From Methanomicrobiales archaeon (lineage in GTDB: Archaea; Halobacteriota; Methanomicrobia; Methanomicrobiales; JACTUA01): DNA of 64,000 bases. Every line of letters starts with the position of its first letter. The first letter of the stretch is position 1. Location of the stretch: NCBI GenBank assembly GCA_015660865.1, contig JACTUA010000002.1, positions 124,548 through 188,547 of the forward strand, read 5' to 3'. Positions 1 through 64,000 of this stretch are shown in pieces. The translations under genes and the position numbers were made by a program. The notes under the pieces were generated by a model. The model was not told the origin of the DNA and searched no databases. It worked only from the letters and a program-made list of their open reading frames with translations.

Positions 1-1065
1 AAGGCGCTCTGCCTTCTCCGGTCTGCGGGCGAGGATGGTGACCTTCATCTCCAGGGAGAGGAGGGCGTATACAGCCGCGGCTGCGGCCCCCCCCGCACCG
101 AGCACAACCGCCCCGGCACCCCGGAGATCTTCGAGAGGTGCCCGGACGCCGAGCCAGTCGGTGTTGAAGCCGGAGAGCACCCCGCCGCACTGGACCACCG
201 TGTTCACCGCACCGATGGCCCGGGCATCCTCATCGATCTCGTCCAGGTGACCCATAACCTCCTCCTTGAAGGGGATGGTCACCGAGAGTCCGCGGACACC
301 GAGATCCCGTGCAGCCCTTATCACCTCCGCGATAGCCGGCCATTCAAACGAGGTGTAGAAATAGGGGAGACCGTACCGGCTGAAGAGCTGATTCCAGAGG
401 GCCGGGCTCCTGCTGTGAGAGCAGGGGTACCCCGTGATCCCGCAGATGCCCACCCGGGAATCCCCGGCCTTACGGAGGATGGAGGAGAGGGCGGAACGAT
501 CCCCATCAGGGAGCGGGATCCCGTCGATGAACTTCAGCCCCGACTCCTTCGTGTTTGGGGGTACGGGGCCCTCGTGGAGCATCCTCACGATCTCCCCTGC
601 AACTTCCTCGGCGGACGTCTCGCCGGTGCTGATGCAGAAGTCAGCGGCACGGAGGTACGCTGGCTTTCGTACCCTGATGAGTTCCCTCACCTCGTCGGAG
701 AGTGGGCGGCCGGTGAGTGAGGGGCGGTCGCTCCCCCCGATCCGGCTGATGACGGTCTCTTCGCCCGCCCCGAGGAGGAAGACAAGGGATCCCCTCCTCA
801 GGTGTGCCACGTTCCCGGGGTCAAGGACGGCACCGCCTCCGGCGCTCACCACGATACCATCCTCCGGGAGGGAAGCGATCGCCTGCCGCTCCATGTCCCT
901 GAAGGCAGGCTCTCCCTTTTCGCGGAAGATGGCAGGGATCTTCATGCCCGCCCCCTCCTCGATGAGCTGGTCAGTATCGAGGAATGGAATCCCCAGGCTC
1001 CTGGCCACGATCCGCCCGACCGTGGTCTTCCCGGTTCCCCGGAAACCGATGAGGATGATCCTCAC
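1..1065 (-). CDS. Shikimate kinase-shikimate dehydrogenase fusion (3' end outside window)
   Basis: Predicted bifunctional enzyme for two consecutive-pathway shikimate steps: ATP-dependent 3-phosphorylation of shikimate and NADPH reduction of 3-dehydroshikimate. Reading from the GTG at 1065 there are 355 codons without a stop to the window edge. Residues about 1-165 are a bacterial-type P-loop shikimate kinase: Walker A GFRGTGKTT, DTD at about 36-38, FRE-KGE near 58, a GGG substrate loop near 81, and a lid region RPSLTGRP. Residues from about 190 are AroE: a SHS substrate motif, SVTIPFK with the catalytic Lys, NTDWLG with the catalytic Asp, then a GAGGAAAAA dinucleotide loop. The GTG overlaps the aroA stop as GTGA, implying translational coupling. 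Many archaea use an unrelated GHMP-type shikimate kinase, so the bacterial-type kinase fused ahead of AroE is notable. The C-terminal part of AroE is missing only because the window ends. Confidence 0.9.
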   Translation of the reverse strand, partial: MRIILIGFRGTGKTTVGRIVARSLGIPFLDTDQLIEEGAGMKIPAIFREKGEPAFRDMERQAIASLPEDGIVVSAGGGAVLDPGNVAHLRRGSLVFLLGAGEETVISRIGGSDRPSLTGRPLSDEVRELIRVRKPAYLRAADFCISTGETSAEEVAGEIVRMLHEGPVPPNTKESGLKFIDGIPLPDGDRSALSSILRKAGDSRVGICGITGYPCSHSRSPALWNQLFSRYGLPYFYTSFEWPAIAEVIRAARDLGVRGLSVTIPFKEEVMGHLDEIDEDARAIGAVNTVVQCGGVLSGFNTDWLGVRAPLEDLRGAGAVVLGAGGAAAAAVYALLSLEMKVTILARRPEKAERL

Positions 1066-2330
1066 AGGAGCCCTGCCTCCTTCAGGTGATCCCAGAACTG
1101 TGGGTATGACTTGGATACACACTCCGCATCCCTGATGGTAACGCCTCCCAACCCGAGGGCGATGACCGCAAAGGCCATGGCGGTCCTGTGGTCGCCTTTT
1201 GGATCGATGACACCGCCGCGAAGAGGCCGGGGATGGATGGTGAGGGTATCCCCCTCGACCCGGACATCTCCCCCAAGGATTCTGAGGGCACCGGCTGTTG
1301 CCTGTATCCGGTCGCTCTCCTTGTGCCGGAGGTGACCGATCCCCGTTATTCGCGTCTGGCTCCGGGCAAAGGCAGCCACCGCGCAGAGAGTCTGGACCGT
1401 ATCCGGGCTCTCCGACATCTCCACGTCGATCCCTGAGAGCGAACCATCGCTCTCCAGGAGAAGCCCCCCGCCACTCCACAGTACCCGGCACCCCATCTCT
1501 TCCAGGATGTCAGGGAACCTGCGATCTCCCTGGGGGGATCGCCGGTTCAGGTTGCCCATCCTCACCCGGCCCCCGCAGACGGCTCCCATGGCAAGGAAAT
1601 AGGATGCAGACGAGAAATCCCCCTCGATCCGGTAGGTACGTCCACGGTAGCCGGTGCCTCCCTTCACAAAGAAACGGGTATAGCCCTTCCGGTCGGGGGG
1701 AGCACCGAAGGCCGACATAACGTCAGCCGTGAGATCCAGGTAGGAGCGTGAGACCGGTGGTGGACTGACCGTGAGGCTGAGGTCGCCCTCTCCGCAGGGG
1801 GCGGCCATGAGCAGGGCGGATATGAACTGGCTGCTTATGCTCCCGTCCACCACCACATCCCCGCCCCTGAGAGCCCCGGCCACCCGGAGGGGCGGATAGC
1901 CCTCCTCCCCAAGGTACCGGACCTCGCCACCCACCTCCCGAAGCGCGCTCACAAGGGGGCCGATGGGGCGCTCATGCATCCTCAGACTTCCCTTGAGAAC
2001 AACCGGATTCGTTGCAAGGGGGGCAAGGGCAGCGAAGAACCGCATGCTGGTCCCTGAATCTCCCAGATCGAGGAGGGTCTCCTCTCTGGTCGGGAACCTG
2101 CCATCCATCCCGGATATTCGCACCGCCCCCTCCTCCCAGACGATGGATACTCCAAGGTTCCTCAGGGCGGTTGCCGTGATCGTCGTATCATCCGAGTGGA
2201 GAGGATCCTGGATGGTTGAAGGCCCCCGGGCCAGGGAAGCCGCTACGAGGGCGCGGTGGGTGAAGGACTTGGACGGCGGCGCCGTGATGCGGAGATCGAT
2301 CCCCTGTGCTTTCCCGAGGGTCACCTCCAT
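1062..2330 (-). CDS. aroA: 3-phosphoshikimate 1-carboxyvinyltransferase (EPSP synthase)
   Basis: Transfers the enolpyruvyl group of PEP to shikimate 3-phosphate, the sixth shikimate step. The 422-residue length is normal for the family. Hallmarks are PPSKSFTHR near residues 18-26 (phosphate-binding Lys), LGDSGTSMRF near 88-97 (PEP-site motif), a DGSISSQF segment, and RHKESDR in the C-terminal half. An in-frame upstream extension exists, but the ATG at 2330 shares its A with the pheA stop (TGATG), which fixes the start by coupling and gives the usual family N-terminus. It is the sixth gene of the aromatic operon, followed at once by the AroK-AroE fusion. Confidence 0.96.
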   Translation of the reverse strand: MEVTLGKAQGIDLRITAPPSKSFTHRALVAASLARGPSTIQDPLHSDDTTITATALRNLGVSIVWEEGAVRISGMDGRFPTREETLLDLGDSGTSMRFFAALAPLATNPVVLKGSLRMHERPIGPLVSALREVGGEVRYLGEEGYPPLRVAGALRGGDVVVDGSISSQFISALLMAAPCGEGDLSLTVSPPPVSRSYLDLTADVMSAFGAPPDRKGYTRFFVKGGTGYRGRTYRIEGDFSSASYFLAMGAVCGGRVRMGNLNRRSPQGDRRFPDILEEMGCRVLWSGGGLLLESDGSLSGIDVEMSESPDTVQTLCAVAAFARSQTRITGIGHLRHKESDRIQATAGALRILGGDVRVEGDTLTIHPRPLRGGVIDPKGDHRTAMAFAVIALGLGGVTIRDAECVSKSYPQFWDHLKEAGLL

Positions 2331-3115
2331 CACGGTACCTCCCGTCTCCGGTAGCACCCGAGGTTCTTCACATGGGTGAGCCCGTGCAACTCCCGGATCG
2401 CAACCTCCCACCCTTTATCGGTCAGGAAGTCGAGGAAGAAGATGTAGCTCCCCATGCCTCTCTTCGAAGGTCGGGACTCGATCCTGGTGAGGTTGATCCC
2501 TCTCCTCGCAAATACGGCAAGGAGATCATGGAGCAGCCCCGGCCGGTCCTCCCGGGGGTCGATGAGGATGCTGCACTTGGCGGGGTTGCTCTCAGCGGGC
2601 GGCCGCGACGAGATGACGATGAACCGGGTCGTGTTACCGGAGCTGTTCTGCACATCCCGCCTGATGAGGGGGATGCCGTAGATCCGGGCGGTCAGATCGG
2701 AGACGATGGCCCCTGCATGCTCCTTCTCCTTCATCGCGCGGGCGCTCGCCGCGTTCGACGATGTGTGGACGACCTCGAGCCCGAGCTTCTCCAGGAACTC
2801 GCTGCACTGCTCGTGGGTCTGGGGATGGGCGAAGATGGTGGTGAGCTGCTCCAGCTCCTCGAAAGCGGCACAATGGTGGTGGACCTCCATGTACGCCTCG
2901 CCCGTGATGAAGACATGGTGTCCCTGGAGGCAGTCGAGGGTGGGCCCGACCCCCCCCGCCTCGCTGTTCTCGATGGGCACGAGCCCGTCGTATGCCCCCT
3001 TCTCAACCTCGTCGAAGATGCGGTGGATCGTGGGGAGGAGGACCACCTTGTCCCCGAAGAGAGAAAGGGCCAGCTCGTGGCTGAAGGTCCCCTCGGGACC
3101 AAGTACCGCGATCAT
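2330..3115 (-). CDS. pheA: Prephenate dehydratase with ACT domain
   Basis: Converts prephenate to phenylpyruvate for phenylalanine synthesis. Residues about 1-170 form the dehydratase domain, beginning AVLGPEGTFSHELA and including the catalytic TTRF motif near 160-168. Residues about 180-258 form an ACT regulatory domain with the ESRPS motif that binds phenylalanine for feedback inhibition in this family. At 261 residues it is a stand-alone enzyme without a chorismate mutase domain. Its start overlaps the tyrA stop by four bases (ATGA), and its stop overlaps the aroA start. Confidence 0.95.
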   Translation of the reverse strand: MIAVLGPEGTFSHELALSLFGDKVVLLPTIHRIFDEVEKGAYDGLVPIENSEAGGVGPTLDCLQGHHVFITGEAYMEVHHHCAAFEELEQLTTIFAHPQTHEQCSEFLEKLGLEVVHTSSNAASARAMKEKEHAGAIVSDLTARIYGIPLIRRDVQNSSGNTTRFIVISSRPPAESNPAKCSILIDPREDRPGLLHDLLAVFARRGINLTRIESRPSKRGMGSYIFFLDFLTDKGWEVAIRELHGLTHVKNLGCYRRREVP

Positions 3116-3939
3116 CTCTTCCCTGCCATGAACTCAATGAGGGCATCGGTCTCTGCCGTTGCCTGTTCCCCATGAGGCCGGTACATACCTGCGAGGCGTT
3201 CGAAGAACTCCGTAAAGGACGTGAGGTCCCCGCTCTCCACCAGCCCGCGGAGATCGGCGGCCGCCCCCCCGAAAGCAGAGAGTACATCGGGTACATACGG
3301 GTTCATCTGGAGCATGTCCCCGTAGAGAGTCGGGTCCTGGGAGAGGAGCCGCCCGATGAGCCCCATCTGGATCCGGTACACCGGGGAGGTTGCATTCAGC
3401 GCAGCGGCGAGATCGGTTCCGGTCCGGCGGATGGCATCGGCCATGCAGAGGTTCCCGAAGTGGGTGAGCCCCTGGATCACCGCCATGAGCCGGTCATGGG
3501 CCTCGGGGGTCATGACCACGAGGTTCGCCCCTTCGTCCCGCAGTATCTCAGGCAGCCGGAGGGAGAGGGCGCCGCCGCACCGGGCCGGGGTGAGGATGAT
3601 GGTCTGGTTCCGCAGGGACGAGACCGTCGGGCCGAAGAGGGGATGGGTCCCCAGTACCTGGGCCTTCGACGCGACCATCGCTTTCACCGGTCCTTCCTTG
3701 AGCGAGGTGAGGTCGCAGAGGAGCTGGTCCTCTGTGAGGAGCGGCGCGATCTCCCCTATGACCCCGACCGTCGAGCGGATCGGCACCGAGACCATGACCA
3801 GGTCGCTCTCCTCTGCGAGCTTCCGGTTGGTGAGAGGGGTGCTCCTCCCCGAGACGAGGACCTCGAAGCCGTGCCGCTCGATCACGGATCCAAAGAGCCG
3901 CCCCATCTTCCCCGTCCCGCCGATGATCCCCGCAATCAT
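3112..3939 (-). CDS. tyrA: Prephenate dehydrogenase
   Basis: Oxidatively decarboxylates prephenate to 4-hydroxyphenylpyruvate for tyrosine synthesis. The N-terminus carries a Rossmann loop, GIIGGTGKMG (residues 4-13), and a later DLTSLKEGPV and GTHPLFGP, the latter with the catalytic-region His of TyrA enzymes. The remaining helical part matches the family dimerisation domain. At 275 residues there is no fused chorismate mutase or ACT domain. It lies four bases after the DHQ synthase II gene and overlaps pheA, so the phenylalanine and tyrosine branches are co-transcribed with the common pathway. Confidence 0.93.
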   Translation of the reverse strand: MIAGIIGGTGKMGRLFGSVIERHGFEVLVSGRSTPLTNRKLAEESDLVMVSVPIRSTVGVIGEIAPLLTEDQLLCDLTSLKEGPVKAMVASKAQVLGTHPLFGPTVSSLRNQTIILTPARCGGALSLRLPEILRDEGANLVVMTPEAHDRLMAVIQGLTHFGNLCMADAIRRTGTDLAAALNATSPVYRIQMGLIGRLLSQDPTLYGDMLQMNPYVPDVLSAFGGAAADLRGLVESGDLTSFTEFFERLAGMYRPHGEQATAETDALIEFMAGKR

Positions 3940-3943
3940 GGTC

Positions 3944-4930
3944 TCACTTCTCGACGATTGTCTCCTTCACCGCTACCCCGAAGTGGCGCCCGGCCTCGGC
4001 GGTCGCCCCCAGCACGCGGTCCCCAACCTTCAGTGCCGCAACGGAGATGGGTTTCCCGTCCTCCCCGACAAGACGGACCGTCTCGGCGTTCTGGAGGATG
4101 AGGCTCGCGCGCCTGCCGGCCCCCTCGGCTTCAACGAGGAGGAGAGGCCTCTTCTCGATCTTGGTCCTCCCCACGCAGGCCTCGGTGACCTGCCCCCCAG
4201 CCGAGACGAGGGCGACCCGCTCGGAGACCGCGATCTCGGAGAGGTACGCGGTCTTCCCGCCGGGCATCAGGGCGTAGGCATGGACGGCTCCTGCATTCAC
4301 CCGGAAGGGGCGCGGGGCGACGTACGGGTTCTCCTGGGTCTCGGCCTGGACGAGGAGGAAGGCCGAGGAGGTGTTCCCAACGAGGATACCCTGCCCCTCC
4401 TCCATCATGGTGCAGGTGTCGACACAGACACGGTCGCCCATCCCCACCGGACGAATCGCCGTGATGGTGAACGGAACAAGATCAACCGTCCCGGTTCCCT
4501 CCTTGAGGAGCCTTCCCACATCGCGGATGACCGAGGGATCGCTGGTCTTGAGGAGGACACCCCTGACACCCTTCTCCAGCGCCCCGAGCGCGAGCTCCGC
4601 CTCCTTCCGGTTCCCCACCGCGGCGATGACCCGCTCGGCCCTCGATACCAGGTTCTCCAGGGGGATGACCGTCCAGTCCGGGGTTCTCACGATCACATAC
4701 CCTTCCCTGCTCATCCGGACGGCTTTCTCCTCCGAAGGCCGGTCCTGCACCTCGATCTCGAATACGTCCTTACCGGGCACCAGGTCGCCGTCCGGGGCAA
4801 CGGTCGTCACCCTGCCGAGCTCCCTCACCCGTGCCGCATCCTCTACGACGAGGATGTCGGCGCCGCTCTCGATGGCGGCCGTTGCCAGATCCTTTCTCCA
4901 GGGACGGACGTCGACCCAGAGCTCCTTCAT
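3944..4930 (-). CDS. 3-dehydroquinate synthase II (archaeal AroB')
   Basis: Archaeal-type enzyme that oxidatively deaminates and cyclises 2-amino-3,7-dideoxy-D-threo-hept-6-ulosonate to 3-dehydroquinate, replacing the DAHP/AroB start of the shikimate pathway. The 328-residue protein begins [11 protein letters not shown] and contains the family segments VGMGDRVCVDTC, GILVGNTSSA, and NPYVAPRPFRVNAGAVHAY. Its start overlaps the preceding ADH synthase stop by four bases, so the two enzymes of this archaeal entry route are translationally coupled. The family is known in euryarchaea, including methanogens. No DAHP synthase or classical AroB is visible in the window. Confidence 0.95.
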   Translation of the reverse strand: MKELWVDVRPWRKDLATAAIESGADILVVEDAARVRELGRVTTVAPDGDLVPGKDVFEIEVQDRPSEEKAVRMSREGYVIVRTPDWTVIPLENLVSRAERVIAAVGNRKEAELALGALEKGVRGVLLKTSDPSVIRDVGRLLKEGTGTVDLVPFTITAIRPVGMGDRVCVDTCTMMEEGQGILVGNTSSAFLLVQAETQENPYVAPRPFRVNAGAVHAYALMPGGKTAYLSEIAVSERVALVSAGGQVTEACVGRTKIEKRPLLLVEAEGAGRRASLILQNAETVRLVGEDGKPISVAALKVGDRVLGATAEAGRHFGVAVKETIVEK

Positions 4931-5709
4931 AGCATCTCCATTGCCTCGTCCGGGTCAAGGTTCTTGTGGACGACCCTTGAAATGGCCTGGACGAAGAGGG
5001 TGGTGTTCTTCCTCTGGAAGGCGTTCCTCCCCATGCAGACCCCTGCACCGCCGGCTTCTACCGAATCCCGGATGACCTTCAGCGTCTCGAGGTTCCCGGC
5101 CTTCTCCCCGCCCGCGATCATGACCGGTACCGAGCAGGCCGAGACGATCTTTGCAAATGACTTTGAATCGCCCGGGTAGTTGGTCTTGATGAAATCGGCT
5201 CCGAGTTCTTCTGCGACCCGGACACAGTGACCGATGGCAGAGGGCGAGTTGCCGTCCACGTTCTTTCCCCTGGGATAGATCATGATGAGCAGGGGGATCC
5301 CCCAGTGCATACAGGCCCTGGAGATATCCCCGGCGGACTCGATCATCCGCGACTCGTTGGGCGCACCCAGGTTCACGTGGATCGAGACCGCGTCGGCACC
5401 GAGGGCGATCGCCTCCTCGACCGTGCAGACGATCACCTTGTCGTTCGGGTCGGGGTTCATGCTCGTGGACCCCGAGAGGTGGACGATGAGCCCGATGTCC
5501 TTCCCGTGCTTCCGGTGGCCGGCCTTCACCATCCCCTTGTGGAGGATGATCGCATTCGCCCCTCCCTTCGCTACGGCGGTGATGACCTCGGTCATGTTCG
5601 TGAGCCCCTCGATCTGTCCCAGGGAGAACCCGTGGTCCATCGGGATGATGACGCTCCTCCCCGTGTTCCTGTTGATGATCCGTTCGATCCGGATCTCCTT
5701 TCCAATCAT
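4927..5709 (-). CDS. 2-amino-3,7-dideoxy-D-threo-hept-6-ulosonate (ADH) synthase
   Basis: Class I aldolase-like enzyme (DeoC/FbaB/LsrF fold) expected to condense 6-deoxy-5-ketofructose 1-phosphate with aspartate semialdehyde at the start of archaeal aromatic synthesis. Visible motifs are PMDHGFSLG (residues 23-31), [21 protein letters not shown] with the conserved Tyr, and FIKTNYPG with the Schiff-base Lys, plus the phosphate-binding GG and GRN loops. The length of 260 is typical. It overlaps the neighbouring paralogue and the DHQS II gene by four bases each. The aspartate semialdehyde substrate is made by asd, found elsewhere in this window. Confidence 0.9.
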
Positions 5710-6524
5710 AGCTTCTTTCCTCCTTTCTCCTTCTCAGCTTTGATGATCTCAAGTGCCTCTTCAACACTTCGTCTCCCGTGCACAATGGCAGCTGCGGCCC
5801 GGACAAACCGGTCCGGGGCAGGGTGCTGGAAGGCGTTCCGGCCGATGGAGATACCGGCCGCACCCCCTTCCATGGCCCCTGCGATCAGCTCGAGGGTGAC
5901 CCGCTCGTCGGTCTTCGAGCCGCCGGCCACGACCACCGGGACCGGGCAGCCCCGGGTCACCTCCCGAAAGCTCTCCGGGCTCCCCGTGTACACGGTCTTC
6001 ACGAGGTCGGCCCCGAGCTCTGCCGCGACCCGGGCGGCGAGGGCCACGTGCTCCACCCCGTGCTCGTCCTTGATCTTCGCACCCCTCGGGTACATCATCG
6101 CGAGGAGGGGCATCCCCCACTCCATGCACTCGACGGCGAGGTTCCCCAGGTCCTGGAGCATCCTCGTCTCGGACTCCGCACCGATGTTCACGTGGATGGA
6201 GACCCCGTCGGCCCCCATCTTCAGCGCATTCTGGACCGTGTTCACGAGCACCTTCTCGTTCGGGTCAGGCGCAAGAGACGTCGAGCCCGAGAGGTGGAGG
6301 ATGAGCCCCACGTCCGGCCCGCGCCGGCGGTGGCCGTAGAGGGCGAGGCCCAGGTGGCCAAGCACGGCGTTTGCGCCGCCCTCTGCGACGAGTTCAACGG
6401 TACGGCCCATGTCGATGAGCCCTTTCATGGGGCCGTTCGTGACCCCGTGGTCCATGGGGACGATGATGGTCTTCCCCGTGTTCCGGTCCATGATTCTTTC
6501 CAGACGGATCTCTTTTCCTCTCAT
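5706..6524 (-). CDS. ADH synthase paralogue (DhnA/FbaB-type aldolase)
   Basis: First gene of the aromatic operon and a tandem paralogue of the next one. The aldolase motifs are retained: [30 protein letters not shown], and LVKTVYTG with the Schiff-base Lys, so it is probably active. It differs around residues 58-68, where this copy has [12 protein letters not shown] and the other [12 protein letters not shown]. Methanocaldococcus has two such aldolases, one making the sugar precursor DKFP and one ADH, so this copy could be the DKFP-forming partner; that is inference. An in-frame GTG lies one codon upstream, but the ATG at 6524 has a strong GGGGGAGGT ribosome site five bases before it. A Lys-rich tail ends the protein. 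Confidence 0.85.
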
Positions 6525-6560
6525 CACATACCTCCCCCGCCGGAAGGCGGCCCAGGGAGG

Positions 6561-6632
6561 TTTTTATGGTCCGGAACCGTTCCAGCGGCGGGAAAACTAC
6601 CCGAAATACCCGAAGAAGCGATAATACCCGAA
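6561..6632 (-). promoter_or_regulatory. Promoter and 9-base repeat array of the aromatic operon
   Basis: On the minus strand a TATA-like CATAAAAA lies at 6568-6561, placing the transcript start near 6539, just ahead of the GGGGGAGGT ribosome site and the ATG at 6524. Upstream of the TATA box the plus-strand word TACCCGAA occurs at 6598-6605, 6607-6614 and 6625-6632. Its starts are 9 and 18 bases apart, as though one of four 9-base units has drifted. The array sits 30-70 bases upstream of the TATA box, a plausible activator or repressor site. The regulatory role is inference. Confidence 0.5.
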
Positions 6633-6890
6633 GGGGGCATCCGCTCGCGGGAACATGTTCAGAGAACTGGACACTGCGGGCAGAACGGACGCTTCACTAG
6701 GCGCGATAAAGGCAACCAGGGGCGAAAAGGCATCCACCACGCATTGGCTAAGATATAGCATAGCCACAGTATTTAAAAGTATCCAGATTCCGGTAAACGG
6801 GATCGCGTTCCCCGAAACAGTCGCCTATCCGATTACTTTTCATAGATCAACTCATGACAAAACTATTGATGCTTCTACTGTTGGGCTCTC

Positions 6891-6938
6891 GGGGGACTTC
6901 CGCCCCCGCCGCGGGCACCCCCCGTCGTGTACCAGGGC
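6891..6938 (+). repeat. Intergenic repeat element, copy A
   Basis: GC-rich element resembling three other copies in this window. Its core is CGCCCCCGCCGC followed by GGGCACCCCCCG. It lies in the 630-base gene-poor stretch 6525-7155, where I see no convincing coding frame. It matches copy D (17969-18013) through the shared CACCCC/GCCGC/GGGCA blocks. The similarity was judged by eye. Confidence 0.4.
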
Positions 6939-6988
6939 ACGTGAAGGACGGTTTCCGGCTATTAAATAAACCGAACCCATTTCTTGAC

Positions 6989-7045
6989 AGGACCTATCCT
7001 AACTGGGGGACACCTGAGCGGCGGGGGTGAGCGGAGCGAACCCCC
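6989..7045 (-). repeat. Intergenic repeat element, copy B
   Basis: Read on the minus strand this copy has CACCCCCGCCGCTCAGGTG followed by TCCCCCAGTTAGGATAGG, aligning over about 40 bases with copy D. On the plus strand its outer part forms a hairpin: GGGGGT at 7023-7028 pairs with ACCCCC at 7040-7045, with GAGCGGAGCGA between. It could act as a transcript-end structure, but its function is unknown. Confidence 0.45.
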
Positions 7046-7123
7046 AGGAGCGTCCAGCAATTCGGGATACACGATGAAAATCGCTATTTCACAGGTATTC
7101 TTACAACAAACGACTGGTTCGGT

Positions 7124-7166
7124 GGCTTCGCCCCTCAGCTCTGGCACCTCTCGAATTACGATGGCC
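7124..7166 (+). repeat. Intergenic repeat element, copy C, overlapping the end of the rhodanese gene
   Basis: The sequence GGCTTCGCCCC, then CTGGCACCTCTCGAATTACG and ATGGCC, parallels copy D block by block (GGCCTCACCCC, CGGGCATCCCCCGAATTGCG, ATAGCC). The stop codon of the minus-strand MBL/rhodanese gene (7156-7158) falls inside this copy, so the element seems to have supplied or replaced the 3' end of that gene. Confidence 0.45.
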
Positions 7167-8580
7167 CGATCTCCGGCAAGGTCGCCCCCGGGGGAGCATC
7201 CTTCCTTTCCCCCGGCTCCCTCTCCACCGGGTACCCTGCCTTCTCCCATGCCGCCATGGACCCGAGGACAACGACGACATCCCTGAATCCTTCCTGGAGG
7301 AGCAGGCTTGCCGCGATGGAGGACTTGTAGCCCGCGTCGCAGAAGCAGACGATCTCCTTCTCCATCGGGACCTTGCAGATGTACGAGCGGAACTCACCTG
7401 CATAGATCTGGTGAGCGCCCGGGAGGTGCCCGTGCTTCACGTAATTGGGCTCGTCGCGGAGATCGAGGAGGTACAGGGACGGGTCCCCGAGGTGTTCCTT
7501 CAGGTCGTGGACCGTCCAGGTCTTCACCGTCCCGACCGGCTCTGCGGCCTTCGCCCAGGCCATGAAACCCCCATCGAGACAGCCGGCCAGCCTGTCGTAC
7601 CCGATCCTTGCGAACTGGCGCTGGATCTCACCGAGATCCTGGTTGAAGTCATCCACGATGATGATCGGGTCCTCGTAGTTCAGGAAGTAGCCTGCAAAGG
7701 CGGAGAGCCCCTCGCGCCAGATATGGAGGCTCCCGGGCACGTGCCCGCCGGCAAACGAGGAAGGAGACCGGATATCCACCAGCTGAGCGCCCTTCTTCGT
7801 GAGATCCTTCACCTCCGATACCGGGAGTGCCTGGATATGGAGGGGGCATGAGAGGGGAGGCGGGCCGTTCCGGTTCTTTACCTCCATCTGTGAGAAGTAG
7901 GGCGGGTAGTGGTGCCGCTCGGCGACCTTCCTCCTGATGAAGGCCTCCCTGTCCAGCCGGAGGATGGGATTCGTCTCCTTCTCGTAGCCTACCGTGGTCC
8001 ATGGGAGATCGCTGATATCGGCCCCGCAGACCGACCCGCCGCCATGGGCGGGGCAGACGATGACCCCGTCCCCGAGGGGCAGGATCTTTTTATGGAGGCT
8101 GTCGTAGAGCTCCCCTGCCACCTCCTCCTTCCGGTCGGGGTAGAAGTCCGTCCGCCCGACTTCGCCGGCAAAGAGAGCGTCGCCGGTGAATACCATCAGG
8201 GGTATTGAGGAGACCTCGGTATCCGAGAGGACGATGGAGATGCTCTCCCCGGTATGGCCGGGGGTCTCCAGGATGCTGAGATCGAGGCTGCCGACCCTGA
8301 AGCGGTCACCCTCATGGACAGGCTTTCCGTACGCGAAGTCGAGCTTTGCCCCATGGTGGATCTCGCACCCGGTTGCCCTTGCGAGCTCAAGGGACCCGAT
8401 CAGGTAGTCCTCGTTCCGGTGCGTCTCGAAGGCATGGGTGATCCGGAGGTCATTCTTCCGGGCAATCTCCAGGTAGATGCCAATGTCCCGGCGGGGATCG
8501 ATAACAGCGGCCTCTCCCCCGGACCCCGCCAGGTAGGAGTTGTGGGCAAGCCCCGCCGAGACGAACTTCTCGAAGATCAT
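7156..8580 (-). CDS. Metallo-beta-lactamase fold protein with two rhodanese domains (persulfide dioxygenase-like)
   Basis: Probable sulfur-metabolism enzyme of the ETHE1/persulfide dioxygenase group. Residues about 1-230 are the MBL fold. The usual HxHxDH motif reads ETHRNEDY here, losing the second and last His. The three ligands of the mononuclear iron site in persulfide dioxygenases are kept: the His of THR, the His of TPGHTGES and the Asp of FTGDALF. Residues about 260-350 are a rhodanese domain lacking the catalytic Cys (VDDFNQD). Residues about 365-460 are a second rhodanese domain with Cys in CDAGYKSS, so it may carry sulfane sulfur. No signal peptide is seen, so it is cytoplasmic. The 474-residue length fits the MBL-rhodanese-rhodanese class. 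The substrate is inferred. Confidence 0.85.
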   Translation of the reverse strand: MIFEKFVSAGLAHNSYLAGSGGEAAVIDPRRDIGIYLEIARKNDLRITHAFETHRNEDYLIGSLELARATGCEIHHGAKLDFAYGKPVHEGDRFRVGSLDLSILETPGHTGESISIVLSDTEVSSIPLMVFTGDALFAGEVGRTDFYPDRKEEVAGELYDSLHKKILPLGDGVIVCPAHGGGSVCGADISDLPWTTVGYEKETNPILRLDREAFIRRKVAERHHYPPYFSQMEVKNRNGPPPLSCPLHIQALPVSEVKDLTKKGAQLVDIRSPSSFAGGHVPGSLHIWREGLSAFAGYFLNYEDPIIIVDDFNQDLGEIQRQFARIGYDRLAGCLDGGFMAWAKAAEPVGTVKTWTVHDLKEHLGDPSLYLLDLRDEPNYVKHGHLPGAHQIYAGEFRSYICKVPMEKEIVCFCDAGYKSSIAASLLLQEGFRDVVVVLGSMAAWEKAGYPVEREPGERKDAPPGATLPEIGPS

Positions 8581-8636
8581 GCGCTCTCTCTCTCTAGCTC
8601 ACCACTTGCAAAGGGGAGCATTAAAAGATACCGCCC

Positions 8637-9521
8637 TCATACATTCACGTTGAGAAGGACACGGACAAGGATCCCCATGAGGAAGGAGAGGGCTGCGACG
8701 CCCAGGCTGATGGCTGCCATCTCCAGGAAGCGGCCGCGGAAGTCCAGATCCCGGGTCACCGAGGTGTAGAAGGTGAAGACGACGATGACGATGATGGCGT
8801 TCAGGATGGTGACGGCGAGGGCGAGGTAGAAGCTGGAGAAGACCAGGTACGGGGCAACCAGGAAGATGACCGTGATGATGTAAGCGACGAGGGTGTACGT
8901 CGCGGCATGGACGGGGTTCCTCCCCTCGCCCTCGGACTTGGTGGAGAGGTACTCTGCCGAGCCCATCGAGAGGGCTGCCGCGATGCCGGTGATGAGCCCG
9001 GCCATGGCGATGACCCTCGTGTTCTGGAAGGCGAGCGTGAGCCCTGCGAGGGTCCCGGTGAGCTCAACGAGGGCGTCGTTCAGGCCGAGGACGATGGATC
9101 CCGTGTACCTGAGACGCTCTTCGTCGATCAGGGCGATGAGGGCCTTCTCGTGCTGCTCCTCATCGAGGAGCACCTTCTCGAGACCGGGAACGACCTGGAG
9201 GAGGTCCTGGTAGACCTTCTGGGCCCTCTTCTCACCCCGCTCCATGAACTTGAGGGTGAAGGTTATCCCGAATATCCGGTACACCAGCAGGTAGAAGGCA
9301 ATCCTGATCCGGTCCGGGGTGAGGTCGATGCCGGTGAGGGACCGAAAGAACCGGTAATGAGCCTGCTCCACGGCGGCAGTCTCCTCGAGGACCTTCCGGT
9401 TCCCGGACTCCGACACCTTCATGGCGAGAGCTTTGTAGATCTCGTGCTCTGTGATCTCGCCTCTCTGTGAGGCGAGGATGGTATCCCGTGCCTCTTCGGG
9501 GATGGCCTTCTCCAGGGTCAT
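8637..9521 (-). CDS. Ferritin-like domain fused to VIT1/CCC1-type iron/manganese transporter
   Basis: Predicted membrane iron exporter or sequestration protein (MbfA/VIT1 family). Residues about 1-140 are a rubrerythrin-like helical domain with metal ligands such as EITEHEIY, ETAAVEQAHY and DEEQHEKAL. Residues about 145-294 are the VIT1 membrane domain with GLNDALVELTG and GSAEYLSTKSE near the cytoplasmic side, followed by three further hydrophobic segments. The in-frame GTG three codons upstream is possible, but the ATG at 9521 has AGGTG five bases before it. It lies downstream of the restriction-modification region but on the other strand. The ferritin domain would sense or oxidise Fe(II) before transport; that is family knowledge. 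Confidence 0.88.
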   Translation of the reverse strand: MTLEKAIPEEARDTILASQRGEITEHEIYKALAMKVSESGNRKVLEETAAVEQAHYRFFRSLTGIDLTPDRIRIAFYLLVYRIFGITFTLKFMERGEKRAQKVYQDLLQVVPGLEKVLLDEEQHEKALIALIDEERLRYTGSIVLGLNDALVELTGTLAGLTLAFQNTRVIAMAGLITGIAAALSMGSAEYLSTKSEGEGRNPVHAATYTLVAYIITVIFLVAPYLVFSSFYLALAVTILNAIIVIVVFTFYTSVTRDLDFRGRFLEMAAISLGVAALSFLMGILVRVLLNVNV

Positions 9522-9682
9522 TACCAACACCTAAGAACGTGTCACGATAAAAGGGTGGATCATACGTGCCTCAAGTATCACGCCAGATACGTTCACTGTC
9601 CTTGCCGACATCATTTAAAATGCCAAAACGTTATCAAGATAACATATGGAAGCATAACAAGATTCAACCGATCCCCCACCTT

Positions 9683-10624
9683 ATGGCCAGGCAATTAAGA
9701 TCAATTCCTGAAGGAAAGCCGTTCTTGAAATGGGCAGGTGGAAAAACCCAATTACTTCCCGAGTTCGATAAACGGTTTCCCACAGAATTGAAACAAAAAA
9801 AACTCACTAAGTATGTCGAACCATTTATTGGAGGCGGCGCCGTATATTTTTATGTTAATCAAAAATATTCCTTTAAACACTGCTATATCTGCGATATCAA
9901 TGAAGAATTAATACTCTCATATCTTGTGATAAAAAAGTCTGTAAATAAGCTGATTGAAAATCTTGACGCACTTAAATCAGATTACGTATCGAAAGGAGAT
10001 GAGAGTCGCAAGCAACTGTATTATCATATTCGAGATGTATTCAATCAAAAAAAATCTGAGATCGATTTTCACAAATTTCAACCGGCCTGGATTGAACGAG
10101 CCGCCCAACTTATTTTTCTCAACAGAACGTGCTATAATGGGCTGTTTAGAGTAAATCAAAAAGGAGAATTCAACGTCCCTTTTGGTAAATACAAGAATCC
10201 AGAAATTCTAAATGAGACTAATCTGAAGCAGGATGCCAAAATATTACAAATGACAGAGATCATTTTGGGTGATTTTACACAATTTAAAAAGTTTGTTGAT
10301 AAAAATACATTCGTTTATCTGGATCCTCCCTACCGCCCACTTAATGTTACGTCCTCATTCACATCCTATTCAAGGGATGGATTCTCGGATGATGATCAAA
10401 AACGTCTTGCAAAATTCTTTAGAGAACTTGACAAATTAGGCGCAAAAGTATTACTCAGTAATTCTGATCCAAAGAACGAGAATCCTTACGATACATTTTT
10501 TGAGGATTTGTATTCAGACTACACGATTGAGCGCGTACCAGCTAAACGAAGCATTAATTGCGTTGGTTCTGGTCGTGGAGAAATTAACGAATTAATTATC
10601 ACTAATTATCGTCGTAAGATCTGA
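9683..10624 (+). CDS. DNA adenine methyltransferase, D12 class (type II modification)
   Basis: N6-adenine DNA methylase of the Dam/DpnM (D12) class, probably protecting the host from the adjoining nuclease. Motif I FLKWAGGKTQLLP lies near residues 14-26, YVEPFIGGGAVYF near 53, and the catalytic DPPYRP in the second half. A TATA-like TTTAAAAT at 9613-9620 would start transcripts near 9645, so I prefer the ATG at 9683 (MARQLRS) over in-frame starts at 9566 or 9620; this gives 313 residues. Base composition is much more AT-rich than the flanks, and it is followed seven bases later by the restriction gene, both signs of acquisition as a unit. The recognition sequence cannot be read from the protein. 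Confidence 0.9.
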   Translation: MARQLRSIPEGKPFLKWAGGKTQLLPEFDKRFPTELKQKKLTKYVEPFIGGGAVYFYVNQKYSFKHCYICDINEELILSYLVIKKSVNKLIENLDALKSDYVSKGDESRKQLYYHIRDVFNQKKSEIDFHKFQPAWIERAAQLIFLNRTCYNGLFRVNQKGEFNVPFGKYKNPEILNETNLKQDAKILQMTEIILGDFTQFKKFVDKNTFVYLDPPYRPLNVTSSFTSYSRDGFSDDDQKRLAKFFRELDKLGAKVLLSNSDPKNENPYDTFFEDLYSDYTIERVPAKRSINCVGSGRGEINELIITNYRRKI

Positions 10625-10631
10625 TTGGCAT

Positions 10632-11966
10632 ATGTCGCAAAATGATGAAGCATGGGAAAAAATCTTCGAACGTCTCCCTCTTCTTGCTGATATTGAGCAA
10701 CAAGGCTTTGTCTATATAACCGCTGATGATTTAAAACGGACGAGCGATGGTAGGGAACCGCGTCTCCTTGCCAAAATGGATACTAAAAACCTTAGGCCGG
10801 GAATTTTCAAACGGCATACATTATCGATTCTCCCCGTTGAAAACGGGAAATACATAATATTCAAAGATAAATTGTCTAAGACCTACTATTCCCTCGGACA
10901 TTTATTTTCTAGAATTAGCCCTGAAGAGTATCGTCCCACGCGGGATTTTGGTGAATATCAGAGTCTAGATATTCAGAATATTTCTTCCGAATCTCAGGCA
11001 ATAGACTATGCAAATCTGATATCGCTCCTTAAAACTTTTACCAATGAACGTGAATTAAATCTCACTATTCGTGGGAGACAACGCTCCGAATCGTTCCCAA
11101 TCAAAATCCCCATAGATCATCACACGGTTCAAGTCTCGGGTGTTCAGATTGAAGTTGATGCAGGTTATGAAAGTCCAGAAAAAATCTATCTTTTTGAAGT
11201 AAAAATGGGACGGATTGAAGATTTCAATATCCGGCAACTCTATTATCCTTTTAAAAACTGGTCATGCAAATCATTGAAGGAAATTGTTCCTTTATTTTTC
11301 TTCTATACCAACGGTCTCTTCTATATCCTTCAGTTCTCCTTCGGGAAAGAATATGGTGACCTGCATTTTGTCCAAGGTAAGTGCTTCACTGTCAACGAAC
11401 CCATAAAACAACAGATAAATTTGCACAAACTTTTTCTATCGACCAATGTTGAATTCGAACCAGATGTCCCCTATCCTCAGGCGAATGACCTTGATAAGGT
11501 CATCGATATTGTTATTAATTTTTCAAAAGGGCTAACGACTAAAGCCGCCATTTCAGAATTTTTCGAATTTGATGAGCGACAAGGCGACTATTATGCAAAT
11601 GCTGCAATTTATCTCGGTTTCCTTGAAAGGCGGCGACCTGCGTCATCAGCATTTCAACTCACGAGAGAAGGAGAATATATCACTAGTTCGCAAAATCGAT
11701 CCCAAAGAAATCTTTTATTATTGAAACAAATTTTAAAGAAACCGAGTTTTAATGAAATTGTCAGTTTATTTATGGATCAACACTTTGATTTGCCAGCTTT
11801 AAAAATTGAAATAATTTCATCAATCATCCGTCGTTATGTTTCACTAAATCATACAACTGCCCGGAGGAGATCTTCGACAGTATTGAGTTGGTTAAAATGG
11901 TTAGAATTTAATATGGATTTTTCACTAAATCCAAATCCATCACCTCACATCACAGAGAAAAATTAA
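10632..11966 (+). CDS. Type II restriction endonuclease-like protein (PD-(D/E)xK)
   Basis: Probable partner nuclease of the upstream D12 methylase. Near residues 174-198 the sequence IEVDAGYE, then after a short gap FEVKMG, fits the D-x(n)-ExK catalytic core of PD-(D/E)xK nucleases. The C-terminal third (GLTTKAAISEFFEFDERQGDYYANAAIYLG and following) resembles a winged-helix DNA-binding segment. It is 444 residues and AT-rich like the methylase. The gene begins seven bases after the methylase stop. No membrane or signal segment is present. The family name and cut site are not recognisable by eye, and it could instead be an R-M accessory protein, though the ExK core argues for the nuclease. Confidence 0.75.
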   Translation: MSQNDEAWEKIFERLPLLADIEQQGFVYITADDLKRTSDGREPRLLAKMDTKNLRPGIFKRHTLSILPVENGKYIIFKDKLSKTYYSLGHLFSRISPEEYRPTRDFGEYQSLDIQNISSESQAIDYANLISLLKTFTNERELNLTIRGRQRSESFPIKIPIDHHTVQVSGVQIEVDAGYESPEKIYLFEVKMGRIEDFNIRQLYYPFKNWSCKSLKEIVPLFFFYTNGLFYILQFSFGKEYGDLHFVQGKCFTVNEPIKQQINLHKLFLSTNVEFEPDVPYPQANDLDKVIDIVINFSKGLTTKAAISEFFEFDERQGDYYANAAIYLGFLERRRPASSAFQLTREGEYITSSQNRSQRNLLLLKQILKKPSFNEIVSLFMDQHFDLPALKIEIISSIIRRYVSLNHTTARRRSSTVLSWLKWLEFNMDFSLNPNPSPHITEKN

Positions 11967-12056
11967 TTAAGAATTATTATTCAAATCTCATTCAACAAAC
12001 AAATATATATATTTTGACATAAAATAATCCATTACCAAACCCTGCTTGACAAGCGA

Positions 12057-12066
12057 AAAGTTAAAC
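12057..12066 (+). promoter_or_regulatory. TATA box of the hybrid sensor gene, leaderless start
   Basis: AAAAGTTAAA is centred 25 bases before the ATG at 12087, so the transcript should begin at or near the start codon, with no ribosome site visible. The stretch 11967-12056 is AT-rich spacer with a second TATA-like run at 12000-12014. Confidence 0.4.
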
Positions 12067-12086
12067 TTGGTTCATCTGGTCATTCG

Positions 12087-14048
12087 ATGGCGCAAGAACC
12101 TCTGGACGGGGGGCCAGCGTTCCCGGCCCCGAAGATCGCAGTCCTCTACGTCGATGACGAACCTGCCCTCCTCGAACTCAGCACGCTCTTCCTCGGCCGG
12201 AACAGGGATTTTGCCATCGACACCGCCCTCTCGGCGAAGCTCGCGCTGGAGAAGCTCCGGCTGCACCCGTACGATGTCATTGTTGCAGATTACCTGATGC
12301 CCGAGATGGACGGAATCGAGTTCCTGAAGGGACTCAGGACAGCGGGCTGCACCATCCCCTTCATCATCTTCACGGGGAAGGGCAGGGAGGACGTCGCCAT
12401 CGAGGCCCTCAACTCAGGTGCCGACTTCTACCTCCAGAAGGGGGGGGACCCCAGGTCCCAGTTCGCAGAACTGGCGAACATGATCCGGCAGGCCGCCCAC
12501 AAGCGGCGGGCCGAGGAGGCCCTCCGCGAGAGCGAGCAGCAGCTCCATGCCATCCTCCAGGGCTCCCCCATCCCTCAGATCGTCATAGACCACGACCATC
12601 GTGTCGTCCACTGGAACCGGGCCATGGAACAGTACTTCGGCATACCCGCCCAGGAGATGATCGGGACAACCCAGCAATGGAGAGCCTTCTACACCTGCGA
12701 GCGGCCATGCCTCGCCGATCTCATCGTCGACGGAAGGATCGACGAGATCCCCCGCTGGTATCCCGGCAAGTTCGCCAGTTCCCGTCACATCGAGGGTGCC
12801 TTCGAGGTCACGGACTTCTTCCCGAAGATGGGGGAGCACGGGAAATGGTTCTTCTTCACCGCTGTTGCCATCCATGACAGGTCCGGGAAGACGATCGGTG
12901 CCCTCGAGACCCTCGAGGATATCACCGAGCAGGTAGAGGCAGAGACGAACCTCACCGAGAGGGCCGGCGAGATCGAGGAGGCCCATGCCCAGCTCGAGGC
13001 CATCTTCCAGGCATTCCCCGATGTGTACCTCAGGTTCGACTGCGACGGGACCATCCTGGACCTCAGGACCCGGGACCCGTCCTCGGTCTTCCTGGCCTAT
13101 GATCAGCTCCTCACGCGGAAGGTCAGGGATCTCCTCGCGCCCGGGGAAGGGACACTTGTGGAGGAGACGATCCGTGATGTCCACCTGAGCGGGAAGATGC
13201 AGATCATCGAGTTCACCCAGGAGATCGAGGGTTCCCGGCGTTCCTTCGAGGGGAGGTTCATCCCCCTTCTCGGTTCCCAGGTCATCGGCATCTTCCGGGA
13301 CATCACCGACCGGAAGGTGGGCGAGACGGCCCTCAGGCAGGCGAACACGAAGCTCCAGCTCCTCTCGGGCATCACGCGCCATGATATCCTGAACGCCCTC
13401 ACGGCCCTCTCGGCGTATCAGCAGCTTGCCATGGAGGCCTCGGCCGATCCCCTCATGCTCACCTACCTGGAGAAGCAGCACGGGATAACCCGACAGATAC
13501 ACACCCTCGTCGAGTTTACCCGGTTCTACCAGAAGATCGGGGTCACGGAACCCACCTGGCAGGATGTCCAGGAGATCCTCACCCGTGTCGTCCGGCAGCT
13601 CGATACGCAGGGGATCCCGGTGGTTTTTGATCTCCAGGGGATCGAGGTCTATGCCGATCCCCTGCTCGAGCGGGTATTCTCCAACCTCATCGAGAACGCG
13701 GTCCGGCACGGCGGGCGGGTGACCTGCATCCGCTTCGGGCACGACGAGAACTCCTCGGGGCTCACGGTGACCTGCGAGGATGACGGCACAGGGATTGACC
13801 CTGGCGAGAAGGAGAATATCTTCGGAAAGGGCTACGGAAAACATTCAGGCCTGGGCCTCTTTCTCGTGAGAGAGATCCTCTCCATCACCGGCCTCTCCAT
13901 CCGCGAGACCGGCGAGCAGGGCAACGGGGCGCGGTTCGAGATCTCCATCCCCCGGGGGAATTACCGGGTCTCCGGGACGCCGGGGAGGACCGTGCACGAG
14001 ACCACCCTCACGGTCGCGGACCTTCACGCTCCCCCGTCGGAACAGTGA
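12087..14048 (+). CDS. Hybrid sensor: REC-PAS-PAS-histidine kinase
   Basis: Cytoplasmic signalling protein. Residues about 17-140 are a response-regulator receiver with VLYVDDEP acidic residues, the phospho-acceptor Asp in VIVADYLMPEMDG and the conserved Lys of LQKGG. Residues about 150-275 and 300-415 are PAS domains, each followed by a linker ending DITEQ or DITDRK. Near residue 430 ITRHDILNALTAL carries the phospho-His, and residues about 530-640 form the HATPase with NLIENAVRHG, DDGTGIDPGEK and GLGLFLVREI. No transmembrane helices are seen, so it senses an internal signal, and a receiver at the N-terminus suggests a relay input. Such REC-PAS-kinase proteins are common in Methanomicrobiales. 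No cognate output regulator is adjacent. Confidence 0.9.
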   Translation: MAQEPLDGGPAFPAPKIAVLYVDDEPALLELSTLFLGRNRDFAIDTALSAKLALEKLRLHPYDVIVADYLMPEMDGIEFLKGLRTAGCTIPFIIFTGKGREDVAIEALNSGADFYLQKGGDPRSQFAELANMIRQAAHKRRAEEALRESEQQLHAILQGSPIPQIVIDHDHRVVHWNRAMEQYFGIPAQEMIGTTQQWRAFYTCERPCLADLIVDGRIDEIPRWYPGKFASSRHIEGAFEVTDFFPKMGEHGKWFFFTAVAIHDRSGKTIGALETLEDITEQVEAETNLTERAGEIEEAHAQLEAIFQAFPDVYLRFDCDGTILDLRTRDPSSVFLAYDQLLTRKVRDLLAPGEGTLVEETIRDVHLSGKMQIIEFTQEIEGSRRSFEGRFIPLLGSQVIGIFRDITDRKVGETALRQANTKLQLLSGITRHDILNALTALSAYQQLAMEASADPLMLTYLEKQHGITRQIHTLVEFTRFYQKIGVTEPTWQDVQEILTRVVRQLDTQGIPVVFDLQGIEVYADPLLERVFSNLIENAVRHGGRVTCIRFGHDENSSGLTVTCEDDGTGIDPGEKENIFGKGYGKHSGLGLFLVREILSITGLSIRETGEQGNGARFEISIPRGNYRVSGTPGRTVHETTLTVADLHAPPSEQ

Positions 14049-14353
14049 ACCATTCCTTTCCAGTATCTCCCCCCATTTTTCGGAAATGAGACATCTGCCC
14101 CATCTCCCGATAACCGGTAAAATCCGTACAATATCTCTCGTTTATTTTCCGCGGATGAAAAGGGGATTGTTCATGAGATTGGGTTATTCGCTATTCCTGA
14201 TTTATATTATTTTCTCTCTGAAAAACCCCCGGAAAAGTGTTATTTTATGAAAATTATAAGGCTAATAAAATTTAAAGCATTGAAATAATAATATAGGTGA
14301 TCAACCCAAGAACTTCAAGGGTGCTCTCGTCCCCCCGAAACAGTTGTGCGTCC
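14049..14353 (+). other. AT-rich intergenic stretch
   Basis: No convincing gene. It contains TATA-like runs, including AAAATTTAAAG near 14265-14276, that could drive the following membrane protein gene. A GTG at 14297 lies about 25 bases from that box and would give a longer, leaderless product. Confidence 0.4.
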
Positions 14354-15028
14354 ATGGCGGCATCTCCTGATCCCTCCGGCTTTGGTGAGTATATGAAGAG
14401 GGTATCCCACATCATCGCCCTCCAGGGGATCTTCGGGATCATCCTCCTCTCCACCAGGTACCTGCCGGACCAGTCCATGGCCATCGTGATCCGGGGACAG
14501 GAGATCCTCACGCTCCTTGATATCAACTCCCTCGCCGTCTTCGCCCTCTTCCTCGTCCTCTCCATCGCGGTCTTCCGCCAGGAGTCGGACGGGGCCCTGC
14601 AACGAGGGGATCCCTTCCTCCGCGTCCTCGAGGGATACGGGAGCCCCTCGGGCTCGACCACCCTCTTCCGGGTGGTCCATGCCATCTTCTCGGTGGTCAC
14701 GATCCTCGTGTACCTCACCTCGACCCCCCTCGTCCCCTCCCTCCACCAGGAGGCGGGGATCCTGGTCCTGTTCATCATCGTGGTCTTCTCCTCGCCGGGC
14801 GTCTCCTCTGCCAGCTCACGCTTCTTCGACCGGACCTTGAACGGGCTCCAGAAGGCCTTCCCCTGCCTGATCTACCTGCTGGGCCTGGGGCTCATCTTCG
14901 GAGGGGCTGTCACGGGCACCCAGAACCTGCTCATCTTCGGGATGGTTGTCATCTCGTTTGAGATCCTCTACGTCGTGGTGCGGGAGGACCGCCGGGTGCG
15001 GGCCGGGGAGTCCTCCCGTGACGGCTGA
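14354..15028 (+). CDS. Predicted multi-pass membrane protein, unknown function
   Basis: I do not recognise a family. From the ATG at 14354 the protein has about 224 residues with roughly six hydrophobic segments: ALQGIFGIILLS, LAVFALFLVLSIAVF, VHAIFSVVTILVYL, EAGILVLFIIVVF, CLIYLLGLGLIFG and LIFGMVVISFEILYVVV. It ends in a basic cytoplasmic tail. A GTG at 14297 would add 19 residues and sits at the expected leaderless distance from a TATA box, so the start is uncertain. It has high GC like the host genome and stands alone between the sensor and hxlB. Confidence 0.65.
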   Translation: MAASPDPSGFGEYMKRVSHIIALQGIFGIILLSTRYLPDQSMAIVIRGQEILTLLDINSLAVFALFLVLSIAVFRQESDGALQRGDPFLRVLEGYGSPSGSTTLFRVVHAIFSVVTILVYLTSTPLVPSLHQEAGILVLFIIVVFSSPGVSSASSRFFDRTLNGLQKAFPCLIYLLGLGLIFGGAVTGTQNLLIFGMVVISFEILYVVVREDRRVRAGESSRDG

Positions 15029-15145
15029 GCGTGGCCCGGAGGCGGCCGGTTCACGCTCATCCGGCCCGGAAAAGGGGCATTTTCGCTGCCCGTCTCATGA
15101 ATAAAATCAAGTAGTCCGGGGGAGTACGCTATCAAGAGGAGGAGC

Positions 15146-15745
15146 ATGGAAGAGCACCCGGTCCAGGACATGATGCGGCTCATGGCGTCCAAGGTGAGGG
15201 GCATCGCAAACGGCATCTCCGACGGGGAAGTGGAGGGGCTCATCCGGGAGATCCTCGGCGCGAAGCGGATCTATGTCATGGGTGCCGGGAGATCGGGGCT
15301 CGTTGCCAAGGCCTTTGCCATGCGCCTGATGCACCTCGGCCTCAGTTCCTATGTCGTGGGCGAGACCGTCACCCCGGCGATGGACCCCGCGGATCTCATG
15401 GTCGTCTTCTCGGGGTCGGGAGAGACGAAGACCATCGCCGACATCGCGGAGTCGGCAAAAAGTATCGGGGGCAGGCTCTGCCTCATCACCTCGAGGAGGG
15501 AGTCCCGGATTGGCCGGATCGCCGACTGCTGCGTGGTCATCGAGAGCCGCCGGGACGAGACCGGGGACGAGAGCGCGGAGTTCGAGATCCGGCAGATGAT
15601 GGGCAAGCACAAGTCCTTCGCCCCACTGGGCACGCTCTTCGAGACGGCCTCCGTGATCCTCGCCGACGCGGTCATCTCGCGGCTGATGGAGATCAAGGAT
15701 GTCAACGTCGAGACGCTCAGGGGAAGGCACGTGAACATCGAGTGA
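15146..15745 (+). CDS. hxlB: 6-phospho-3-hexuloisomerase
   Basis: SIS-domain isomerase interconverting arabino-3-hexulose 6-phosphate and fructose 6-phosphate in the ribulose monophosphate route. In archaea this route usually runs backwards to make ribulose 5-phosphate for nucleotides. The SIS signature is clear: YVMGAGRSGLVAKAFAMRL (near residues 38-56), FSGSGETKT and an HKSFAPLGT segment, in a 199-residue protein of normal family length. The GGAGGAGC ribosome site precedes the ATG. The partner hexulose-phosphate synthase is not adjacent; instead an aminotransferase and an M42 peptidase follow with short gaps. Confidence 0.93.
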   Translation: MEEHPVQDMMRLMASKVRGIANGISDGEVEGLIREILGAKRIYVMGAGRSGLVAKAFAMRLMHLGLSSYVVGETVTPAMDPADLMVVFSGSGETKTIADIAESAKSIGGRLCLITSRRESRIGRIADCCVVIESRRDETGDESAEFEIRQMMGKHKSFAPLGTLFETASVILADAVISRLMEIKDVNVETLRGRHVNIE

Positions 15746-15770
15746 ACGACAGGGGAGAGGGGATGAAGGG

Positions 15771-16871
15771 ATGAAGTTTTCCGAGAGAGTACAGGGCATC
15801 GAGATCTCAGGCATAAGAAGGATATTCGAGGGGGCAGGCCCCGGATCCATCAACCTGGGCCTCGGGCAGCCGGACTTCGATACCCCCCAGCACATCAAGG
15901 ATGCCGCCATCCGGGCCATCCGTGAGGGGAAGACAGGCTACACGGTGAATGCCGGAATCGTTGAACTCCGGACAGCCATCTCCGAGAAGCTCCGGCGGGA
16001 GAACGCCCTTTCCTACCGACCGGACCAGGTCATCGTCACGGCAGGGGCGAGCGAGGCGCTCCACCTCGTCTGCCAGGCGCTCATGAACCCGGGCGACCGG
16101 GTCCTTGTCCCTGACCCCGGGTTCGTCTCCTATGCGGCCCTCGCAACCATCGCCGGAGCGAAGGTGGAAGGGGTCCCCCTCACCTCCACGCTCCATATCG
16201 ACGTCGAAGCGGCAAAGGAGCGGATGGAGGGCGCCCGGCTCCTCTTCCTGAACAGCCCCGGGAACCCGACGGGAGCCGTGGAGAGCCCGGAGTCCATCTG
16301 CGCCCTCGTCGAGTCCGCGAACGACCTCGGGGTGACCGTGGTCTCGGACGAGGTGTACGAGCACTTCATCTACGGGAAGCCCCACGTGAGCGCCGCCTGC
16401 TACGGGGAGAATGTCATCACCGTGAACGCCGTGTCAAAGACCTATGCCATGACGGGGTGGCGGATCGGCTTCCTCGCCGCGGACGAGAGCGTCATCGGCC
16501 AGTGCATGAAGGTCCACCAGTACTGCCAGGCCTGCGCCACCTCCATCGCGCAATACGCGGCACTCGCGGCCTATACCGGCGACCAGTCCTCGGTCGGCGT
16601 GATGCGCCGTGAATACCAGGCACGCAGGGACCTCCTCTACGAGGGTCTGAACCGGCTCGGCTTCCAGTTCCCCCTCCCCGAGGGCGCCTTCTACACCTTT
16701 GTCCCCATGGGAAGGGATCTCGTGGAGAAGGTGATCAGGAAGGGTGTCATCATCGTCCCCGGCGACTCCTTTGGCCGCAACGCCAGGGACTACGCCCGGC
16801 TGACCTATGCCACCTCCCGTGAGAATATTGCTGAGGCCCTCACGAGGATAGCCGCGGCAGCGAGTGAGTAG
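15771..16871 (+). CDS. PLP-dependent aminotransferase, class I (aspartate/aromatic type)
   Basis: Fold type I aminotransferase transferring amino groups between an amino acid and a 2-oxo acid. Motifs are LGLGQPDFDTP near the N-terminus, YTVNAGIVELR, TAGASEALHL at the cofactor phosphate site, NSPGNPTGAV, SDEVYEHF, and the PLP Lys in NAVSKTYAMTGWRIGF (residue about 223). The C-terminal Arg for substrate carboxylate lies in ARLTYATS. Its length of 366 is normal. The substrate range cannot be set; aspartate or aromatic amino acids are likely given the archaeal relatives, which would supply the final step for the tyrosine/phenylalanine operon at 1-6524. Confidence 0.9.
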   Translation: MKFSERVQGIEISGIRRIFEGAGPGSINLGLGQPDFDTPQHIKDAAIRAIREGKTGYTVNAGIVELRTAISEKLRRENALSYRPDQVIVTAGASEALHLVCQALMNPGDRVLVPDPGFVSYAALATIAGAKVEGVPLTSTLHIDVEAAKERMEGARLLFLNSPGNPTGAVESPESICALVESANDLGVTVVSDEVYEHFIYGKPHVSAACYGENVITVNAVSKTYAMTGWRIGFLAADESVIGQCMKVHQYCQACATSIAQYAALAAYTGDQSSVGVMRREYQARRDLLYEGLNRLGFQFPLPEGAFYTFVPMGRDLVEKVIRKGVIIVPGDSFGRNARDYARLTYATSRENIAEALTRIAAAASE

Positions 16872-16874
16872 AGC

Positions 16875-17909
16875 ATGAGAGAGACCCTGGAGAAGCTCTC
16901 GAATGCCCATGGCGTCTCGGGGAGCGAGGGGAGCGTGTACGGGATCATCCGTGCCGAGCTCAGGGGCTCGGTCGACGAGATCCGGGAAGATGCCATGGGC
17001 AACCTCATCGCCGTGAAGAAGGGCGGCAGCTTTTCGATCATGATCGCCTCCCACATGGACGAGATCGGCCTCATGGTGAACTACATCGACGAGAAAGGGT
17101 TCATCCGGTTCGTCACCTTCGGCGGCTGGTACGCCCCCACCCTCTACAACCAGCGGGTCATCCTCCATGGGGGAAAGGGCCAGGTCGTGGGGGTCGTCGG
17201 CGGGAAACCGCCCCATGTCATGGACGAGGAGGAGCGGAAGAAGGGCGTCAAGGCCGAGAACATGTTCATCGACGTTGGAGCAACCTCGGCAAAGGAGGTG
17301 AACCAGCTCGGGATCGAGATCGGCACCCCCGTTACTATCGACCGCGAGCTCGCAGACCTGGCCGGCCAGCGGGTCACGGGAAAGGCCTTCGACAACCGTG
17401 TCGGGTGTTCGGTCCTCGTCAATGTGCTGAAAAAACTCAAATCGCCCCACACGGTCTACGGGGTCTTCACCGTCCAGGAGGAGGTAGGGACCAAGGGTGC
17501 AAAGACAAGCTCCTTCTCCCTTGACCCTGACTGTGCCATCGCTCTTGACTCCACCTTCCCGGGCGACCATCCCGATATCGACAAGAAGGACTCGTGCCTC
17601 GAGATGGGGAAGGGGCCGGCCATCACCGTCTCGGATGCCAACGGCAGGGGGCTTATCGCCGATAAGCGGATGGTGAGATGGCTCAGGAAGGTGGCGGACG
17701 CGAAGAAGATCCCCTACCAGCTCGAGGTAGGCCATGGCGGGACAACCGATGCCTCCTCCATCCATCTCTCCAGGGGCGGGATCCCCTCCACGGTCATCAG
17801 CATCCCCGTCCGCTACATCCACTCGCCCGTCGAGGTGGCTGACCTGCGGGACATGGAGGCCTCTGCGAAACTCCTCCTCGAGGCCCTGAAGGGGAAGCCG
17901 GATCTGTGA
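16875..17909 (+). CDS. M42-family glutamyl aminopeptidase/deblocking peptidase
   Basis: Zinc or cobalt tetrahedral aminopeptidase (TET type) degrading peptides in the cytoplasm. Metal ligands are visible: ASHMDEIG (His of the first site), GKAFDNRVG (bridging Asp), TVQEEVGTKGA (catalytic Glu pair), ALDSTFPGDHP (Asp) and IPVRYIHSP (His). The 344-residue length is typical for M42. The ATG at 16875 is three bases after the aminotransferase stop, and the two are likely co-transcribed. The stretch after it to 18075 holds only repeat copy D. Confidence 0.93.
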   Translation: MRETLEKLSNAHGVSGSEGSVYGIIRAELRGSVDEIREDAMGNLIAVKKGGSFSIMIASHMDEIGLMVNYIDEKGFIRFVTFGGWYAPTLYNQRVILHGGKGQVVGVVGGKPPHVMDEEERKKGVKAENMFIDVGATSAKEVNQLGIEIGTPVTIDRELADLAGQRVTGKAFDNRVGCSVLVNVLKKLKSPHTVYGVFTVQEEVGTKGAKTSSFSLDPDCAIALDSTFPGDHPDIDKKDSCLEMGKGPAITVSDANGRGLIADKRMVRWLRKVADAKKIPYQLEVGHGGTTDASSIHLSRGGIPSTVISIPVRYIHSPVEVADLRDMEASAKLLLEALKGKPDL

Positions 17910-17968
17910 TATCTGACAGCAGTACCGATTACCTAAATTTCGTCATATTTTTTCAATTGAACGCTCTT

Positions 17969-18013
17969 GGGGCCTCACCCCGCCGCTCGGGCATCCCCCG
18001 AATTGCGATAGCC
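17969..18013 (+). repeat. Intergenic repeat element, copy D
   Basis: Best-preserved copy of the element seen at 6891-7166: GGGGCCTCACCCC, GCCGCTCGGGCATCCCCC, GAATTGCGATAGCC. It lies between the convergent M42 peptidase and cyclophilin genes. Together with copies A-C, more than 10 kb away, it shows a dispersed family rather than a local tandem duplication. Confidence 0.5.
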
Positions 18014-18075
18014 TGCAAAAAGGTTGTAAAAAGGCAGGAGAATGGATGAGTTATCCAAAAAATGAGATTTTTCCT

Positions 18076-18654
18076 TCAGGAATTTAGCATGGTTGCCTTT
18101 CCAATCTTCACGGGTGTCACCGGCCTGTCGTTCGAGTCGGTCTTCACCTTTGCGATCCTGTCCACAACGTCCATCCCCTCCACGACCTTTCCAAAGACGG
18201 GGTGGGCTGTGTTCAGGTGAGAATTATCAACCAGGTTGATGAAGAACTGGCTCCCTCCCGTGTTCGGGCCGGCGTTCGCCATGGCGATGGTGCCCCGCAC
18301 ATTCCGGTTGTTTGCCGTGAACTCATCGCGGATGGTGTAGCCCGGCCCGCCACGCCCGGTGCCCGTGGGGTCGCCGCCCTGGATCATGAACCCGTTGATG
18401 ACCCGGTGGAAGATGGTGTTGTCATAGAAACCCTGTCGTACCAGCTTCTCGAAGTTCCCCGCGGTGACGGGCATATCGGGACGGAGTTCGATGGTGATAT
18501 TCCCCATGGTGGTCTCGAGCCTGACCATCTTTGCCTGGGATGCTGTGGTTGGTGACGTCACGGATGATTCCTCCTTCGGTGCTCCGGTGCAGCCTGCGGC
18601 GATGACCAGCACCCCGATGAGGAGGAGTACGGCTGGCATTGTCCTGGACTGCAT
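18076..18654 (-). CDS. Secreted lipoprotein peptidyl-prolyl cis-trans isomerase (cyclophilin)
   Basis: Cyclophilin expected to catalyse proline isomerisation in proteins outside the membrane. The N-terminus is a signal peptide ending in a lipobox, VIAAGCTGAP (Cys near residue 22), followed by a Ser/Thr-rich linker. The catalytic domain spans residues about 42-190, with FHRVINGFMIQGGDPTGTG, MANAGPNTGGSQFFI and HLNTAHPVFGKV. The minus-strand TATA box CCTATAATC at 18688-18680 is about 26 bases before the ATG, suggesting a leaderless or very short transcript leader. It is a single gene facing the SulP gene's 3' end. Confidence 0.93.
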   Translation of the reverse strand: MQSRTMPAVLLLIGVLVIAAGCTGAPKEESSVTSPTTASQAKMVRLETTMGNITIELRPDMPVTAGNFEKLVRQGFYDNTIFHRVINGFMIQGGDPTGTGRGGPGYTIRDEFTANNRNVRGTIAMANAGPNTGGSQFFINLVDNSHLNTAHPVFGKVVEGMDVVDRIAKVKTDSNDRPVTPVKIGKATMLNS

Positions 18655-18788
18655 GGCAGAAATCTTTGATCTCTCACAGGATTATAGGTTTTGGATTGGG
18701 GGAACGAGGAGGGGGATGGCCTCCCTGTCACCTGCATCGACGTGTGGAATTCTTCCAGGCCTGTCGGGATTTAACGGGCCCGGATCTT

Positions 18789-20471
18789 TCAATCCCCGTA
18801 TATCCGGATCACATCATACGCCGATTCGAAGATATACTCCCTGCCGATCGTCTCAACGATCCCGTCACGTTCGAGCTTGGCGAGGACAGGTTCTTTCACA
18901 TCGCTCATGACGAGGACGATCCCCCGTTTCGCGAGCTCCTCATGGACCCTCTTCAGGGTCTCGGCGCCCGAGTAATCGATGTCACCGATGTTCGCGGCCG
19001 AGAGACAGAACCACCGGAGAGGGGGGTCCGCATCCCTTGCGAGGGTGATGATCTCCTCGATGAAGCGCTTCTCGTTCGCGAAGTAGAGGTCTGCGCCGAA
19101 ACGGTAGATGATCAAACCTTCCAGGGCCTGCTGCCCTTCCGTGACCGGCGTGTTCCTGGTCGATCCTTCAGGCGTTGGTACGATGAGCGAGTTCAGCGGC
19201 CGGTAGCTGTGGCGGAGGTGAGCGATGATGGAGGCTGCAACAGCGATCGCGATGCCCTGCCCGACCCCGATGAAGATCACCGTGGCAGCGGTCACGAGGG
19301 CGACCGCGAACTCCACCGGCCGCCTTCCACGGAGGGAGGTCATCCCCTCCACGTCAACGAGGCGCAGCCCGATGAGGAAGACGACCGTCGAGAGCACTGC
19401 CGCCGGCAGGTAGGCGAGCGGCCGGGTGATGAAGAGGAGGACGACAAGGACGACGGCAACGGTAGTAAGATGGGTGAGCTGCGTGCGACCTCCCGCGCTG
19501 TAGACCATCTCGGTCTTCGTGGGGCTGCCGTTTACGATGAAGGTCCCGGAAAGGCCTGCTGCGATGTTCGCGAGGCCGAGGCCCACCAGGTCGACATTCT
19601 CATCGACGCTGTCGGAGAATTTCGACGCATAGGCCCGCGAGGTCGTGGCGCTCTGGGCGAGGATGATGACAAAGCAGGCGGCTGCCAGGTTGAGGAGCAC
19701 GGGGATGTCGGAGAGGGGGACGGCGGGAAATCCAAGCTCCGGAAGCCCACCCGGAAGGGTGCCCAGCTGCGTGATTCCATAGGACGTGAGATTGAATGCC
19801 CAGCTCGCCAGGATCGCACCAGCGACCGCGATGAGAGCCCCGGGAACCCTGCTGCTCACCCTTCTCCCAAGAGCAACCACCCCTATCACCGACAGCGAGG
19901 CGACAAGGGTGGGGATACTTGCTCCGGGGAGGTTCCCTATGAAATAGATCACCTGCTGCACCGGCCCGGAAGGCATGAGCATCATCCCGAACATGCCGCC
20001 GAGCTGCCCGAGGGCTATCGTGATCCCTACACCTGTGAGGAACCCGATGATGACCGCACGGGAGAGGAAATCTGAGACAAATCCAAGCTTCAGCAGGCCC
20101 GCAAGGAGGAGGAAGACCGCTGCGAGGAGGGCAATCATCCCCGCATACGCGACGTATTGCGGCGATCGGGAGACTGCCATCGCTGCGAGCCCGCTTGCGA
20201 TGATCGCGGCCGTGGCAGAATCCGCACCGACGACCAGTTGCCGTGACGATCCAAAGATGGCAAAGACCGCCAGGGGGAGGAGGAGCGTGTACAGGCCGGT
20301 GACCACGGGCATCCCCGCGATGTTCGTATAGCCCATGACCTCGGGGATTGCAAGTGCCGCGAAGGTTATTCCGGCGAGGATCTCGGCCGGGACCTGGGCG
20401 GTGTCAACAGGAAGGATGCCCTCGAGGAGGTGGTAGCGGCGGATGAATTCCGGTGCCCGGATCGAGACCAT
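18789..20471 (-). CDS. SulP-family anion transporter with STAS domain
   Basis: Predicted inner-membrane transporter for sulfate or another anion such as bicarbonate. Residues about 1-410 hold 12 or so hydrophobic segments of the SulP core, including the N-terminal PAEILAGITFAALAIPEVMGYTNIAGMP signature region split here for brevity, then ADSATAAIIAS. Residues about 435-555 are a STAS domain with FGADLYFANEKRF and IGDIDYSGAETL. The length of 560 is standard. The substrate cannot be told from the sequence. It stands alone; a secreted protein gene lies upstream on the same strand after a 160-base gap. Confidence 0.9.
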   Translation of the reverse strand: MVSIRAPEFIRRYHLLEGILPVDTAQVPAEILAGITFAALAIPEVMGYTNIAGMPVVTGLYTLLLPLAVFAIFGSSRQLVVGADSATAAIIASGLAAMAVSRSPQYVAYAGMIALLAAVFLLLAGLLKLGFVSDFLSRAVIIGFLTGVGITIALGQLGGMFGMMLMPSGPVQQVIYFIGNLPGASIPTLVASLSVIGVVALGRRVSSRVPGALIAVAGAILASWAFNLTSYGITQLGTLPGGLPELGFPAVPLSDIPVLLNLAAACFVIILAQSATTSRAYASKFSDSVDENVDLVGLGLANIAAGLSGTFIVNGSPTKTEMVYSAGGRTQLTHLTTVAVVLVVLLFITRPLAYLPAAVLSTVVFLIGLRLVDVEGMTSLRGRRPVEFAVALVTAATVIFIGVGQGIAIAVAASIIAHLRHSYRPLNSLIVPTPEGSTRNTPVTEGQQALEGLIIYRFGADLYFANEKRFIEEIITLARDADPPLRWFCLSAANIGDIDYSGAETLKRVHEELAKRGIVLVMSDVKEPVLAKLERDGIVETIGREYIFESAYDVIRIYGD

Positions 20472-20634
20472 GCCTATCGGATCTCCCGTGCCGGACAGGG
20501 CAGTTTCGATGCCCCTGCGGCGCTTAATCTCCCTTTTCCTTCTCCAATGCTGATCTACCCGATTACTCTTAAGCTTAGGTGATCACTGGGGAGAGCCCCC
20601 TGAAAAACCTCGTTGTTCGGAAGGACTTGTCCAC

Positions 20635-21390
20635 TTATTCCCTCTTCCTGCCCACCCAGAGAATCCCGATCCCTGCTGCTGCAATGGTGATGAAATCCGG
20701 GATCGGGATCTTCGCCACGGGCGTTTCCTGCACCGGGTTTTGCGTTGGCGTCCCGGTCTGAAGCGTAACCGGTGTCGGCGCCGGGGTCGGTTGGACCGGC
20801 GTCCCAGGTACAGGCGTAGTTGTGGCCGGCATGAGAGTGGTGTGCATCGTGGTTGGCAGGGGCAGCGGCATCATCGGTGTCGGGACCCTGCTCGGGACCC
20901 CGAGGACGACCTGGACGTCTTCGTTCGGATCTGCAGGATTTTGTGCCACAATATGAAACTGCTGGATGGCGGTGGCGGATGACGTCCGGAACAGGACGAC
21001 CCCGTACCCGCTCAGGTCGGTAGTCACCTCGGCATAATAGCTGGTTGCCGAGACAACGGACGATGTAAGGGCGACATCATCCAGAATGGTGCCACCGCCG
21101 CCGTTGATATGGGTCGATCCGATGACGTACGGCCCGCCGGGAGGGTCCTGCACGACATCCACCTGGCCCGGGACGATGATCGGCGGCTGGTCACCCGGTT
21201 CCCCTGACATGGAGTGGGTCCCCTTCAGCCAGATATCATATGGGGTTCTCAGGTTCCCTACGACCGTGACCGTGAACGTATTGCCCCGTATGAGGGAGCC
21301 GCTGCCCTGGGCCCCTGCCACCGGCACAAGGATGGGGAGCAGAAGAGTGAGCAGGAGGATCGTTCCCGCAAAGATGTATTTTCCTGGCAT
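20635..21390 (-). CDS. Secreted, membrane-anchored protein with Pro/Thr stalk (DUF3821-like)
   Basis: Cell-surface protein of unknown role. A signal peptide (LLLTLLLPILVPVAGAQG) ends near residue 28. The folded part (residues about 30-165) opens LIRGNTFTVTVVGN, the style of Methanomicrobiales DUF3821 proteins. A Pro/Thr-rich stalk runs from about 170 to 225 and is likely glycosylated. A C-terminal hydrophobic helix ends in GRKRE, so the protein is anchored with its tail inside. The gene at 25273-26289 has the same architecture. Assignment to DUF3821 is from architecture and opening motif only. Confidence 0.75.
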   Translation of the reverse strand: MPGKYIFAGTILLLTLLLPILVPVAGAQGSGSLIRGNTFTVTVVGNLRTPYDIWLKGTHSMSGEPGDQPPIIVPGQVDVVQDPPGGPYVIGSTHINGGGGTILDDVALTSSVVSATSYYAEVTTDLSGYGVVLFRTSSATAIQQFHIVAQNPADPNEDVQVVLGVPSRVPTPMMPLPLPTTMHTTLMPATTTPVPGTPVQPTPAPTPVTLQTGTPTQNPVQETPVAKIPIPDFITIAAAGIGILWVGRKRE

Positions 21391-21558
21391 CCGAAGCCCT
21401 CGCGATCTGCTGCGATCACCGGCAGGTTAAGGCGGGTTCGGGATATAAGCATGTGCCTTGCAGGTTCGGTCGCCAAGGAGGGACATACTGCATCCCGACT
21501 ATAATGGATTTCGGATAACTTTTCATGAAAAAAAGAGATTGAAGGTACTGATTGAAAC

Positions 21559-21960
21559 TCACTCTGTCGTCTTTCCAGTGAAATGTTCTTCCTTCGCCAT
21601 GGCTTCCTGCCTGGTCTTTCTCACCACCTTGTCCTGGTGCTCCGGGGGCGAGTAGATCGTGTAGAGCTTGAGGACCTTGGTCCTTGACGTATTAACGACG
21701 TTGTGTTTCGCTCCACTCGGGACCACGACACCGCTTCCGTCTTTCACCAGGTGTTTCGTGCCATCGATCACGACGACCCCTTCCCCCTCCTCGAAACGGA
21801 AGAACTGGTCGACATCATCATGGGTCTCTTCGCCGATCTCCTCTTTCGGTTTCAGGCACATCAGGACGAGCTGGCTGAATTTTCCCGTGTACAGTACCCT
21901 GCGGAAATCGGCGTTCTTCCTCGTTTCTGCCTCGAGATTTGCTGAAAAACCTTTCTTCAT
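21559..21960 (-). CDS. Cupin-domain protein
   Basis: Small single-domain cupin of 133 residues. Motif 1 is EETHDDVDQFFRFEEGEG and motif 2 SGVVVPSGAKHNVVNTS, keeping His/Glu metal ligands, so it may bind a metal and act as an enzyme or sugar/ligand-binding protein. The reading frame is open 31 codons further upstream, but the ATG at 21960 follows a GGAGG ribosome site at good spacing. Relatives are common in anaerobes and usually unassigned. It is monocistronic. Confidence 0.85.
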   Translation of the reverse strand: MKKGFSANLEAETRKNADFRRVLYTGKFSQLVLMCLKPKEEIGEETHDDVDQFFRFEEGEGVVVIDGTKHLVKDGSGVVVPSGAKHNVVNTSRTKVLKLYTIYSPPEHQDKVVRKTRQEAMAKEEHFTGKTTE

Positions 21961-22145
21961 CTCTTTGCCTCCATATAGTGCTGGCGGTAGTTCATATGAG
22001 TGGTACACTATTAATCTAACCCCGCTTTCAGGAGGATTTGTGAAAAACCGCATCCGATGGCTCGAGACGTCATGAAGGGCGCCCCGGCTGAATTTTTCAA
22101 CGCTGTAAAATGCATAGAATAAAAAATGAGATGCAGATTGTGAAT

Positions 22146-22343
22146 TCAGGGATCAATAATTGCTACCCAGGCGATAGAAATGCATCCTAAGATAACGGTT
22201 ATGATACTCAATCCATTCGGGCTGAAGAGCCACATAATCTGGAGATATTCCTCGGTCGGATATGGATTCAGATGTGCTATGAAGGGTGAATTATAGACAA
22301 AGGGCCACAAAAGCTGGAAGATTGCTACAAGGATAACAATCAA
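22146..22343 (-). CDS. Small two-helix membrane protein, start uncertain
   Basis: Hypothetical protein of about 65 residues with two hydrophobic helices, LIVILVAIFQLLWPFVY and LSIITVILGCISIAWVAII. The frame stays open for another 18 codons upstream, with a basic stretch QRNKKIAKIIA that looks like the true membrane-protein N-terminus, but this has no ATG or GTG. A TTG at 22343 is the only usual start. Either translation starts at TTG or the start has been lost. It is AT-rich, next to the equally AT-rich M48 gene. Confidence 0.4.
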   Translation of the reverse strand: MIVILVAIFQLLWPFVYNSPFIAHLNPYPTEEYLQIMWLFSPNGLSIITVILGCISIAWVAIIDP

Positions 22344-22628
22344 GGCGATTATTTTCGCAATTTTTTTATTTCTTTGTACCGTGCTACCACCTTGTTATTC
22401 AATGCATAAAGTTGGATTAATACCTTGCTCCAGATCTCAAAAAAATGAGATTCCGCTTTAGCGGCTGGGAAGATCCGTGACATCCGGCCGGGGACCTGGG
22501 CGCTGACGGTGATATCACTTCGTGTTCCTGGTGATCAGGCCGTATTGAGGTAACAGATGGGGATAAACTGTGACTATTGAAATTGATATGGTTATTGGAC
22601 AAAATCCGACATAAAAATTTCATTTAAA

Positions 22629-23483
22629 TTAAGATTCCAATTTTATTTCCTTAAAATGTTTAATTCTATCTCTGGGTAATGGATGATCGTAAAAGATTAA
22701 ATTTAATATTTGTCCATAATCTTTTTGAGACTCAAAAAATTTTTCAAAAAGAGATATTGCACCGTTGAGATTTTTGGACTTTATCAAACCAAGTTCATCC
22801 GCCTTGAATTCAAGGCGCCACGCTAAATAATTACTAATCATTATTCCAATAATGAACAAAATCAAGATTGCGATAAAGTAAACAAAGATATTTAAAATTC
22901 CAAAAAATAAAATCGCGAACCAAGTAAATATGATAATGATCTCATAAACAAACGGAAAAATGAATGGATATGCAGAATCACGTCGAGGAGTCTTTGTATG
23001 TCCTATTTCATGCGATAAGGCGAACAGCAATTCATTTCTACTGTTATTTTTTAGAAATTCGTCTCCAACATAAATATCAATAAACCCAAATGACATTTTT
23101 TTGAAAACACTCTCACCAGGGTATATTGAAATATGGATTTTATTATCTGGTAATCCCCAAAGCATTGTGATAGATTTAGTTAATTCAGCATCCAAAGTAG
23201 CAGGAGCCTTATTTTTCCATTTGAATTGTATAAAAGGGAGTAATATTGACAACTTTGCGACCAATAGATAGTAATACACTCCAGAAAGAATTGAAAGTAA
23301 AAACATGAGAAAGAGGGTATCTGAATAAAAGATTGTTCCAACTATTAAACCTTGAAAATACGAAATGATAACGAGTATTATATTTGAGCCTAAATATTCG
23401 CTATTTTTCGAATAGAACACAGAAATAACCAATAGCCCGAGAAACCCAATTAAGAGTATTATGAGAGAGGTCTCTGTAAGCAT
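22629..23483 (-). CDS. M48-family membrane metalloprotease (HtpX-like)
   Basis: Zinc protease anchored in the membrane, of the type that clears misfolded membrane proteins. Hydrophobic segments occupy residues about 5-25, 35-55 and 60-85. The catalytic HExxH is SHEIGHTK near residue 155, followed by further membrane helices, and a downstream Glu ligand is likely in RLEFKADELG. The length of 284 fits HtpX relatives. Its AT content is far above the flanking genes, and it abuts tRNA-Arg, suggesting acquisition. It is transcribed away from the tRNA on the same strand. Confidence 0.85.
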   Translation of the reverse strand: MLTETSLIILLIGFLGLLVISVFYSKNSEYLGSNIILVIISYFQGLIVGTIFYSDTLFLMFLLSILSGVYYYLLVAKLSILLPFIQFKWKNKAPATLDAELTKSITMLWGLPDNKIHISIYPGESVFKKMSFGFIDIYVGDEFLKNNSRNELLFALSHEIGHTKTPRRDSAYPFIFPFVYEIIIIFTWFAILFFGILNIFVYFIAILILFIIGIMISNYLAWRLEFKADELGLIKSKNLNGAISLFEKFFESQKDYGQILNLIFYDHPLPRDRIKHFKEIKLES

Positions 23484-23531
23484 ATTCGATCATCGCTTAA
23501 CAGTATATTAATAATGACCTGAAAAGTGGTA

Positions 23532-23603
23532 CGCCCCGGCCGGGACTTGAACCCGGGTCAAAAGCTCCGCAGGCTTCTAGGATGTCCACTACCCCACCGG
23601 GAC
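23532..23603 (-). tRNA. tRNA-Arg (anticodon GCG)
   Basis: A complete cloverleaf can be folded on the minus strand. The acceptor stem GTCCCGG/CCGGGGC has one G-U pair, with G as discriminator. The D arm includes GG at 18-19, the anticodon stem is GAAGC/GCTTT with loop CTGCGGA, and the T arm is CCGGG-TTCAAGT-CCCGG. The anticodon GCG reads CGC arginine codons, and A at position 20 suits arginine identity. There is no intron and no encoded CCA. The 3' end faces the AT-rich M48 region. Confidence 0.92.
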
Positions 23604-23783
23604 GCGAAGTAGGAAAATTTACTTTCAGAAATTGTCGTGTATCCTTAAAACGGTTGCTCATGGATCCGCCTGCCCCTGCCCGTGTCCCGATGAAGCGGCC
23701 CTCGATGGATCGCTATCGTTTCCCGCATGAGTGAGATAAGATGCATTCAACATTGGGAACAACAAAGAACCGGTGAGAAGGAC

Positions 23784-24341
23784 ATGACCGGCCGACGCTT
23801 CACCGCAGACGATCCCGATCGAAAACGTTGGCAGGACCCGGAACAGATCCTCTCCTCCATCGGCCTCAGGGAGGGGATGGTATTTGTCGACATGGGCTGC
23901 GGCGAAGGGTACTTCGCGATCCCAGCCGCACGGAGAGTGAGAAACTACGGAAAGGTGTATGCTGTCGATATCAACGCTGAGTCCGTTGCAAGGTTAGCCG
24001 CACAGGCAGAGAAGGAAGGTCTGAAGAATCTTATTTCACGGGTGGGTGAGGCAGAGAACACACGGGTCTGTGAAGGGTGTGCGGATATCGTGTTCTTCGG
24101 GATCGACCTTCACGATTTCAGGGACCCCGTCGCGGTCCTGCGGAACGCGAAATTGATGCTGGGGCCGGAAGGACGGCTCGCCGACCTCGACTGGAAGGAT
24201 GAGCCGATGGAGATGGGCCCACCTCTTGGAAAACGGTTCTCCATCGCGAAGGCGAGCCGGCTGATTGAATCAGTCGGGCTCAGGATACAAACGGTCCAGG
24301 AAGCCGGCCCCTATCATTACCTCATCGTCGCAAGCCATTGA
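23784..24341 (+). CDS. Class I SAM-dependent methyltransferase
   Basis: Rossmann-type methyltransferase with motif I FVDMGCGEGYFAIPAAR (near residues 33-49), an acidic ribose-binding VYAVDINAES, and a DIVFFGIDLHDF segment. The substrate is unknown; similar small archaeal enzymes of the UbiE type are mostly uncharacterised. The frame opens 19 codons earlier at 23727, but the ATG at 23784 has GAGAAGGA immediately upstream and matches the usual N-terminus. It is a single gene. Confidence 0.82.
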   Translation: MTGRRFTADDPDRKRWQDPEQILSSIGLREGMVFVDMGCGEGYFAIPAARRVRNYGKVYAVDINAESVARLAAQAEKEGLKNLISRVGEAENTRVCEGCADIVFFGIDLHDFRDPVAVLRNAKLMLGPEGRLADLDWKDEPMEMGPPLGKRFSIAKASRLIESVGLRIQTVQEAGPYHYLIVASH

Positions 24342-24506
24342 TAGGGCAGGCAGGATCATCTTTACCCTCTCGACCCTGAGTGTATACGGAAAAAGCAAGC
24401 CGCCGCACGGGTGGGGGATGCCATGTGAGAACTGATCACATATCTCCTGAATGTTACCCCACATTTAACCCTCCCGGCGTCCCAGATACCTGTAACAGGA
24501 CATGCC

Positions 24507-25220
24507 ATGGATACCCTGAACGTCATCAAATCGCTCGCCGAATCGCTTGGAGCCGATTATTTTGGTATCGCGGACCTGACCGAAGCTCGAAACTTCATCC
24601 TCATGCAGGGCGGGCCTGAGATAGCCCAGTACCCGACCGGGGTAACCATGGGTATCGCCCTCCTCGATCCCCTTGTGGAACTGTTGCCCGACAGGGGGAA
24701 AAACGGGGGAGGCGCCCTGTACCGGCACCATGCCTATGATGTCGTGAACGCCGCTCTCGATCAGATCGCCCTGCAGGTGGCAAATAGAATCCAGAGGGAA
24801 GGATACCGGGCATTACCGGTTGCTGCATCCCGGAGGACGGATGAGGCGCGGATCTGCGGCCCGTTCTCGCACAAACTTGCCGCTCATCTTGCCGGCCTCG
24901 GGTGGATCGGCAGGAGCTGCCTCCTCATTACCCCGGACCACGGTCCCAGGGTCCGCTGGGTGACCGTGCTCACCGATGCCCCCCTGGCAGCGACCGGTTC
25001 GCCCATGAAAAGCAGGTGCGGGAACTGCACCGAATGCGTAACCGCCTGCCCCGTACAGGCATTCACGGGGCGGGTATTCGATGAAAACGAACCCCGGGAG
25101 GCAAGGTTTGATGCACCGGCCTGCGACCATTTTTTCAGAGAGGAGGAGAAGCGGACGGGCATTGCCGTATGCGGTATGTGCCTCTGGGCCTGCCCGTTCG
25201 GACGGGTAAAACAGAAATGA
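24507..25220 (+). CDS. Epoxyqueuosine reductase-like iron-sulfur protein
   Basis: Fe-S protein of 237 residues related to the QueG family. The N-terminal two thirds carry a corrinoid/substrate-type fold with HKLAAHLAGLGWIGRSCLLI near residues 117-136. The C-terminus has two [4Fe-4S] motifs: CGNCTECVTACP and, about 40 residues later, CGMCLWACP, with a lone Cys between. It is shorter than true QueG and lacks its HEAT-repeat end, so it more likely belongs to the broad archaeal reductase-like group than to queuosine synthesis. A weak ACAGGA ribosome site precedes the ATG. Confidence 0.75.
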   Translation: MDTLNVIKSLAESLGADYFGIADLTEARNFILMQGGPEIAQYPTGVTMGIALLDPLVELLPDRGKNGGGALYRHHAYDVVNAALDQIALQVANRIQREGYRALPVAASRRTDEARICGPFSHKLAAHLAGLGWIGRSCLLITPDHGPRVRWVTVLTDAPLAATGSPMKSRCGNCTECVTACPVQAFTGRVFDENEPREARFDAPACDHFFREEEKRTGIAVCGMCLWACPFGRVKQK

Positions 25221-25272
25221 CGGCCTAAAAAATCTTTTTCCCTGAAAAGTCAACCCCTTTACCTTCTGCCCC

Positions 25273-26289
25273 TCACCCTCTCCTCTGTATCACCAGCAGG
25301 AAGAAACCACAGAGTCCCGCGAGCGTCACGCCGGTCTCGAACCCTGGCGCCGTGGTGGTTGTCGGAATAGGGGGAGAGATCGGCAGTTGAATGACAGGGG
25401 ATAGGGGGATCGATGGCGTAGTCACCGGTGATGGGGATGCAGGCGGGAGACCGGTCGGCGATGAGGGGGGGATCACCGGTACCAGGTCGAACGACGTGCT
25501 CCTGCTCAGGCTCATCTCGACCGCCGAGACAATGACGACGTACTCACCCGAGGGAAAGGAGGTGGTATCGACGGTAAACGCCCAGGTGTTCAACCCACCG
25601 GGCCCGGGCTGGACGGGGACGGATCCCGACATGCCGTAGAACTCCCCGCCCTGTCCCTTGACGGTGGGCCCGAACTCCGATGAATATACCTCCACCATCA
25701 GCTGGTCGTCCGTTGCGAGGTTCGTTGTACCGGTGATGACGAGGGGAGTCCCCACCGGCGCCTGTCCGGGAGGATTGATGGCAAGATCGGGATCCTGCAC
25801 CAGGATGGAGAGGGTTGTATAGGTATCGTCTATCCCCGAATCATCCAGCGCTCTCATGAGGGCATCGGCGGCCTGCCGCGCTGCCAGGCCGTTTGGCCCC
25901 ACGAGAGCGAAGAGCACTCTTCCGGAATTTGTGGGGGTCCCAATCACCTCAGTCCTGTCCGGACTTGGATACACCCCGAAAGCTGCATCTGGTCCCGGCT
26001 GCTGGATCACCACCGCGTACTCCCCGGGCGAGAGGGTTGAGGTTGCGTCCCTGGCGAGTGTGTAGGAGAAGGTTCCGTCCGAGTTCACGACGATCGTATC
26101 GTACCTGAATTCGTTCGTCCCGAAAATCCAGATCGCGACCTCCCTCGCTCCCGGGGCGGTCCCGCTGATGATGAGGGTGTCCCCCCTGTCGACGTGCGAA
26201 ATATCCGGTGGCAGGGTGAGTGCGCTCCCCGCCATGGCAGCCAGGATCATCCCTGATGCAAGGATGAAGAGACAGGACTTGCTGGACAT
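25273..26289 (-). CDS. Secreted, membrane-anchored protein with Ig-like modules (DUF3821-like)
   Basis: Cell-surface protein of 338 residues and unknown role. The signal peptide (LFILASGMILAAMAGSALT) is followed by ISHVDRGDTLIISGTAPG, then two beta-rich modules; the second repeats the pattern as GTPLVITGTTN near residue 180. A Pro/Ser/Thr stalk (residues about 275-310) leads to a hydrophobic helix and the tail QRRG. The ATG at 26289 is six codons inside the longest frame and follows GGAGG. It has the same architecture as the gene at 20635-21390. It is likely a surface or S-layer-associated protein. Confidence 0.75.
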   Translation of the reverse strand: MSSKSCLFILASGMILAAMAGSALTLPPDISHVDRGDTLIISGTAPGAREVAIWIFGTNEFRYDTIVVNSDGTFSYTLARDATSTLSPGEYAVVIQQPGPDAAFGVYPSPDRTEVIGTPTNSGRVLFALVGPNGLAARQAADALMRALDDSGIDDTYTTLSILVQDPDLAINPPGQAPVGTPLVITGTTNLATDDQLMVEVYSSEFGPTVKGQGGEFYGMSGSVPVQPGPGGLNTWAFTVDTTSFPSGEYVVIVSAVEMSLSRSTSFDLVPVIPPSSPTGLPPASPSPVTTPSIPLSPVIQLPISPPIPTTTTAPGFETGVTLAGLCGFFLLVIQRRG

Positions 26290-26453
26290 CTCTCTTCCTC
26301 CGGTCACCTTCCGAACGACGGGTTCATCGGGACATCCCGTGTCCGGCTGGCCGGGACATGCTCACATGACAGGAATACATGATGAAGATTTCGGCATTCC
26401 TCGCCCTGATCTGCAGACTCTGCCGGGTATCGGTTATGAAAAAAGTATTTCAC

Positions 26454-26585
26454 TTATTTCGGGCGGAAGGTGCGGGACGGGCACCGCTCAGAATCGCGGT
26501 CTGCAGTGACGATCCCGTTCATCTTGCACTCGCCCTCATCCTTCGTGAGGGGCCGGAAGAAGTGGCAGTCCCGGCAGGTGGACAA
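26454..26585 (-). CDS. 43-residue Cys-rich protein with TTG start
   Basis: Small protein in the gap between two secreted-protein genes. The TTG at 26585 follows GGGGAGGTGAT, a near-perfect match to the 16S tail, with about nine bases spacing, and an in-frame TGA lies just upstream, so the start is well fixed. Four Cys are arranged as CRDCHFF, GEC and RCPSRTF, with the phrase VTADRDSERCP between. This layout recalls the small [4Fe-4S]-binding subunits of glycyl-radical decarboxylases and benzylsuccinate synthase, but no such large subunit is in the window; an Fe-S or zinc protein is inferred. The remainder of 26290-26608 shows no other gene. Confidence 0.7.
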   Translation of the reverse strand: MSTCRDCHFFRPLTKDEGECKMNGIVTADRDSERCPSRTFRPK

Positions 26586-26608
26586 AACCCATCACCTCCC
26601 CTATCGGC

Positions 26609-27271
26609 TCATGCTCCACGGGGTACCAGGAATTTCACATCGGCACTCAAACGGTTCCCCGAGAACTCGATGTAGTAACTTCCCGGATAGCGGACCCAGA
26701 CCTGTTTGCTGTATCCCACATCATACTGCCCCCCATACCCATCCCGGGCGATGACCTTCCTGGTTTCCAGATCCGTGACCGTAACCTCAAACACCGCGAT
26801 GGGATCGGGATAGGTGATCGATACCGTTGTATCACTCCCTGAAACCGGATCCTTTATAGATCTCGTCCTGGTGATGTTCGGCACGGTGAGGGTATAATCG
26901 ATGAGGAGCGGCGGGTCTTCGAGGGTATACGTAAATGCAGTGCGGTTATAGACAAAGGGCAGGGTTTTCTCATCGATGACGGTTAAGTTGGCAGTGATAT
27001 TGGCAACCGGTGGCGGGTTCCGGTAGGTCGGAAACGGGGAGGGGGTATTGGTTCCCATCGGAATAAGGGTCGCCTGTATGAATGGGCTCGTGGTTGTTGG
27101 TACGACCGGTGTCTGGCCGGAACCGCCTGATCCCCCGGGAGTGGGGGTGGTATTGCCCCACGGATTCTTACTCGTGGCATTCCGCGTGGGAACCCTCTGC
27201 CCGCACCCTGCGAGGATGATCAGGAGCATGAGGAGGATGGCGATGACCCCGGTCCAGCGCATGGAACTCAT
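26609..27271 (-). CDS. Predicted secreted lipoprotein, unknown function
   Basis: Protein of 220 residues starting MSSMRWTG with a signal peptide and lipobox LIILAGCGQR (Cys near 22). A Thr/Pro/Gly-rich linker (about 30-60) leads to a beta-rich domain rich in Thr, Asn and Tyr ending KFLVPRGA. The frame is open 48 codons further up, but a minus-strand TATA box (27300-27291) lies exactly 25 bases before the ATG at 27271, giving a leaderless transcript and the lipobox at the right distance. I do not recognise a family. It is divergent from the guanylyltransferase gene. Confidence 0.75.
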   Translation of the reverse strand: MSSMRWTGVIAILLMLLIILAGCGQRVPTRNATSKNPWGNTTPTPGGSGGSGQTPVVPTTTSPFIQATLIPMGTNTPSPFPTYRNPPPVANITANLTVIDEKTLPFVYNRTAFTYTLEDPPLLIDYTLTVPNITRTRSIKDPVSGSDTTVSITYPDPIAVFEVTVTDLETRKVIARDGYGGQYDVGYSKQVWVRYPGSYYIEFSGNRLSADVKFLVPRGA

Positions 27272-27290
27272 CAATGAATATTTGATGAAT

Positions 27291-27300
27291 CGTATATTTA
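27291..27300 (-). promoter_or_regulatory. TATA box of the lipoprotein gene
   Basis: TAAATATACG on the minus strand is centred 25 bases before the ATG at 27271. No ribosome site is visible, consistent with leaderless translation. Confidence 0.5.
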
Positions 27301-27392
27301 TGCCTTTATCCCGGTGAACTCCCCCAGGGACTGGAATGGTGGAATTCTGCAACAGAATAACTAATATGATACAGAATCCACCCATTCTCTGG

Positions 27393-28748
27393 ATGAACCC
27401 GATCCATTCCATCATCCTCGCCGGAGGCGTCGGGACCAGGCTCTGGCCCCTCTCGCGGCAGTATTACCCGAAGCAGTTCCTGAAACTCGGGAGATGCTCC
27501 CTCTTCCAGATGACCTATGAACGGGCGAGGCTTCTTTCGGGGGATGGTGGCATCACCGTTGTCTCGAACGCCATCCACCGCTACCTGGTGATGAACCAGC
27601 TCGAGGAGATCGGGTGCGCCATCCCGGGTAACCGCCTTCTCCTTGAACCGGTGGGAAGGAATACGCTCCCGGCCATCACCTGGGCCATGGAGCGGTACAG
27701 GGTGGAGGACGGGGACGCAGTTGCCGCGGTCTTCCCGAGCGATCACCTCCTCGCAGACTCGGTGGTGGACGAGGTCAGGGCTGCCGCGGGCCTGGCGCGG
27801 GATTACCTGATCACCTTCGGCGTTCGGCCAACGCGGCCGCACACGGGATATGGCTACATACGGCCGGGTGAGGACCTCGGGGGGGGCTACCGGGTCTCGG
27901 AGTTCAGGGAGAAGCCCGATATGGGGACCGCCGCCCGGCTCATCGGCGAGGGCTGCCTCTGGAACAGCGGCATCTTCCTCTTCTCCCCGCACTCCTACTT
28001 CTCCGAGCTGTCGAAGTACCAGCCAGGGATAGCTGATGCCTTCGCCAGGGGGGATCCAGACTATTGGAACCTGCCGTCGCTCTCCCTGGACTACGGGCTC
28101 CTCGAGAGGTCTGACCGGGTCGCGGTCGTGCCCCTCAAGGCGGCGTGGGACGACCTCGGGGATTTCAATGCCCTGTACGAGCACGAACCCCACGACGGGG
28201 CGGGGAACGCGGGCCAGGCCGAGTTCATCGAGTCCCAGGGGAATTATGTCCATGCGGTGGGGAAGCACGTGGGGGTCATCGGGGCAGACGACCTGGTCAT
28301 CGTGGACACCCCCGATGCCCTCCTCGTATGCGGGCGGGGGGAGACGGACCGGGTGCGGGAACTCGTGGAACGGTACGACAGGAGGCAGGATCCCATCACC
28401 CAGTTCCATCTCCAGGTCCACCGCCCCTGGGGCTCTTACACAGTCCTCGAGGAGTCCCGGTCCTATAAGATCAAGCGGGTCAGCGTGAGCCCCGGGAAAC
28501 GACTCTCCCTCCAGCTCCACAGGCGCCGGAGCGAGCACTGGATCGTGGTCTCCGGGACCGCCGAGATCCAGCTGGGGGAGGAGCGGTTCGTCCTCTCTCC
28601 CAATGAGAGCACCTTTGTCCGGGCAGGTGTCCGCCACCGGCTCGGGAACCCGGGGAAGACCCCCCTCGAGGTCATCGAGGTGCAGAGCGGCGATTACCTG
28701 GGCGAGGACGACATCGTCAGGTTCGATGACGAATACGGGAGGATCTGA
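27393..28748 (+). CDS. manC: Mannose-1-phosphate guanylyltransferase / mannose-6-phosphate isomerase
   Basis: Bifunctional type II enzyme making GDP-mannose for glycans. Residues about 1-280 are the nucleotidyltransferase, opening SIILAGGVGTRLWPLSR with QYYPKQFLKL, then FPSDHLL, EKPD and WNSGIFLF. Residues about 335-445 are the cupin isomerase: RPWGSY, LSLQLHRRRSEHWIVVSG and NESTFVRAGVRHRLGNPG. Three in-frame starts exist (27336, 27366, 27393); none has a ribosome site, and the last gives the normal family N-terminus. It heads a surface-glycan region with the GT2-GtrA and GT39 genes on the opposite strand. Confidence 0.9.
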   Translation: MNPIHSIILAGGVGTRLWPLSRQYYPKQFLKLGRCSLFQMTYERARLLSGDGGITVVSNAIHRYLVMNQLEEIGCAIPGNRLLLEPVGRNTLPAITWAMERYRVEDGDAVAAVFPSDHLLADSVVDEVRAAAGLARDYLITFGVRPTRPHTGYGYIRPGEDLGGGYRVSEFREKPDMGTAARLIGEGCLWNSGIFLFSPHSYFSELSKYQPGIADAFARGDPDYWNLPSLSLDYGLLERSDRVAVVPLKAAWDDLGDFNALYEHEPHDGAGNAGQAEFIESQGNYVHAVGKHVGVIGADDLVIVDTPDALLVCGRGETDRVRELVERYDRRQDPITQFHLQVHRPWGSYTVLEESRSYKIKRVSVSPGKRLSLQLHRRRSEHWIVVSGTAEIQLGEERFVLSPNESTFVRAGVRHRLGNPGKTPLEVIEVQSGDYLGEDDIVRFDDEYGRI

Positions 28749-28958
28749 TCCCTCCGCCGTGCGATCCCGGCTGCCCGAAGATCCTGCATCGCTCTTCCTT
28801 CACAGGGATACCCTTGTGAAGTCTGGTGATAGACCGGCGCCATCTCCGGGGAGTGGAATCCAGGAGGTTCTCACCATCGTGCACGGAACCAGGGGAGAGC
28901 CCTTCCTTAAAGGTGAGGAATACGCCTTTCGTTCAGCCTTTCCACGGTGCCCCGGTGG

Positions 28959-30074
28959 TCATCCCCGTCGCCAGGTGACATTCCGGTTCACCAGGTAGTT
29001 CCAGCCGAATGCGACGATGATTCCGATCAGATTGGAAATAAGATAGTTGATGCCCGCGAATTGAGTGAGGAAAAAGAGAAAATCCCAGTTGATCGCCGCA
29101 CCCATGGCGGATACACCGTGGAAGAGCATGATACGGCTTGCGAAGGAACGGGTCCGGTGTTCCGGCATCTTCCCAAAGGTCCAGCGATCGTTCCAGAAGA
29201 AGTTATTCAGGATCGAGACCTCAATGGCAATAATGCTAGAAATGAGGTAATAAATGCCTGCAAACCGGGTGAGGATCCAGAGGATCCCCATGTTCACCAC
29301 GATCCCAGAGCAGCCCACGACCGCAAAGCGGAGTATCTTCTCCCACTCCTCCCAGGCCGCCCCCTCACGGTGGGAGAAGGCATGGCGGGAGATGTCGAGG
29401 ACCTGGCGGATATAATCGAGGATGGTGCCGGGCCGGAGCTTGCTGGATCCGGCCCGCCGGTCCATGAAGACGTAGGGAATCTCCCGTGCCTTCTCCCACC
29501 TGCCCTTTCCCAGCACCTCCATCAGGATCTTGTAGCCCCTCGGACGAAGGGGCGCCCCGGTGACCACCTCTCTCCTGAGCGCGAAGAACCCGCTCACCGG
29601 GTCGGTGATCTCGGGAAAAAGGATACGCCCGAGCAGTGTTGCCCCGCGGGAGATGATCCGCCGGGAGATCGGCCATCCCTCTGTTCCCCCTCCCTGCGTA
29701 TACCGGGAGCCGATGACCACGTCAGCACCTCCGCGGATCTCCTCGAGGAAGCGGGGGATGAGGTCGGGCGGGTGCGAGAAGTCCGCGTCCATCACGAGGA
29801 ATACCGGCGCCCGTGCGAGGGAGAACCCCTCGACGACCGACTGGGAGAGGCCGGGGTCCGAGGTGCGGACAACAAGCCGTACATCCGGGAAAACATCTTC
29901 CAGAGCCCGTACCGCAGGGATGGTGCCATCGGGGGAAGAATCGTCGACCACCAGGATCTCGCCGCGGATGCCGGCCCGGGTAAGGACTTCCCCGACCGCC
30001 CTGATGATGGCCCCGATGTTCTCCCCCTCCCTGAAGGTGGGGATGATCACCGTGAGATCGTACGGGGGATCCAT
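28959..30074 (-). CDS. GT2 glycosyltransferase (dolichol-phosphate mannosyltransferase type) fused to GtrA domain
   Basis: Membrane-linked enzyme transferring a sugar from a nucleotide donor to polyprenyl phosphate. Residues about 1-235 are the GT2 domain: LTVIIPTFREGENIG, LVVDDSSPDGT, FLVMDADFSHPPD (DxD-type), GSRYTQGGG and FMDRRAGSSKL. Residues about 245-370 are a four-helix GtrA domain, with FAVVGCSGIVVNMGILW and NNFFWNDRWTF. The likely donor is GDP-mannose from the neighbouring ManC. It lies 12 bases after the GT39 gene, and the two form an operon whose lipid-linked product the GT39 enzyme could use. Confidence 0.92.
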   Translation of the reverse strand: MDPPYDLTVIIPTFREGENIGAIIRAVGEVLTRAGIRGEILVVDDSSPDGTIPAVRALEDVFPDVRLVVRTSDPGLSQSVVEGFSLARAPVFLVMDADFSHPPDLIPRFLEEIRGGADVVIGSRYTQGGGTEGWPISRRIISRGATLLGRILFPEITDPVSGFFALRREVVTGAPLRPRGYKILMEVLGKGRWEKAREIPYVFMDRRAGSSKLRPGTILDYIRQVLDISRHAFSHREGAAWEEWEKILRFAVVGCSGIVVNMGILWILTRFAGIYYLISSIIAIEVSILNNFFWNDRWTFGKMPEHRTRSFASRIMLFHGVSAMGAAINWDFLFFLTQFAGINYLISNLIGIIVAFGWNYLVNRNVTWRRG

Positions 30075-30086
30075 CTCTCCCCGCCC

Positions 30087-31622
30087 TCAGCCGGAATACT
30101 TGAGGAGGAAGATCCCCCCGTTGGTGTCTCTCCACGCGCGAGTGGCATGCTGGTTCAGCCATGCAATGACAAGCCCCTGGGGATCCGTGGACTGGATATC
30201 GCCGGTCACGATGAACCAGACGGTGTGCCCCGGGTTGGCGGCGATAACTGCCTGCAGATCCTCGACCCGGTAGAATCCGAACTCCAGCGTCCCTGCGGTC
30301 TCGTTCCTGTAGTAATAGTCGAGGGGCTGCCGCACGTAGCCGGGGAGGGCGACCACCAGATCCCCTGGCACCGCCAACCCCGAGAGCTCCCGGGACAGAC
30401 CTCTCCAGTCATCCTTCTGCAGGGTGGTGTAGTAGGGGAAGAGGACGGGCAGGTTGATGACGAGGGCGAGGATGAGGGCACCGTAGACCAGGTTCCGGCT
30501 CCTGAAGAGGGAGCAGGCAGGCCTGAGCGGGAGGGCGACCGCCGGGAGAAAGGCAGAGAGGAGGTAGAGGAGGTACCGCGGTTCCATGGGCATCCGGTAG
30601 GAGAGGAAGACGCTGATCACCAGAGGGAAGGCAAAGACGAAGGCCAGGAGGAGGGCTCTTGTACGGTCCCTGAGAAAGAGGGAGACGACCCCCACGATGA
30701 AGAGGGCGGTGAATACGTAGGCGAGGATCTCGGAGAATCCCGAGATCTGCATGATCGTCATGGTGATGGTCGCGATACCCTGGATGCCAAAAGTGGGCGG
30801 CCCGCCGGTCCGGAGGGTGAAGAGCTGGACGGCGTAGTAGATGAGGGGAAGGGAGAGGATGACAAAGACCAGGATCGAGACGGCGAAGGGGATCGCTGCC
30901 CTCAGATCCTTCACCATCTCCCTGGCCTTCACCGCGAGTGCGAAGATCACGAGAGCGAGGATGGGCACGAAGGCATAGAAGTGGGTCCAGAAGGCGACGG
31001 CCGAGAAGATGCCAAAGAGGACGGCATCCCTCCTCCCCCAGGATCGGAGCAGCCGGAGGAAGAAGATGAAGGCGAGGGAGAAGAAGAAGAGCATCGGGGC
31101 ATAGGCCCGGGCCTCCTGGGAGTAGAAGATCTGGAAGGGAGAGAAAGCGAGGAGGGCGGCCCCGACGATTCCGGTGTTCCGGTCGAGGATCTCCACGCCG
31201 ATGAAGTAGAAGGCCGGAATGGTGAGTGTCCCGAGGATGGCGGGGATCAGGCGGAGAACCGCCTCGCTCTCCCCGAAGGCGAGCATGGCATGCTCCAGCC
31301 AGTAGAAGAGGGGCGGGTTGAACTCGCCGGCCGAGAGCGAGCCCCAGATCTGGGTGAGCGACTGGCGTGCGAAGGTGAGGGTCGAAGCCTCGTCCAGCCA
31401 GAGGGAGGCGGTCCCGAGCTGGTAGAGGCGCAGGAATGCCCCGAGGACGGTGAGGACGATGAGAACCTGGAGGTAACGACTCCGGCGGACCATATCCACG
31501 ATGGAGGCCCGTCCCCCTCCTTCGGAGGGGGCCGGAGCGGGGCCTTCCAGGTCGCACGATGGTTCCCCGGGTGCCGCCCCCTTTGTTTTCTTCTGCCTGA
31601 TCTCCTTTGCCTTCTTTGCCAT
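30087..31622 (-). CDS. GT39/ArnT-type membrane glycosyltransferase
   Basis: GT-C fold polytopic enzyme transferring a sugar from polyprenyl phosphate to a protein or lipid acceptor. A cytoplasmic Lys-rich, then Pro-rich N-terminus (residues 1-45) precedes about 12 hydrophobic segments. The first outer loop has the acidic signature SLWLDEASTLTFA and then GEFNPPLFYWLEH, and a later SQEARAYAPML matches the family. A soluble C-terminal part of about 95 residues (DLVVALPGYV onward) follows. It is 511 residues, in the same operon as the GT2-GtrA gene. The substrate and acceptor are unknown. Confidence 0.88.
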   Translation of the reverse strand: MAKKAKEIRQKKTKGAAPGEPSCDLEGPAPAPSEGGGRASIVDMVRRSRYLQVLIVLTVLGAFLRLYQLGTASLWLDEASTLTFARQSLTQIWGSLSAGEFNPPLFYWLEHAMLAFGESEAVLRLIPAILGTLTIPAFYFIGVEILDRNTGIVGAALLAFSPFQIFYSQEARAYAPMLFFFSLAFIFFLRLLRSWGRRDAVLFGIFSAVAFWTHFYAFVPILALVIFALAVKAREMVKDLRAAIPFAVSILVFVILSLPLIYYAVQLFTLRTGGPPTFGIQGIATITMTIMQISGFSEILAYVFTALFIVGVVSLFLRDRTRALLLAFVFAFPLVISVFLSYRMPMEPRYLLYLLSAFLPAVALPLRPACSLFRSRNLVYGALILALVINLPVLFPYYTTLQKDDWRGLSRELSGLAVPGDLVVALPGYVRQPLDYYYRNETAGTLEFGFYRVEDLQAVIAANPGHTVWFIVTGDIQSTDPQGLVIAWLNQHATRAWRDTNGGIFLLKYSG

Positions 31623-31721
31623 GGGATCACTACGTACATCGGAAACGGGGGGTTAAAAGAGTACCGGTCATCGGGGCCGGTACATCCACCGTGATAAGAT
31701 GACCGGAATCATCCTGCCTTT

Positions 31722-32249
31722 TCAGGCCGCGGCAGGCTTCCCATCCGGTGGGGACCGGATGAACTCCTCGAAGAGCTTCGCGAGGCCGGATTCGCTGTAC
31801 AGGCTCATCAGGAACGGCTGGGCAAAGAACTCCTCGACCGTATCGAAGAAAAATCCTGAAGGAACCGGCAGGTTGCTGTCCGGATCGATCACCAGCCTGA
31901 AGCTCATGTATTGTGCGGGCTTCTCAGTGTCGTACAGGAGCCTCCACACGGTCGGGAGAGCTGCGAAGGTCTCGGGATGGTCCCCCTTCAGCCAGTCGAT
32001 GAAGGCCGGGAACTTCTCCCGGTCACCCTTCGCTTCCTCGTCAATCCGCCACCTGAGATATTCGCGGGACATCTCGTTTCTCGCGGACATGAAGTTGTAC
32101 GCGAGGATTCCCAGGGTATAATCGACATGTGCGAGGGTGTCCATGAAGAAGAACCGGAGCACCGGGTGGAACTCGGACGGGTTATGCATTATGAGGGACT
32201 TCCGGTAGAGGTGCCGGAGCACCTGCTCATACTCGTTCGTTTCCAGCAT
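31722..32249 (-). CDS. Conserved hypothetical soluble protein
   Basis: A 175-residue protein without signal or membrane segments that I do not recognise. The first half is helical and rich in aromatic residues (RHLYRKSLIMHNPSEF, VLRFFFMDTLAHVDYTLG, RWRIDEEAKGD). The second half is mixed, with many Phe and Pro. Composition is normal for the host. It is transcribed alone between the glycan operon and moaA, and the coding quality of the frame supports a real gene. Confidence 0.65.
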   Translation of the reverse strand: MLETNEYEQVLRHLYRKSLIMHNPSEFHPVLRFFFMDTLAHVDYTLGILAYNFMSARNEMSREYLRWRIDEEAKGDREKFPAFIDWLKGDHPETFAALPTVWRLLYDTEKPAQYMSFRLVIDPDSNLPVPSGFFFDTVEEFFAQPFLMSLYSESGLAKLFEEFIRSPPDGKPAAA

Positions 32250-32347
32250 ACAGACTGGAAAGGAGGCGGGCAGGTAAAAATCTTTTCACCTTCGTACCCT
32301 GAAAGCCTGATCCGGAGGTGATCCGCGGATGTGGGCCCGTTCCACCT

Positions 32348-33223
32348 TCAGTGGAAGTAGGGTTCCCGGATCCTCACCGCTTCGCAAAAGAGAGCCTCGA
32401 GCTCAGCCCCCCTCTTTCCCCGGATATCGATGAGGTTGTCGGAACGGAGGAGGCAGGGCTTGAGTTTCCCGTCGGAGGTGACCCTGAGCCGGTTGCAGAA
32501 GGCGCAGAACTCGGTGTTGTGCCGGGGACGGACCACCTCCACCTCGGCGCCGTCCACGCAGTACTTCTTCCGGTGATGCATGCGCCGGGTCAGGATGATC
32601 CTCGACCGGGATGCGAGGTCCTCCTCCAGACGGTTGATCTCGGCATGGGAGGTACAGGTGTTCCACTCCATGAGCTCGATGAGCTGGAGGATGAGGTTCC
32701 GGTTTCCCCGGACGTACCTGAGGAAGGAGTCCACCTCGTCGTCGTTGATCCCCTTGAGGACTACCATGTTCAGCTTGATCGGGGTGAGGCCCGCCCCGAG
32801 AGCGGCCTCGATCCCGGCGAGGACATCCGGGAGCCGGTCGTGCCCGGTGATCTCCCGGTAGCAGGCGGGGTCCAGGCTGTCCAGGGAGACGTTGATCCTC
32901 GAGAGCCCTGCCTCCTTGAGGTCCCGTGCGTATCTCTTGAGCAGGATGCCATTCGTCGTCATGGAGGACTCGAGCCCGCGGGGGACCGCCCTCACGATCT
33001 CAAGGATATCCTCCCGGACAAGGGGTTCGCCCCCGGTGAACTTCACCGAGCGTATCCCGAGGGAGGCGGCGATCCTGAGGATCTCCCGGATGTCCGAAAG
33101 TGGGATCTCGGTCTCCGGCGATCTCTCTCCCTCGGCATGGCAGTAGATACACCGGAGGTTGCACCGCTGGGTGACGCTCACCCGGAGGTTCGTGACCTTC
33201 CGGCCGAAGGTATCGGTCAGCAC
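32348..33223 (-). CDS. moaA: GTP 3',8-cyclase (molybdenum/tungsten cofactor)
   Basis: Radical SAM enzyme for the first step of molybdopterin synthesis, needed by tungsten or molybdenum formylmethanofuran dehydrogenase in methanogens. The SAM cluster motif CNLRCIYCHAEG is near residues 21-32, the SAM site FTGGEPLVRE follows, and the second cluster is CAFCNRLRVTSDGKLKPC at the C-terminus. The frame is open far upstream inside rlmE, but the GTG at 33223, seven bases inside the rlmE stop, gives the normal 291-residue family length and places the N-terminus at TDTFGRKVTNLRVS. It is translationally coupled to rlmE. Confidence 0.92.
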   Translation of the reverse strand: MLTDTFGRKVTNLRVSVTQRCNLRCIYCHAEGERSPETEIPLSDIREILRIAASLGIRSVKFTGGEPLVREDILEIVRAVPRGLESSMTTNGILLKRYARDLKEAGLSRINVSLDSLDPACYREITGHDRLPDVLAGIEAALGAGLTPIKLNMVVLKGINDDEVDSFLRYVRGNRNLILQLIELMEWNTCTSHAEINRLEEDLASRSRIILTRRMHHRKKYCVDGAEVEVVRPRHNTEFCAFCNRLRVTSDGKLKPCLLRSDNLIDIRGKRGAELEALFCEAVRIREPYFH

Positions 33224-33810
33224 GTCTCCCGTCCTGCGAAGTTCTTGCCGATGATGTAGCACTCTCGCGATCCCTTCCGGGTCACCTTCGGGCGATAGAC
33301 ATGGACCGACCTGAACCGTGCCCGGACATCGCCGAGGAGCTCGTTGAAGTCCTCCCCCTGGAAGGACTTCACGACGAAGTTGCCGCCGGGTTTCAGCACC
33401 AGGCAGGCAAGGGCGAGGGCGTCCTCGCCGATCCCGACGGCCCGGGCCTGGTCCAGCGTCCGGTTGCCGGAGAGGTGGGGTGCGGCGTCGGAGACGAGCA
33501 CCGAGGCCTCCGGGACGGTCGCCCGGATGCGCTCCTGCACGGCGGGATCGGTGAAATCCCCCGCGATGGTTGCGACCCCGGGGATGGGCTGGATAGGCTG
33601 GAGGTCGACCCCGAGGATCGTCCCGTGGGTGAGGGCGGAGAGGACCTGGAGCCAGCTCCCCGGCGCTGCCCCGATGTCGATGACCGAGTCCCCGCGCCTG
33701 ACGACGTGGTAGCGATCCTCGATCTCCAGGAGCTTGTAGGCAGCCCTCGATCGGTAGCCCTCCCTCGCAGCCCGCCGGTGAACGGTATCGCTCGCCCATC
33801 CCGAGTTCAC
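33217..33810 (-). CDS. rlmE: 23S rRNA (uridine-2'-O) methyltransferase, RlmE/FtsJ
   Basis: Methylates a uridine of the large-subunit rRNA A-loop using SAM. Motif I VIDIGAAPGSWLQ lies near residues 43-55, GVDLQPIQPIPG follows, and the catalytic tetrad residues are in RAAYKLLEI, SDAAPHLSGN, KSFQGEDF and SRECYIIG. The 197-residue length is usual. The GTG at 33810 has GGGGAGCG about eight bases upstream. It shares its end with the moaA start. Confidence 0.92.
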   Translation of the reverse strand: MNSGWASDTVHRRAAREGYRSRAAYKLLEIEDRYHVVRRGDSVIDIGAAPGSWLQVLSALTHGTILGVDLQPIQPIPGVATIAGDFTDPAVQERIRATVPEASVLVSDAAPHLSGNRTLDQARAVGIGEDALALACLVLKPGGNFVVKSFQGEDFNELLGDVRARFRSVHVYRPKVTRKGSRECYIIGKNFAGRETC

Positions 33811-33865
33811 GGAGTTCGCTCCCCGGCCGCCCGGCCCTCGGCGGGGTCCTGAGCGGCGTGTTTCA

Positions 33866-33921
33866 CTGACGCGCGCGACGCTGACGCGCCGCTGACGCGC
33901 ACTAAAAATATGCTTATATAG
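33866..33921 (+). promoter_or_regulatory. PCNA promoter with CTGACGCGC repeats
   Basis: TATA-like TTATATAG at 33914-33921 predicts transcription from about 33942, ten bases before the pcn start. Upstream the 9-base word CTGACGCGC occurs three times, at 33866-33874, 33881-33889 and 33892-33900. These are direct repeats between the RlmE start and the TATA box and could bind a regulator of the replication genes. A TCTGAGCGGCG-like variant precedes them at 33849-33858. The role is inference. Confidence 0.5.
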
Positions 33922-33951
33922 TTATTAATAGAGTTTGTTAAGGGGTGAGGA

Positions 33952-34695
33952 ATGCTCAAAGCAAGCATCGATGCAGATATCTTCAGGGAGGCTATCGAGG
34001 TCGTCTCGGCTCTCGTCACCGAGTGCCGGCTCCACACGGATGCAAACGGGATCAGGACAAGGGCTGTGGATACGGCGAACGTGGCCATGGTCTCCCTCGA
34101 CCTCGGGAAGGATGGCTTCTCGGCCTTCTCCGCGACCAAGGAGGAGATCGGCCTTGACATCACCAAGATGAAGAATATCCTCGGGATGATGAACAAGGGG
34201 GACACCCTGAACCTCCAGCTCGCCGACAGCGCCCGGAAGCTCGAGCTCTCCTTCGGGAACTACCGGTACTCCGTCACCCTCCTCGACGTAAACACCGTGA
34301 GAAAGGACCCGAACCCGCCCACCATCGAGCTCCCGGGGAAGATCGTCATCTCCGGCGAGGCCCTCTCCTCGGCCATCAAGGCCGCGAGCGTGGTGTCCGA
34401 TAAGATCGCCCTCGGCATCGATCCCAAGGGGCAGAACTTCTACATGGTGGCAGAGGGGGACACCGACCACATCCGCCTCGAGCTCGGGAAGGACCAGCTC
34501 ATCTCCATCAACCCCGTGGAGGCCCGCTCGCTCTTCTCCCTCGATTACCTGAAGGATCTGGGGAAGGTCATGGGGAGGGCGAAGGAGGTTCAGGTCTCCC
34601 TCGGGATCGACCACCCGGTGAAGTTCTCGTTCACGTTTGCCGACGGGAAGGGGTCCGTGGATTACCTCCTCGCCCCCCGCATCGAGGCTGATTGA
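33952..34695 (+). CDS. pcn: DNA polymerase sliding clamp (PCNA)
   Basis: Ring-forming clamp that tethers the replicative DNA polymerase, ligase and nucleases to DNA. The 247-residue protein opens MLKASIDADIFREAIE and has the archaeal clamp features: DTANVAMVSLDL, an interdomain connecting region around LDVNTVRKDPNPPTIELP, and the C-terminal DYLLAPRIEAD. A GGGGTGAGGA ribosome site precedes the ATG. Its stop overlaps the priL start (TGATG), so clamp and primase are co-expressed. It is the only PCNA in the window. Confidence 0.96.
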   Translation: MLKASIDADIFREAIEVVSALVTECRLHTDANGIRTRAVDTANVAMVSLDLGKDGFSAFSATKEEIGLDITKMKNILGMMNKGDTLNLQLADSARKLELSFGNYRYSVTLLDVNTVRKDPNPPTIELPGKIVISGEALSSAIKAASVVSDKIALGIDPKGQNFYMVAEGDTDHIRLELGKDQLISINPVEARSLFSLDYLKDLGKVMGRAKEVQVSLGIDHPVKFSFTFADGKGSVDYLLAPRIEAD

Positions 34696-35720
34696 TGCGG
34701 GTCCAGCTGGACAGACGAGACCTCGCAAAATATCCATTTTTGAAAGAAGCCCAGGACTGGGTCGCGGGCCGGACCGGCACCCTCGAGCAGTTCCTCTCGA
34801 CCACGTACGGGAAGATAGCCGCCCGGAACGGTGCCCGCAGGGTGATCGGCGCGATCACGGGCGAGAGCGCCGACGGGGCCGCCGGACAGTCCGAACCTGA
34901 AAGGGATGTCTTCTCCTATGCCCTCGCCCGAATCCTCGTCTCGTGCACGAAGGACCGTGCGCTCATCGACCGGCTCACCCGGTTCGAGGCGGCGAGGGCC
35001 TGGGGTTTCCTCCAGGAGGAGGATGCAGCAAAGCGGGCCTACGTGGCAGGGAGCATCGGGATCGACCCGAAGGCACGGGAGCTCCCTGTGATAGAATACG
35101 TCGAGCTCGTGCCGCAGCTCCGTGAGGACCGCTGGAGGCTCGTGAACCGGCAGATATCGAAGGGCAGGGTGAAGCTGGACGGGGATGACCTGGAGGAGCT
35201 CATCAGGGAGCGGATCCGGCATCTCCTCCAGCGGCAGCTCCCGCTCCCGGTCCCCGGTCAAATCTGCGAGACCCTCTCGCCCCTTGTTACCGATATCACC
35301 GCTTCCTACCAGGCGACCATCCTGCGCGACTTCGGGGAGGTGGAGGAGGGGGCCTTCCCCCCGTGCCTCCAGGCCCTTGTGAGCGCGATCACCGCCGGGA
35401 CGAACCTCCCCCATGCCGGCAGGTTCGCCATCACCGCGTTCCTCCACAACATCGGCATGAACCCGGTCCAGATCGTGGAGATCTTTGCCAGGGCACCGGA
35501 CTTCGACCCCGAGAAGACCCGCTACCAGGTGGAGCATATCTCGGGACGCGGGGGGACGGAGTACACCGCCCCTTCCTGCGCGACCCTGCGGACCACCGGG
35601 TTCTGCGTGAAGAAGGACAGCCTCTGTGAGCGGGTAAACCATCCCCTCTCGTACTACCGGATCAAGAAGAGGAAAGAGAAAGAACGGGAGAAGGAAAAAG
35701 AGAAGGAACCGGTCACGTGA
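34695..35720 (+). CDS. priL: DNA primase large subunit PriL
   Basis: Non-catalytic subunit of the archaeal/eukaryotic-type primase, positioning the small subunit and holding an Fe-S cluster. The N-terminal domain (about 1-190) includes DLAKYPFLKEAQDWV. The C-terminal cluster domain has Cys in LSP/FPPCLQAL, PSCATLRTTGFC and DSLC, matching the four-Cys layout of PriL. The protein ends in a Lys/Glu-rich tail. The ATG at 34695 overlaps the pcn stop; an in-frame TTG one codon earlier is less likely. It has 341 residues, normal length. The small subunit PriS is not in the window. Confidence 0.94.
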   Translation: MRVQLDRRDLAKYPFLKEAQDWVAGRTGTLEQFLSTTYGKIAARNGARRVIGAITGESADGAAGQSEPERDVFSYALARILVSCTKDRALIDRLTRFEAARAWGFLQEEDAAKRAYVAGSIGIDPKARELPVIEYVELVPQLREDRWRLVNRQISKGRVKLDGDDLEELIRERIRHLLQRQLPLPVPGQICETLSPLVTDITASYQATILRDFGEVEEGAFPPCLQALVSAITAGTNLPHAGRFAITAFLHNIGMNPVQIVEIFARAPDFDPEKTRYQVEHISGRGGTEYTAPSCATLRTTGFCVKKDSLCERVNHPLSYYRIKKRKEKEREKEKEKEPVT

Positions 35721-35761
35721 TATATTGTTAACAGTGGTATAATGTGATTACCTTGATATTT

Positions 35762-35896
35762 TTACCTGTGCTTTTTCGAGGATTCCAACTTTTTTTTCAG
35801 TCTTTCCACAAATGACACAGCGATTTTCTTTCCATAAATGACAGAGCGGTTCTTCAACCGTTTTAAAATAGTCTCCCATTCGTCTTTTGACACCAT
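35762..35896 (-). CDS. Possible 44-residue basic protein
   Basis: Tentative small gene, MVSKDEWETILKRLKNR and onward, with 13 Lys and 5 Arg in 44 residues and an amphipathic helical look. A TATA-like CTTAAACATA lies about 25 bases before the ATG, as for a leaderless gene, but no ribosome site is seen. It covers an imperfect 26-base tandem repeat (35802-35852). The rest of the gap 35721-36188 shows no better gene. It follows the HNH gene on the same strand. Confidence 0.3.
   Translation of the reverse strand: MVSKDEWETILKRLKNRSVIYGKKIAVSFVERLKKKLESSKKHR
35802..35852 (+). repeat. Imperfect 26-base tandem duplication
   Basis: CTTTCCACAAATGACACAGC at 35802-35821 recurs as CTTTCCATAAATGACAGAGC at 35828-35847, with similar bases after each unit. 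The period is 26 bases, not a multiple of three, so it would shift frame in the overlapping small gene. It lies downstream of priL and the HNH gene. Confidence 0.45.
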
Positions 35897-36188
35897 GAGG
35901 GAGAATATGTTTAAGCTTACATAAAAATTACTTCATGATGCTCTTTCATCCTCCCCGAACCCAACCCTGACATACCAGGATGATCCTCCCTCTCCTCATG
36001 GCAACCGCTTCCCTGATCCCCTGGTCTCCTGCCTGCGGATCGCTCCTCACCTCGTCCCGGGAGGATCCGGAGATATGGGAATGCGGGTATTGTTATGCGG
36101 TTTTTCCGGTCGAACGAACTGGGTAGGAATCAATAAAGGAATGCGGTAAATGGGGAAGAAGATTCGGGAAGAGACCTTCAAATGAAAA

Positions 36189-36620
36189 TTATTTTTTCTT
36201 TTTTGCTGTAGCCTTCTTGCGGGTTGTTTTTGCTTTTCTCTTCGGCTTTGTTTTTGGTTTTAATTCTTCCCGGAATTTTTTGCACCATGATACCAAGTCG
36301 TGTGTTCCCATTTGTTTATTGCACCTGCCACAGATGGGTTCCAGGTTGCTGACATTGTTACTGCCACGGCTTGCATATGCTCGCCGGTGTCCGCATGCAA
36401 AGTCATCCCTGTGAATAGTACGCTGACGACAGCAAACACAGATGCCTGTTGCACTATCGCCAAACCGCTTCTGCCAAACCTTATTCCTTGTTGCGGGGGT
36501 TATCTGCTCCCTCTTCTGTTCCTCCCCCCACATACCCTTCGGGCTGGGTAGTTTAGCCTTGAGTAGCGGAGCCTTAGGGAGTTTGACTGAGGGCAACCTT
36601 CCGAATCGAAAGTCAGGCAT
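36189..36620 (-). CDS. Small HNH endonuclease-like protein
   Basis: Predicted nuclease of 143 residues. A basic N-terminus (KLPKAPLLKAKLPSPKG) is followed by the HNH fold at about residues 55-112: CVCCRQRTIHRDDFACGHR, SNNVSNLEPICGRC and NKQMGTHD, with two CxxC zinc knuckles and the catalytic His in CGHR. The C-terminus is a Lys/Arg tract of about 25 residues, as in DNA-binding phage or mobile-element HNH proteins. It is AT-rich and lies 30 bases after the 43-residue gene. It may be a remnant of a mobile or phage region. Confidence 0.75.
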   Translation of the reverse strand: MPDFRFGRLPSVKLPKAPLLKAKLPSPKGMWGEEQKREQITPATRNKVWQKRFGDSATGICVCCRQRTIHRDDFACGHRRAYASRGSNNVSNLEPICGRCNKQMGTHDLVSWCKKFREELKPKTKPKRKAKTTRKKATAKKKK

Positions 36621-36650
36621 AATTCAAAACTATAAATCGTCTTGGGTATT

Positions 36651-36782
36651 TTACCTCTTTTTACCTTTAAGTGGAGGTCTTAATCCTAACTCTCTGTGCA
36701 TATGTTTGATAACATCTTCCCGTCCGTCACCACCAGTAAGATCCTTTCTGATCTTTCCACGAGGGGTTTTGGGGCCTGACAT
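36651..36782 (-). CDS. 43-residue basic protein upstream of the HNH gene
   Basis: Small protein MSGPKTPRGKIRKDL and onward, ending LRPPLKGKKR, with about 13 Lys/Arg residues and a central GGDGREDVIKHMHRE stretch. A TATA-like TTTTTTATATC lies about 13-25 bases before the ATG. It precedes the HNH gene on the same strand by 30 bases, so the two probably share a transcript. I do not recognise a family. It is too short for routine gene calls, and the consistent operon placement and composition support it moderately. Confidence 0.5.
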   Translation of the reverse strand: MSGPKTPRGKIRKDLTGGDGREDVIKHMHRELGLRPPLKGKKR

Positions 36783-36814
36783 GATATAGTGATATAAAAA
36801 AGCATAATAAATAA

Positions 36815-36892
36815 TTATGCAAGAATCTGTGGATTAAAGCGACTTTGCATTTGTGAGATCCCACACTCCCGGCACAACCACCCGACCGGCAC
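36815..36892 (-). pseudogene. 3' fragment of a zinc-ribbon gene
   Basis: In the minus frame beginning at 36892 the translation VPVGWLCRECGISQ, continuing to a stop at 36815, closely matches the C-terminal part of the zinc-ribbon gene at 37292-37445. The codon just before it is TAG, so the 5' part, with the first Cys pair, is absent here. The DNA match covers about 36 bases at over 80 percent. It lies on the other side of the membrane protein gene, as left by a duplication and deletion. Confidence 0.6.
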
Positions 36893-36911
36893 CTAGCTAT
36901 GTCTAATAAAT

Positions 36912-37295
36912 TCATGACCTCCTTTTTGCTTGGACCCTGAAAATTTCCGAAGTATTTTGTGTTACAACTTTACAACAAAGAATGAGCCAAAATACAAACC
37001 ACCCAACAAAAGCAATAAATTCAGGATGGACGGTATTAAAAAATGCATATAAAAAATAAAACGAGAGATCTATCGAAATATAAAATATATCCAATATAAT
37101 AAAAGATTTAACCAAACCGAATTTATTAAAGAGTTTTTGATACCGTTCATTCGTCTCTAGTATACCAAACCACTCTACTGCAATACATGTTGTGAAAGCA
37201 TCCAAAAAGCGTAGCGCGATTGTGCCAATCACTATATACAGGAAATAAAGCCTAATTGTGCCAACCACCGTATACAGGAAATAAAGACTATTCAT
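36912..37295 (-). CDS. Small membrane protein (DUF5658-like)
   Basis: A 127-residue AT-rich protein with about four hydrophobic segments. FLDAFTTCIAVEWFGILETNERYQ resembles the DUF5658-type signature of archaeal membrane proteins of unknown role. The N-terminus contains two nearly identical copies of a 12-residue unit (LYFLY-VVGTIR and LYFLY-VIGTIA), from a 36-base tandem duplication. Its ATG at 37295 overlaps the stop of the frame-corrected zinc-ribbon gene by four bases, showing an original two-gene operon. Confidence 0.65.
   Translation of the reverse strand: MNSLYFLYTVVGTIRLYFLYIVIGTIALRFLDAFTTCIAVEWFGILETNERYQKLFNKFGLVKSFIILDIFYISIDLSFYFLYAFFNTVHPEFIAFVGWFVFWLILCCKVVTQNTSEIFRVQAKRRS
37221..37292 (+). 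repeat. 36-base in-frame tandem duplication
   Basis: TGTGCCAATCACTATATACA at 37221-37240 with the following GGAAATAAAGCCTAAT recurs from 37257 as TGTGCCAACCACCGTATACA with GGAAATAAAGACTATT. The 36-base period keeps frame and adds 12 residues to the N-terminus of the membrane protein. The copies differ at a handful of positions, so the event is not very recent. Confidence 0.8.
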
Positions 37296-37445
37296 GCATC
37301 ACCAACTCGGCTGATCCCGCACTCCCGACACCACCACCCCGACCAGCACGAACCGGTACACCCCTTCTTTCTCTTCCTTGGCATAGAGCCAGACCATGCG
37401 CGATCCGCATTTAGGGTGAGGGCATGAGGGAGCTTTGACCCTCAT
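37292..37445 (-). pseudogene. Zinc-ribbon protein gene with +1 frameshift
   Basis: From the ATG at 37445 the frame reads CPHPKCGSRMVWLYAKEEKE and then YRFVLVG. At this point GGGG replaces the GGG found in the fragment at 36815-36892. Read as is, the protein ends without its second Cys pair. Removing one G restores WWCRECGIS and a stop at 37292-37294 that overlaps the next gene's ATG, as expected of the intact operon. So this is either a true disruption, phase variation, or a sequence error in a G run. The intact product would be about 51 residues with CxxxxC and CxxC pairs. Confidence 0.65.
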
Positions 37446-37546
37446 TATGTATCCATAAGTGCACGAAAAGAAAGGTTTTACGGAGCCGGATTATTATGGT
37501 GCTCTTATGGTTATCATATCATGCCACTATCAACGGTGTCTTACGG

Positions 37547-37732
37547 TCACGCAATCTTCTCCCTGATCAGGAATCCCGCGCCACTCATCAGCGCGATGTA
37601 GACGGCAATGGCAAGGACGTACGCGATCCCTTTTCCCCCCGGGATGGGGAGGGCAGGGAGGGCGATAAGGACGATGACAAAGAGCACGAGGCTTGTTATT
37701 CCGGTCGCCACATCCAGCATCCGGGCATTCAT
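37547..37732 (-). CDS. Small two-helix membrane protein
   Basis: A 61-residue protein with two clear helices, ITSLVLFVIVLIALPALPI and AYVLAIAVYIALMSGAGFLI, with a charged end REKIA. High GC like the host, unlike the preceding pocket. No ribosome site is evident. Function is unknown; the composition is that of a genuine membrane protein. It is divergent from the ThiN gene. Confidence 0.6.
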   Translation of the reverse strand: MNARMLDVATGITSLVLFVIVLIALPALPIPGGKGIAYVLAIAVYIALMSGAGFLIREKIA

Positions 37733-37809
37733 GGAAATTTATCCGGCTTCCTCCCCCATATGCCTGCCCATTCACACACCGATCGCTCCCTTTTTCCCTT
37801 CATGACCCC

Positions 37810-38388
37810 ATGATCGGGTACGGGTCTTGCCCGACAGAGGCGGCGAGAGTGAGGAGAGACGAGGAAGGGGAGGTCCGGGGGAGGCTCGAGCTGGCCGTGA
37901 AGATCCTCGCGGAGGGGATGTCGCCCTCCCTTGTCCCTGTCACAGGGGCGGATATAGGGTATGCCCTCCGCGGGGCACGGACACGGAATGACGTTGCAGG
38001 CATAGAGGGTGGAATCGTGAAGATGGGCGGCGGGGTCCATCCATCGGGAGGGGTGACCTTCGGGGCGGGTGAAGTCGTGGCGAGGGTTGTGCTCACGGCC
38101 CTGCGGACCGATCCTGCGATCCGGAGCGCAGCGGTGATCCGGTACTCCCCGGCCACCATTGCCGTCCTGGAGGCCCTCCTCCTCGAGATCTGCGAGTTCG
38201 ACCGTGCCCGTGAGCCCCCCGGGGTATCCACGATGGACTGGGGGGTCGCCTCCTGCTGTCGTGAGGGAGTGCCCGATGTCATCTTCGACCGCGGTGCTGC
38301 GGGAAGGGAGCCCCTGATCCGGATCCTGGGCGAGGAACCGGTATCAGTCGCCCAGACCATCGTTGCGGTGAGCCACAGACTTTTTTAG
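37810..38388 (+). CDS. ThiN-domain protein (thiamine-phosphate synthase family)
   Basis: Single ThiN domain after about 40 residues of N-terminal extension. The family signature is visible: IGYALRGARTRNDVAGIEGGIVKMGG near residues 50-76, FGAGEVVARVVLTALRTDPAIRSAAVIRYS near 87-117, and DWGVASCCREGVPDVIFDRGAAGREP. In archaea ThiN usually follows ThiD or a helix-turn-helix and joins the thiamine pyrimidine and thiazole, or acts as a ligand-binding regulator. Here it stands alone. An ATG at 37802 is in another frame, and the 37810 ATG is chosen. It has 192 residues. An enzymatic or regulatory role cannot be decided by eye. Confidence 0.8.
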   Translation: MIGYGSCPTEAARVRRDEEGEVRGRLELAVKILAEGMSPSLVPVTGADIGYALRGARTRNDVAGIEGGIVKMGGGVHPSGGVTFGAGEVVARVVLTALRTDPAIRSAAVIRYSPATIAVLEALLLEICEFDRAREPPGVSTMDWGVASCCREGVPDVIFDRGAAGREPLIRILGEEPVSVAQTIVAVSHRLF

Positions 38389-38532
38389 GGTTTGAAGCCC
38401 TCGATAGAGAAGCATACCTCCCCCCAGTTGTCAGAAAGGTCTTTTCCTCCCTGGAAGCGATCGGGGCTCACCCGAAACCGGGATGCATGCACTGAGAAAA
38501 AGTCTTTCATTTAGCACGGCCGAAATGACCCC

Positions 38533-39306
38533 ATGGATACCGAGCTCCGCGACAGGTTCACCGGGTTGTGGAATACGTACTTCGAGGGGGCAGACCTGCC
38601 CGTCACCTTCGGGATCGGCAGCGATCCCGGGGAGATTCAGAAGGCGGCCGCGCCGAAGGGCTGGCGGTGCCTTGTCTGCGATCTGACCCGGATACGAAAG
38701 GGAACTCCTCTCGCCTTTGACGAAAGGTCAGTCTCCTGCGCAGGCGGGAAGTTTTACCTTGGCTTTACGGCCGAGCGGGCCCCCGAGTTCCGCTACTTCC
38801 TCTCGTACGGGAAGCCGGGAGTGGTCGAGGGTGAGCGATACAAGCAGTCCCCCGAGATCGTGGAGGCGATGAGCGGGCACACGATGAGCATCCCCGCAGC
38901 GGGCCGGTGCTACATCTTCAAACGGTGGGACCAGCTGGATCCCGATGATATTCCCGAGGTCGTCATCTTCTTTGCGAGGCCGGAGGTCCTCTCGGGCCTC
39001 TTCACGCTTGCGAACTTCGACCAGACCGACCCGAACGGTGGAGTCATCTGCCCTTTTGGTGCCGGGTGCGGCTCGATCATCTACTATCCCTGGCTCGAGC
39101 AGCAGAAGGAGAACCCGAGGGCCGTGCTCGGATTGTTCGACCCCTCGGCACGACCCTGTGTGCCCCTGGATATCCTGACCATGGCCATCCCGATGAAGAA
39201 GTTCGTGAAGATGGTCGGGTACATGGAGGAGAGCTTCCTCATCACGCCCTCATGGGAGAAGGTGAAGAGGAAGATCGCGCGGAGCACGGAGATGTATTCA
39301 CGGTGA
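38533..39306 (+). CDS. DUF169-family protein
   Basis: A 257-residue soluble protein of the uncharacterised archaeal/bacterial DUF169 (COG2043) family. Typical segments are KGWRCLVCDLTRIRKGTPLAF, SCAGGKFYLGF, CPFGAGCGSII and LPLDILTMAIPMKKF (here written VPLDILTM). Several conserved Cys, near residues 46, 49, 69, 176 and 181, could bind a metal or Fe-S cluster. No function is established. It is monocistronic, and a TATA-like TTTCATTTAGC lies about 25 bases before the start. Confidence 0.8.
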   Translation: MDTELRDRFTGLWNTYFEGADLPVTFGIGSDPGEIQKAAAPKGWRCLVCDLTRIRKGTPLAFDERSVSCAGGKFYLGFTAERAPEFRYFLSYGKPGVVEGERYKQSPEIVEAMSGHTMSIPAAGRCYIFKRWDQLDPDDIPEVVIFFARPEVLSGLFTLANFDQTDPNGGVICPFGAGCGSIIYYPWLEQQKENPRAVLGLFDPSARPCVPLDILTMAIPMKKFVKMVGYMEESFLITPSWEKVKRKIARSTEMYSR

Positions 39307-39362
39307 GAGAAAAAACAGGAGAGGCGTCTCCCCCGGGACTGCAGTCCGCTCACCCGCTATGT

Positions 39363-40100
39363 TCAGCGCTGAGAATAAGAAGAGGGCGATCGGGAGTGGG
39401 AAAAACCCCTCATGGGCCCCCATGAGGTGCCCATCCGGTGGGCCCCAACCATCCCTGGCATCCCCGCCGGTCCTCTCCCTGAGCGGACGAGGCCGGTCCC
39501 TGCTGATGCTGTCTTCAGGTAATCCTGGATGACGGTCCTGTTTATCGTTCCTGCCGTGACCTTCGCATCGAGATCTCTCCTGAAGGCCATCATGGCGCTC
39601 CCGAGGGCGGTCATGTTCGAGCTCCCGAGGGCCGTGTGCGCATCGGAGATGGCTGCAGAGAGATCAGAGACATCATACCCCTTCCCCGCGAGATATGCGG
39701 TAAGGTTCTCTGCATAGCCGACTCCCACGGTACCTGGTACGCCTCCCCAGGCGGGAAACGCGGGAATGGTCGACCTGTTGAAGGCCCCCGGATTCCATAC
39801 GGGCTGAAGGTTCCTGATCGATGTTCCCTGGGTCCCCCTCGACGAAGGGTTGATGAACCTCTGGACGACATTCTTCGCCTCCGAAAGGACGACCAGCGGG
39901 CCTACCACGGGAAGCGCCATCACCTGGAGGGACGAGAAGATGCCCATCCCGTGGCCCAGCAGTCCTGTTCCGATTCTCCTGGAGACAGGAGACGAAATGC
40001 GGCCGTGAGAGGGACCGGCAGCCATCGCGGGTGCTGCCAGGATGACGACAAGGCAGACGATCATTGAGAGCCCGAAGACTCTCGTCCATGAACTTGACAT
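39363..40100 (-). CDS. Secreted protein of unknown function
   Basis: A 245-residue protein with a signal peptide (GLSMIVCLVVILAAPAMA-AG). The mature part has a helical region (about 125-210) with ENLTAYLAGKGYDVSDLSAAISDAHTALG and MAFRRDLDAKVTAGTI, resembling small extracellular helical bundles. No C-terminal anchor is present. Upstream on the minus strand is a long TATA-like run TTTATATATAAC with a TGTACA palindrome. It is convergent with the DUF169 gene, which lies less than 60 bases away. Confidence 0.6.
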   Translation of the reverse strand: MSSSWTRVFGLSMIVCLVVILAAPAMAAGPSHGRISSPVSRRIGTGLLGHGMGIFSSLQVMALPVVGPLVVLSEAKNVVQRFINPSSRGTQGTSIRNLQPVWNPGAFNRSTIPAFPAWGGVPGTVGVGYAENLTAYLAGKGYDVSDLSAAISDAHTALGSSNMTALGSAMMAFRRDLDAKVTAGTINRTVIQDYLKTASAGTGLVRSGRGPAGMPGMVGAHRMGTSWGPMRGFSHSRSPSSYSQR

Positions 40101-40290
40101 GAGTACACCTGCTTCTCTGGGCGTAAACGGGTACGCCTGATGTAAGATATATTGTACATTATGTTATATATAAACTACTATTATCAGGGACTCGGGCACA
40201 TGGGAGACCCCTGGCAACAGAGGAAGCCTGACCCGGCAGCAGCAGGCAAGAAATAAGCCCGTGACAAAGCGATTCCCCGGTTCGCAAATA

Positions 40291-40299
40291 TTCTTAAAG
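40291..40299 (+). promoter_or_regulatory. TATA box of the S17e gene
   Basis: TTCTTAAAG lies 46 bases before the S17e start, so the transcript would start near 40321 and give a leader of about 16 bases. The leader contains GGGAAGAT-like bases before ATG. Confidence 0.35.
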
Positions 40300-40336
40300 T
40301 CTCACGTTGCATGCATGATGCAAAGGGAAGATAGGA

Positions 40337-40528
40337 ATGGGAATCAAACCATCATACATCAAGAGGCTCGGCCAAGAGCTCATCGTGGAACGGCCCGAGC
40401 GATTTGGCCGCGACTTCAAGGAGAACAAGCTGGGCGTGAGCGAGAATGCAATCATCGGGAGCAAGAAGGTCAGGAACCGGGTAGCCGGCTATATCACCCG
40501 GAAGCACAATACCGGCAAGAAATCCTGA
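40337..40528 (+). CDS. rps17e: 30S ribosomal protein S17e
   Basis: A 63-residue archaeal/eukaryotic small-subunit protein. The whole length matches the family: GIKPSYIKRLGQELIVERP, DFKENKLGVSENAIIG, then KKVRNRVAGYITRK. It is highly basic and expressed alone here, unlike dapA-linked arrangements elsewhere, though dapA lies 1.2 kb downstream with a pirin gene between. The ATG follows ATAGGA. Confidence 0.96.
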   Translation: MGIKPSYIKRLGQELIVERPERFGRDFKENKLGVSENAIIGSKKVRNRVAGYITRKHNTGKKS

Positions 40529-40683
40529 TACCGGACTTCTCTTTCTGAATTCCACCTCCTCCGGGCAGAGGGCGATTCACCTGACAACCCGTGGCTTGCG
40601 AGGCCCGGGGCCACGCCATTTTCCTGCACCTGCCGGTCAAGCCCCCTGTGTCGGGCTCCAATCATCTGATAGGGATGCTTTTA

Positions 40684-41601
40684 TCACCGGCCAGGCCGGT
40701 ATTTGATGAAGGTGCCGTCCCGGTATTCCTGGAAGGCGACTTTCAGCTCCTCCTGCGTGTTCATGACGATGGGGCCGTACCAGGCGACGGGTTCCCTGAT
40801 GGGCCTTCCTGAGACGAGGAGGAGCCTCACCCCTTCACCTCCCGCCGTGATCACGACCCTGTCACCGTCTCCGTAGAGGACGACGTTCCCCGGGCCGACT
40901 GCCACCTCTCCCCCGAGATCGAAGTACCGCGCACCCTCAACCCCGTAGGAGTACGGCTCTCGCCTGTCATCGAAGAACCCCTTCCCCCCGATGACATATG
41001 CAAAGACGGTCCGCCCGGGACCTTCCTTGTGCGAAAAGGTCCCCTCTGCCGGGATCGTCACATCCAGGTACATGGGATCGGTGACGATCTCCCGGACCGG
41101 GCCCGCAACGCCCTCCGCATCCCCGGCAATGACCCGGATCTTCGAACCGCCGGGCCCGTCAACCACAGGGATCTCACCTGACTCCAGACCCCGGTAGCGG
41201 GGGTCCATCATCTTGTGGGAGGCAGGGAGGTTGGCCCAGAGCTGGAATCCCTGGAGAAGCCCCGTTCGATCGCCCGCGGGCATCTCCTGGTGGATGATCC
41301 CGCTGCCTGCGGTCATCCACTGGACATCGCCCGGCCCGATGACCCCCTCGTTCCCCATGCTGTCCCCGTGGGCAACCTTCCCATGGAGCACATAGGTGAT
41401 GGTCTCGATCCCCCGGTGGGGATGCCAGGGAAATCCCCTCCGGTAATCCTCCGGATTTTCTGAATGGAAATCATCCAGGAGGAGGAAGGGGTCGAGTGCC
41501 GGTACATGGCGATACCCGAACGCACGGCTGAGCCGGACCCCGGCGCCTTCTATCGTGGGTATGCTCTTCAGGAGCTTCGTAATCCTTCTCGGGTTCTCCA
41601 T
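40684..41601 (-). CDS. Pirin-family protein
   Basis: Bicupin of 305 residues, an iron-binding family whose bacterial members include quercetin 2,3-dioxygenases and enzyme regulators. The N-terminal cupin has HPHRGIETITYVLHGKVAHGDSMGN with the metal His residues and Glu, followed by DVQWMTAGSGIIHQEMP. The C-terminal cupin lacks metal residues, as usual. The cellular role in archaea is unknown. It is transcribed alone, divergent from dapA. Confidence 0.92.
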   Translation of the reverse strand: MENPRRITKLLKSIPTIEGAGVRLSRAFGYRHVPALDPFLLLDDFHSENPEDYRRGFPWHPHRGIETITYVLHGKVAHGDSMGNEGVIGPGDVQWMTAGSGIIHQEMPAGDRTGLLQGFQLWANLPASHKMMDPRYRGLESGEIPVVDGPGGSKIRVIAGDAEGVAGPVREIVTDPMYLDVTIPAEGTFSHKEGPGRTVFAYVIGGKGFFDDRREPYSYGVEGARYFDLGGEVAVGPGNVVLYGDGDRVVITAGGEGVRLLLVSGRPIREPVAWYGPIVMNTQEELKVAFQEYRDGTFIKYRPGR

Positions 41602-41761
41602 ACAGGTTCTTCCGCCCCTGATTACACCCTTTCACCTCTTGAAGCTCACCCATGGGATAAGACCCTCATCGGGGACGGAATCCGGGATTCCTGATGATGT
41701 CGAAAACGATAAGAATGAGATGCACGTTGAGTAGAAGATACAGGAAGGTGAGCGAAAAGAT

Positions 41762-42649
41762 ATGTTCGAGGGTGTCTTTCCGGCCATTATCACACCCTTC
41801 CGGACGGGTTCCCGGCCGGATCTCGATCTCGAAGGGTTGCGTGCGAATGTAGCATGGCTCGTTGAACAGGGCGTTCATGGCATCGTCCCCTGCGGCTCGA
41901 CGGGTGAGTCCGCCACCATGAGCCACAAGGAGCACGAGAAGGTGATCGAGGAGACCGTGGACGTGGTGAACGGCAAGATCCCGGTCCTTGCAGGTACGGG
42001 TTCCAACAATACCGAAGAGGCCGTTCTCCTCACGAAGGCGGCAAAGAACATCGGGGCGGACGGCGTTCTCGTCATCTCCCCTTATTACAACAAACCGAAC
42101 AGGTCCGGCCTCGTGAAGCACTACACAAAGATCGCGAATCTCGATATCCCGGTCGTCATGTATAACGTCCCGGGCAGGACAGGGCAGAACCTGAACGACT
42201 TCAAGCCTTCTCTCGTGGCGGAGCTTGCAAAGCACCCGAATATCGTCGGGATCAAGGAGGCGAGCGGGAACCTAGGCCAGATGTGGCAGATCATCGAGGA
42301 GACGAGAGACGAGTCCTTCCACCTCATCTCGGGTGACGACAACCTGACCCTTCCGATCCTCGAGCTCGGAGGTGTCGGGGTCATCTCGGTCGCGGCGAAC
42401 GTGGAGCCTGCCCGCATGGTCGAGCTGTACGAGTCCTTTAAAAAAGGAGACTATATGAGGGCAAGGAAGATTCACTTCGAGCTCGAGCCGCTCTTCAAGG
42501 ACCTCTTCATCGATACGAACCCGATCCCGGTGAAGAAGGCCGTCGAGCTCAGGGGCATGGCTGCCGGCCCGGTCCGTCTCCCCCTCGATAGCCTTGACCA
42601 GGAGAGGACCGCGAAGCTCGCGAAGACCCTAGGGCTCTACAGGGCCTGA
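41762..42649 (+). CDS. dapA: 4-hydroxy-tetrahydrodipicolinate synthase
   Basis: First committed step of lysine/diaminopimelate synthesis: pyruvate plus aspartate semialdehyde. A TIM-barrel aldolase of 295 residues with GSTGESATMSHKEHEKV, the catalytic Tyr in YNVPGRTGQNL and the Schiff-base Lys in NIVGIKEASG (about 160). The next gene dapB starts two bases after its stop, and the pair is co-transcribed. The substrate is provided by asd, two genes downstream. Confidence 0.96.
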   Translation: MFEGVFPAIITPFRTGSRPDLDLEGLRANVAWLVEQGVHGIVPCGSTGESATMSHKEHEKVIEETVDVVNGKIPVLAGTGSNNTEEAVLLTKAAKNIGADGVLVISPYYNKPNRSGLVKHYTKIANLDIPVVMYNVPGRTGQNLNDFKPSLVAELAKHPNIVGIKEASGNLGQMWQIIEETRDESFHLISGDDNLTLPILELGGVGVISVAANVEPARMVELYESFKKGDYMRARKIHFELEPLFKDLFIDTNPIPVKKAVELRGMAAGPVRLPLDSLDQERTAKLAKTLGLYRA

Positions 42650-42651
42650 AT

Positions 42652-43419
42652 ATGATCAAGGTGGTGGTCAGCGGGGCCCTGGGCCGCATGGGCGGCACGG
42701 TGGCAAAGCTCATCAACGATGCCTCGGATCTCGAGCTTGTCGGCGGAGTGGACGTGAGGCCGGGAACTGCCTTCGGGGCAGAAGTTGTCTCGTCGGACCA
42801 GATCGACCGTCTCCTCGCAGAGAAGAAGCCCGATGTGCTCGTGGACTTCACGGTCGCAGGTGCTGCGGTCGAGAACGTGAAGGCCGCGGCCCGGCACAAT
42901 GTGGCCCTTGTCGTGGGAACGACCGGGTTCACACCCAAACAGAGGGAAGAGATGAAGAGGGCCGTTGAGGCCTCGGTCCCTGCCGTCATCTCGAGCAACT
43001 TCTCGGTCGGGGTGAACATCTTCTGGTTCCTGATCCGGGAGGCGGCAAAGAAGCTCGGGGACTATGACATCGAGGTGATCGAGGCCCACCACCGGAACAA
43101 GAAGGACGCCCCGAGCGGGACCGCAAAGACCATCCTCGAGATCCTCGACTCCGAGGTGGGGACGCGGCCGAAGCTCTACGGCCGGGAGGGGATGACGGAG
43201 CGGGGGAAGGAGATCGGGGTCCATGTCATCCGGGGCGGGGACATCGTCGGCGAGCACACCGTGCTCTTTGCAGGGAACTACGAGTGCATCGACCTCTCCC
43301 ACCGTGCCTACGACCGGTCGGTCTTTGCGATGGGGGCCCTCCGTGCCATCCGCTGGGTCGGGGGGAAGAAGCCGGGCGTCTATTCGATGGCCGATGTGCT
43401 GAACCTTCACCCGAAGTAG
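42652..43419 (+). CDS. dapB: 4-hydroxy-tetrahydrodipicolinate reductase
   Basis: NAD(P)H-dependent reductase, the second step of the diaminopimelate route. The Rossmann loop is [16 protein letters not shown] (residues 4-19). [10 protein letters not shown], the substrate-binding [16 protein letters not shown] and [17 protein letters not shown] follow. At 255 residues it is of normal length. It is coupled to dapA. Confidence 0.96.
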
Positions 43420-43442
43420 AAGACCGCTGCCATATCGAAACC

Positions 43443-43450
43443 TATTAAAC
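43443..43450 (+). promoter_or_regulatory. TATA box of the ferredoxin gene
   Basis: TATTAAAC is followed by a CTTTTTT tract. The predicted transcript start near 43470 lies just ahead of a GGAGGA ribosome site and the ATG at 43487. Confidence 0.4.
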
Positions 43451-43486
43451 CTTTTTTCCCGAATGTCTATACCCGGAGGAGCACAA

Positions 43487-43660
43487 ATGCCAGCAGTGGT
43501 AAACCCCGATCTCTGTGTCGGCTGCGAGACCTGCGTCGACGAATGCCCGGGGGAAGCCATCACCATGGAGGACGGTATCGCAAAGGTTGATCCCAAGAAA
43601 TGCACCGAGTGCAAGACCTGCGTGGATATCTGCCCGTCAGCATCCATCCACATGGAATGA
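43487..43660 (+). CDS. 2[4Fe-4S] ferredoxin
   Basis: Small electron carrier of 57 residues. It has two cluster motifs, [13 protein letters not shown] and [13 protein letters not shown], each CxxCxxCxxxCP, in a symmetric fold. The frame runs eight codons further upstream, but the ATG at 43487 follows GGAGGAGC. It lies between dapB and asd with its own likely promoter. In methanogens such ferredoxins feed hydrogenases and formylmethanofuran dehydrogenase, but the partner here is unknown. Confidence 0.93.
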
Positions 43661-43789
43661 GCTCGCGAACCTCCCCTGAGCATCCTCACCCTCATCTCAT
43701 CCTGAATGGGAAGACCGATTCTCATTTCGGGAAAACGATACATTTTTTATGGGGCGGGAACCGGGGATTTCCCTCCGGATTCATAAAGC

Positions 43790-43799
43790 AAATTATTTA
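43790..43799 (+). promoter_or_regulatory. TATA box of the asd-albA unit
   Basis: AAATTATTTA lies about 34 bases before the asd ATG, so the leader would be short, near ten bases, and no ribosome site is evident. Confidence 0.35.
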
Positions 43800-43828
43800 T
43801 TTCGTGACAGACTCTAACACACTCAGCC

Positions 43829-44845
43829 ATGATCAAGGTCGGAGTGCTCGGAGCCACCGGTGCCGTCGGGCAGCGGTTCGTACAACTGCTTGCAAACCAT
43901 CCCTGGTTCGATCTCGTCACCCTCACCGCTTCTGAGAGGAGTGCAGGGAAGAAGTACGGGGATGTGGTGAACTGGAAGCTCGACGCACCCTTCCCGGAGA
44001 AGGTGAGGAACCTCGCCGTCTCCCCCACGAGCGTGAAGGGGGCAAAGGGAGTTGAACTGGTCTTCTCGGCGCTCCCGGCGGAGATAGCCGGCCAGGTCGA
44101 GGACGACTTCTCCCGGGCCGGGGTCGCGGTCTGCAGCAATGCACGCTCCCACCGGATGGAGCCCGATATTCCCCTGGTTATCCCCGAGGTGAATGCCGAT
44201 CACCTGGCCCTCATCGATCTCCAGAGGGACAAGGGCCGCGACGGTTTCATCGTCACGAACCCGAACTGCTCCACGATCATGCTCTGCGTCGCACTCGAAC
44301 CCCTCAGGTCCACCGGCTTCACGGACGTCCGGGTCGCCACCATGCAGGCCATCTCAGGGGCAGGCTTCTCCGGCGTTGCTGCCATGGACATCTATGACAA
44401 CATCGTGCCCTACATTGGAGGAGAAGAGGAGAAGATGGAGAGCGAGACCCTCAAGATCATGGGAACACTCGAGGGGGGCGAGGTCAGGGACGCCCCCTTC
44501 CAGGTGAGCGCCAGCTGCCACCGGGTGCCGGTCATCGACGGGCATACCCTGGCGGTCTGGGTGGACGTGAAGGACGGGATCGCGGAGGTGAAGCAGGCGT
44601 TCCGGAGCTACAAGCCTCCCTTCTCGGGGCTCCCCACCCAGCCGGAACGCTCCATCGAGCTCTTCGAGCAGCCCGACCGCCCGCAGCCACGGCTCGACCG
44701 CATGCGGGGTGGTGGGATGACCGTCTCGGTCGGAAGGGTGAGGCCGGGCCTGCGCTTCATTGCCCTCGGCCATAACACTATCAGGGGGGCGGCAGGGGCC
44801 TCCGTGATGAATGCAGAACTAATCCGCACCAGAAAGTACCTCTGA
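43829..44845 (+). CDS. asd: Aspartate-semialdehyde dehydrogenase
   Basis: Reduces aspartyl phosphate to aspartate semialdehyde, the branch point for lysine, threonine, methionine and, in archaea of this type, aromatic amino acids via ADH synthase. Visible features are GVLGATGAVGQRFVQLL (NADP loop, residues 5-21), the catalytic Cys in VTNPNCSTIM, the GAGFSGVAAMDIYDN loop, and the His in SASCHRVPV. At 338 residues it is of the archaeal/fungal type. albA follows with a 15-base gap. Confidence 0.95.
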   Translation: MIKVGVLGATGAVGQRFVQLLANHPWFDLVTLTASERSAGKKYGDVVNWKLDAPFPEKVRNLAVSPTSVKGAKGVELVFSALPAEIAGQVEDDFSRAGVAVCSNARSHRMEPDIPLVIPEVNADHLALIDLQRDKGRDGFIVTNPNCSTIMLCVALEPLRSTGFTDVRVATMQAISGAGFSGVAAMDIYDNIVPYIGGEEEKMESETLKIMGTLEGGEVRDAPFQVSASCHRVPVIDGHTLAVWVDVKDGIAEVKQAFRSYKPPFSGLPTQPERSIELFEQPDRPQPRLDRMRGGGMTVSVGRVRPGLRFIALGHNTIRGAAGASVMNAELIRTRKYL

Positions 44846-44860
44846 ACAGGAGGGAGACAC

Positions 44861-45136
44861 ATGTTGAAGGACAACACAGTATTCGTCGGAAACAAGCCAG
44901 TCATGAACTATGTACTTGCAGTGGTGACCCAGTTCAACAACGGTGCAGATGAAGTGGCGATCAAGGCAAGGGGAAAGGCGATCTCCCGTGCGGTGGATAC
45001 CGCCGAGATCGCCCTCAACCGCTTCCTGGATAACATTGCGAAGAAGGAGATCGTCACCTCGACCGAGGTGATCGACACCGACAGCGGGAAGACGAACGTC
45101 TCCTCTATCGAGATCATCCTCACCCAGAAGAAGTAG
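44861..45136 (+). CDS. albA: DNA/RNA-binding protein Alba
   Basis: Small archaeal nucleic acid-binding chromatin protein of 91 residues. The whole protein matches the family: [20 protein letters not shown], the basic [20 protein letters not shown] and [23 protein letters not shown]. The AGGAGGGAGAC ribosome site is strong. It is likely co-transcribed with asd and followed by a T-rich tract. Confidence 0.95.
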
Positions 45137-45155
45137 CCGGGCGCTGCCCACCTTC

Positions 45156-45165
45156 CTGTTTTTTA
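45156..45165 (+). terminator. Poly-T terminator after albA
   Basis: CTGTTTTTTA includes a run of six T shortly after the albA stop and before the M20 hydrolase gene. Archaeal termination typically occurs at such tracts without a needed hairpin. Confidence 0.4.
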
Positions 45166-45214
45166 CCCTCCGGGGACAGACAGAGAGAGGACGAACCCTG
45201 CCCGAAGGAGAGAG

Positions 45215-46495
45215 ATGATGACCCGCCCGGATGCCCTCAGGGAACGTATCCATACGCTCGCCCGGCAAGAGTACCCTATGCTTGAGGCTCTCTACCGCGA
45301 CCTCCATGCCCACCCCGAGCTCTCGGGGCATGAGAAGGCGACCGCATCGAGAATAGGAGAGGAACTCAGGCGATCCGGCCTCACGGTCCATACGGGAATC
45401 GGGGGCCACGGGGTCGTCGGGGTGCTCGCGAACGGCCAGGGCCCCACCGTTATGATCCGGAGCGACATGGATGCCCTTCCTGTCACCGAGAGGACCGGTC
45501 TCCCATACGCGAGCACCGTCTCGGTGTCCGTGGAGACCCGGGCGGTGAAGGTGGGGGTGATGCATGCCTGTGGCCATGACCTGCACATGGCCATCATGGT
45601 CGGGGCAGTCCGGCTCCTCTCGGCGCTCTCTGACACCTGGTCGGGCACCCTGCTTGCTGTCGGACAACCATCCGAGGAGACCGGGTCCGGGGCACGGGCG
45701 ATGGTTGCCGACGGTATCTTCACCCGGTTCCCCGGGCCCGACTATGCCCTCGCCCTCCACGTCGACCCGAATATCCCTGCCGGGAAGATCGGCTACCGGC
45801 CGGGCATCATCTCGGCGGGGAGCACCTCCCTCGATGTCACCGTGAGGGGCATCGGGGGGCATGCCGCCCACCCGCACCAGTCGATCGACCCGGTGGTCAC
45901 CGCTGCCAGGACGATCCTCGCCCTCCAGACCATCGTCTCACGGGAGATCGACCCGAGGGAGATGGCGGTGCTCACCGTGGGGGCCGTTCATGGCGGCACG
46001 AAGCACAACGCGATCCCCGACGAGGTGGTGCTCAGGGTGAACATCCGGTACAACAGCGATGCCACCAGGGACCGGATGCTTGCCTCTATCGGGAGGATGG
46101 TGAGGGGTATAGCCCTGTCCGCGGGGGTGCCCGATGACCTGATGCCCCTCATCCGGAGGCCCGGCGATGCGACCCCCCCGATGGAGAACGACCCGGTTCT
46201 CACAGAACGGGTCCGATCGATCCTCATCTCGGTCCTCGGGGAGGAGAACGTCATCCTCATCCCCCAGCTCACCGGGAGCGAGGACTTCAGCGTCTTCGGG
46301 AACGGGACCCCCCGTGTCCCCATCTGCTACATGCGCCTGGGGGCCGCCGACCCCCGCGAGCTGGAGGGATCCGCGAAGGAGGGGAGGGACCTCCCCTACC
46401 TCCACAGCAGCCGGTTCGCCCCGCCGCCGGATCCCACGATTCGTATCGGCGCCATAGCTATGGCGGCTGCGGTTGCAGGCCTCCTCAGCCGCTGA
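45215..46495 (+). CDS. M20D-family amidohydrolase/carboxypeptidase
   Basis: Two-metal amidohydrolase cleaving N-acyl amino acids, 426 residues. Metal-binding motifs are MIRSDMDALPV and MHACGHDLHMA near residues 82-130, with QPSEETGSGARAMV carrying the catalytic Glu, HVDPNIPAGKIG, and GSEDFSVFG near the end. The family includes hippurate and indole-acetyl hydrolases and N-acetyl-diaminopimelate deacetylase. Its position after dapA-dapB-asd allows a role in lysine synthesis, but the substrate cannot be assigned. A GAAGGAGAGAG ribosome site precedes the ATG. Confidence 0.88.
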   Translation: MMTRPDALRERIHTLARQEYPMLEALYRDLHAHPELSGHEKATASRIGEELRRSGLTVHTGIGGHGVVGVLANGQGPTVMIRSDMDALPVTERTGLPYASTVSVSVETRAVKVGVMHACGHDLHMAIMVGAVRLLSALSDTWSGTLLAVGQPSEETGSGARAMVADGIFTRFPGPDYALALHVDPNIPAGKIGYRPGIISAGSTSLDVTVRGIGGHAAHPHQSIDPVVTAARTILALQTIVSREIDPREMAVLTVGAVHGGTKHNAIPDEVVLRVNIRYNSDATRDRMLASIGRMVRGIALSAGVPDDLMPLIRRPGDATPPMENDPVLTERVRSILISVLGEENVILIPQLTGSEDFSVFGNGTPRVPICYMRLGAADPRELEGSAKEGRDLPYLHSSRFAPPPDPTIRIGAIAMAAAVAGLLSR

Positions 46496-46508
46496 TCGGT
46501 AAGGGAGG

Positions 46509-47006
46509 CTATGCCATATCCCGGATCTGATCCGGCGTGAGGAGCCATTCAAGTACGCCGGCCGATCCGGAGTCCGGCGAAAATTCCCCGATCTTCGCCA
46601 TCCCCCCCTTCCCGATCTCTATCCTGGTAGACTCGCCTGCACCTATGAAGAGGGCGATGAGCTCTGAAAGGTGAGGTTCATGGCCGACGAGGAGAACCAT
46701 GTTCGCGTCCGGGAACGCCGTGAGCCGTTTCCTGAGGGCCTCGGGTTCCGATCCCGGCTCAAGCTCATCCCAGAGAGCAATCTCCTGCCCGTAGGAGAGC
46801 TCATCAGCCACGATCTCCGCGGTCTCCCGTGCTCTCTTCAGGGGGCTCGAGGCGATGAGATCCGGGGCGATCGCACACCCCGCCATCCACTTCGAAACAA
46901 CCCGGATCTCCCGGGCCCCCTTCGGGGTGAGGAGGCGGGCGGAATCATCCCCTTCCGCCCCGCCCCTCTTCTCGGCCTTCCCATGCCGCAGGATGAGGAT
47001 GTCCAT
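46509..47006 (-). CDS. sixA: SixA-type phosphohistidine phosphatase
   Basis: Histidine-acid phosphatase removing phosphate from phosphohistidine. The catalytic LRHGKAEKRG at residues 6-15 and the second His in GHEPHLSELIALFIG near 108 are present. The frame is open for 13 codons before the chosen ATG, which begins MDILILRHGK as the family does. A TATA-like GATAGTATTATC lies about 30 bases before it. It is divergent from ppk, so phosphate-handling genes sit together. The length of 165 is normal. Confidence 0.88.
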   Translation of the reverse strand: MDILILRHGKAEKRGGAEGDDSARLLTPKGAREIRVVSKWMAGCAIAPDLIASSPLKRARETAEIVADELSYGQEIALWDELEPGSEPEALRKRLTAFPDANMVLLVGHEPHLSELIALFIGAGESTRIEIGKGGMAKIGEFSPDSGSAGVLEWLLTPDQIRDMA

Positions 47007-47302
47007 GGGGGAGAGGAGGGTTGACCGGCCGATAATACTATCCACCCTTCCTCGCTCCCTGTAACCACCTGGTCGTGAAGGGGTTCAGAATAGGGTAACT
47101 CTTTTTCTTCGCGGGTCAGGAGTATGAAGGGTGGAGAGGCAGGACTGCGATCAGAGGAGTTCTTCCCGGGGATCATTCCCGGATGTATCACGTGCGGGGC
47201 AGATTCTGTCTGCACCGTTACCAACCTGCAGTTTGCAGCCGGTGCGTGGTTCTTCCTGCCCCGACTCCCGGATAATGACCGGACTCCTTATATACTCCCG
47301 GA

Positions 47303-49507
47303 ATGAGGGGAGATCTGCAGCCAGACCGGGAGGGATGGCTGGATCTCTCCCCGGCTGACTCCCTGGAGCGTGAGGTGGTGGACAGAGCGTTTTCCCTGGA
47401 TGACCCGGGCCTCTTCTTCAACCGCGAGCTCGGCTGGCTCCAGTTCAATGAAAGGGTCCTTGAAGAGGCAGAGGACCCGGCCCACCCTATCCTTGAACGG
47501 CTGAAATTCTTCTCGATCTGCGGGTCCAACCTCGACGAGTTCTTCATGGTCCGGGTCTCGGGCCTCCGCCGCCAGCTCGGGCGGCCGGTCACAAAGGCAC
47601 CACCAGACGGGATGACACCCGCCGAGCAGCTCCAGGCCATCGGCCGGCGGATGAAGCCCCTCCTTGAGCGGTACGGGCGCTGCTGGGAGGGACTCCTGCT
47701 CCCCGAGCTCCAGAGGGCCGGCATCCGGATCCTGCGCTTCTCCGAGCTCTCGCCTGAGCAGCAGGCATCCATGCGGTCGAGCTTCGAACGGGAGATCTTT
47801 CCTGTGCTCACCCCGCTCGCCTTTGATATCACCCACCCCTTCCCCTTCATCTCGAACCTCTCGGTGAACCTCGTGGTCCAGATCCGGCACGGGGGGAAGG
47901 AGGAGACCTTTGCCCGGATCAAGATACCCAAGGGGCTCTTCAAAAGGCTCCTCCCCGTCCCCGATGTCTCCCCAGGTGAACAGGCAGGGGTAACCGACCG
48001 GCTCACCTATGAATTCATCCTCCTCGAGGACCTGGTGGCGGCGAACCTCGATCTCCTCTTTCCCGGGATGGAGATCGGGGAGATCCACCCGTTCCGGATC
48101 ACCCGGGACGCGGACATCGAGATCCGGGAGGACGAGGCCCATGATCTCCTCTCGGCCATCGAGGAGTCCATGGAGATGCGCAGGACAGGGATTCCGGTAC
48201 GCCTCGAGGTGGACCGGACCATGCCCGAGAGGATCTGCCATATCCTTGCCTCCAAGCTGAACCTCCCCCGGGAGTTCGTCCACCATTCACCCTGCCCCAT
48301 CGGCATGGCCGATCTCTCGGAGCTCCTGGCCATCCCCCGCACGGAACTGAAGGACCGGCCCTTCCTCCCTGCCATCCCGCCGGGCATAGAGGGCGAGACG
48401 GATATCTTCTCTGCCATTCGGAAAAGGGACATCCTCTTTTACCACCCCTATGACAGCTTCGTCCCCTTCATCGATCTCCTCAATACCGCCGCCCATGATC
48501 CCCAGGTCCTCGGGATCAAGATCACCCTCTACCGGATCGACAGCGACTCCCCGATCGTCAAGGCCCTGATGGATGCCAGGGAGCAGGGCAAGCAGGTGAC
48601 CGCCGTGGTGGAGCTGAAGGCCCGTTTTGACGAGCAGCGGAATATCACCTGGGCCCGTGCGCTCGAACGAGCGGGTGTCCACGTTGTCTACGGGGTAAAG
48701 GGGCTGAAGGTCCATGCCAAAGCCTGCCTCGTTGTCCGGAAGGAGGACGGGGGGATCGTGCGGTATGTTCATCTCTCCACCGGCAATTACAATGCCGTGA
48801 CCACGAGGATCTACGCCGATATCGGCCTCCTCACCACCGATCCAGAGATCGGTGCCGATATCACCGATCTCTTCAATGCCCTCACCGGTTACTCGGGAAA
48901 GGAGAAGTACCGGTCACTTCTCGTTGCCCCCCGCACCCTCAGGAGAGAGATAATCGACCGGATCGACCGTGAGATCGAGAGGCACGGGGCCCACGGGGAC
49001 GGCTACCTGGCCTTCAAACTGAATGCCCTCGAAGACAGGGAATGCATCGAGGCCCTCTACCGGGCTTCCATGGCAGGTGTCACCGTCGACCTGAACGTGA
49101 GGGGCTTCTCGTGCCTCCGGCCCGGGGTTTCCGGGGTGAGTGACCGGATCCGGGTTACCTCCGTCGTCGACCGGTTCCTGGAGCATGCCCGCATCTATTC
49201 CTTCCGGAACGGAGGTGATCCCGAGGTGCTCCTCGGCTCGGCCGATCTCCGGCCCAGGAACCTTGACCGGCGGGTCGAGATCCTCTTTCCCGTGAAGGAT
49301 CCCGAGATCCGTGATGCCATAGTGTCCACCATCCTCCGCGTTCACCTCGCCGATACCGTGAAAGCGCGGGAGCTCCACAGTGATGGTACCTATACCCGGG
49401 TGGAACCATCCCCGGGGACTACGCCCCTGAGGTCACAGGAATGGCTCATCGAGCACCGGGGGATATGGCACAGGAGGCAGGATGAGAAGTCCTCCCGTGA
49501 CTCCTGA
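47303..49507 (+). CDS. ppk: Polyphosphate kinase 1
   Basis: Reversible ATP:polyphosphate phosphotransferase, 734 residues. The N-terminal domain starts near residue 33 with LFFNRELGWLQFNERVLEEA. The two catalytic-domain motifs are visible: KVHAKACLVVRKEDGG with the autophosphorylated His, and YVHLSTGNYNAVTTRIYADIG with the second His. A TATA-like CTTATATA lies just 15-20 bases before the ATG, close for its expected transcript start, so a later start in the low-complexity N-terminus is possible. The downstream CHAD gene overlaps by 26 bases. Confidence 0.93.
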   Translation: MRGDLQPDREGWLDLSPADSLEREVVDRAFSLDDPGLFFNRELGWLQFNERVLEEAEDPAHPILERLKFFSICGSNLDEFFMVRVSGLRRQLGRPVTKAPPDGMTPAEQLQAIGRRMKPLLERYGRCWEGLLLPELQRAGIRILRFSELSPEQQASMRSSFEREIFPVLTPLAFDITHPFPFISNLSVNLVVQIRHGGKEETFARIKIPKGLFKRLLPVPDVSPGEQAGVTDRLTYEFILLEDLVAANLDLLFPGMEIGEIHPFRITRDADIEIREDEAHDLLSAIEESMEMRRTGIPVRLEVDRTMPERICHILASKLNLPREFVHHSPCPIGMADLSELLAIPRTELKDRPFLPAIPPGIEGETDIFSAIRKRDILFYHPYDSFVPFIDLLNTAAHDPQVLGIKITLYRIDSDSPIVKALMDAREQGKQVTAVVELKARFDEQRNITWARALERAGVHVVYGVKGLKVHAKACLVVRKEDGGIVRYVHLSTGNYNAVTTRIYADIGLLTTDPEIGADITDLFNALTGYSGKEKYRSLLVAPRTLRREIIDRIDREIERHGAHGDGYLAFKLNALEDRECIEALYRASMAGVTVDLNVRGFSCLRPGVSGVSDRIRVTSVVDRFLEHARIYSFRNGGDPEVLLGSADLRPRNLDRRVEILFPVKDPEIRDAIVSTILRVHLADTVKARELHSDGTYTRVEPSPGTTPLRSQEWLIEHRGIWHRRQDEKSSRDS

Positions 49508-51326
49508 GGAAGATTCACTCTGCGGCTACGGGGCCGGATACCTCCTGCGCCAGCTCGCAGCCATGCGGGAAGAGATGCCCGGCGTAGCGAGCCGCAGGGA
49601 TATCGAGCACATCCACCGGATGCGCGTCGCGACAAGGAGGTTCCGGAGTGCTCTCCCCCTCTTTGCCCTCTGCTTTCCGGAGAAGAGGATGCGGCGATGG
49701 CGGAGGCGGCTGCGCGGGGTCGCACGAGCCCTCGGGGAAGCGCGGGATGCAGATGTCCAGATCGCATACCTCGCGGAGTACCTCGACAGGGTGAGAAAGG
49801 GAGGATCCGGGAAGTTCCATGAAAGCCTCCCGGCCGTGATCACGCAAACGAACTACCCCGTGCCGGTCAGGCCCGGACTGGATCGCTTCCTTGCCATCCT
49901 CCGGCGGGTACGATACTCCTGCCAGGGCATCCGCGACCGGATCGGGAGCTACCTCCTGAGCAAAGGCCGCATGTCAACAGCCCGCCCGTCCATACCGGGG
50001 ACCGATGCCTTCCAGTACGGGGATGAGCAGGATCCGGTTCCGGGGATCGAGTTCCTCCTCCTTCGCCGGCGGCAGCGAAGGGATCTCCTCCAGGAGGGGA
50101 TCGAAACCGCCATCGCAGACCTGGAGAAGGAGGGGATACTCGGGAGGATAGAGGAGCACCTGAAGAAGATGGCCGGCGGAGAGATCGGCTTTTCATCCAC
50201 CCCCGAGGAGGCTTACGCAGCCGCCTTCAGTGCCATCTCGATCCGGATCGACACCCTCCTCTCATACGGGGATGCCCTCGCCGACCCCGCACGGGCCAGG
50301 GAACACCATGCCATGCGGATCGCGGGGAAGAGGCTGCGTTATGCCCTCGAGGCATGGAGCGACTTCTACGGGGGGGCCTTCGCAGACGAGATAGATACCC
50401 TCAAGAGGTTCCAGGACCTCCTCGGCGAACTCCATGACTGCGACGTATGGATCGGGTCCACCCCGGGGTTCATCAGGGAGGAGGAGGAGCGCAGCCACGC
50501 GTTCTTCGGGGATGACCGCCACTTCAGGGCCCTGATTCCGGGCATCCGGGCGGTACTTGCGGACCGCAGGCTGCAGAGGGTGCACCTCCACGAGATCTGC
50601 CTCACCCTGTGGAGGGATCTCCTGTTCAGGGGGTACTGGGAGGGGTTGCGGGAGAAGGCGCTCCGGCCCCTCATCCCCGCTCCGCCGGGCGGGGCCTACC
50701 GGATTGGCCTCGTCAGCGACATCCACGGGGACGCGGATGCCCTTGCCATGGTCATCGCCGACGGAAGGGCGCGGGGGACGGACCTCTTCCTGAATGCCGG
50801 TGATACCCTGGGTGAGGGTCATGATTCGGGAGAGGTCGTTGACATGATCCGGCGGAAGGGTGTGGTGAGCGTTATCGGGAACCTCGATCTGGAGATCCTG
50901 AGGGAGAGAGGTTCCGCCGGGAAGAGGAGGCGGGGTGAACCTGTTCCGATCCCTGAAGGGATACAGAAGGATTCCCGCAGGTATATGGAGTCGCTTCCTG
51001 CCTCGATACGGCTGTCGGTCGCCGGAAAAGGGATCCTCCTCACCCATGGATCGCCACTTTCCAGGACTGAGTACCTTGATGAGCGGACCCCCTATGAGCG
51101 ACTCTGCGAGATAGCGCGGGAATCAGCCACCAGTGCCATCGTGAGCGGCCATGGTCATCTCCCTTCCGTCCGGTCTGTATGTAATACCCTCTTCGTGAAC
51201 CCGGGCTCGGTGGGAAGGCTCACGGACGGAAACCCCCTGCCCGGTTATGCGATCCTCGAGATAGCCCCGGATGGGACGATGACGGCGTCCCGCCACCGTA
51301 TCGAGAACCGGGTGCAGAACAGGTGA
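49482..51326 (+). CDS. CHAD domain-metallophosphoesterase fusion protein
   Basis: Protein of 614 residues joining a polyphosphate-associated CHAD domain with a phosphoesterase. CHAD covers about residues 10-400: HIHRMRVATRRFRSALPLF, RALGEARDADVQI and, in the second half, HHAMRIAGKRLRYALEAW with the conserved basic and His residues that bind polyphosphate. From residue about 405 a YfcE-type phosphoesterase follows: GLVSDIHGDADAL, NAGDTLGEG, VIGNLDLE, THGSPL and GHGHLPS, all metal-ligand motifs. AGGAGGCAGG precedes the ATG, inside the ppk end. It probably binds and cleaves or regulates polyphosphate; the fused catalytic role is inference. Confidence 0.9.
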   Translation: MRSPPVTPEEDSLCGYGAGYLLRQLAAMREEMPGVASRRDIEHIHRMRVATRRFRSALPLFALCFPEKRMRRWRRRLRGVARALGEARDADVQIAYLAEYLDRVRKGGSGKFHESLPAVITQTNYPVPVRPGLDRFLAILRRVRYSCQGIRDRIGSYLLSKGRMSTARPSIPGTDAFQYGDEQDPVPGIEFLLLRRRQRRDLLQEGIETAIADLEKEGILGRIEEHLKKMAGGEIGFSSTPEEAYAAAFSAISIRIDTLLSYGDALADPARAREHHAMRIAGKRLRYALEAWSDFYGGAFADEIDTLKRFQDLLGELHDCDVWIGSTPGFIREEEERSHAFFGDDRHFRALIPGIRAVLADRRLQRVHLHEICLTLWRDLLFRGYWEGLREKALRPLIPAPPGGAYRIGLVSDIHGDADALAMVIADGRARGTDLFLNAGDTLGEGHDSGEVVDMIRRKGVVSVIGNLDLEILRERGSAGKRRRGEPVPIPEGIQKDSRRYMESLPASIRLSVAGKGILLTHGSPLSRTEYLDERTPYERLCEIARESATSAIVSGHGHLPSVRSVCNTLFVNPGSVGRLTDGNPLPGYAILEIAPDGTMTASRHRIENRVQNR

Positions 51327-51475
51327 ACCAGGAATACCTCCCTTGCGCAGGTTCCTGATTTCTTCGGGAGAGGGGGAGAACACCTGTGAGGTCCCTTCTC
51401 CCCGGCCAGCCGGTGGACGGAGGCTATTTCAGAGATCCCGGTGAGATCAATGCAGGGAAGCGTGAGCCAGCTGAC

Positions 51476-53077
51476 ATGAAGGACTCCGAGGAATCCGGAC
51501 CCAGGACCGTGGCCTTCATCGATATCGGCACGAACTCCATCCGGCTCCTCGTGGTCCGTATCAACCCGAACGGCACCTATGCGATCCAGTCCCGGCAGAA
51601 GGAGACCGTCCGCCTTGGGGAGGGAGAGTTCGGGGACCAGAGCGTCATCCAGCCGGAACCCATGGAGAGGGCGGTGATGATCGCCCGCCGTTTCCGGGAT
51701 ATGGCCGCCGCGTTTGGGGCAACGGAGTTTGTCGCGGTGGCAACCTCCGCCACCCGTGAGGCAAAGAACAAGGCCATGTTCCTCGCGAGGCTCCGCCTTG
51801 AGGCACTCCTCGATGTTCATCCCGTCTCAGGGAGGGAGGAGGCCCGGCTCACCTACCTGGGGGTCGCACCTTCCCTCCAGCTCGGGGGCAAGAAGGGTCT
51901 CTTCATCGATATCGGCGGGGGGAGCACCGAGATCGCGGTCGGTGACGGCGAGGACCCCGCCTTCATCGACAGCCTGAAACTCGGGGGGATACGGCTCGCG
52001 AACAACTTCCCGGGGGACGGGCGTGGTGGGCCGCTGGGAAAAAAGACGCTCCGGGAGATGAAAGGCTACATCGGGGACGTCATTGTCCGCACCGTCGAGT
52101 CCGTGAAGCGGCAGAAGGTTGATCTGGCGGTAGGATCCTCGGGGACCATCGAGAACCTGGGCGAGATCGGCGTCAGGAATTTTCCGCAGCCGGGGCAGGT
52201 GGCAGGGTCCACCCTGAGCCTCGGCCAGCTCCGATCCATCATCCCCCTCCTCTCGGGGATGACCCTCGAGGAGCGAAAGGGCGTCGCCGGCATGAACCCC
52301 GAACGGGCCGACATCATCATCCCCGGAGCGATCATCCTGGAGAGCTTCATGGAGGGCCTGAAGCTCGGGAGTATCCGGATCTCGGAGAGGGGGCTCCAGG
52401 ACGGCCTCCTCGAGGATTACCTCTCCCGGCATGCCCGCCCCCGTGACATCCACCGGATGGGTGCCCGCGAACGCTCCGTCCTCCGCCTCGCACGGTCCTG
52501 CGGCGTGGACGAGGGGCATGCCCGGTCCACCCAGGCTCTCTCCCTCCAGCTCTTTGATTCTGCCCGCGGGATCGGCCTCCATGACCTCGGGGAGAGGGAA
52601 CGGGACCTCCTCGGCTTTGCGGCTCTCCTCCATGATACCGGGAAGTTCATCTCCTTTGCGAACCACCATGACCATTCCTACTATGTCGTGAGGAACGCGG
52701 ATCTCCTGGGCTTCGATGACATCGAGCTCGCTATCATGGCGAATGTGGTGAGGGTCCACAGGAAGAAATTTTCGGTCAAGAAGCTCGCCGATTGCAACGA
52801 ACTGGACGGGAGATCCCAGAGGGTTGTCGGGATCATGGGAATGCTCCTGCGCCTTGCCGAGAGCCTTGACCGGAGCCATGCCGGCCTCGTCAGGAAGGCC
52901 TGGTTCACCGCCAAGGAGAACGGTATCCTCAACCTTGAATTCGAGGCAGCGGACAGGTGCGACCTCGAGATCTGGGCCGCAGAGAAGCACAGGAAGGCTT
53001 TTGCATCGATCTTCAAGAAAGAACTGGCCATCAGCCCCCGATGCGGGCCGGGACCAGGTACTGAGACACGGGGCTGA
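51476..53077 (+). CDS. Ppx/GppA phosphatase with HD domain (exopolyphosphatase)
   Basis: Hydrolyses terminal phosphates of polyphosphate or pppGpp-like substrates. Residues about 10-310 form the ASKHA-fold Ppx/GppA domain: FIDIGTNSIRLLVV, TSATREAKN, FIDIGGGSTEIAV and VGSSGTIENLGE. Residues about 330-510 are an HD-type domain with HDTGKFIS, AFANHHDHSYYV (here ISFANHHDHSYYV) and LGFDDIELAIMANVVRVHR. The chosen ATG gives 533 residues with the normal opening; a GTG at 51386 with a GGGGGAG site is an alternative and would add 30 residues. It follows the CHAD gene, completing a polyphosphate operon. The stop is 11 bases from the convergent FTR gene. Confidence 0.87.
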   Translation: MKDSEESGPRTVAFIDIGTNSIRLLVVRINPNGTYAIQSRQKETVRLGEGEFGDQSVIQPEPMERAVMIARRFRDMAAAFGATEFVAVATSATREAKNKAMFLARLRLEALLDVHPVSGREEARLTYLGVAPSLQLGGKKGLFIDIGGGSTEIAVGDGEDPAFIDSLKLGGIRLANNFPGDGRGGPLGKKTLREMKGYIGDVIVRTVESVKRQKVDLAVGSSGTIENLGEIGVRNFPQPGQVAGSTLSLGQLRSIIPLLSGMTLEERKGVAGMNPERADIIIPGAIILESFMEGLKLGSIRISERGLQDGLLEDYLSRHARPRDIHRMGARERSVLRLARSCGVDEGHARSTQALSLQLFDSARGIGLHDLGERERDLLGFAALLHDTGKFISFANHHDHSYYVVRNADLLGFDDIELAIMANVVRVHRKKFSVKKLADCNELDGRSQRVVGIMGMLLRLAESLDRSHAGLVRKAWFTAKENGILNLEFEAADRCDLEIWAAEKHRKAFASIFKKELAISPRCGPGPGTETRG

Positions 53078-53088
53078 ACAGGCCCCTT

Positions 53089-53409
53089 TTACTGGGGCCG
53101 GAAGAACAGGCTGCAGTGACAGTGCCCTTCGCCCTCGATCTCCTTCCCATGATAGGCACAGGGACATATGATGAGCCGGTCCTTCTCGGGGTCTCCAGAA
53201 CGGATCCGGCAGGGACAGTAGCGCTCGCCGTGTTTGAGACGGTTGCGGACAAGGCCCCGGATAACAGCGGTGAACTGGCGGTCATCCGTGTTGAGGGCAA
53301 GTCCCTTCTCCTTCGCGTACTCCCTAGTCCATGAGAGGATCTCCTGGTAGAGGTCTTCCTCCTCCTTTGTCATCCCTTTCCCCTGCTTCTCGGCCATACG
53401 GTCAATCAC
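53089..53409 (-). CDS. Ferredoxin-thioredoxin reductase catalytic subunit
   Basis: Fe-S enzyme passing electrons from ferredoxin to a thioredoxin disulfide. The defining CPC-x16-CPC-x8-CHC pattern is present: YCPCRIRSG, IICPCAYHG and GHCHCSLF. The GTG at 53409 overlaps the purQ stop (GTGA) with GAGGC upstream; ATGs at 53397 and 53373 are alternatives, and the last has GGGGAAAGGG just before it. The 106-residue form is normal. A single-subunit FTR is known in methanogens. Its coupling to a purine gene is unusual. Confidence 0.9.
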   Translation of the reverse strand: MIDRMAEKQGKGMTKEEEDLYQEILSWTREYAKEKGLALNTDDRQFTAVIRGLVRNRLKHGERYCPCRIRSGDPEKDRLIICPCAYHGKEIEGEGHCHCSLFFRPQ

Positions 53410-54104
53410 CCCGTTGCCTCGATATACCTGATCATGGAGAGGAAGATCTTCTTCCCGTCCTCGGACCCCAGGACCTTCTCTGATGCCCGCTCGGGGTGGG
53501 GCATCATGGCGAGGAAGTTCCTCCCTTCGCCGAGGACGCCGGTGATGTTCTCGGTCGAACCGTTGTGGTTCACCTCTTCGGTGACCCGGCCTTCCGGATC
53601 CGAGAACCTGAATATTACCCTCCTCTCACGGTTCAGGGCCGCAAGAACCGCTGCGTCGGCCATGTAGCGCCCTTCCTTGTGGGCGATGGGGAGCCGGATC
53701 ACCTCCCCCTCGCGGTACAGGGAGGTGAAGGGGGTCTCGTTGTTCTCGACCCGCAGGTGGGTCGGGCGGCAGAGGAACTTCGGATAGGCGTTTATCGTGA
53801 AGGTCCCCGGGACGAGCCCGCTCTCAGCGGCGATCTGGGCCCCGTTGCAGATCCCGAGGACGAGGCCCCCGCCCTTGGCGTGCCGGATGATCTCCTCCAT
53901 GATCGGCGTCCGGGCCGCGATGGCGCCCGCGCGGAGGTAGTCCCCGTAGGAGAACCCGCCGGGGATCACCACGGCATCGTAGTCCCTGCCCAGGCCCTCC
54001 TTGTACCATCGGAGATCGGTATCCACCCCGCAGATATGGGAGAGCACGTGGGCGGCGTCCAGGTCGCAGTTGGAGCCCCCGAACTGGACGACCGCGAACC
54101 TCAT
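53406..54104 (-). CDS. purQ: Phosphoribosylformylglycinamidine synthase, glutaminase subunit
   Basis: Class I glutamine amidotransferase releasing ammonia for the fourth purine step. Visible are FAVVQFGGSNCDLDA at the start, the catalytic Cys in LGICNGAQIAAESG (near residue 90), and the His/Glu pair near the end in MMPHPERASEKVLG. The long upstream extension is inside purS; the ATG at 54104 overlaps the purS stop by four bases and gives 232 residues, normal for PurQ. Confidence 0.95.
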   Translation of the reverse strand: MRFAVVQFGGSNCDLDAAHVLSHICGVDTDLRWYKEGLGRDYDAVVIPGGFSYGDYLRAGAIAARTPIMEEIIRHAKGGGLVLGICNGAQIAAESGLVPGTFTINAYPKFLCRPTHLRVENNETPFTSLYREGEVIRLPIAHKEGRYMADAAVLAALNRERRVIFRFSDPEGRVTEEVNHNGSTENITGVLGEGRNFLAMMPHPERASEKVLGSEDGKKIFLSMIRYIEATG

Positions 54105-54352
54105 TCCCTGACCTCCACCTCGTAGCGGTGGATGACGGGGTTCGCGAGGAGCCGTTCGCACATCTGCCGGGCTTTCTCCTCTGCCTCGGTCCGGTCCCCT
54201 GCCTCCATGGAGATGGAGAAGATGCGGGCCGTGGAGAGCCGGCTTGTGGGAAAGCCGAGGTCTGCAAGGGCATGCTGGATGGCCCGTCCCTCGGGGTCGA
54301 GTATCCCCGGCTTCAAGGTAATCCTCACCTCGATATCAAAGTTCATCCTCAT
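54101..54352 (-). CDS. purS: Phosphoribosylformylglycinamidine synthase subunit
   Basis: Small structural subunit linking PurQ and PurL in the purine pathway. The protein of about 83 residues reads DIEVRITLKPGILDPEGRAI, the family opening, then QHALADLGF and a beta-strand end RYEVEVRE. The ATG at 54352 overlaps the purC stop; an ATG two codons later at 54346 is the more usual family N-terminus. PurL is not in the window. Confidence 0.93.
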   Translation of the reverse strand: MRMNFDIEVRITLKPGILDPEGRAIQHALADLGFPTSRLSTARIFSISMEAGDRTEAEEKARQMCERLLANPVIHRYEVEVRE

Positions 54353-55104
54353 CACTCGCCTGAAAATACCGTTTTTTCTGCCTCGAACCGGTGCAGGGCA
54401 CCGGGCGTGATCCGCTCGACGACCGCTGCATAGGTGGACATCACGTCCCCCTTCTCGAACCGGTACACGTCCTTGTCAAGGGACTCTTTCGTCTTTCCAT
54501 CCCAGAGCCGCATGGAGTCCATGGAGATCTCGTCCCCGACCAGGATCTTATCCTTATACCTCCCGAACTCGAGCTTGAAGTCCACGAGGGTTATGGAGAG
54601 GCCGGCAAGGTACGTCCGCAGGAGATCGTTCACCTTGAGGGCCGTCTTCCTGATGGTGAGGAGCTCCTCACGGGAGACGAGACCAAGGGCGAAGATGATA
54701 TCATCGTTCACCATGGGGTCGTGCCGGGTATCATCCTTGTAGTCGAGGATGATCACGGTGGGATTGAGCACATCCCCCTCATTGAACGGATACCGTTTCA
54801 CGAGGGATCCGGCCGCGACGTTCCGGACGATGACCTCGAGGGGTATCATCGAGAGCCGGCGGACAAGCATCGTCCGGTTGTCGAGCATATGGATATACTG
54901 GGTCTTCACCCCGTGTATCTCCAGGTACTCGAAGAGGAATGCCGAGACCGCGGCATTGTACATCCCCTTCCCCTCGAGCACGGCCTTCTTCTCCCCGTCA
55001 AAGGCCGTGATATCGTCGCGGAACTCCACCGAGACTTCATCGGGATCATCGGTGAGGTACACCGACTTGGCCTTCCCCCTGTAGAGCAGCGGGCCCTTCT
55101 TCAC
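54352..55104 (-). CDS. purC: SAICAR synthetase
   Basis: ATP-dependent ligation of aspartate to CAIR in the purine pathway. The 250-residue protein has the ATP-binding YRGKAKSVYLTDDPDEV, RDDITAFDGEKK, LEVIVRNVAAGSLVKR and the signature LVDFKLEFGR, then GDEISMDSMRLWD. It overlaps cofG's stop by four bases and precedes purS and purQ. Thus a purine operon begins with the F420 gene cofG. Confidence 0.95.
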   Translation of the reverse strand: MKKGPLLYRGKAKSVYLTDDPDEVSVEFRDDITAFDGEKKAVLEGKGMYNAAVSAFLFEYLEIHGVKTQYIHMLDNRTMLVRRLSMIPLEVIVRNVAAGSLVKRYPFNEGDVLNPTVIILDYKDDTRHDPMVNDDIIFALGLVSREELLTIRKTALKVNDLLRTYLAGLSITLVDFKLEFGRYKDKILVGDEISMDSMRLWDGKTKESLDKDVYRFEKGDVMSTYAAVVERITPGALHRFEAEKTVFSGE

Positions 55105-56081
55105 CTTCTCTCCCCCCTGATCTGTTGCTCAAGCCGTTTGATAAGTCCTTCGATAGAGGGGGGGTACCATCCCATCTCAATGAACCTGGGATAGATGCAG
55201 AGCCGCTCCCTGAGGCGGGCGGTCCCTGCCACCCGCTCCAGCTCCTCGATCCCGGGCCATGGGTGCTCGGGGTTGATGTAATCGGGCGTCACCGGTGAGA
55301 CACCTCCCAGGTCGTCAACACCGCACGGGATGAGGGCGGATGCATCGGCGAGGTTCGGCGGGATCTGGACCGCGACCTCGGCAGGGAGGATCTCCCGGGC
55401 GAGCTCTATTGTCACGCACATCTCGTCTGTGGATGGTACAGGGGAGCTGGCCATCGGGGTGCCCTCCTTCGGGCAGAAGTTCTGGATGATCACCTCCTGG
55501 ATATGGCCGTACCTCCGGTGGAGGTCCCGGATGAGCATGAAGGCCTCCTCGCGGTCACCCATGGTGTCGCCGATTCCCACCAGTATGCCGGTGGTGAAAG
55601 GGATGCGGAGCTTCCCTGCATCCTCCATCATGCGGATCCGTTCCTCCGGTCTCTTGCCCGGAGAGTTCCGGTGGGCAGGGACCTCTGCCACGGTCTCAAG
55701 CATGAGGCCCATGGATGCGTTCACCTCGCGGAGCTGGTCCATCTCACCGTAGCTGAGGATCCCTGCATTGGTATGGGGCAAGAGTCCCACCTTGATGGCC
55801 AGCCTGCACATCTCGAAGCAGTAATCGAGGATGCTCCTGTAGCCCATGGCAGAGAGCATGCCGGAGAACCCGGGTTCCATCTCGGGACGCTCGCCAAAGG
55901 TGAAGAGGGCCTCGGTACAGCCCATCGTGGACCCATGCCGGAGGAGCCTCTCCACCTCTCCCGGAGAAAGAATGGCTCCTTCGTGCACCGGAGTACGGAA
56001 GCCGCAGTAGTCGCACCGGTTGCGGCAGACCGTGGTGAGAGGGATGAAGACGTTCCGCGAGAAGGTGATGACCCGGCCCAT
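55101..56081 (-). CDS. cofG: FO synthase subunit 1 (7,8-didemethyl-8-hydroxy-5-deazariboflavin synthase)
   Basis: Radical SAM enzyme that, with CofH, forms the F420 chromophore from a flavin precursor and tyrosine. The cluster motif is NRCDYCGFRTPVHEGAI, near residue 18, and a Gly-rich SAM region follows. PHTNAGILSYGEM and QNFCPKEGTPM match the family. Starts at 56081 (MGRVITF) and 56108 (MWTNGQ) both fit; upstream frame extension overlaps divergent cofC and is unlikely. A TATA-like AAAAATACTT lies about 40-60 bases upstream. The CofH partner is absent from the window. Confidence 0.9.
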   Translation of the reverse strand: MGRVITFSRNVFIPLTTVCRNRCDYCGFRTPVHEGAILSPGEVERLLRHGSTMGCTEALFTFGERPEMEPGFSGMLSAMGYRSILDYCFEMCRLAIKVGLLPHTNAGILSYGEMDQLREVNASMGLMLETVAEVPAHRNSPGKRPEERIRMMEDAGKLRIPFTTGILVGIGDTMGDREEAFMLIRDLHRRYGHIQEVIIQNFCPKEGTPMASSPVPSTDEMCVTIELAREILPAEVAVQIPPNLADASALIPCGVDDLGGVSPVTPDYINPEHPWPGIEELERVAGTARLRERLCIYPRFIEMGWYPPSIEGLIKRLEQQIRGERR

Positions 56082-56178
56082 ACTGTAGTACTGCCCGTTC
56101 GTCCACATGAAGCTGGCAGGAGTAGAGCGGGCCACCATCGAAGTATTTTTCTCATCCTCACCCCCACTCCTATCTCGC

Positions 56179-56811
56179 ATGTCCGTCCGCGCCATCATCC
56201 CATTCAAACCGAAGAACCCGAAGACCAGGCTCTCTTCCGTGATGAGCCTCGCGGAGCGGGAGAGCTTCGCGGAGATGATGCTCGGCGATGTTGTGGACGC
56301 GGTGGTCGACGGGGGATGCACTCCTTCCATCCTCTCCACCGCCCCCTACCGCCTCACCGGTATCGAGACCATCGTCCATGCAGGGGGGCTGAACGAGGCC
56401 CTGAACGAGATCCTCCCCAGGAGCGAGGGCCCGACCCTGATCGTCATGTCGGACCTCCCCCTCATTACCCCTGCAAATATCACCGAACTCGTCTCCACGA
56501 CCGCGAGGATGGCCATGGTGCCGGGACGGGGGGGCGGGACCAATGCCATCTTCCTCCACAACCCTTCTGGTTTCAGGGCGGACTTCTACGGCGCGAGTTT
56601 CCTGAAGCACCTTACCATCGCCGGCGACCTGGGCCTCTCCTGCGAGATCATCGACTCCTTCCGGCTTCACGACGATATCGACGAGGTGGAGGACCTGGTC
56701 GAGATCCTCATCCTGGGGAGCGGGGGGAGCCGGCGGTACCTAGAGCGGCTCGGGTTTACGATCTCGGTGGAGAACGGCAGGGTCGGCGTGAAGCGCGACC
56801 CCCATGAATAG
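56179..56811 (+). CDS. cofC: 2-phospho-L-lactate guanylyltransferase
   Basis: Activates phospholactate or a related acid for F420 side-chain assembly. The 210-residue protein opens MSVRAIIPFKPKNPKTRLSS, the CofC signature, and has SDLPLITPANITEL, a GRGGGTNAIFL motif and a C-terminal DDIDEVEDL. The frame is open back to 56107 inside cofG, but the ATG at 56179 gives the normal N-terminus. Its last 72 bases overlap cofE on the opposite strand. It shares the 100-base divergent promoter region with cofG. Confidence 0.93.
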   Translation: MSVRAIIPFKPKNPKTRLSSVMSLAERESFAEMMLGDVVDAVVDGGCTPSILSTAPYRLTGIETIVHAGGLNEALNEILPRSEGPTLIVMSDLPLITPANITELVSTTARMAMVPGRGGGTNAIFLHNPSGFRADFYGASFLKHLTIAGDLGLSCEIIDSFRLHDDIDEVEDLVEILILGSGGSRRYLERLGFTISVENGRVGVKRDPHE

Positions 56812-57549
56812 GCACTCCTCTGCCGCGATCGCCGGAACACCGACCTCGTCGGTGATGGGGAGGCCGAGGCCCCTGACGATCGCGCAGGGGATGGACTCGT
56901 CCGCCTCGCCCATGACGAGTACCGCGGCCGAGGCGATGTTGTCCGCCACCGCCCGCTGGGTGACCTCGAGGACCCTGCCGTAGAGGTCGGTCTTCCCCCG
57001 TTCATCGATCACCGCACGGATACCCGCACACCCGATGGCGACCGATGCACACCCCAGGCGCATGGCATGGGTCCGGCTGTCGGCGATGATCACCGCCACC
57101 CGTGTGCCGGTCCTCTCTTCAATGGCCCTCCGTATCCAGACAGCACTTTCGTTGGGATCACTCGGCAGGGGGAGGGCGGTGCCCTGCGGGGTGTTGGAGA
57201 GGTCGACCCCCGCATTCGGGAGGAGCGTCCCCTGCTGCATGGTGAGGAGGAAACCCCGCACCCCGCCCACCACGGCCTCGCTCTCCCCGAGGACGACCTC
57301 GACGAGCCGCGGGTCCATGCCGTACCGGTCTCCAAGTTCCATGGCCCGTTGGGACGGGTTCACCGTGTCGAGGATCACGGCGCGCCCCTCGGCGGTTGCC
57401 ACGGGAGACTCGGCGATGACGAGGATATCCCCGTCTGATATCCCGCCCGCGGGGCTCCTTGCGGCTGCTTCCAGGATGATGGAAGGGAGATCGTCACCCG
57501 CGTGGATGACCGGGGTCTTTACCCCGAACACCGAGAAAGAGGTCTTCAT
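56740..57549 (-). CDS. cofE: Coenzyme F420-0:L-glutamate ligase
   Basis: Adds glutamates to F420-0 with GTP. The 269-residue protein begins FSVFGVKTPVIHAGDDL and has GDILVIAESPVATAEGR, ERYGMDPRLVEVVLGES (here DRYGMDPRLVEV), IADSRTHAMRLGCASVAIGCAG and GEADESIP. It ends 72 bases inside cofC, convergent. Its start overlaps the stop of the DHPS-like gene, so it ends a co-transcribed folate-type unit. Confidence 0.94.
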   Translation of the reverse strand: MKTSFSVFGVKTPVIHAGDDLPSIILEAAARSPAGGISDGDILVIAESPVATAEGRAVILDTVNPSQRAMELGDRYGMDPRLVEVVLGESEAVVGGVRGFLLTMQQGTLLPNAGVDLSNTPQGTALPLPSDPNESAVWIRRAIEERTGTRVAVIIADSRTHAMRLGCASVAIGCAGIRAVIDERGKTDLYGRVLEVTQRAVADNIASAAVLVMGEADESIPCAIVRGLGLPITDEVGVPAIAAEECLFMGVALHADPAVLHRDRKPEPL

Positions 57550-58355
57550 CCGCCCAGCACCTCCGTAAGGACCGTGAGGATATCCTTCGTCTCCCGCACG
57601 TCGTGAGTGCGCACCATGGATGCCCCTCCCATGGCCAGGAGGAGGGCGACTGCCAGGGAACCCGGGAGGCGTTCATCCGGCCCCCGGCCCAGGAGTTCGC
57701 CGATAAAGGTCTTCCGGGAGACTGCGGCAAGGAGAGGACGCCCGAGGGCAAGGAACTCCCCGAAATGCCGAACAAGGTCCCAGTCATCCCTGCCCGTCCG
57801 CTCAGGCACCCATCGCCCGATCCCGGGATCCAGGATGAAGTCCCTGATCCCGTGCTCCCCGCACCTCTCCACCACGAGCCTAAGGGTCTCGAGAGTCACC
57901 GGGAACCCGACCGCATCGCCCGGGACCGACCGGGATGCCATCAGGATGGCAGGGAGCCCTGAGTCCCTGGCGAGCTCGGCATACCTCGGGTTTGAGAGCC
58001 CGCTGATGTCATTCACCGCATGGATGTCATAGCGGAGGCATGCTTCCAGGACCTCGGGATGGATCGTATCGACAGAGACTGTGATCCCGCTCCCTTCCAG
58101 GACCGAAAGGGCCTCGACCATCCTCTCCCGCTCGATCCCGATCGAGACGGGCGGGGATCCCGGCCCCGTGGCGCGGGCCCCGATATCCACGAGGTCTGCC
58201 CCGTCTGCGACCATGGCAAGGGCCCTCTCCCTCGTCTCCCCCGGGTGTACGTAAGAACCCCGGTAAAACGACTCGGGGCTGCAGTTGATCACCCCCATGA
58301 GCCGGACAGGCAACCCTTCCCCGATGGAGAGGCCGTTTATCTCGCAGGCCTGCAT
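57546..58355 (-). CDS. Dihydropteroate synthase-like enzyme
   Basis: TIM-barrel pterin enzyme of the DHPS family, 269 residues. The N-terminal motif [12 protein letters not shown] and [11 protein letters not shown] are divergent from the usual VTPDSFSDGG and GGESTRPG, whereas DINDISG-like [13 protein letters not shown] (pterin Arg/Lys) and RTHDVRET are conserved. It may make a methanopterin or folate precursor from an arylamine; the exact arylamine is uncertain. It overlaps folD by 19 bases and cofE by four, within the glyA-folD unit. Confidence 0.8.
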
Positions 58356-59179
58356 CCTCTCCCCCGTGCCGCTTTGAGGGTATTCTCCATGAGCATGGCG
58401 ATGGTCATGGGGCCCACCCCGCCTGGTACAGGAGTGATGGCCCGGGCACGGGGCTCGACCGCCGGAAAGTCAACGTCCCCGCGGGTCTTCCCGCCGACCT
58501 GGCTGATCCCCACGTCGATGACAACCGCACCCTCCCGCACCATCGGGGCGGTGATGAAACCCGGCTTTCCGACGGCGGAGACGAGGATATCTGCCGATCG
58601 TGTCTTTTCGGCGAGGTCCCTCGTCTTCGAGTGGCAGATGGTTACCGTCGCGCCGGCATTGAGGAGCAGGATGGCCATGGGCCGGCCGACCTCGAGCGAC
58701 CTCCCCACCACCACGGCATCGCTACCCTCCGCGGTGATGCCATACTCGGCCAGGAGAACCATGATCCCGAGAGGGGTACAAGGCGAGAAGAGGGGATTGC
58801 CCGAGAGAAGACTCCCCAGGGAGAGGGGTGCGAACCCATCCACGTCCTTCTCCGGCGGGATCGCGGCGATGACCTTCTCCTGGTCGACGTGGCGGGGGAG
58901 CGGGAGCTGGACGAGGATCCCGTCGATGGACGGGTCTTCGCCAAGGCGCCGGACATCCTCCACCACGTCTTCGGTGGTTGCTTCTTCGGGCAGTTCCACC
59001 AAGATGGATCCGATCCCGACCCGCTCGCAAGCCCGGTGCTTCATCCGGATGTAGAGCTGCGACCCCGGATCCTTCCCGACGATGAGGGTCGCGAGCCGGG
59101 GGGTGATCCCCGATACCTGGATCTCCTTCTTCAGCTTCTCGAGGCGTCTGTCAGCGGTTGCCTTCCCATCCAGGATCAT
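58337..59179 (-). CDS. folD: Bifunctional methylene-tetrahydrofolate dehydrogenase/methenyl cyclohydrolase
   Basis: NADP-dependent interconversion of one-carbon tetrahydrofolates. The ATG at 59179, two bases from the glyA stop, gives 280 residues beginning [11 protein letters not shown]. Motifs are [14 protein letters not shown] (Lys and Tyr active-site region), [30 protein letters not shown], and [15 protein letters not shown]. Most hydrogenotrophic methanogens use methanopterin enzymes instead, so FolD indicates a folate C1 pool. Coupled with glyA and the DHPS-like gene. Confidence 0.93.
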
Positions 59180-59180
59180 G

Positions 59181-60419
59181 TCACTCCGGGTAGATGGGGA
59201 AACGGCTCGCCATGGCAACGACCTCCCCCTTCACCCGTGCGGTCTGTGCGTCGTCCTTGATATTCCTGATGACATGGACGATCTTCTCACCGATAAACCG
59301 CATCTCGGCCTCCTTCATGCCCCGGGAGGTGACCGCCGGGGTGCCGATCCGGAGGCCGCTCGTGACGAAGGGGCTCCGGGTCTCCCGGGGGATGGTGTTC
59401 TTGTTCACGGTGATGCCGGCGCACCCGAGGGCATTCTCGGCCTCGAGGCCGGTGATGCCCTGCTGTGAGAGATCGATGAGGAGGAGGTGGTTGTCCGTGC
59501 CCCCCGAGACGAGCCGGAGCCCCCCGTCCAGGAGGGTCTCTGCAAGGACCCGGCAGTTCTTCACGATCTGCCTGTTGTAGTCGGCGAACTGGGGCCGGAG
59601 GGCCTCCCTGAAGCAGACCGCCTTCGCCGCGATGGTGTGCATGAGGGGGCCGCCCTGCATCCCCGGGAAGACCGCCTTGTCCACGGCCTGGGCGAACTCC
59701 TTGCCGCACATGATGGCGCCGCCCCGGGGGCCTCGGAGGGTCTTGTGGGTCGTCGTCGTGGTGATATGGGTCACGTTCACCGAGGTCGGGTGGACTCCGG
59801 TTGCGCAGAGGCCGGCGATGTGGGCGATGTCGGCGATGCAGTAGGCTCCGACGGCCTCGGCGATCTCCATGAAGGCCTTGAAGTCGATGGTCCTCGGGTA
59901 GGCGCTCGCACCGCAGACGATGACGTTCGGCTTCTCCTTCCGGGCGATGGCCTCGATGACCCCGTAGTCGAGGACCTCGGTCTCGAGATCCACGCCGTAG
60001 GGCACGATGCGGAAGAGCTGCCCCGAGAAGTTCACGGGGGAGCCGTGGGAGAGGTGCCCTCCCTGGGAGAGGCTCATGGACATGAGGGTCCCCCCGGGCT
60101 TCATCACCGAGAAGTAGGCCGCCATGTTCGCCTGGGTCCCCGAGTGGGGCTGGACGTTCGCGTGCTCTGCCCCGAAGAGCTTCTTCAGCCGGTCGCGGGC
60201 CAGGTTCTCGGCGACATCATAGTACTCGCACCCCCCGTAGTACCGCTTGCCAGGGTACCCCTCCGCGTACTTGTTGGTCATGATGGATCCCTGCGCCTCG
60301 AGGACGGCACGGGACACGATGTTCTCGGATGCTATGAGCTCCAACCCGTTCAGCTGCCGCAGACGCTCCTTCTCGAGCACGTCGGCGATCTCCGGATCGG
60401 TCCTGGCAAGCTCTGACAT
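59181..60419 (-). CDS. glyA: Serine hydroxymethyltransferase
   Basis: PLP enzyme exchanging serine and glycine with one-carbon transfer to a tetrahydropterin. The 412-residue protein has [13 protein letters not shown] near residue 24, [38 protein letters not shown], and the PLP Lys in [15 protein letters not shown] (here [12 protein letters not shown]). Ends [15 protein letters not shown]. Minus TATA-like TTTTATCC near 60462 gives a short leader. It begins the glyA-folD-folP-cofE unit. Confidence 0.95.
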
Positions 60420-60477
60420 GCATTAAAAAAAGGGCCGTCATGGGGCATGAGCCTTTGGATAAAACCGGGGGAACGCG

Positions 60478-60519
60478 ACCCTTCCGGAGGAAGGGTTGCT
60501 GAGCGACGCGAAGCGTCGC
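60478..60519 (+). repeat. Two adjacent perfect hairpins upstream of glyA
   Basis: ACCCTTCC at 60478-60485 pairs with GGAAGGGT at 60489-60496 around a GGA triloop. Then GCGACGC at 60503-60509 pairs with GCGTCGC at 60513-60519 around GAA. Both stems are perfect, of eight and seven base pairs. They lie between glyA and its divergent neighbour, upstream of the likely glyA TATA box, so they may serve a DNA-binding protein or act in an RNA. The wording TGAGCG...GCGAAC resembles part of repeat copy B. Confidence 0.7.
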
Positions 60520-60620
60520 GAACACAAAGGATATAGGCAACTAAAATGATAAATTCCTCAGAGATCTTCGCTTAAACGTTAAGCCGGAGTCTGGATACAG
60601 GATAAGGAGTTGGGGTTACC

Positions 60621-61046
60621 ATGGACGGGGATATCAGGGTTCCGCAGCCGGTGAACGACAGGGTGAGCGAGCTGGAGAAGAAGGTACGGGAGATGGAGGC
60701 CCTCATCAAGGGTCTCACGAACGAGCTCCTGGACCTCAAGTCTGTCGTCGAGAGGATGAATAACAGGATGGAGGAGAAGCGTCCCCAGGTCATGACACGC
60801 CCGCAGGGCCGGGTCAATGTCTCCCAGAGAGAGCCCGCACCTGTCAACGAGGGCGAGCTCGTGCGGATCATGCAGCCCGACGGGACCATGAAGGAGGAGC
60901 GGAGGAAGGACTCGGACTATATCATCGCCTCCGCCCGCTCGGCCGCGGCCCTCAAGAACAAGGGCAAGGGGGAGCCGTCGAAGGGAAAGGGATCCACGGC
61001 CCTCATCTACGCGGTCGAGGAGGAAGACTCCAAAACTAAGAAGTAA
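60621..61046 (+). CDS. Coiled-coil protein upstream of SMC, unknown function
   Basis: A 141-residue hydrophilic protein. Residues about 13-52 are a strong heptad coiled coil: NDRVSELEKKVREMEALIKG with LTNELLDLKSVVERMNNRMEE. A Pro/Arg linker follows, then a conserved-looking GELVRIMQPDGTMKEERRKDSDYIIASARSAA region (about 82-115, in two parts) and a Lys-rich end. No signal or membrane segment. It precedes smc by 34 bases on the same strand, and a small DNA-associated or SMC-linked role is possible, but unproven. A palindrome CTTAAACGTTAAG lies upstream. Confidence 0.7.
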   Translation: MDGDIRVPQPVNDRVSELEKKVREMEALIKGLTNELLDLKSVVERMNNRMEEKRPQVMTRPQGRVNVSQREPAPVNEGELVRIMQPDGTMKEERRKDSDYIIASARSAAALKNKGKGEPSKGKGSTALIYAVEEEDSKTKK

Positions 61047-61053
61047 GAGCCCG

Positions 61054-61064
61054 TTTATTTTTTA
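61054..61064 (+). promoter_or_regulatory. TATA-like box of smc
   Basis: TTTATTTTTTA lies about 23-25 bases before the GTG at 61081, fitting a leaderless start. It also contains a T run that could end the upstream transcript. Confidence 0.4.
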
Positions 61065-61080
61065 GCCAGAACGACAGACC

Positions 61081-64000
61081 GTGGGGCCGGCCTTGCATAT
61101 CACCCAGATCGAGATCGATAACTTCAAGTCGTTCGGGCGAAAGACCACCATCCCCTTCCTCGACGCCTTCACCGTCATCTCGGGGCCGAACGGCTCAGGG
61201 AAGTCCAATATCATCGACGCCATCCTCTTCTCCCTCGCCCTCTCCTCCTCACGGGGCCTCCGTGCAGAGAAGCTCACCGACCTTATCAACCTGAACTCGG
61301 GGAAGAACACCGCCGAGGTCGCCATCAGCTTCTCGGACGGTACCGTCATCCGGAGGCGGATCCGGCGGACGCCCCACGGGTACTACAGCTACAACTACCT
61401 GAACAACCGGCTCTGCAAGCAGACCGATATCACCGATTTCCTCGCAAAGGTCGGGATCAAGCCCGAGGGCTACAACGTGGTGATGCAGGGGGACATCACC
61501 CGGATCATGGAGATGTCCGACACCGAGCGGAGGAAGATCCTCGACGAGATCGCAGGCGTCGCCGAGTTCGACTCCAAGAGGGAGGCTGCCCTTGGGGAGC
61601 TGGACGTGGTCCGGGAGCGGGTCGAACGGGAGGAGCTGATGCTCCACGAGCTCGACACCCGGCTCCAGGAGCTCGAGAATGAACGTGACCGTGCAGTGGA
61701 GTATCGTTCCCTCCTCGATAAGATCCACCACTTCGAGGGCTGCCGCTCAGCCGCCGAGCTCCGCGAGAAGGAGAAGGAACTCCTCACCCTGAGGGAACTC
61801 GCGGGGGAGCAGGGGAAGGCCCTCGAGAAGGCGAGAGGGGCTGCTGCAGATGTCGCAGCGACCATCAACCGCCTCAACGGCGAGCTCGCGGAGCTCGACG
61901 GGAAGATCAACGAGAAGAGCGGGCCCGAGTACCTGGGGCTCGTCTCCACCCTCGAAGCAGAGAAAGGGAAGATCGCGCTCGCCGAGCAGACCATCGAGCG
62001 GCTGGGGAAGGAGAAGGAGGGGAACCTCGAGGAGATCAACCGCATCTACATGGACCAGAAGCGGGCCGAGGCCAAGGTCACCGAGTGTACACAGTCCGTC
62101 CGGACCCTTTCCATCGACCGGGCGAACCTCGCCATGGAGGCGGGATCCCTCCGGGGCAAGTTCGAGGTTATGGACAGGGACGTGAAGTCCAGGACCGCGA
62201 ACGTCGAGAGCTCCCGGGACCGGCTCTTTCAGCTCATGGAGGAGGTGGAGAAGAAGAAATCCGCCCGGGCCGAGGTGATCCATAAGAAAGACCTCCTCAT
62301 CGAGAAGAGCAGGACCCGCACCTCCGAGCGGGAGCGACTCCAGAAGGAGGTGGAGGCTACCGAGGCCGAGATGGCCGAGAAAGACCGGCAGGTTGCCGAA
62401 TGCGGGACCTCTACCGCTGACCGGGAGGCAGAGAAGCAGGCCCTGGACAGGGAGCTGGCAGCGGCCGAGGGGAATCTCTTCGCCCTCCGTGCCGAGGCCC
62501 AGCGGCTCGAGACCGATGGCCGGGCCCGGGAGCGGGAGCTCGCCCGCCTCGAGGCGCAGCAGCAGGCGACCGGCGAAGGGACCGAGCGGGGGCTCGAGGC
62601 CGTCCGCGGCATGGACGGGGTCCACGGGACCATCCGGGAGCTCGGGAAGGTGGATCCGGAGTATGCGGTCGCCCTCTCTGTCGCTGCCGGCGGCAGGATC
62701 CGGAACATCGTTGTCGACAATGACAGGGTAGCAGCCGATGCCATCACCCTCCTCAAGGAGCAGAAGCTCGGGAGGTTCACCTTCCTCCCCCTGAAGAACC
62801 TGAAGACCGTAAACCTCCCGCCCCTCGAGGCACGGCCGGGGGTCATCGACTATGCGGTGAACCTGATCCATTACGACCCCGTATACGCGCCTGCATTCCG
62901 CATCGTCTTCGGCCGGACTGTGGTGGTCGACACCCTGGAGCGTGCCAGGAAGCTCCTTGGCCGCTACCGGATGGTGACCCTCGAAGGGGAACTCCTCGAG
63001 GAGAGCGGGGCGATGACCGGCGGGTCCCTGAAGAAGGTGAAGGGCTTCGGGATCGCGGCCGACGATGACATCGCCCGGCTCCGCGCCGAGATCCAGGGGC
63101 TCGCCGTCGAGGCGGAGGAGGTGAAGGAGGCCATCCAGAAGGCCGAGGCCGGGACCACCGGCCTCAGGGCAAAGAGGACCACGCTCGACGAGGAGATGGC
63201 CCGCTTCCGGATCCTCGCGGAGGAGTACAACAAGCGGCGGGAGGCCCTCACCGCCGAACGTGAGGCGGACCTCGCCGCGCTCGCGAAGATCGGGGAGGAG
63301 ACCGGCGGTGGTTCCCAGGAGCTCGCTGCCTGCGAGCAGGAGCTCGACGGGATGAGCCAGGATATCGGCCAGCTCACGGGCGAGGTCGAGGATCTCAAGA
63401 AGACCCTGGACGACGCGACCCTCCCCGGCATCGTCCAGGAGATGGAGCGCCTCCGCACCGAGGCCGACGAGGTCGAGAAGCGGCTCCGGAACAAGGACAC
63501 CGAGATCGCCGGCGTCCAGCAGGAGAGGTCCTACTTCACCAAGCGGGCGGAGGAGCTCTCGGGAGACAAAGAACGGGTCACTGGTAAGAACAAGGAGATC
63601 GATGTCACCGTCGCCTCGGCAAAGGAGGAGATCGGGCGGGCGAAGGGGTCCATCGCCTCGCTCGACGAGCGCCTCTCGGCCTTCTCGAAGGATCTGTCGG
63701 GGCTCCGTACCGCCCGGGACGGGCTCACCGAAAAGGTCAGGACCGCGGAGCGGAAGCGTGCGGAGAAGGAAGCCGGTATCGAACGGATCGCCGTCCAGAT
63801 AGCAGCTCTCGACGAGAAGGAGAAGTCCCTCGCGGCTGCGCTCGAGGGCCTGCGGGTCCAGGCGGCCGGTATCGAGACCGAGCTCTCCCTCAAGGAGATC
63901 GAGGACGGCCTCGCGGAGGCGAAGAAGTCCGTCGAGGGGATGGGCGCGGTGAACATGCTCGCCATCGAGGAGTACGAGCGGACCTGCGCCCGGGTGAAGG
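61081..64000 (+). CDS. smc: Chromosome segregation ATPase SMC (3' end outside window)
   Basis: Long-arm ATPase organising the chromosome. The visible 973 codons run from the N-terminal head to near the second head. Residues about 1-165 hold the ATP head: NFKSFGRKTTIPFL, Walker A SGPNGSGKSNIIDA and a Q-loop MQGDITRIMEM. Coiled coil spans about 165-500, the hinge about 515-665 with HGTIRELGKVDPEYAVALSV and GAMTGGSLKK, and a second coiled coil to the edge, ending near VNMLAIEEYE. The C-terminal signature and Walker B are missing only because the window ends. GTG at 61081 is chosen for its TATA spacing; TTG at 61093 is the alternative. It follows the coiled-coil gene. Confidence 0.95.
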   Translation, partial: MGPALHITQIEIDNFKSFGRKTTIPFLDAFTVISGPNGSGKSNIIDAILFSLALSSSRGLRAEKLTDLINLNSGKNTAEVAISFSDGTVIRRRIRRTPHGYYSYNYLNNRLCKQTDITDFLAKVGIKPEGYNVVMQGDITRIMEMSDTERRKILDEIAGVAEFDSKREAALGELDVVRERVEREELMLHELDTRLQELENERDRAVEYRSLLDKIHHFEGCRSAAELREKEKELLTLRELAGEQGKALEKARGAAADVAATINRLNGELAELDGKINEKSGPEYLGLVSTLEAEKGKIALAEQTIERLGKEKEGNLEEINRIYMDQKRAEAKVTECTQSVRTLSIDRANLAMEAGSLRGKFEVMDRDVKSRTANVESSRDRLFQLMEEVEKKKSARAEVIHKKDLLIEKSRTRTSERERLQKEVEATEAEMAEKDRQVAECGTSTADREAEKQALDRELAAAEGNLFALRAEAQRLETDGRARERELARLEAQQQATGEGTERGLEAVRGMDGVHGTIRELGKVDPEYAVALSVAAGGRIRNIVVDNDRVAADAITLLKEQKLGRFTFLPLKNLKTVNLPPLEARPGVIDYAVNLIHYDPVYAPAFRIVFGRTVVVDTLERARKLLGRYRMVTLEGELLEESGAMTGGSLKKVKGFGIAADDDIARLRAEIQGLAVEAEEVKEAIQKAEAGTTGLRAKRTTLDEEMARFRILAEEYNKRREALTAEREADLAALAKIGEETGGGSQELAACEQELDGMSQDIGQLTGEVEDLKKTLDDATLPGIVQEMERLRTEADEVEKRLRNKDTEIAGVQQERSYFTKRAEELSGDKERVTGKNKEIDVTVASAKEEIGRAKGSIASLDERLSAFSKDLSGLRTARDGLTEKVRTAERKRAEKEAGIERIAVQIAALDEKEKSLAAALEGLRVQAAGIETELSLKEIEDGLAEAKKSVEGMGAVNMLAIEEYERTCARVK

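Follow-up and report, generated by a model that had tools for sequence, protein, structure and literature searches.

An AT-rich, probably lineage-specific accessory DNA islet between priL and its convergent neighbour in a methanogen genome

Small zinc-finger proteins with two cysteine knuckles are well known in haloarchaea, an example being the C(P)XCG micro-proteins of Haloferax volcanii (PMC11241148, PMC6562870). Two further kinds of described system lie close to the locus presented here, namely the free-standing HNH endonucleases (PF01844 and PF14279; 4h9d, EcoKMcrA, Cas9 HNH) and the lineage-specific genomic islets that contain ORFans and pseudogenes. The locus lies in a window of 64,000 nucleotides, the whole stretch of DNA that was analysed, which corresponds to contig C9:124548-188547 of a 1.94-Mb archaeal genome (G000). 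With the genomic islets it shares low GC, a lack of homologues, broken genes and two intact conserved flanks, and there is no essential difference between them and the pocket of genes described below. The HNH protein of the pocket has the motif order of the free-standing endonucleases and is predicted to have their beta-beta-alpha core but differs from them in that its family is rare, has a Lys-rich C-terminal tail and includes one member with substituted catalytic positions. The two zinc-ribbon families, ZnR1 (CPCCG...CRYC) and ZnR2 (CPLPNCG...CRECG), are likened to the C(P)XCG micro-proteins by their size of less than 70 aa and their two cysteine knuckles; in contrast with these, they have recently expanded to multiple copies within a single methanogen genome, and many of the copies are decayed. 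We hold with good confidence that the pocket is a lineage-specific accessory DNA islet in the tail-to-tail junction of priL and the gene m37547, and that of its parts only the HNH protein is likely to be active. The islet is an ordinary, decaying one rather than a mobile or defence unit that is conserved.

The gene order of the relatives at this junction is PCNA, priL, m37547 on the opposite strand, and ThiN. In the window, the left neighbour of the islet is priL (34692-35720, plus strand; Pfam DNA_primase_lrg, 8.8e-28) and the right neighbour is m37547 (37547-37732, minus strand), a conserved small two-helix membrane gene that stands tail-to-tail with priL in 20 relatives; both lie outside the islet, and ThiN (Pfam ThiN, 1.6e-49) occupies the stretch from about 37816. 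In the window, 1,826 bp separate the stop codons of priL and m37547, compared with -171 to +56 bp in the 20 Methanomicrobiales genomes where the two genes could be assigned to a single locus; a negative distance denotes stop codons that overlap, by up to 171 bp. Relatives were sampled as one genome per species, and the extra DNA is present in none of the 20. The window therefore carries an insert between two convergent genes, neither of which is damaged. The insert spans 35721-37546, from the stop codon of priL to that of m37547, and its GC content is 43.2%, compared with 62.9% on one side and 61.6% on the other. Among the genomes compared, the nearest relative is G001, whose contig stops directly after priL.

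A first-pass annotation of the window had described an AT-rich accessory pocket undergoing active change, and this description holds, given the shift in composition, the insertion absent from the 20 relatives and the duplications and lesions within it. The end of the pocket, placed by that annotation at 37450, moves to 37546 when the junction is compared with those of the relatives. Repeat analysis of 35721-37546 found neither a terminal inverted repeat nor a target duplication at the ends of the insert, gene-family and repeat searches of the same interval found no recombinase, transposase or terminal repeats, and Rfam detected no structured RNA in the segment.

The ORFs that had been listed as a minus-strand cluster all exist, although a plus-strand ZnR1 ORF (35998-36126) among them had been missed. 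When the segment is shuffled 300 times, an open frame of 144 codons, the length of the HNH gene, turns up in 10 of the versions and one of 128 codons in 30. ORF length alone is thus weak evidence of genes, and the claim that a gene is present rests on homology. Convincing homology is confined to the HNH gene and to both zinc-ribbon families.

The HNH gene (36189-36620, minus strand) encodes a protein of 143 aa with a Lys-rich tail, and the earlier identification of an HNH nuclease agrees with its matches to Pfam HNH and to phage HNH families. The protein scores 20.8 bits (4.2e-4) against Pfam HNH, slightly below the cut-off of 21.4, and the same profile reaches 22.9 bits on the gene in the genome search, above that cut-off; the phage HNH family phrog_2214 matches the protein at 1.7e-7. 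The HNH-superfamily motif with two CxxC-type knuckles is present in the order CxxC...GH...N...CxxCN. The window copy has H78, N92 and N101, which, going by HNH enzymes generally, we take to be the likely active-site residues. The predicted structure has a core pLDDT of 72-91, and its Foldseek matches are all HNH enzymes, the best being 4h9d. These matches are weak (E of at least 0.04, none below 0.001), and the nearest solved folds are the Geobacter HNH nickase, McrA and the Cas9 HNH domains. An IscB-like role was considered and rejected, as the NCBIfam IscB profile gives 23.9 bits and has a cut-off of 175, a score that reflects just the common HNH motif. A phage or plasmid origin was likewise rejected for the HNH gene and for the membrane gene of the pocket, with no matches in 50,697 phage and 72,556 plasmid records and the same result in a pattern scan of IMG/VR.

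Between the HNH genes of the window and G001, the differences at codon positions 1, 2 and 3 number 36, 35 and 71, respectively, and a TATA-like box (TTTATAGTTTT) upstream of the start is common to both. The excess at third positions and the common box suggest that the HNH gene is real and independently transcribed. Its product is predicted to be a metal-dependent HNH nuclease with a beta-beta-alpha-metal core that a four-cysteine zinc site would stabilise, in which the Lys-rich tail would confer non-specific DNA affinity. Such a protein would probably nick or cut DNA, encoded by a free-standing gene with its own TATA-box promoter and no partnership with its present neighbours.

The HNH family occurs in five of the 232 genomes of the order, the window genome included, and scanning GTDB contigs reveals one more homologue, in a Naiadarchaeum. 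A small protein next to the Naiadarchaeum homologue (L108 1785-2099; HDFKV...REIK) looks restriction-nuclease-like by eye. In each of the other four genomes of the order, the HNH homologue occupies a different locus with unrelated surroundings. The G001 locus has tRNA-Glu and a gene that by eye looks elongation-factor-like, the G077 locus a DDE transposase, and the G024 locus transposase-like ORFs (by eye); in G083, a Cas1 C-terminal fragment adjoins the gene, and Fic, TIR and integrase genes lie in the same stretch. None of the other pocket members (the 43-aa ORF p43, the membrane ORF, ZnR1 and ZnR2) is found at these four loci. Most of the HNH relatives appear, from the genes around them, to lie near transposases, an integrase or a tRNA, and the HNH gene was probably spread by mobile DNA. 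A casposon origin, suggested by the Cas1 fragment of G083, was rejected, as no Cas1 was seen at any other HNH locus. That fragment is the C-terminal domain alone (L103 4210-4866, profile positions 184-282 of 283).

The copies differ at the presumed catalytic positions. G001 has an intact ORF in which H78 is replaced by Gln and N101 by Lys, and its tail is longer, Lys/Ala-rich and similar to the histone-H1-like HC2 family (7.7e-5, below the family cut-off). Since this sister copy lacks two presumed catalytic residues, the HNH family may not need cleavage. The HNH-fold protein might not be a nuclease at all but a nucleoid-type protein that binds DNA and has a histone-H1-like tail, and an intact frame under selection despite the two substitutions, together with the HC2-like tail, is consistent with such a role. 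This explanation is nevertheless unlikely, as the His and Asn are kept in the window copy and in the remaining homologues, and low-complexity Lys/Ala tails easily match HC2.

The zinc-ribbon sequences of the islet belong to repeated families. The ZnR1 copy (35943-36126, plus strand) consists of a leader and the ORF at 35998-36126 and is one of a dispersed family of about 13 copies in the genome (13 protein matches, varying in preservation), with DNA identity of 77-88% for the better copies; of 40 relatives, two gave weak matches. The leader, about 50 bp long, is conserved as strongly as the coding part. ZnR2 is present in the genome and in four of 40 relatives, and its window copy (37298-37445, minus strand) is frameshifted and pseudogene-like, with tblastn against intact homologues giving two pieces in different frames (37445-37377 and 37339-37298); the shift falls at a G run (about 37337-37340). 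A remnant of a ZnR2 3' end (36848-36892, minus strand; tblastn 8e-5 to an intact genomic copy) includes a 27-bp direct repeat with 37313-37339. A frameshift and a zinc-ribbon remnant had both been noted in the first-pass annotation. Family members elsewhere in the genome are proteins of less than 70 aa with two CxxC(G) knuckles; of the pocket copies, ZnR1 has lost its first cysteine (SPACGS for CPCCGS in the alignment of copies) and ZnR2 its open frame. Another ZnR2 copy (L055 3276-3440) has an extra base in the same place as the window copy, just before TGGTGGTGT, as if copying had followed the frameshift.

ZnR1 and ZnR2 lie less than 1.5 kb apart and on opposite strands at three loci, the window, C2:179k (L053) and C1:6k (L052). 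This is the sole repeated association seen, and it formed no part of the earlier proposal. The proximity seems to exceed independent scattering, and a common preference for AT-rich islands could explain it. A convergent repeated module of ZnR1 (plus strand) and ZnR2 (minus strand) that multiplies and recombines in the genome and seeds islets, with HNH and p43 caught between its halves, would account for the three paired loci, for the conservation of the ZnR1 leader, for the direct repeats of ZnR2 3' ends that flank the membrane gene and for the alternation of accessory genes with three ZnR1 copies at C6. We consider such a module improbable, because terminal inverted repeats, target duplications and a recombinase were not found, ZnR2 is missing beside most ZnR1 copies, and a preference of both families for AT-rich islands could yield the same association. 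The broader proposal, that the module multiplies and recombines in methanogen genomes without a recombinase of its own and thereby seeds accessory islets, is more improbable still. At C2, a ZnR1 leader without its ORF runs straight into an antisense ZnR2 gene (L053 4345-4537). At C6, the genes that alternate with the three ZnR1 copies code for lipoproteins or membrane proteins (L050, G000:C6:25000-36000, at 2871-6311), and the same stretch has repeated tRNA-3'-end-like sequences (GGGTTCGAATCC...CCCCTCGCA) that could be former attachment sites of integrative elements.

The remaining ORFs of the islet are small or broken. The basic 43-aa ORF p43 (36651-36782, minus strand) is of uncertain status; it lies 30 bp upstream of the HNH gene on the same strand, so that co-transcription of the two is possible. 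Its one possible homologue is short and lies in G091 (GPKTTEGKINKAITGDGRK), none occurs with HNH, and the genomes with weak p43 matches differ from those with the HNH gene. The membrane ORF (36912-37295, minus strand; 127 aa) matches phrog_7761 at 8e-4, has no homologue in 40 relatives and carries a 36-bp tandem duplication at its start (37219-37290). Both p43 and the membrane protein are too short or too isolated to judge firmly. At 35751-35896 on the minus strand lies a broken gene fragment that had been put forward as a possible 44-residue protein; it is not an intact gene, because a 26-bp tandem duplication (35801-35851) splits the ORF over two frames. Both tandem duplications bear out those reported earlier. 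The fragment was also considered as the N-terminal end of another HNH gene, for which its CVICGK residues are suggestive; searches of 40 relatives and of plasmids gave no homologue, and the idea is kept as a lead.

The proposal of a new mobile or defence-like unit, in which the HNH nuclease, p43 and the membrane protein act jointly, for example as a nuclease plus its regulator or immunity protein, draws on the common strand, the 30-bp gap between p43 and HNH, the low GC, the pairing of a nuclease with a membrane protein and a weak PtuB match of the HNH protein (0.0025 over 20 residues), but is the least probable of the explanations, since the proteins co-occur nowhere else (HNH being present in 5 of 232 genomes, with unrelated neighbours in all four of the others), the defence-family profile search found no known defence partner family in the pocket, recombinase, transposase and terminal repeats are likewise lacking there, HNH has a conserved TATA-like box of its own, and broken genes and an opposite-strand zinc ribbon interrupt the cluster.

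The favoured reading, a lineage-specific accessory islet, sees the pocket as a mixture of copies of two repeated zinc-ribbon families, an HNH gene of a rare family that is placed differently in each genome with it, and small ORFs, several of them broken. The most likely history is that accessory DNA accreted stepwise in a neutral junction, where insertions would harm neither priL nor m37547. The junction of a conserved replication gene in a methanogen thus provides an example of the uptake and degradation of accessory DNA, and the idea that these clustered tiny genes might form a new defence unit is corrected. For the archaeal micro-protein field, the locus offers a rare family of HNH proteins, with a histone-H1-like tail and one seemingly catalytically dead member, as well as a burst of tiny zinc-ribbon genes specific to one genome. 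The window contains two further AT-rich stretches of similar size, at about 8800-12800 and 21100-24600, with an AT content like that of the pocket or higher, and such pockets are therefore not unusual for this genome.
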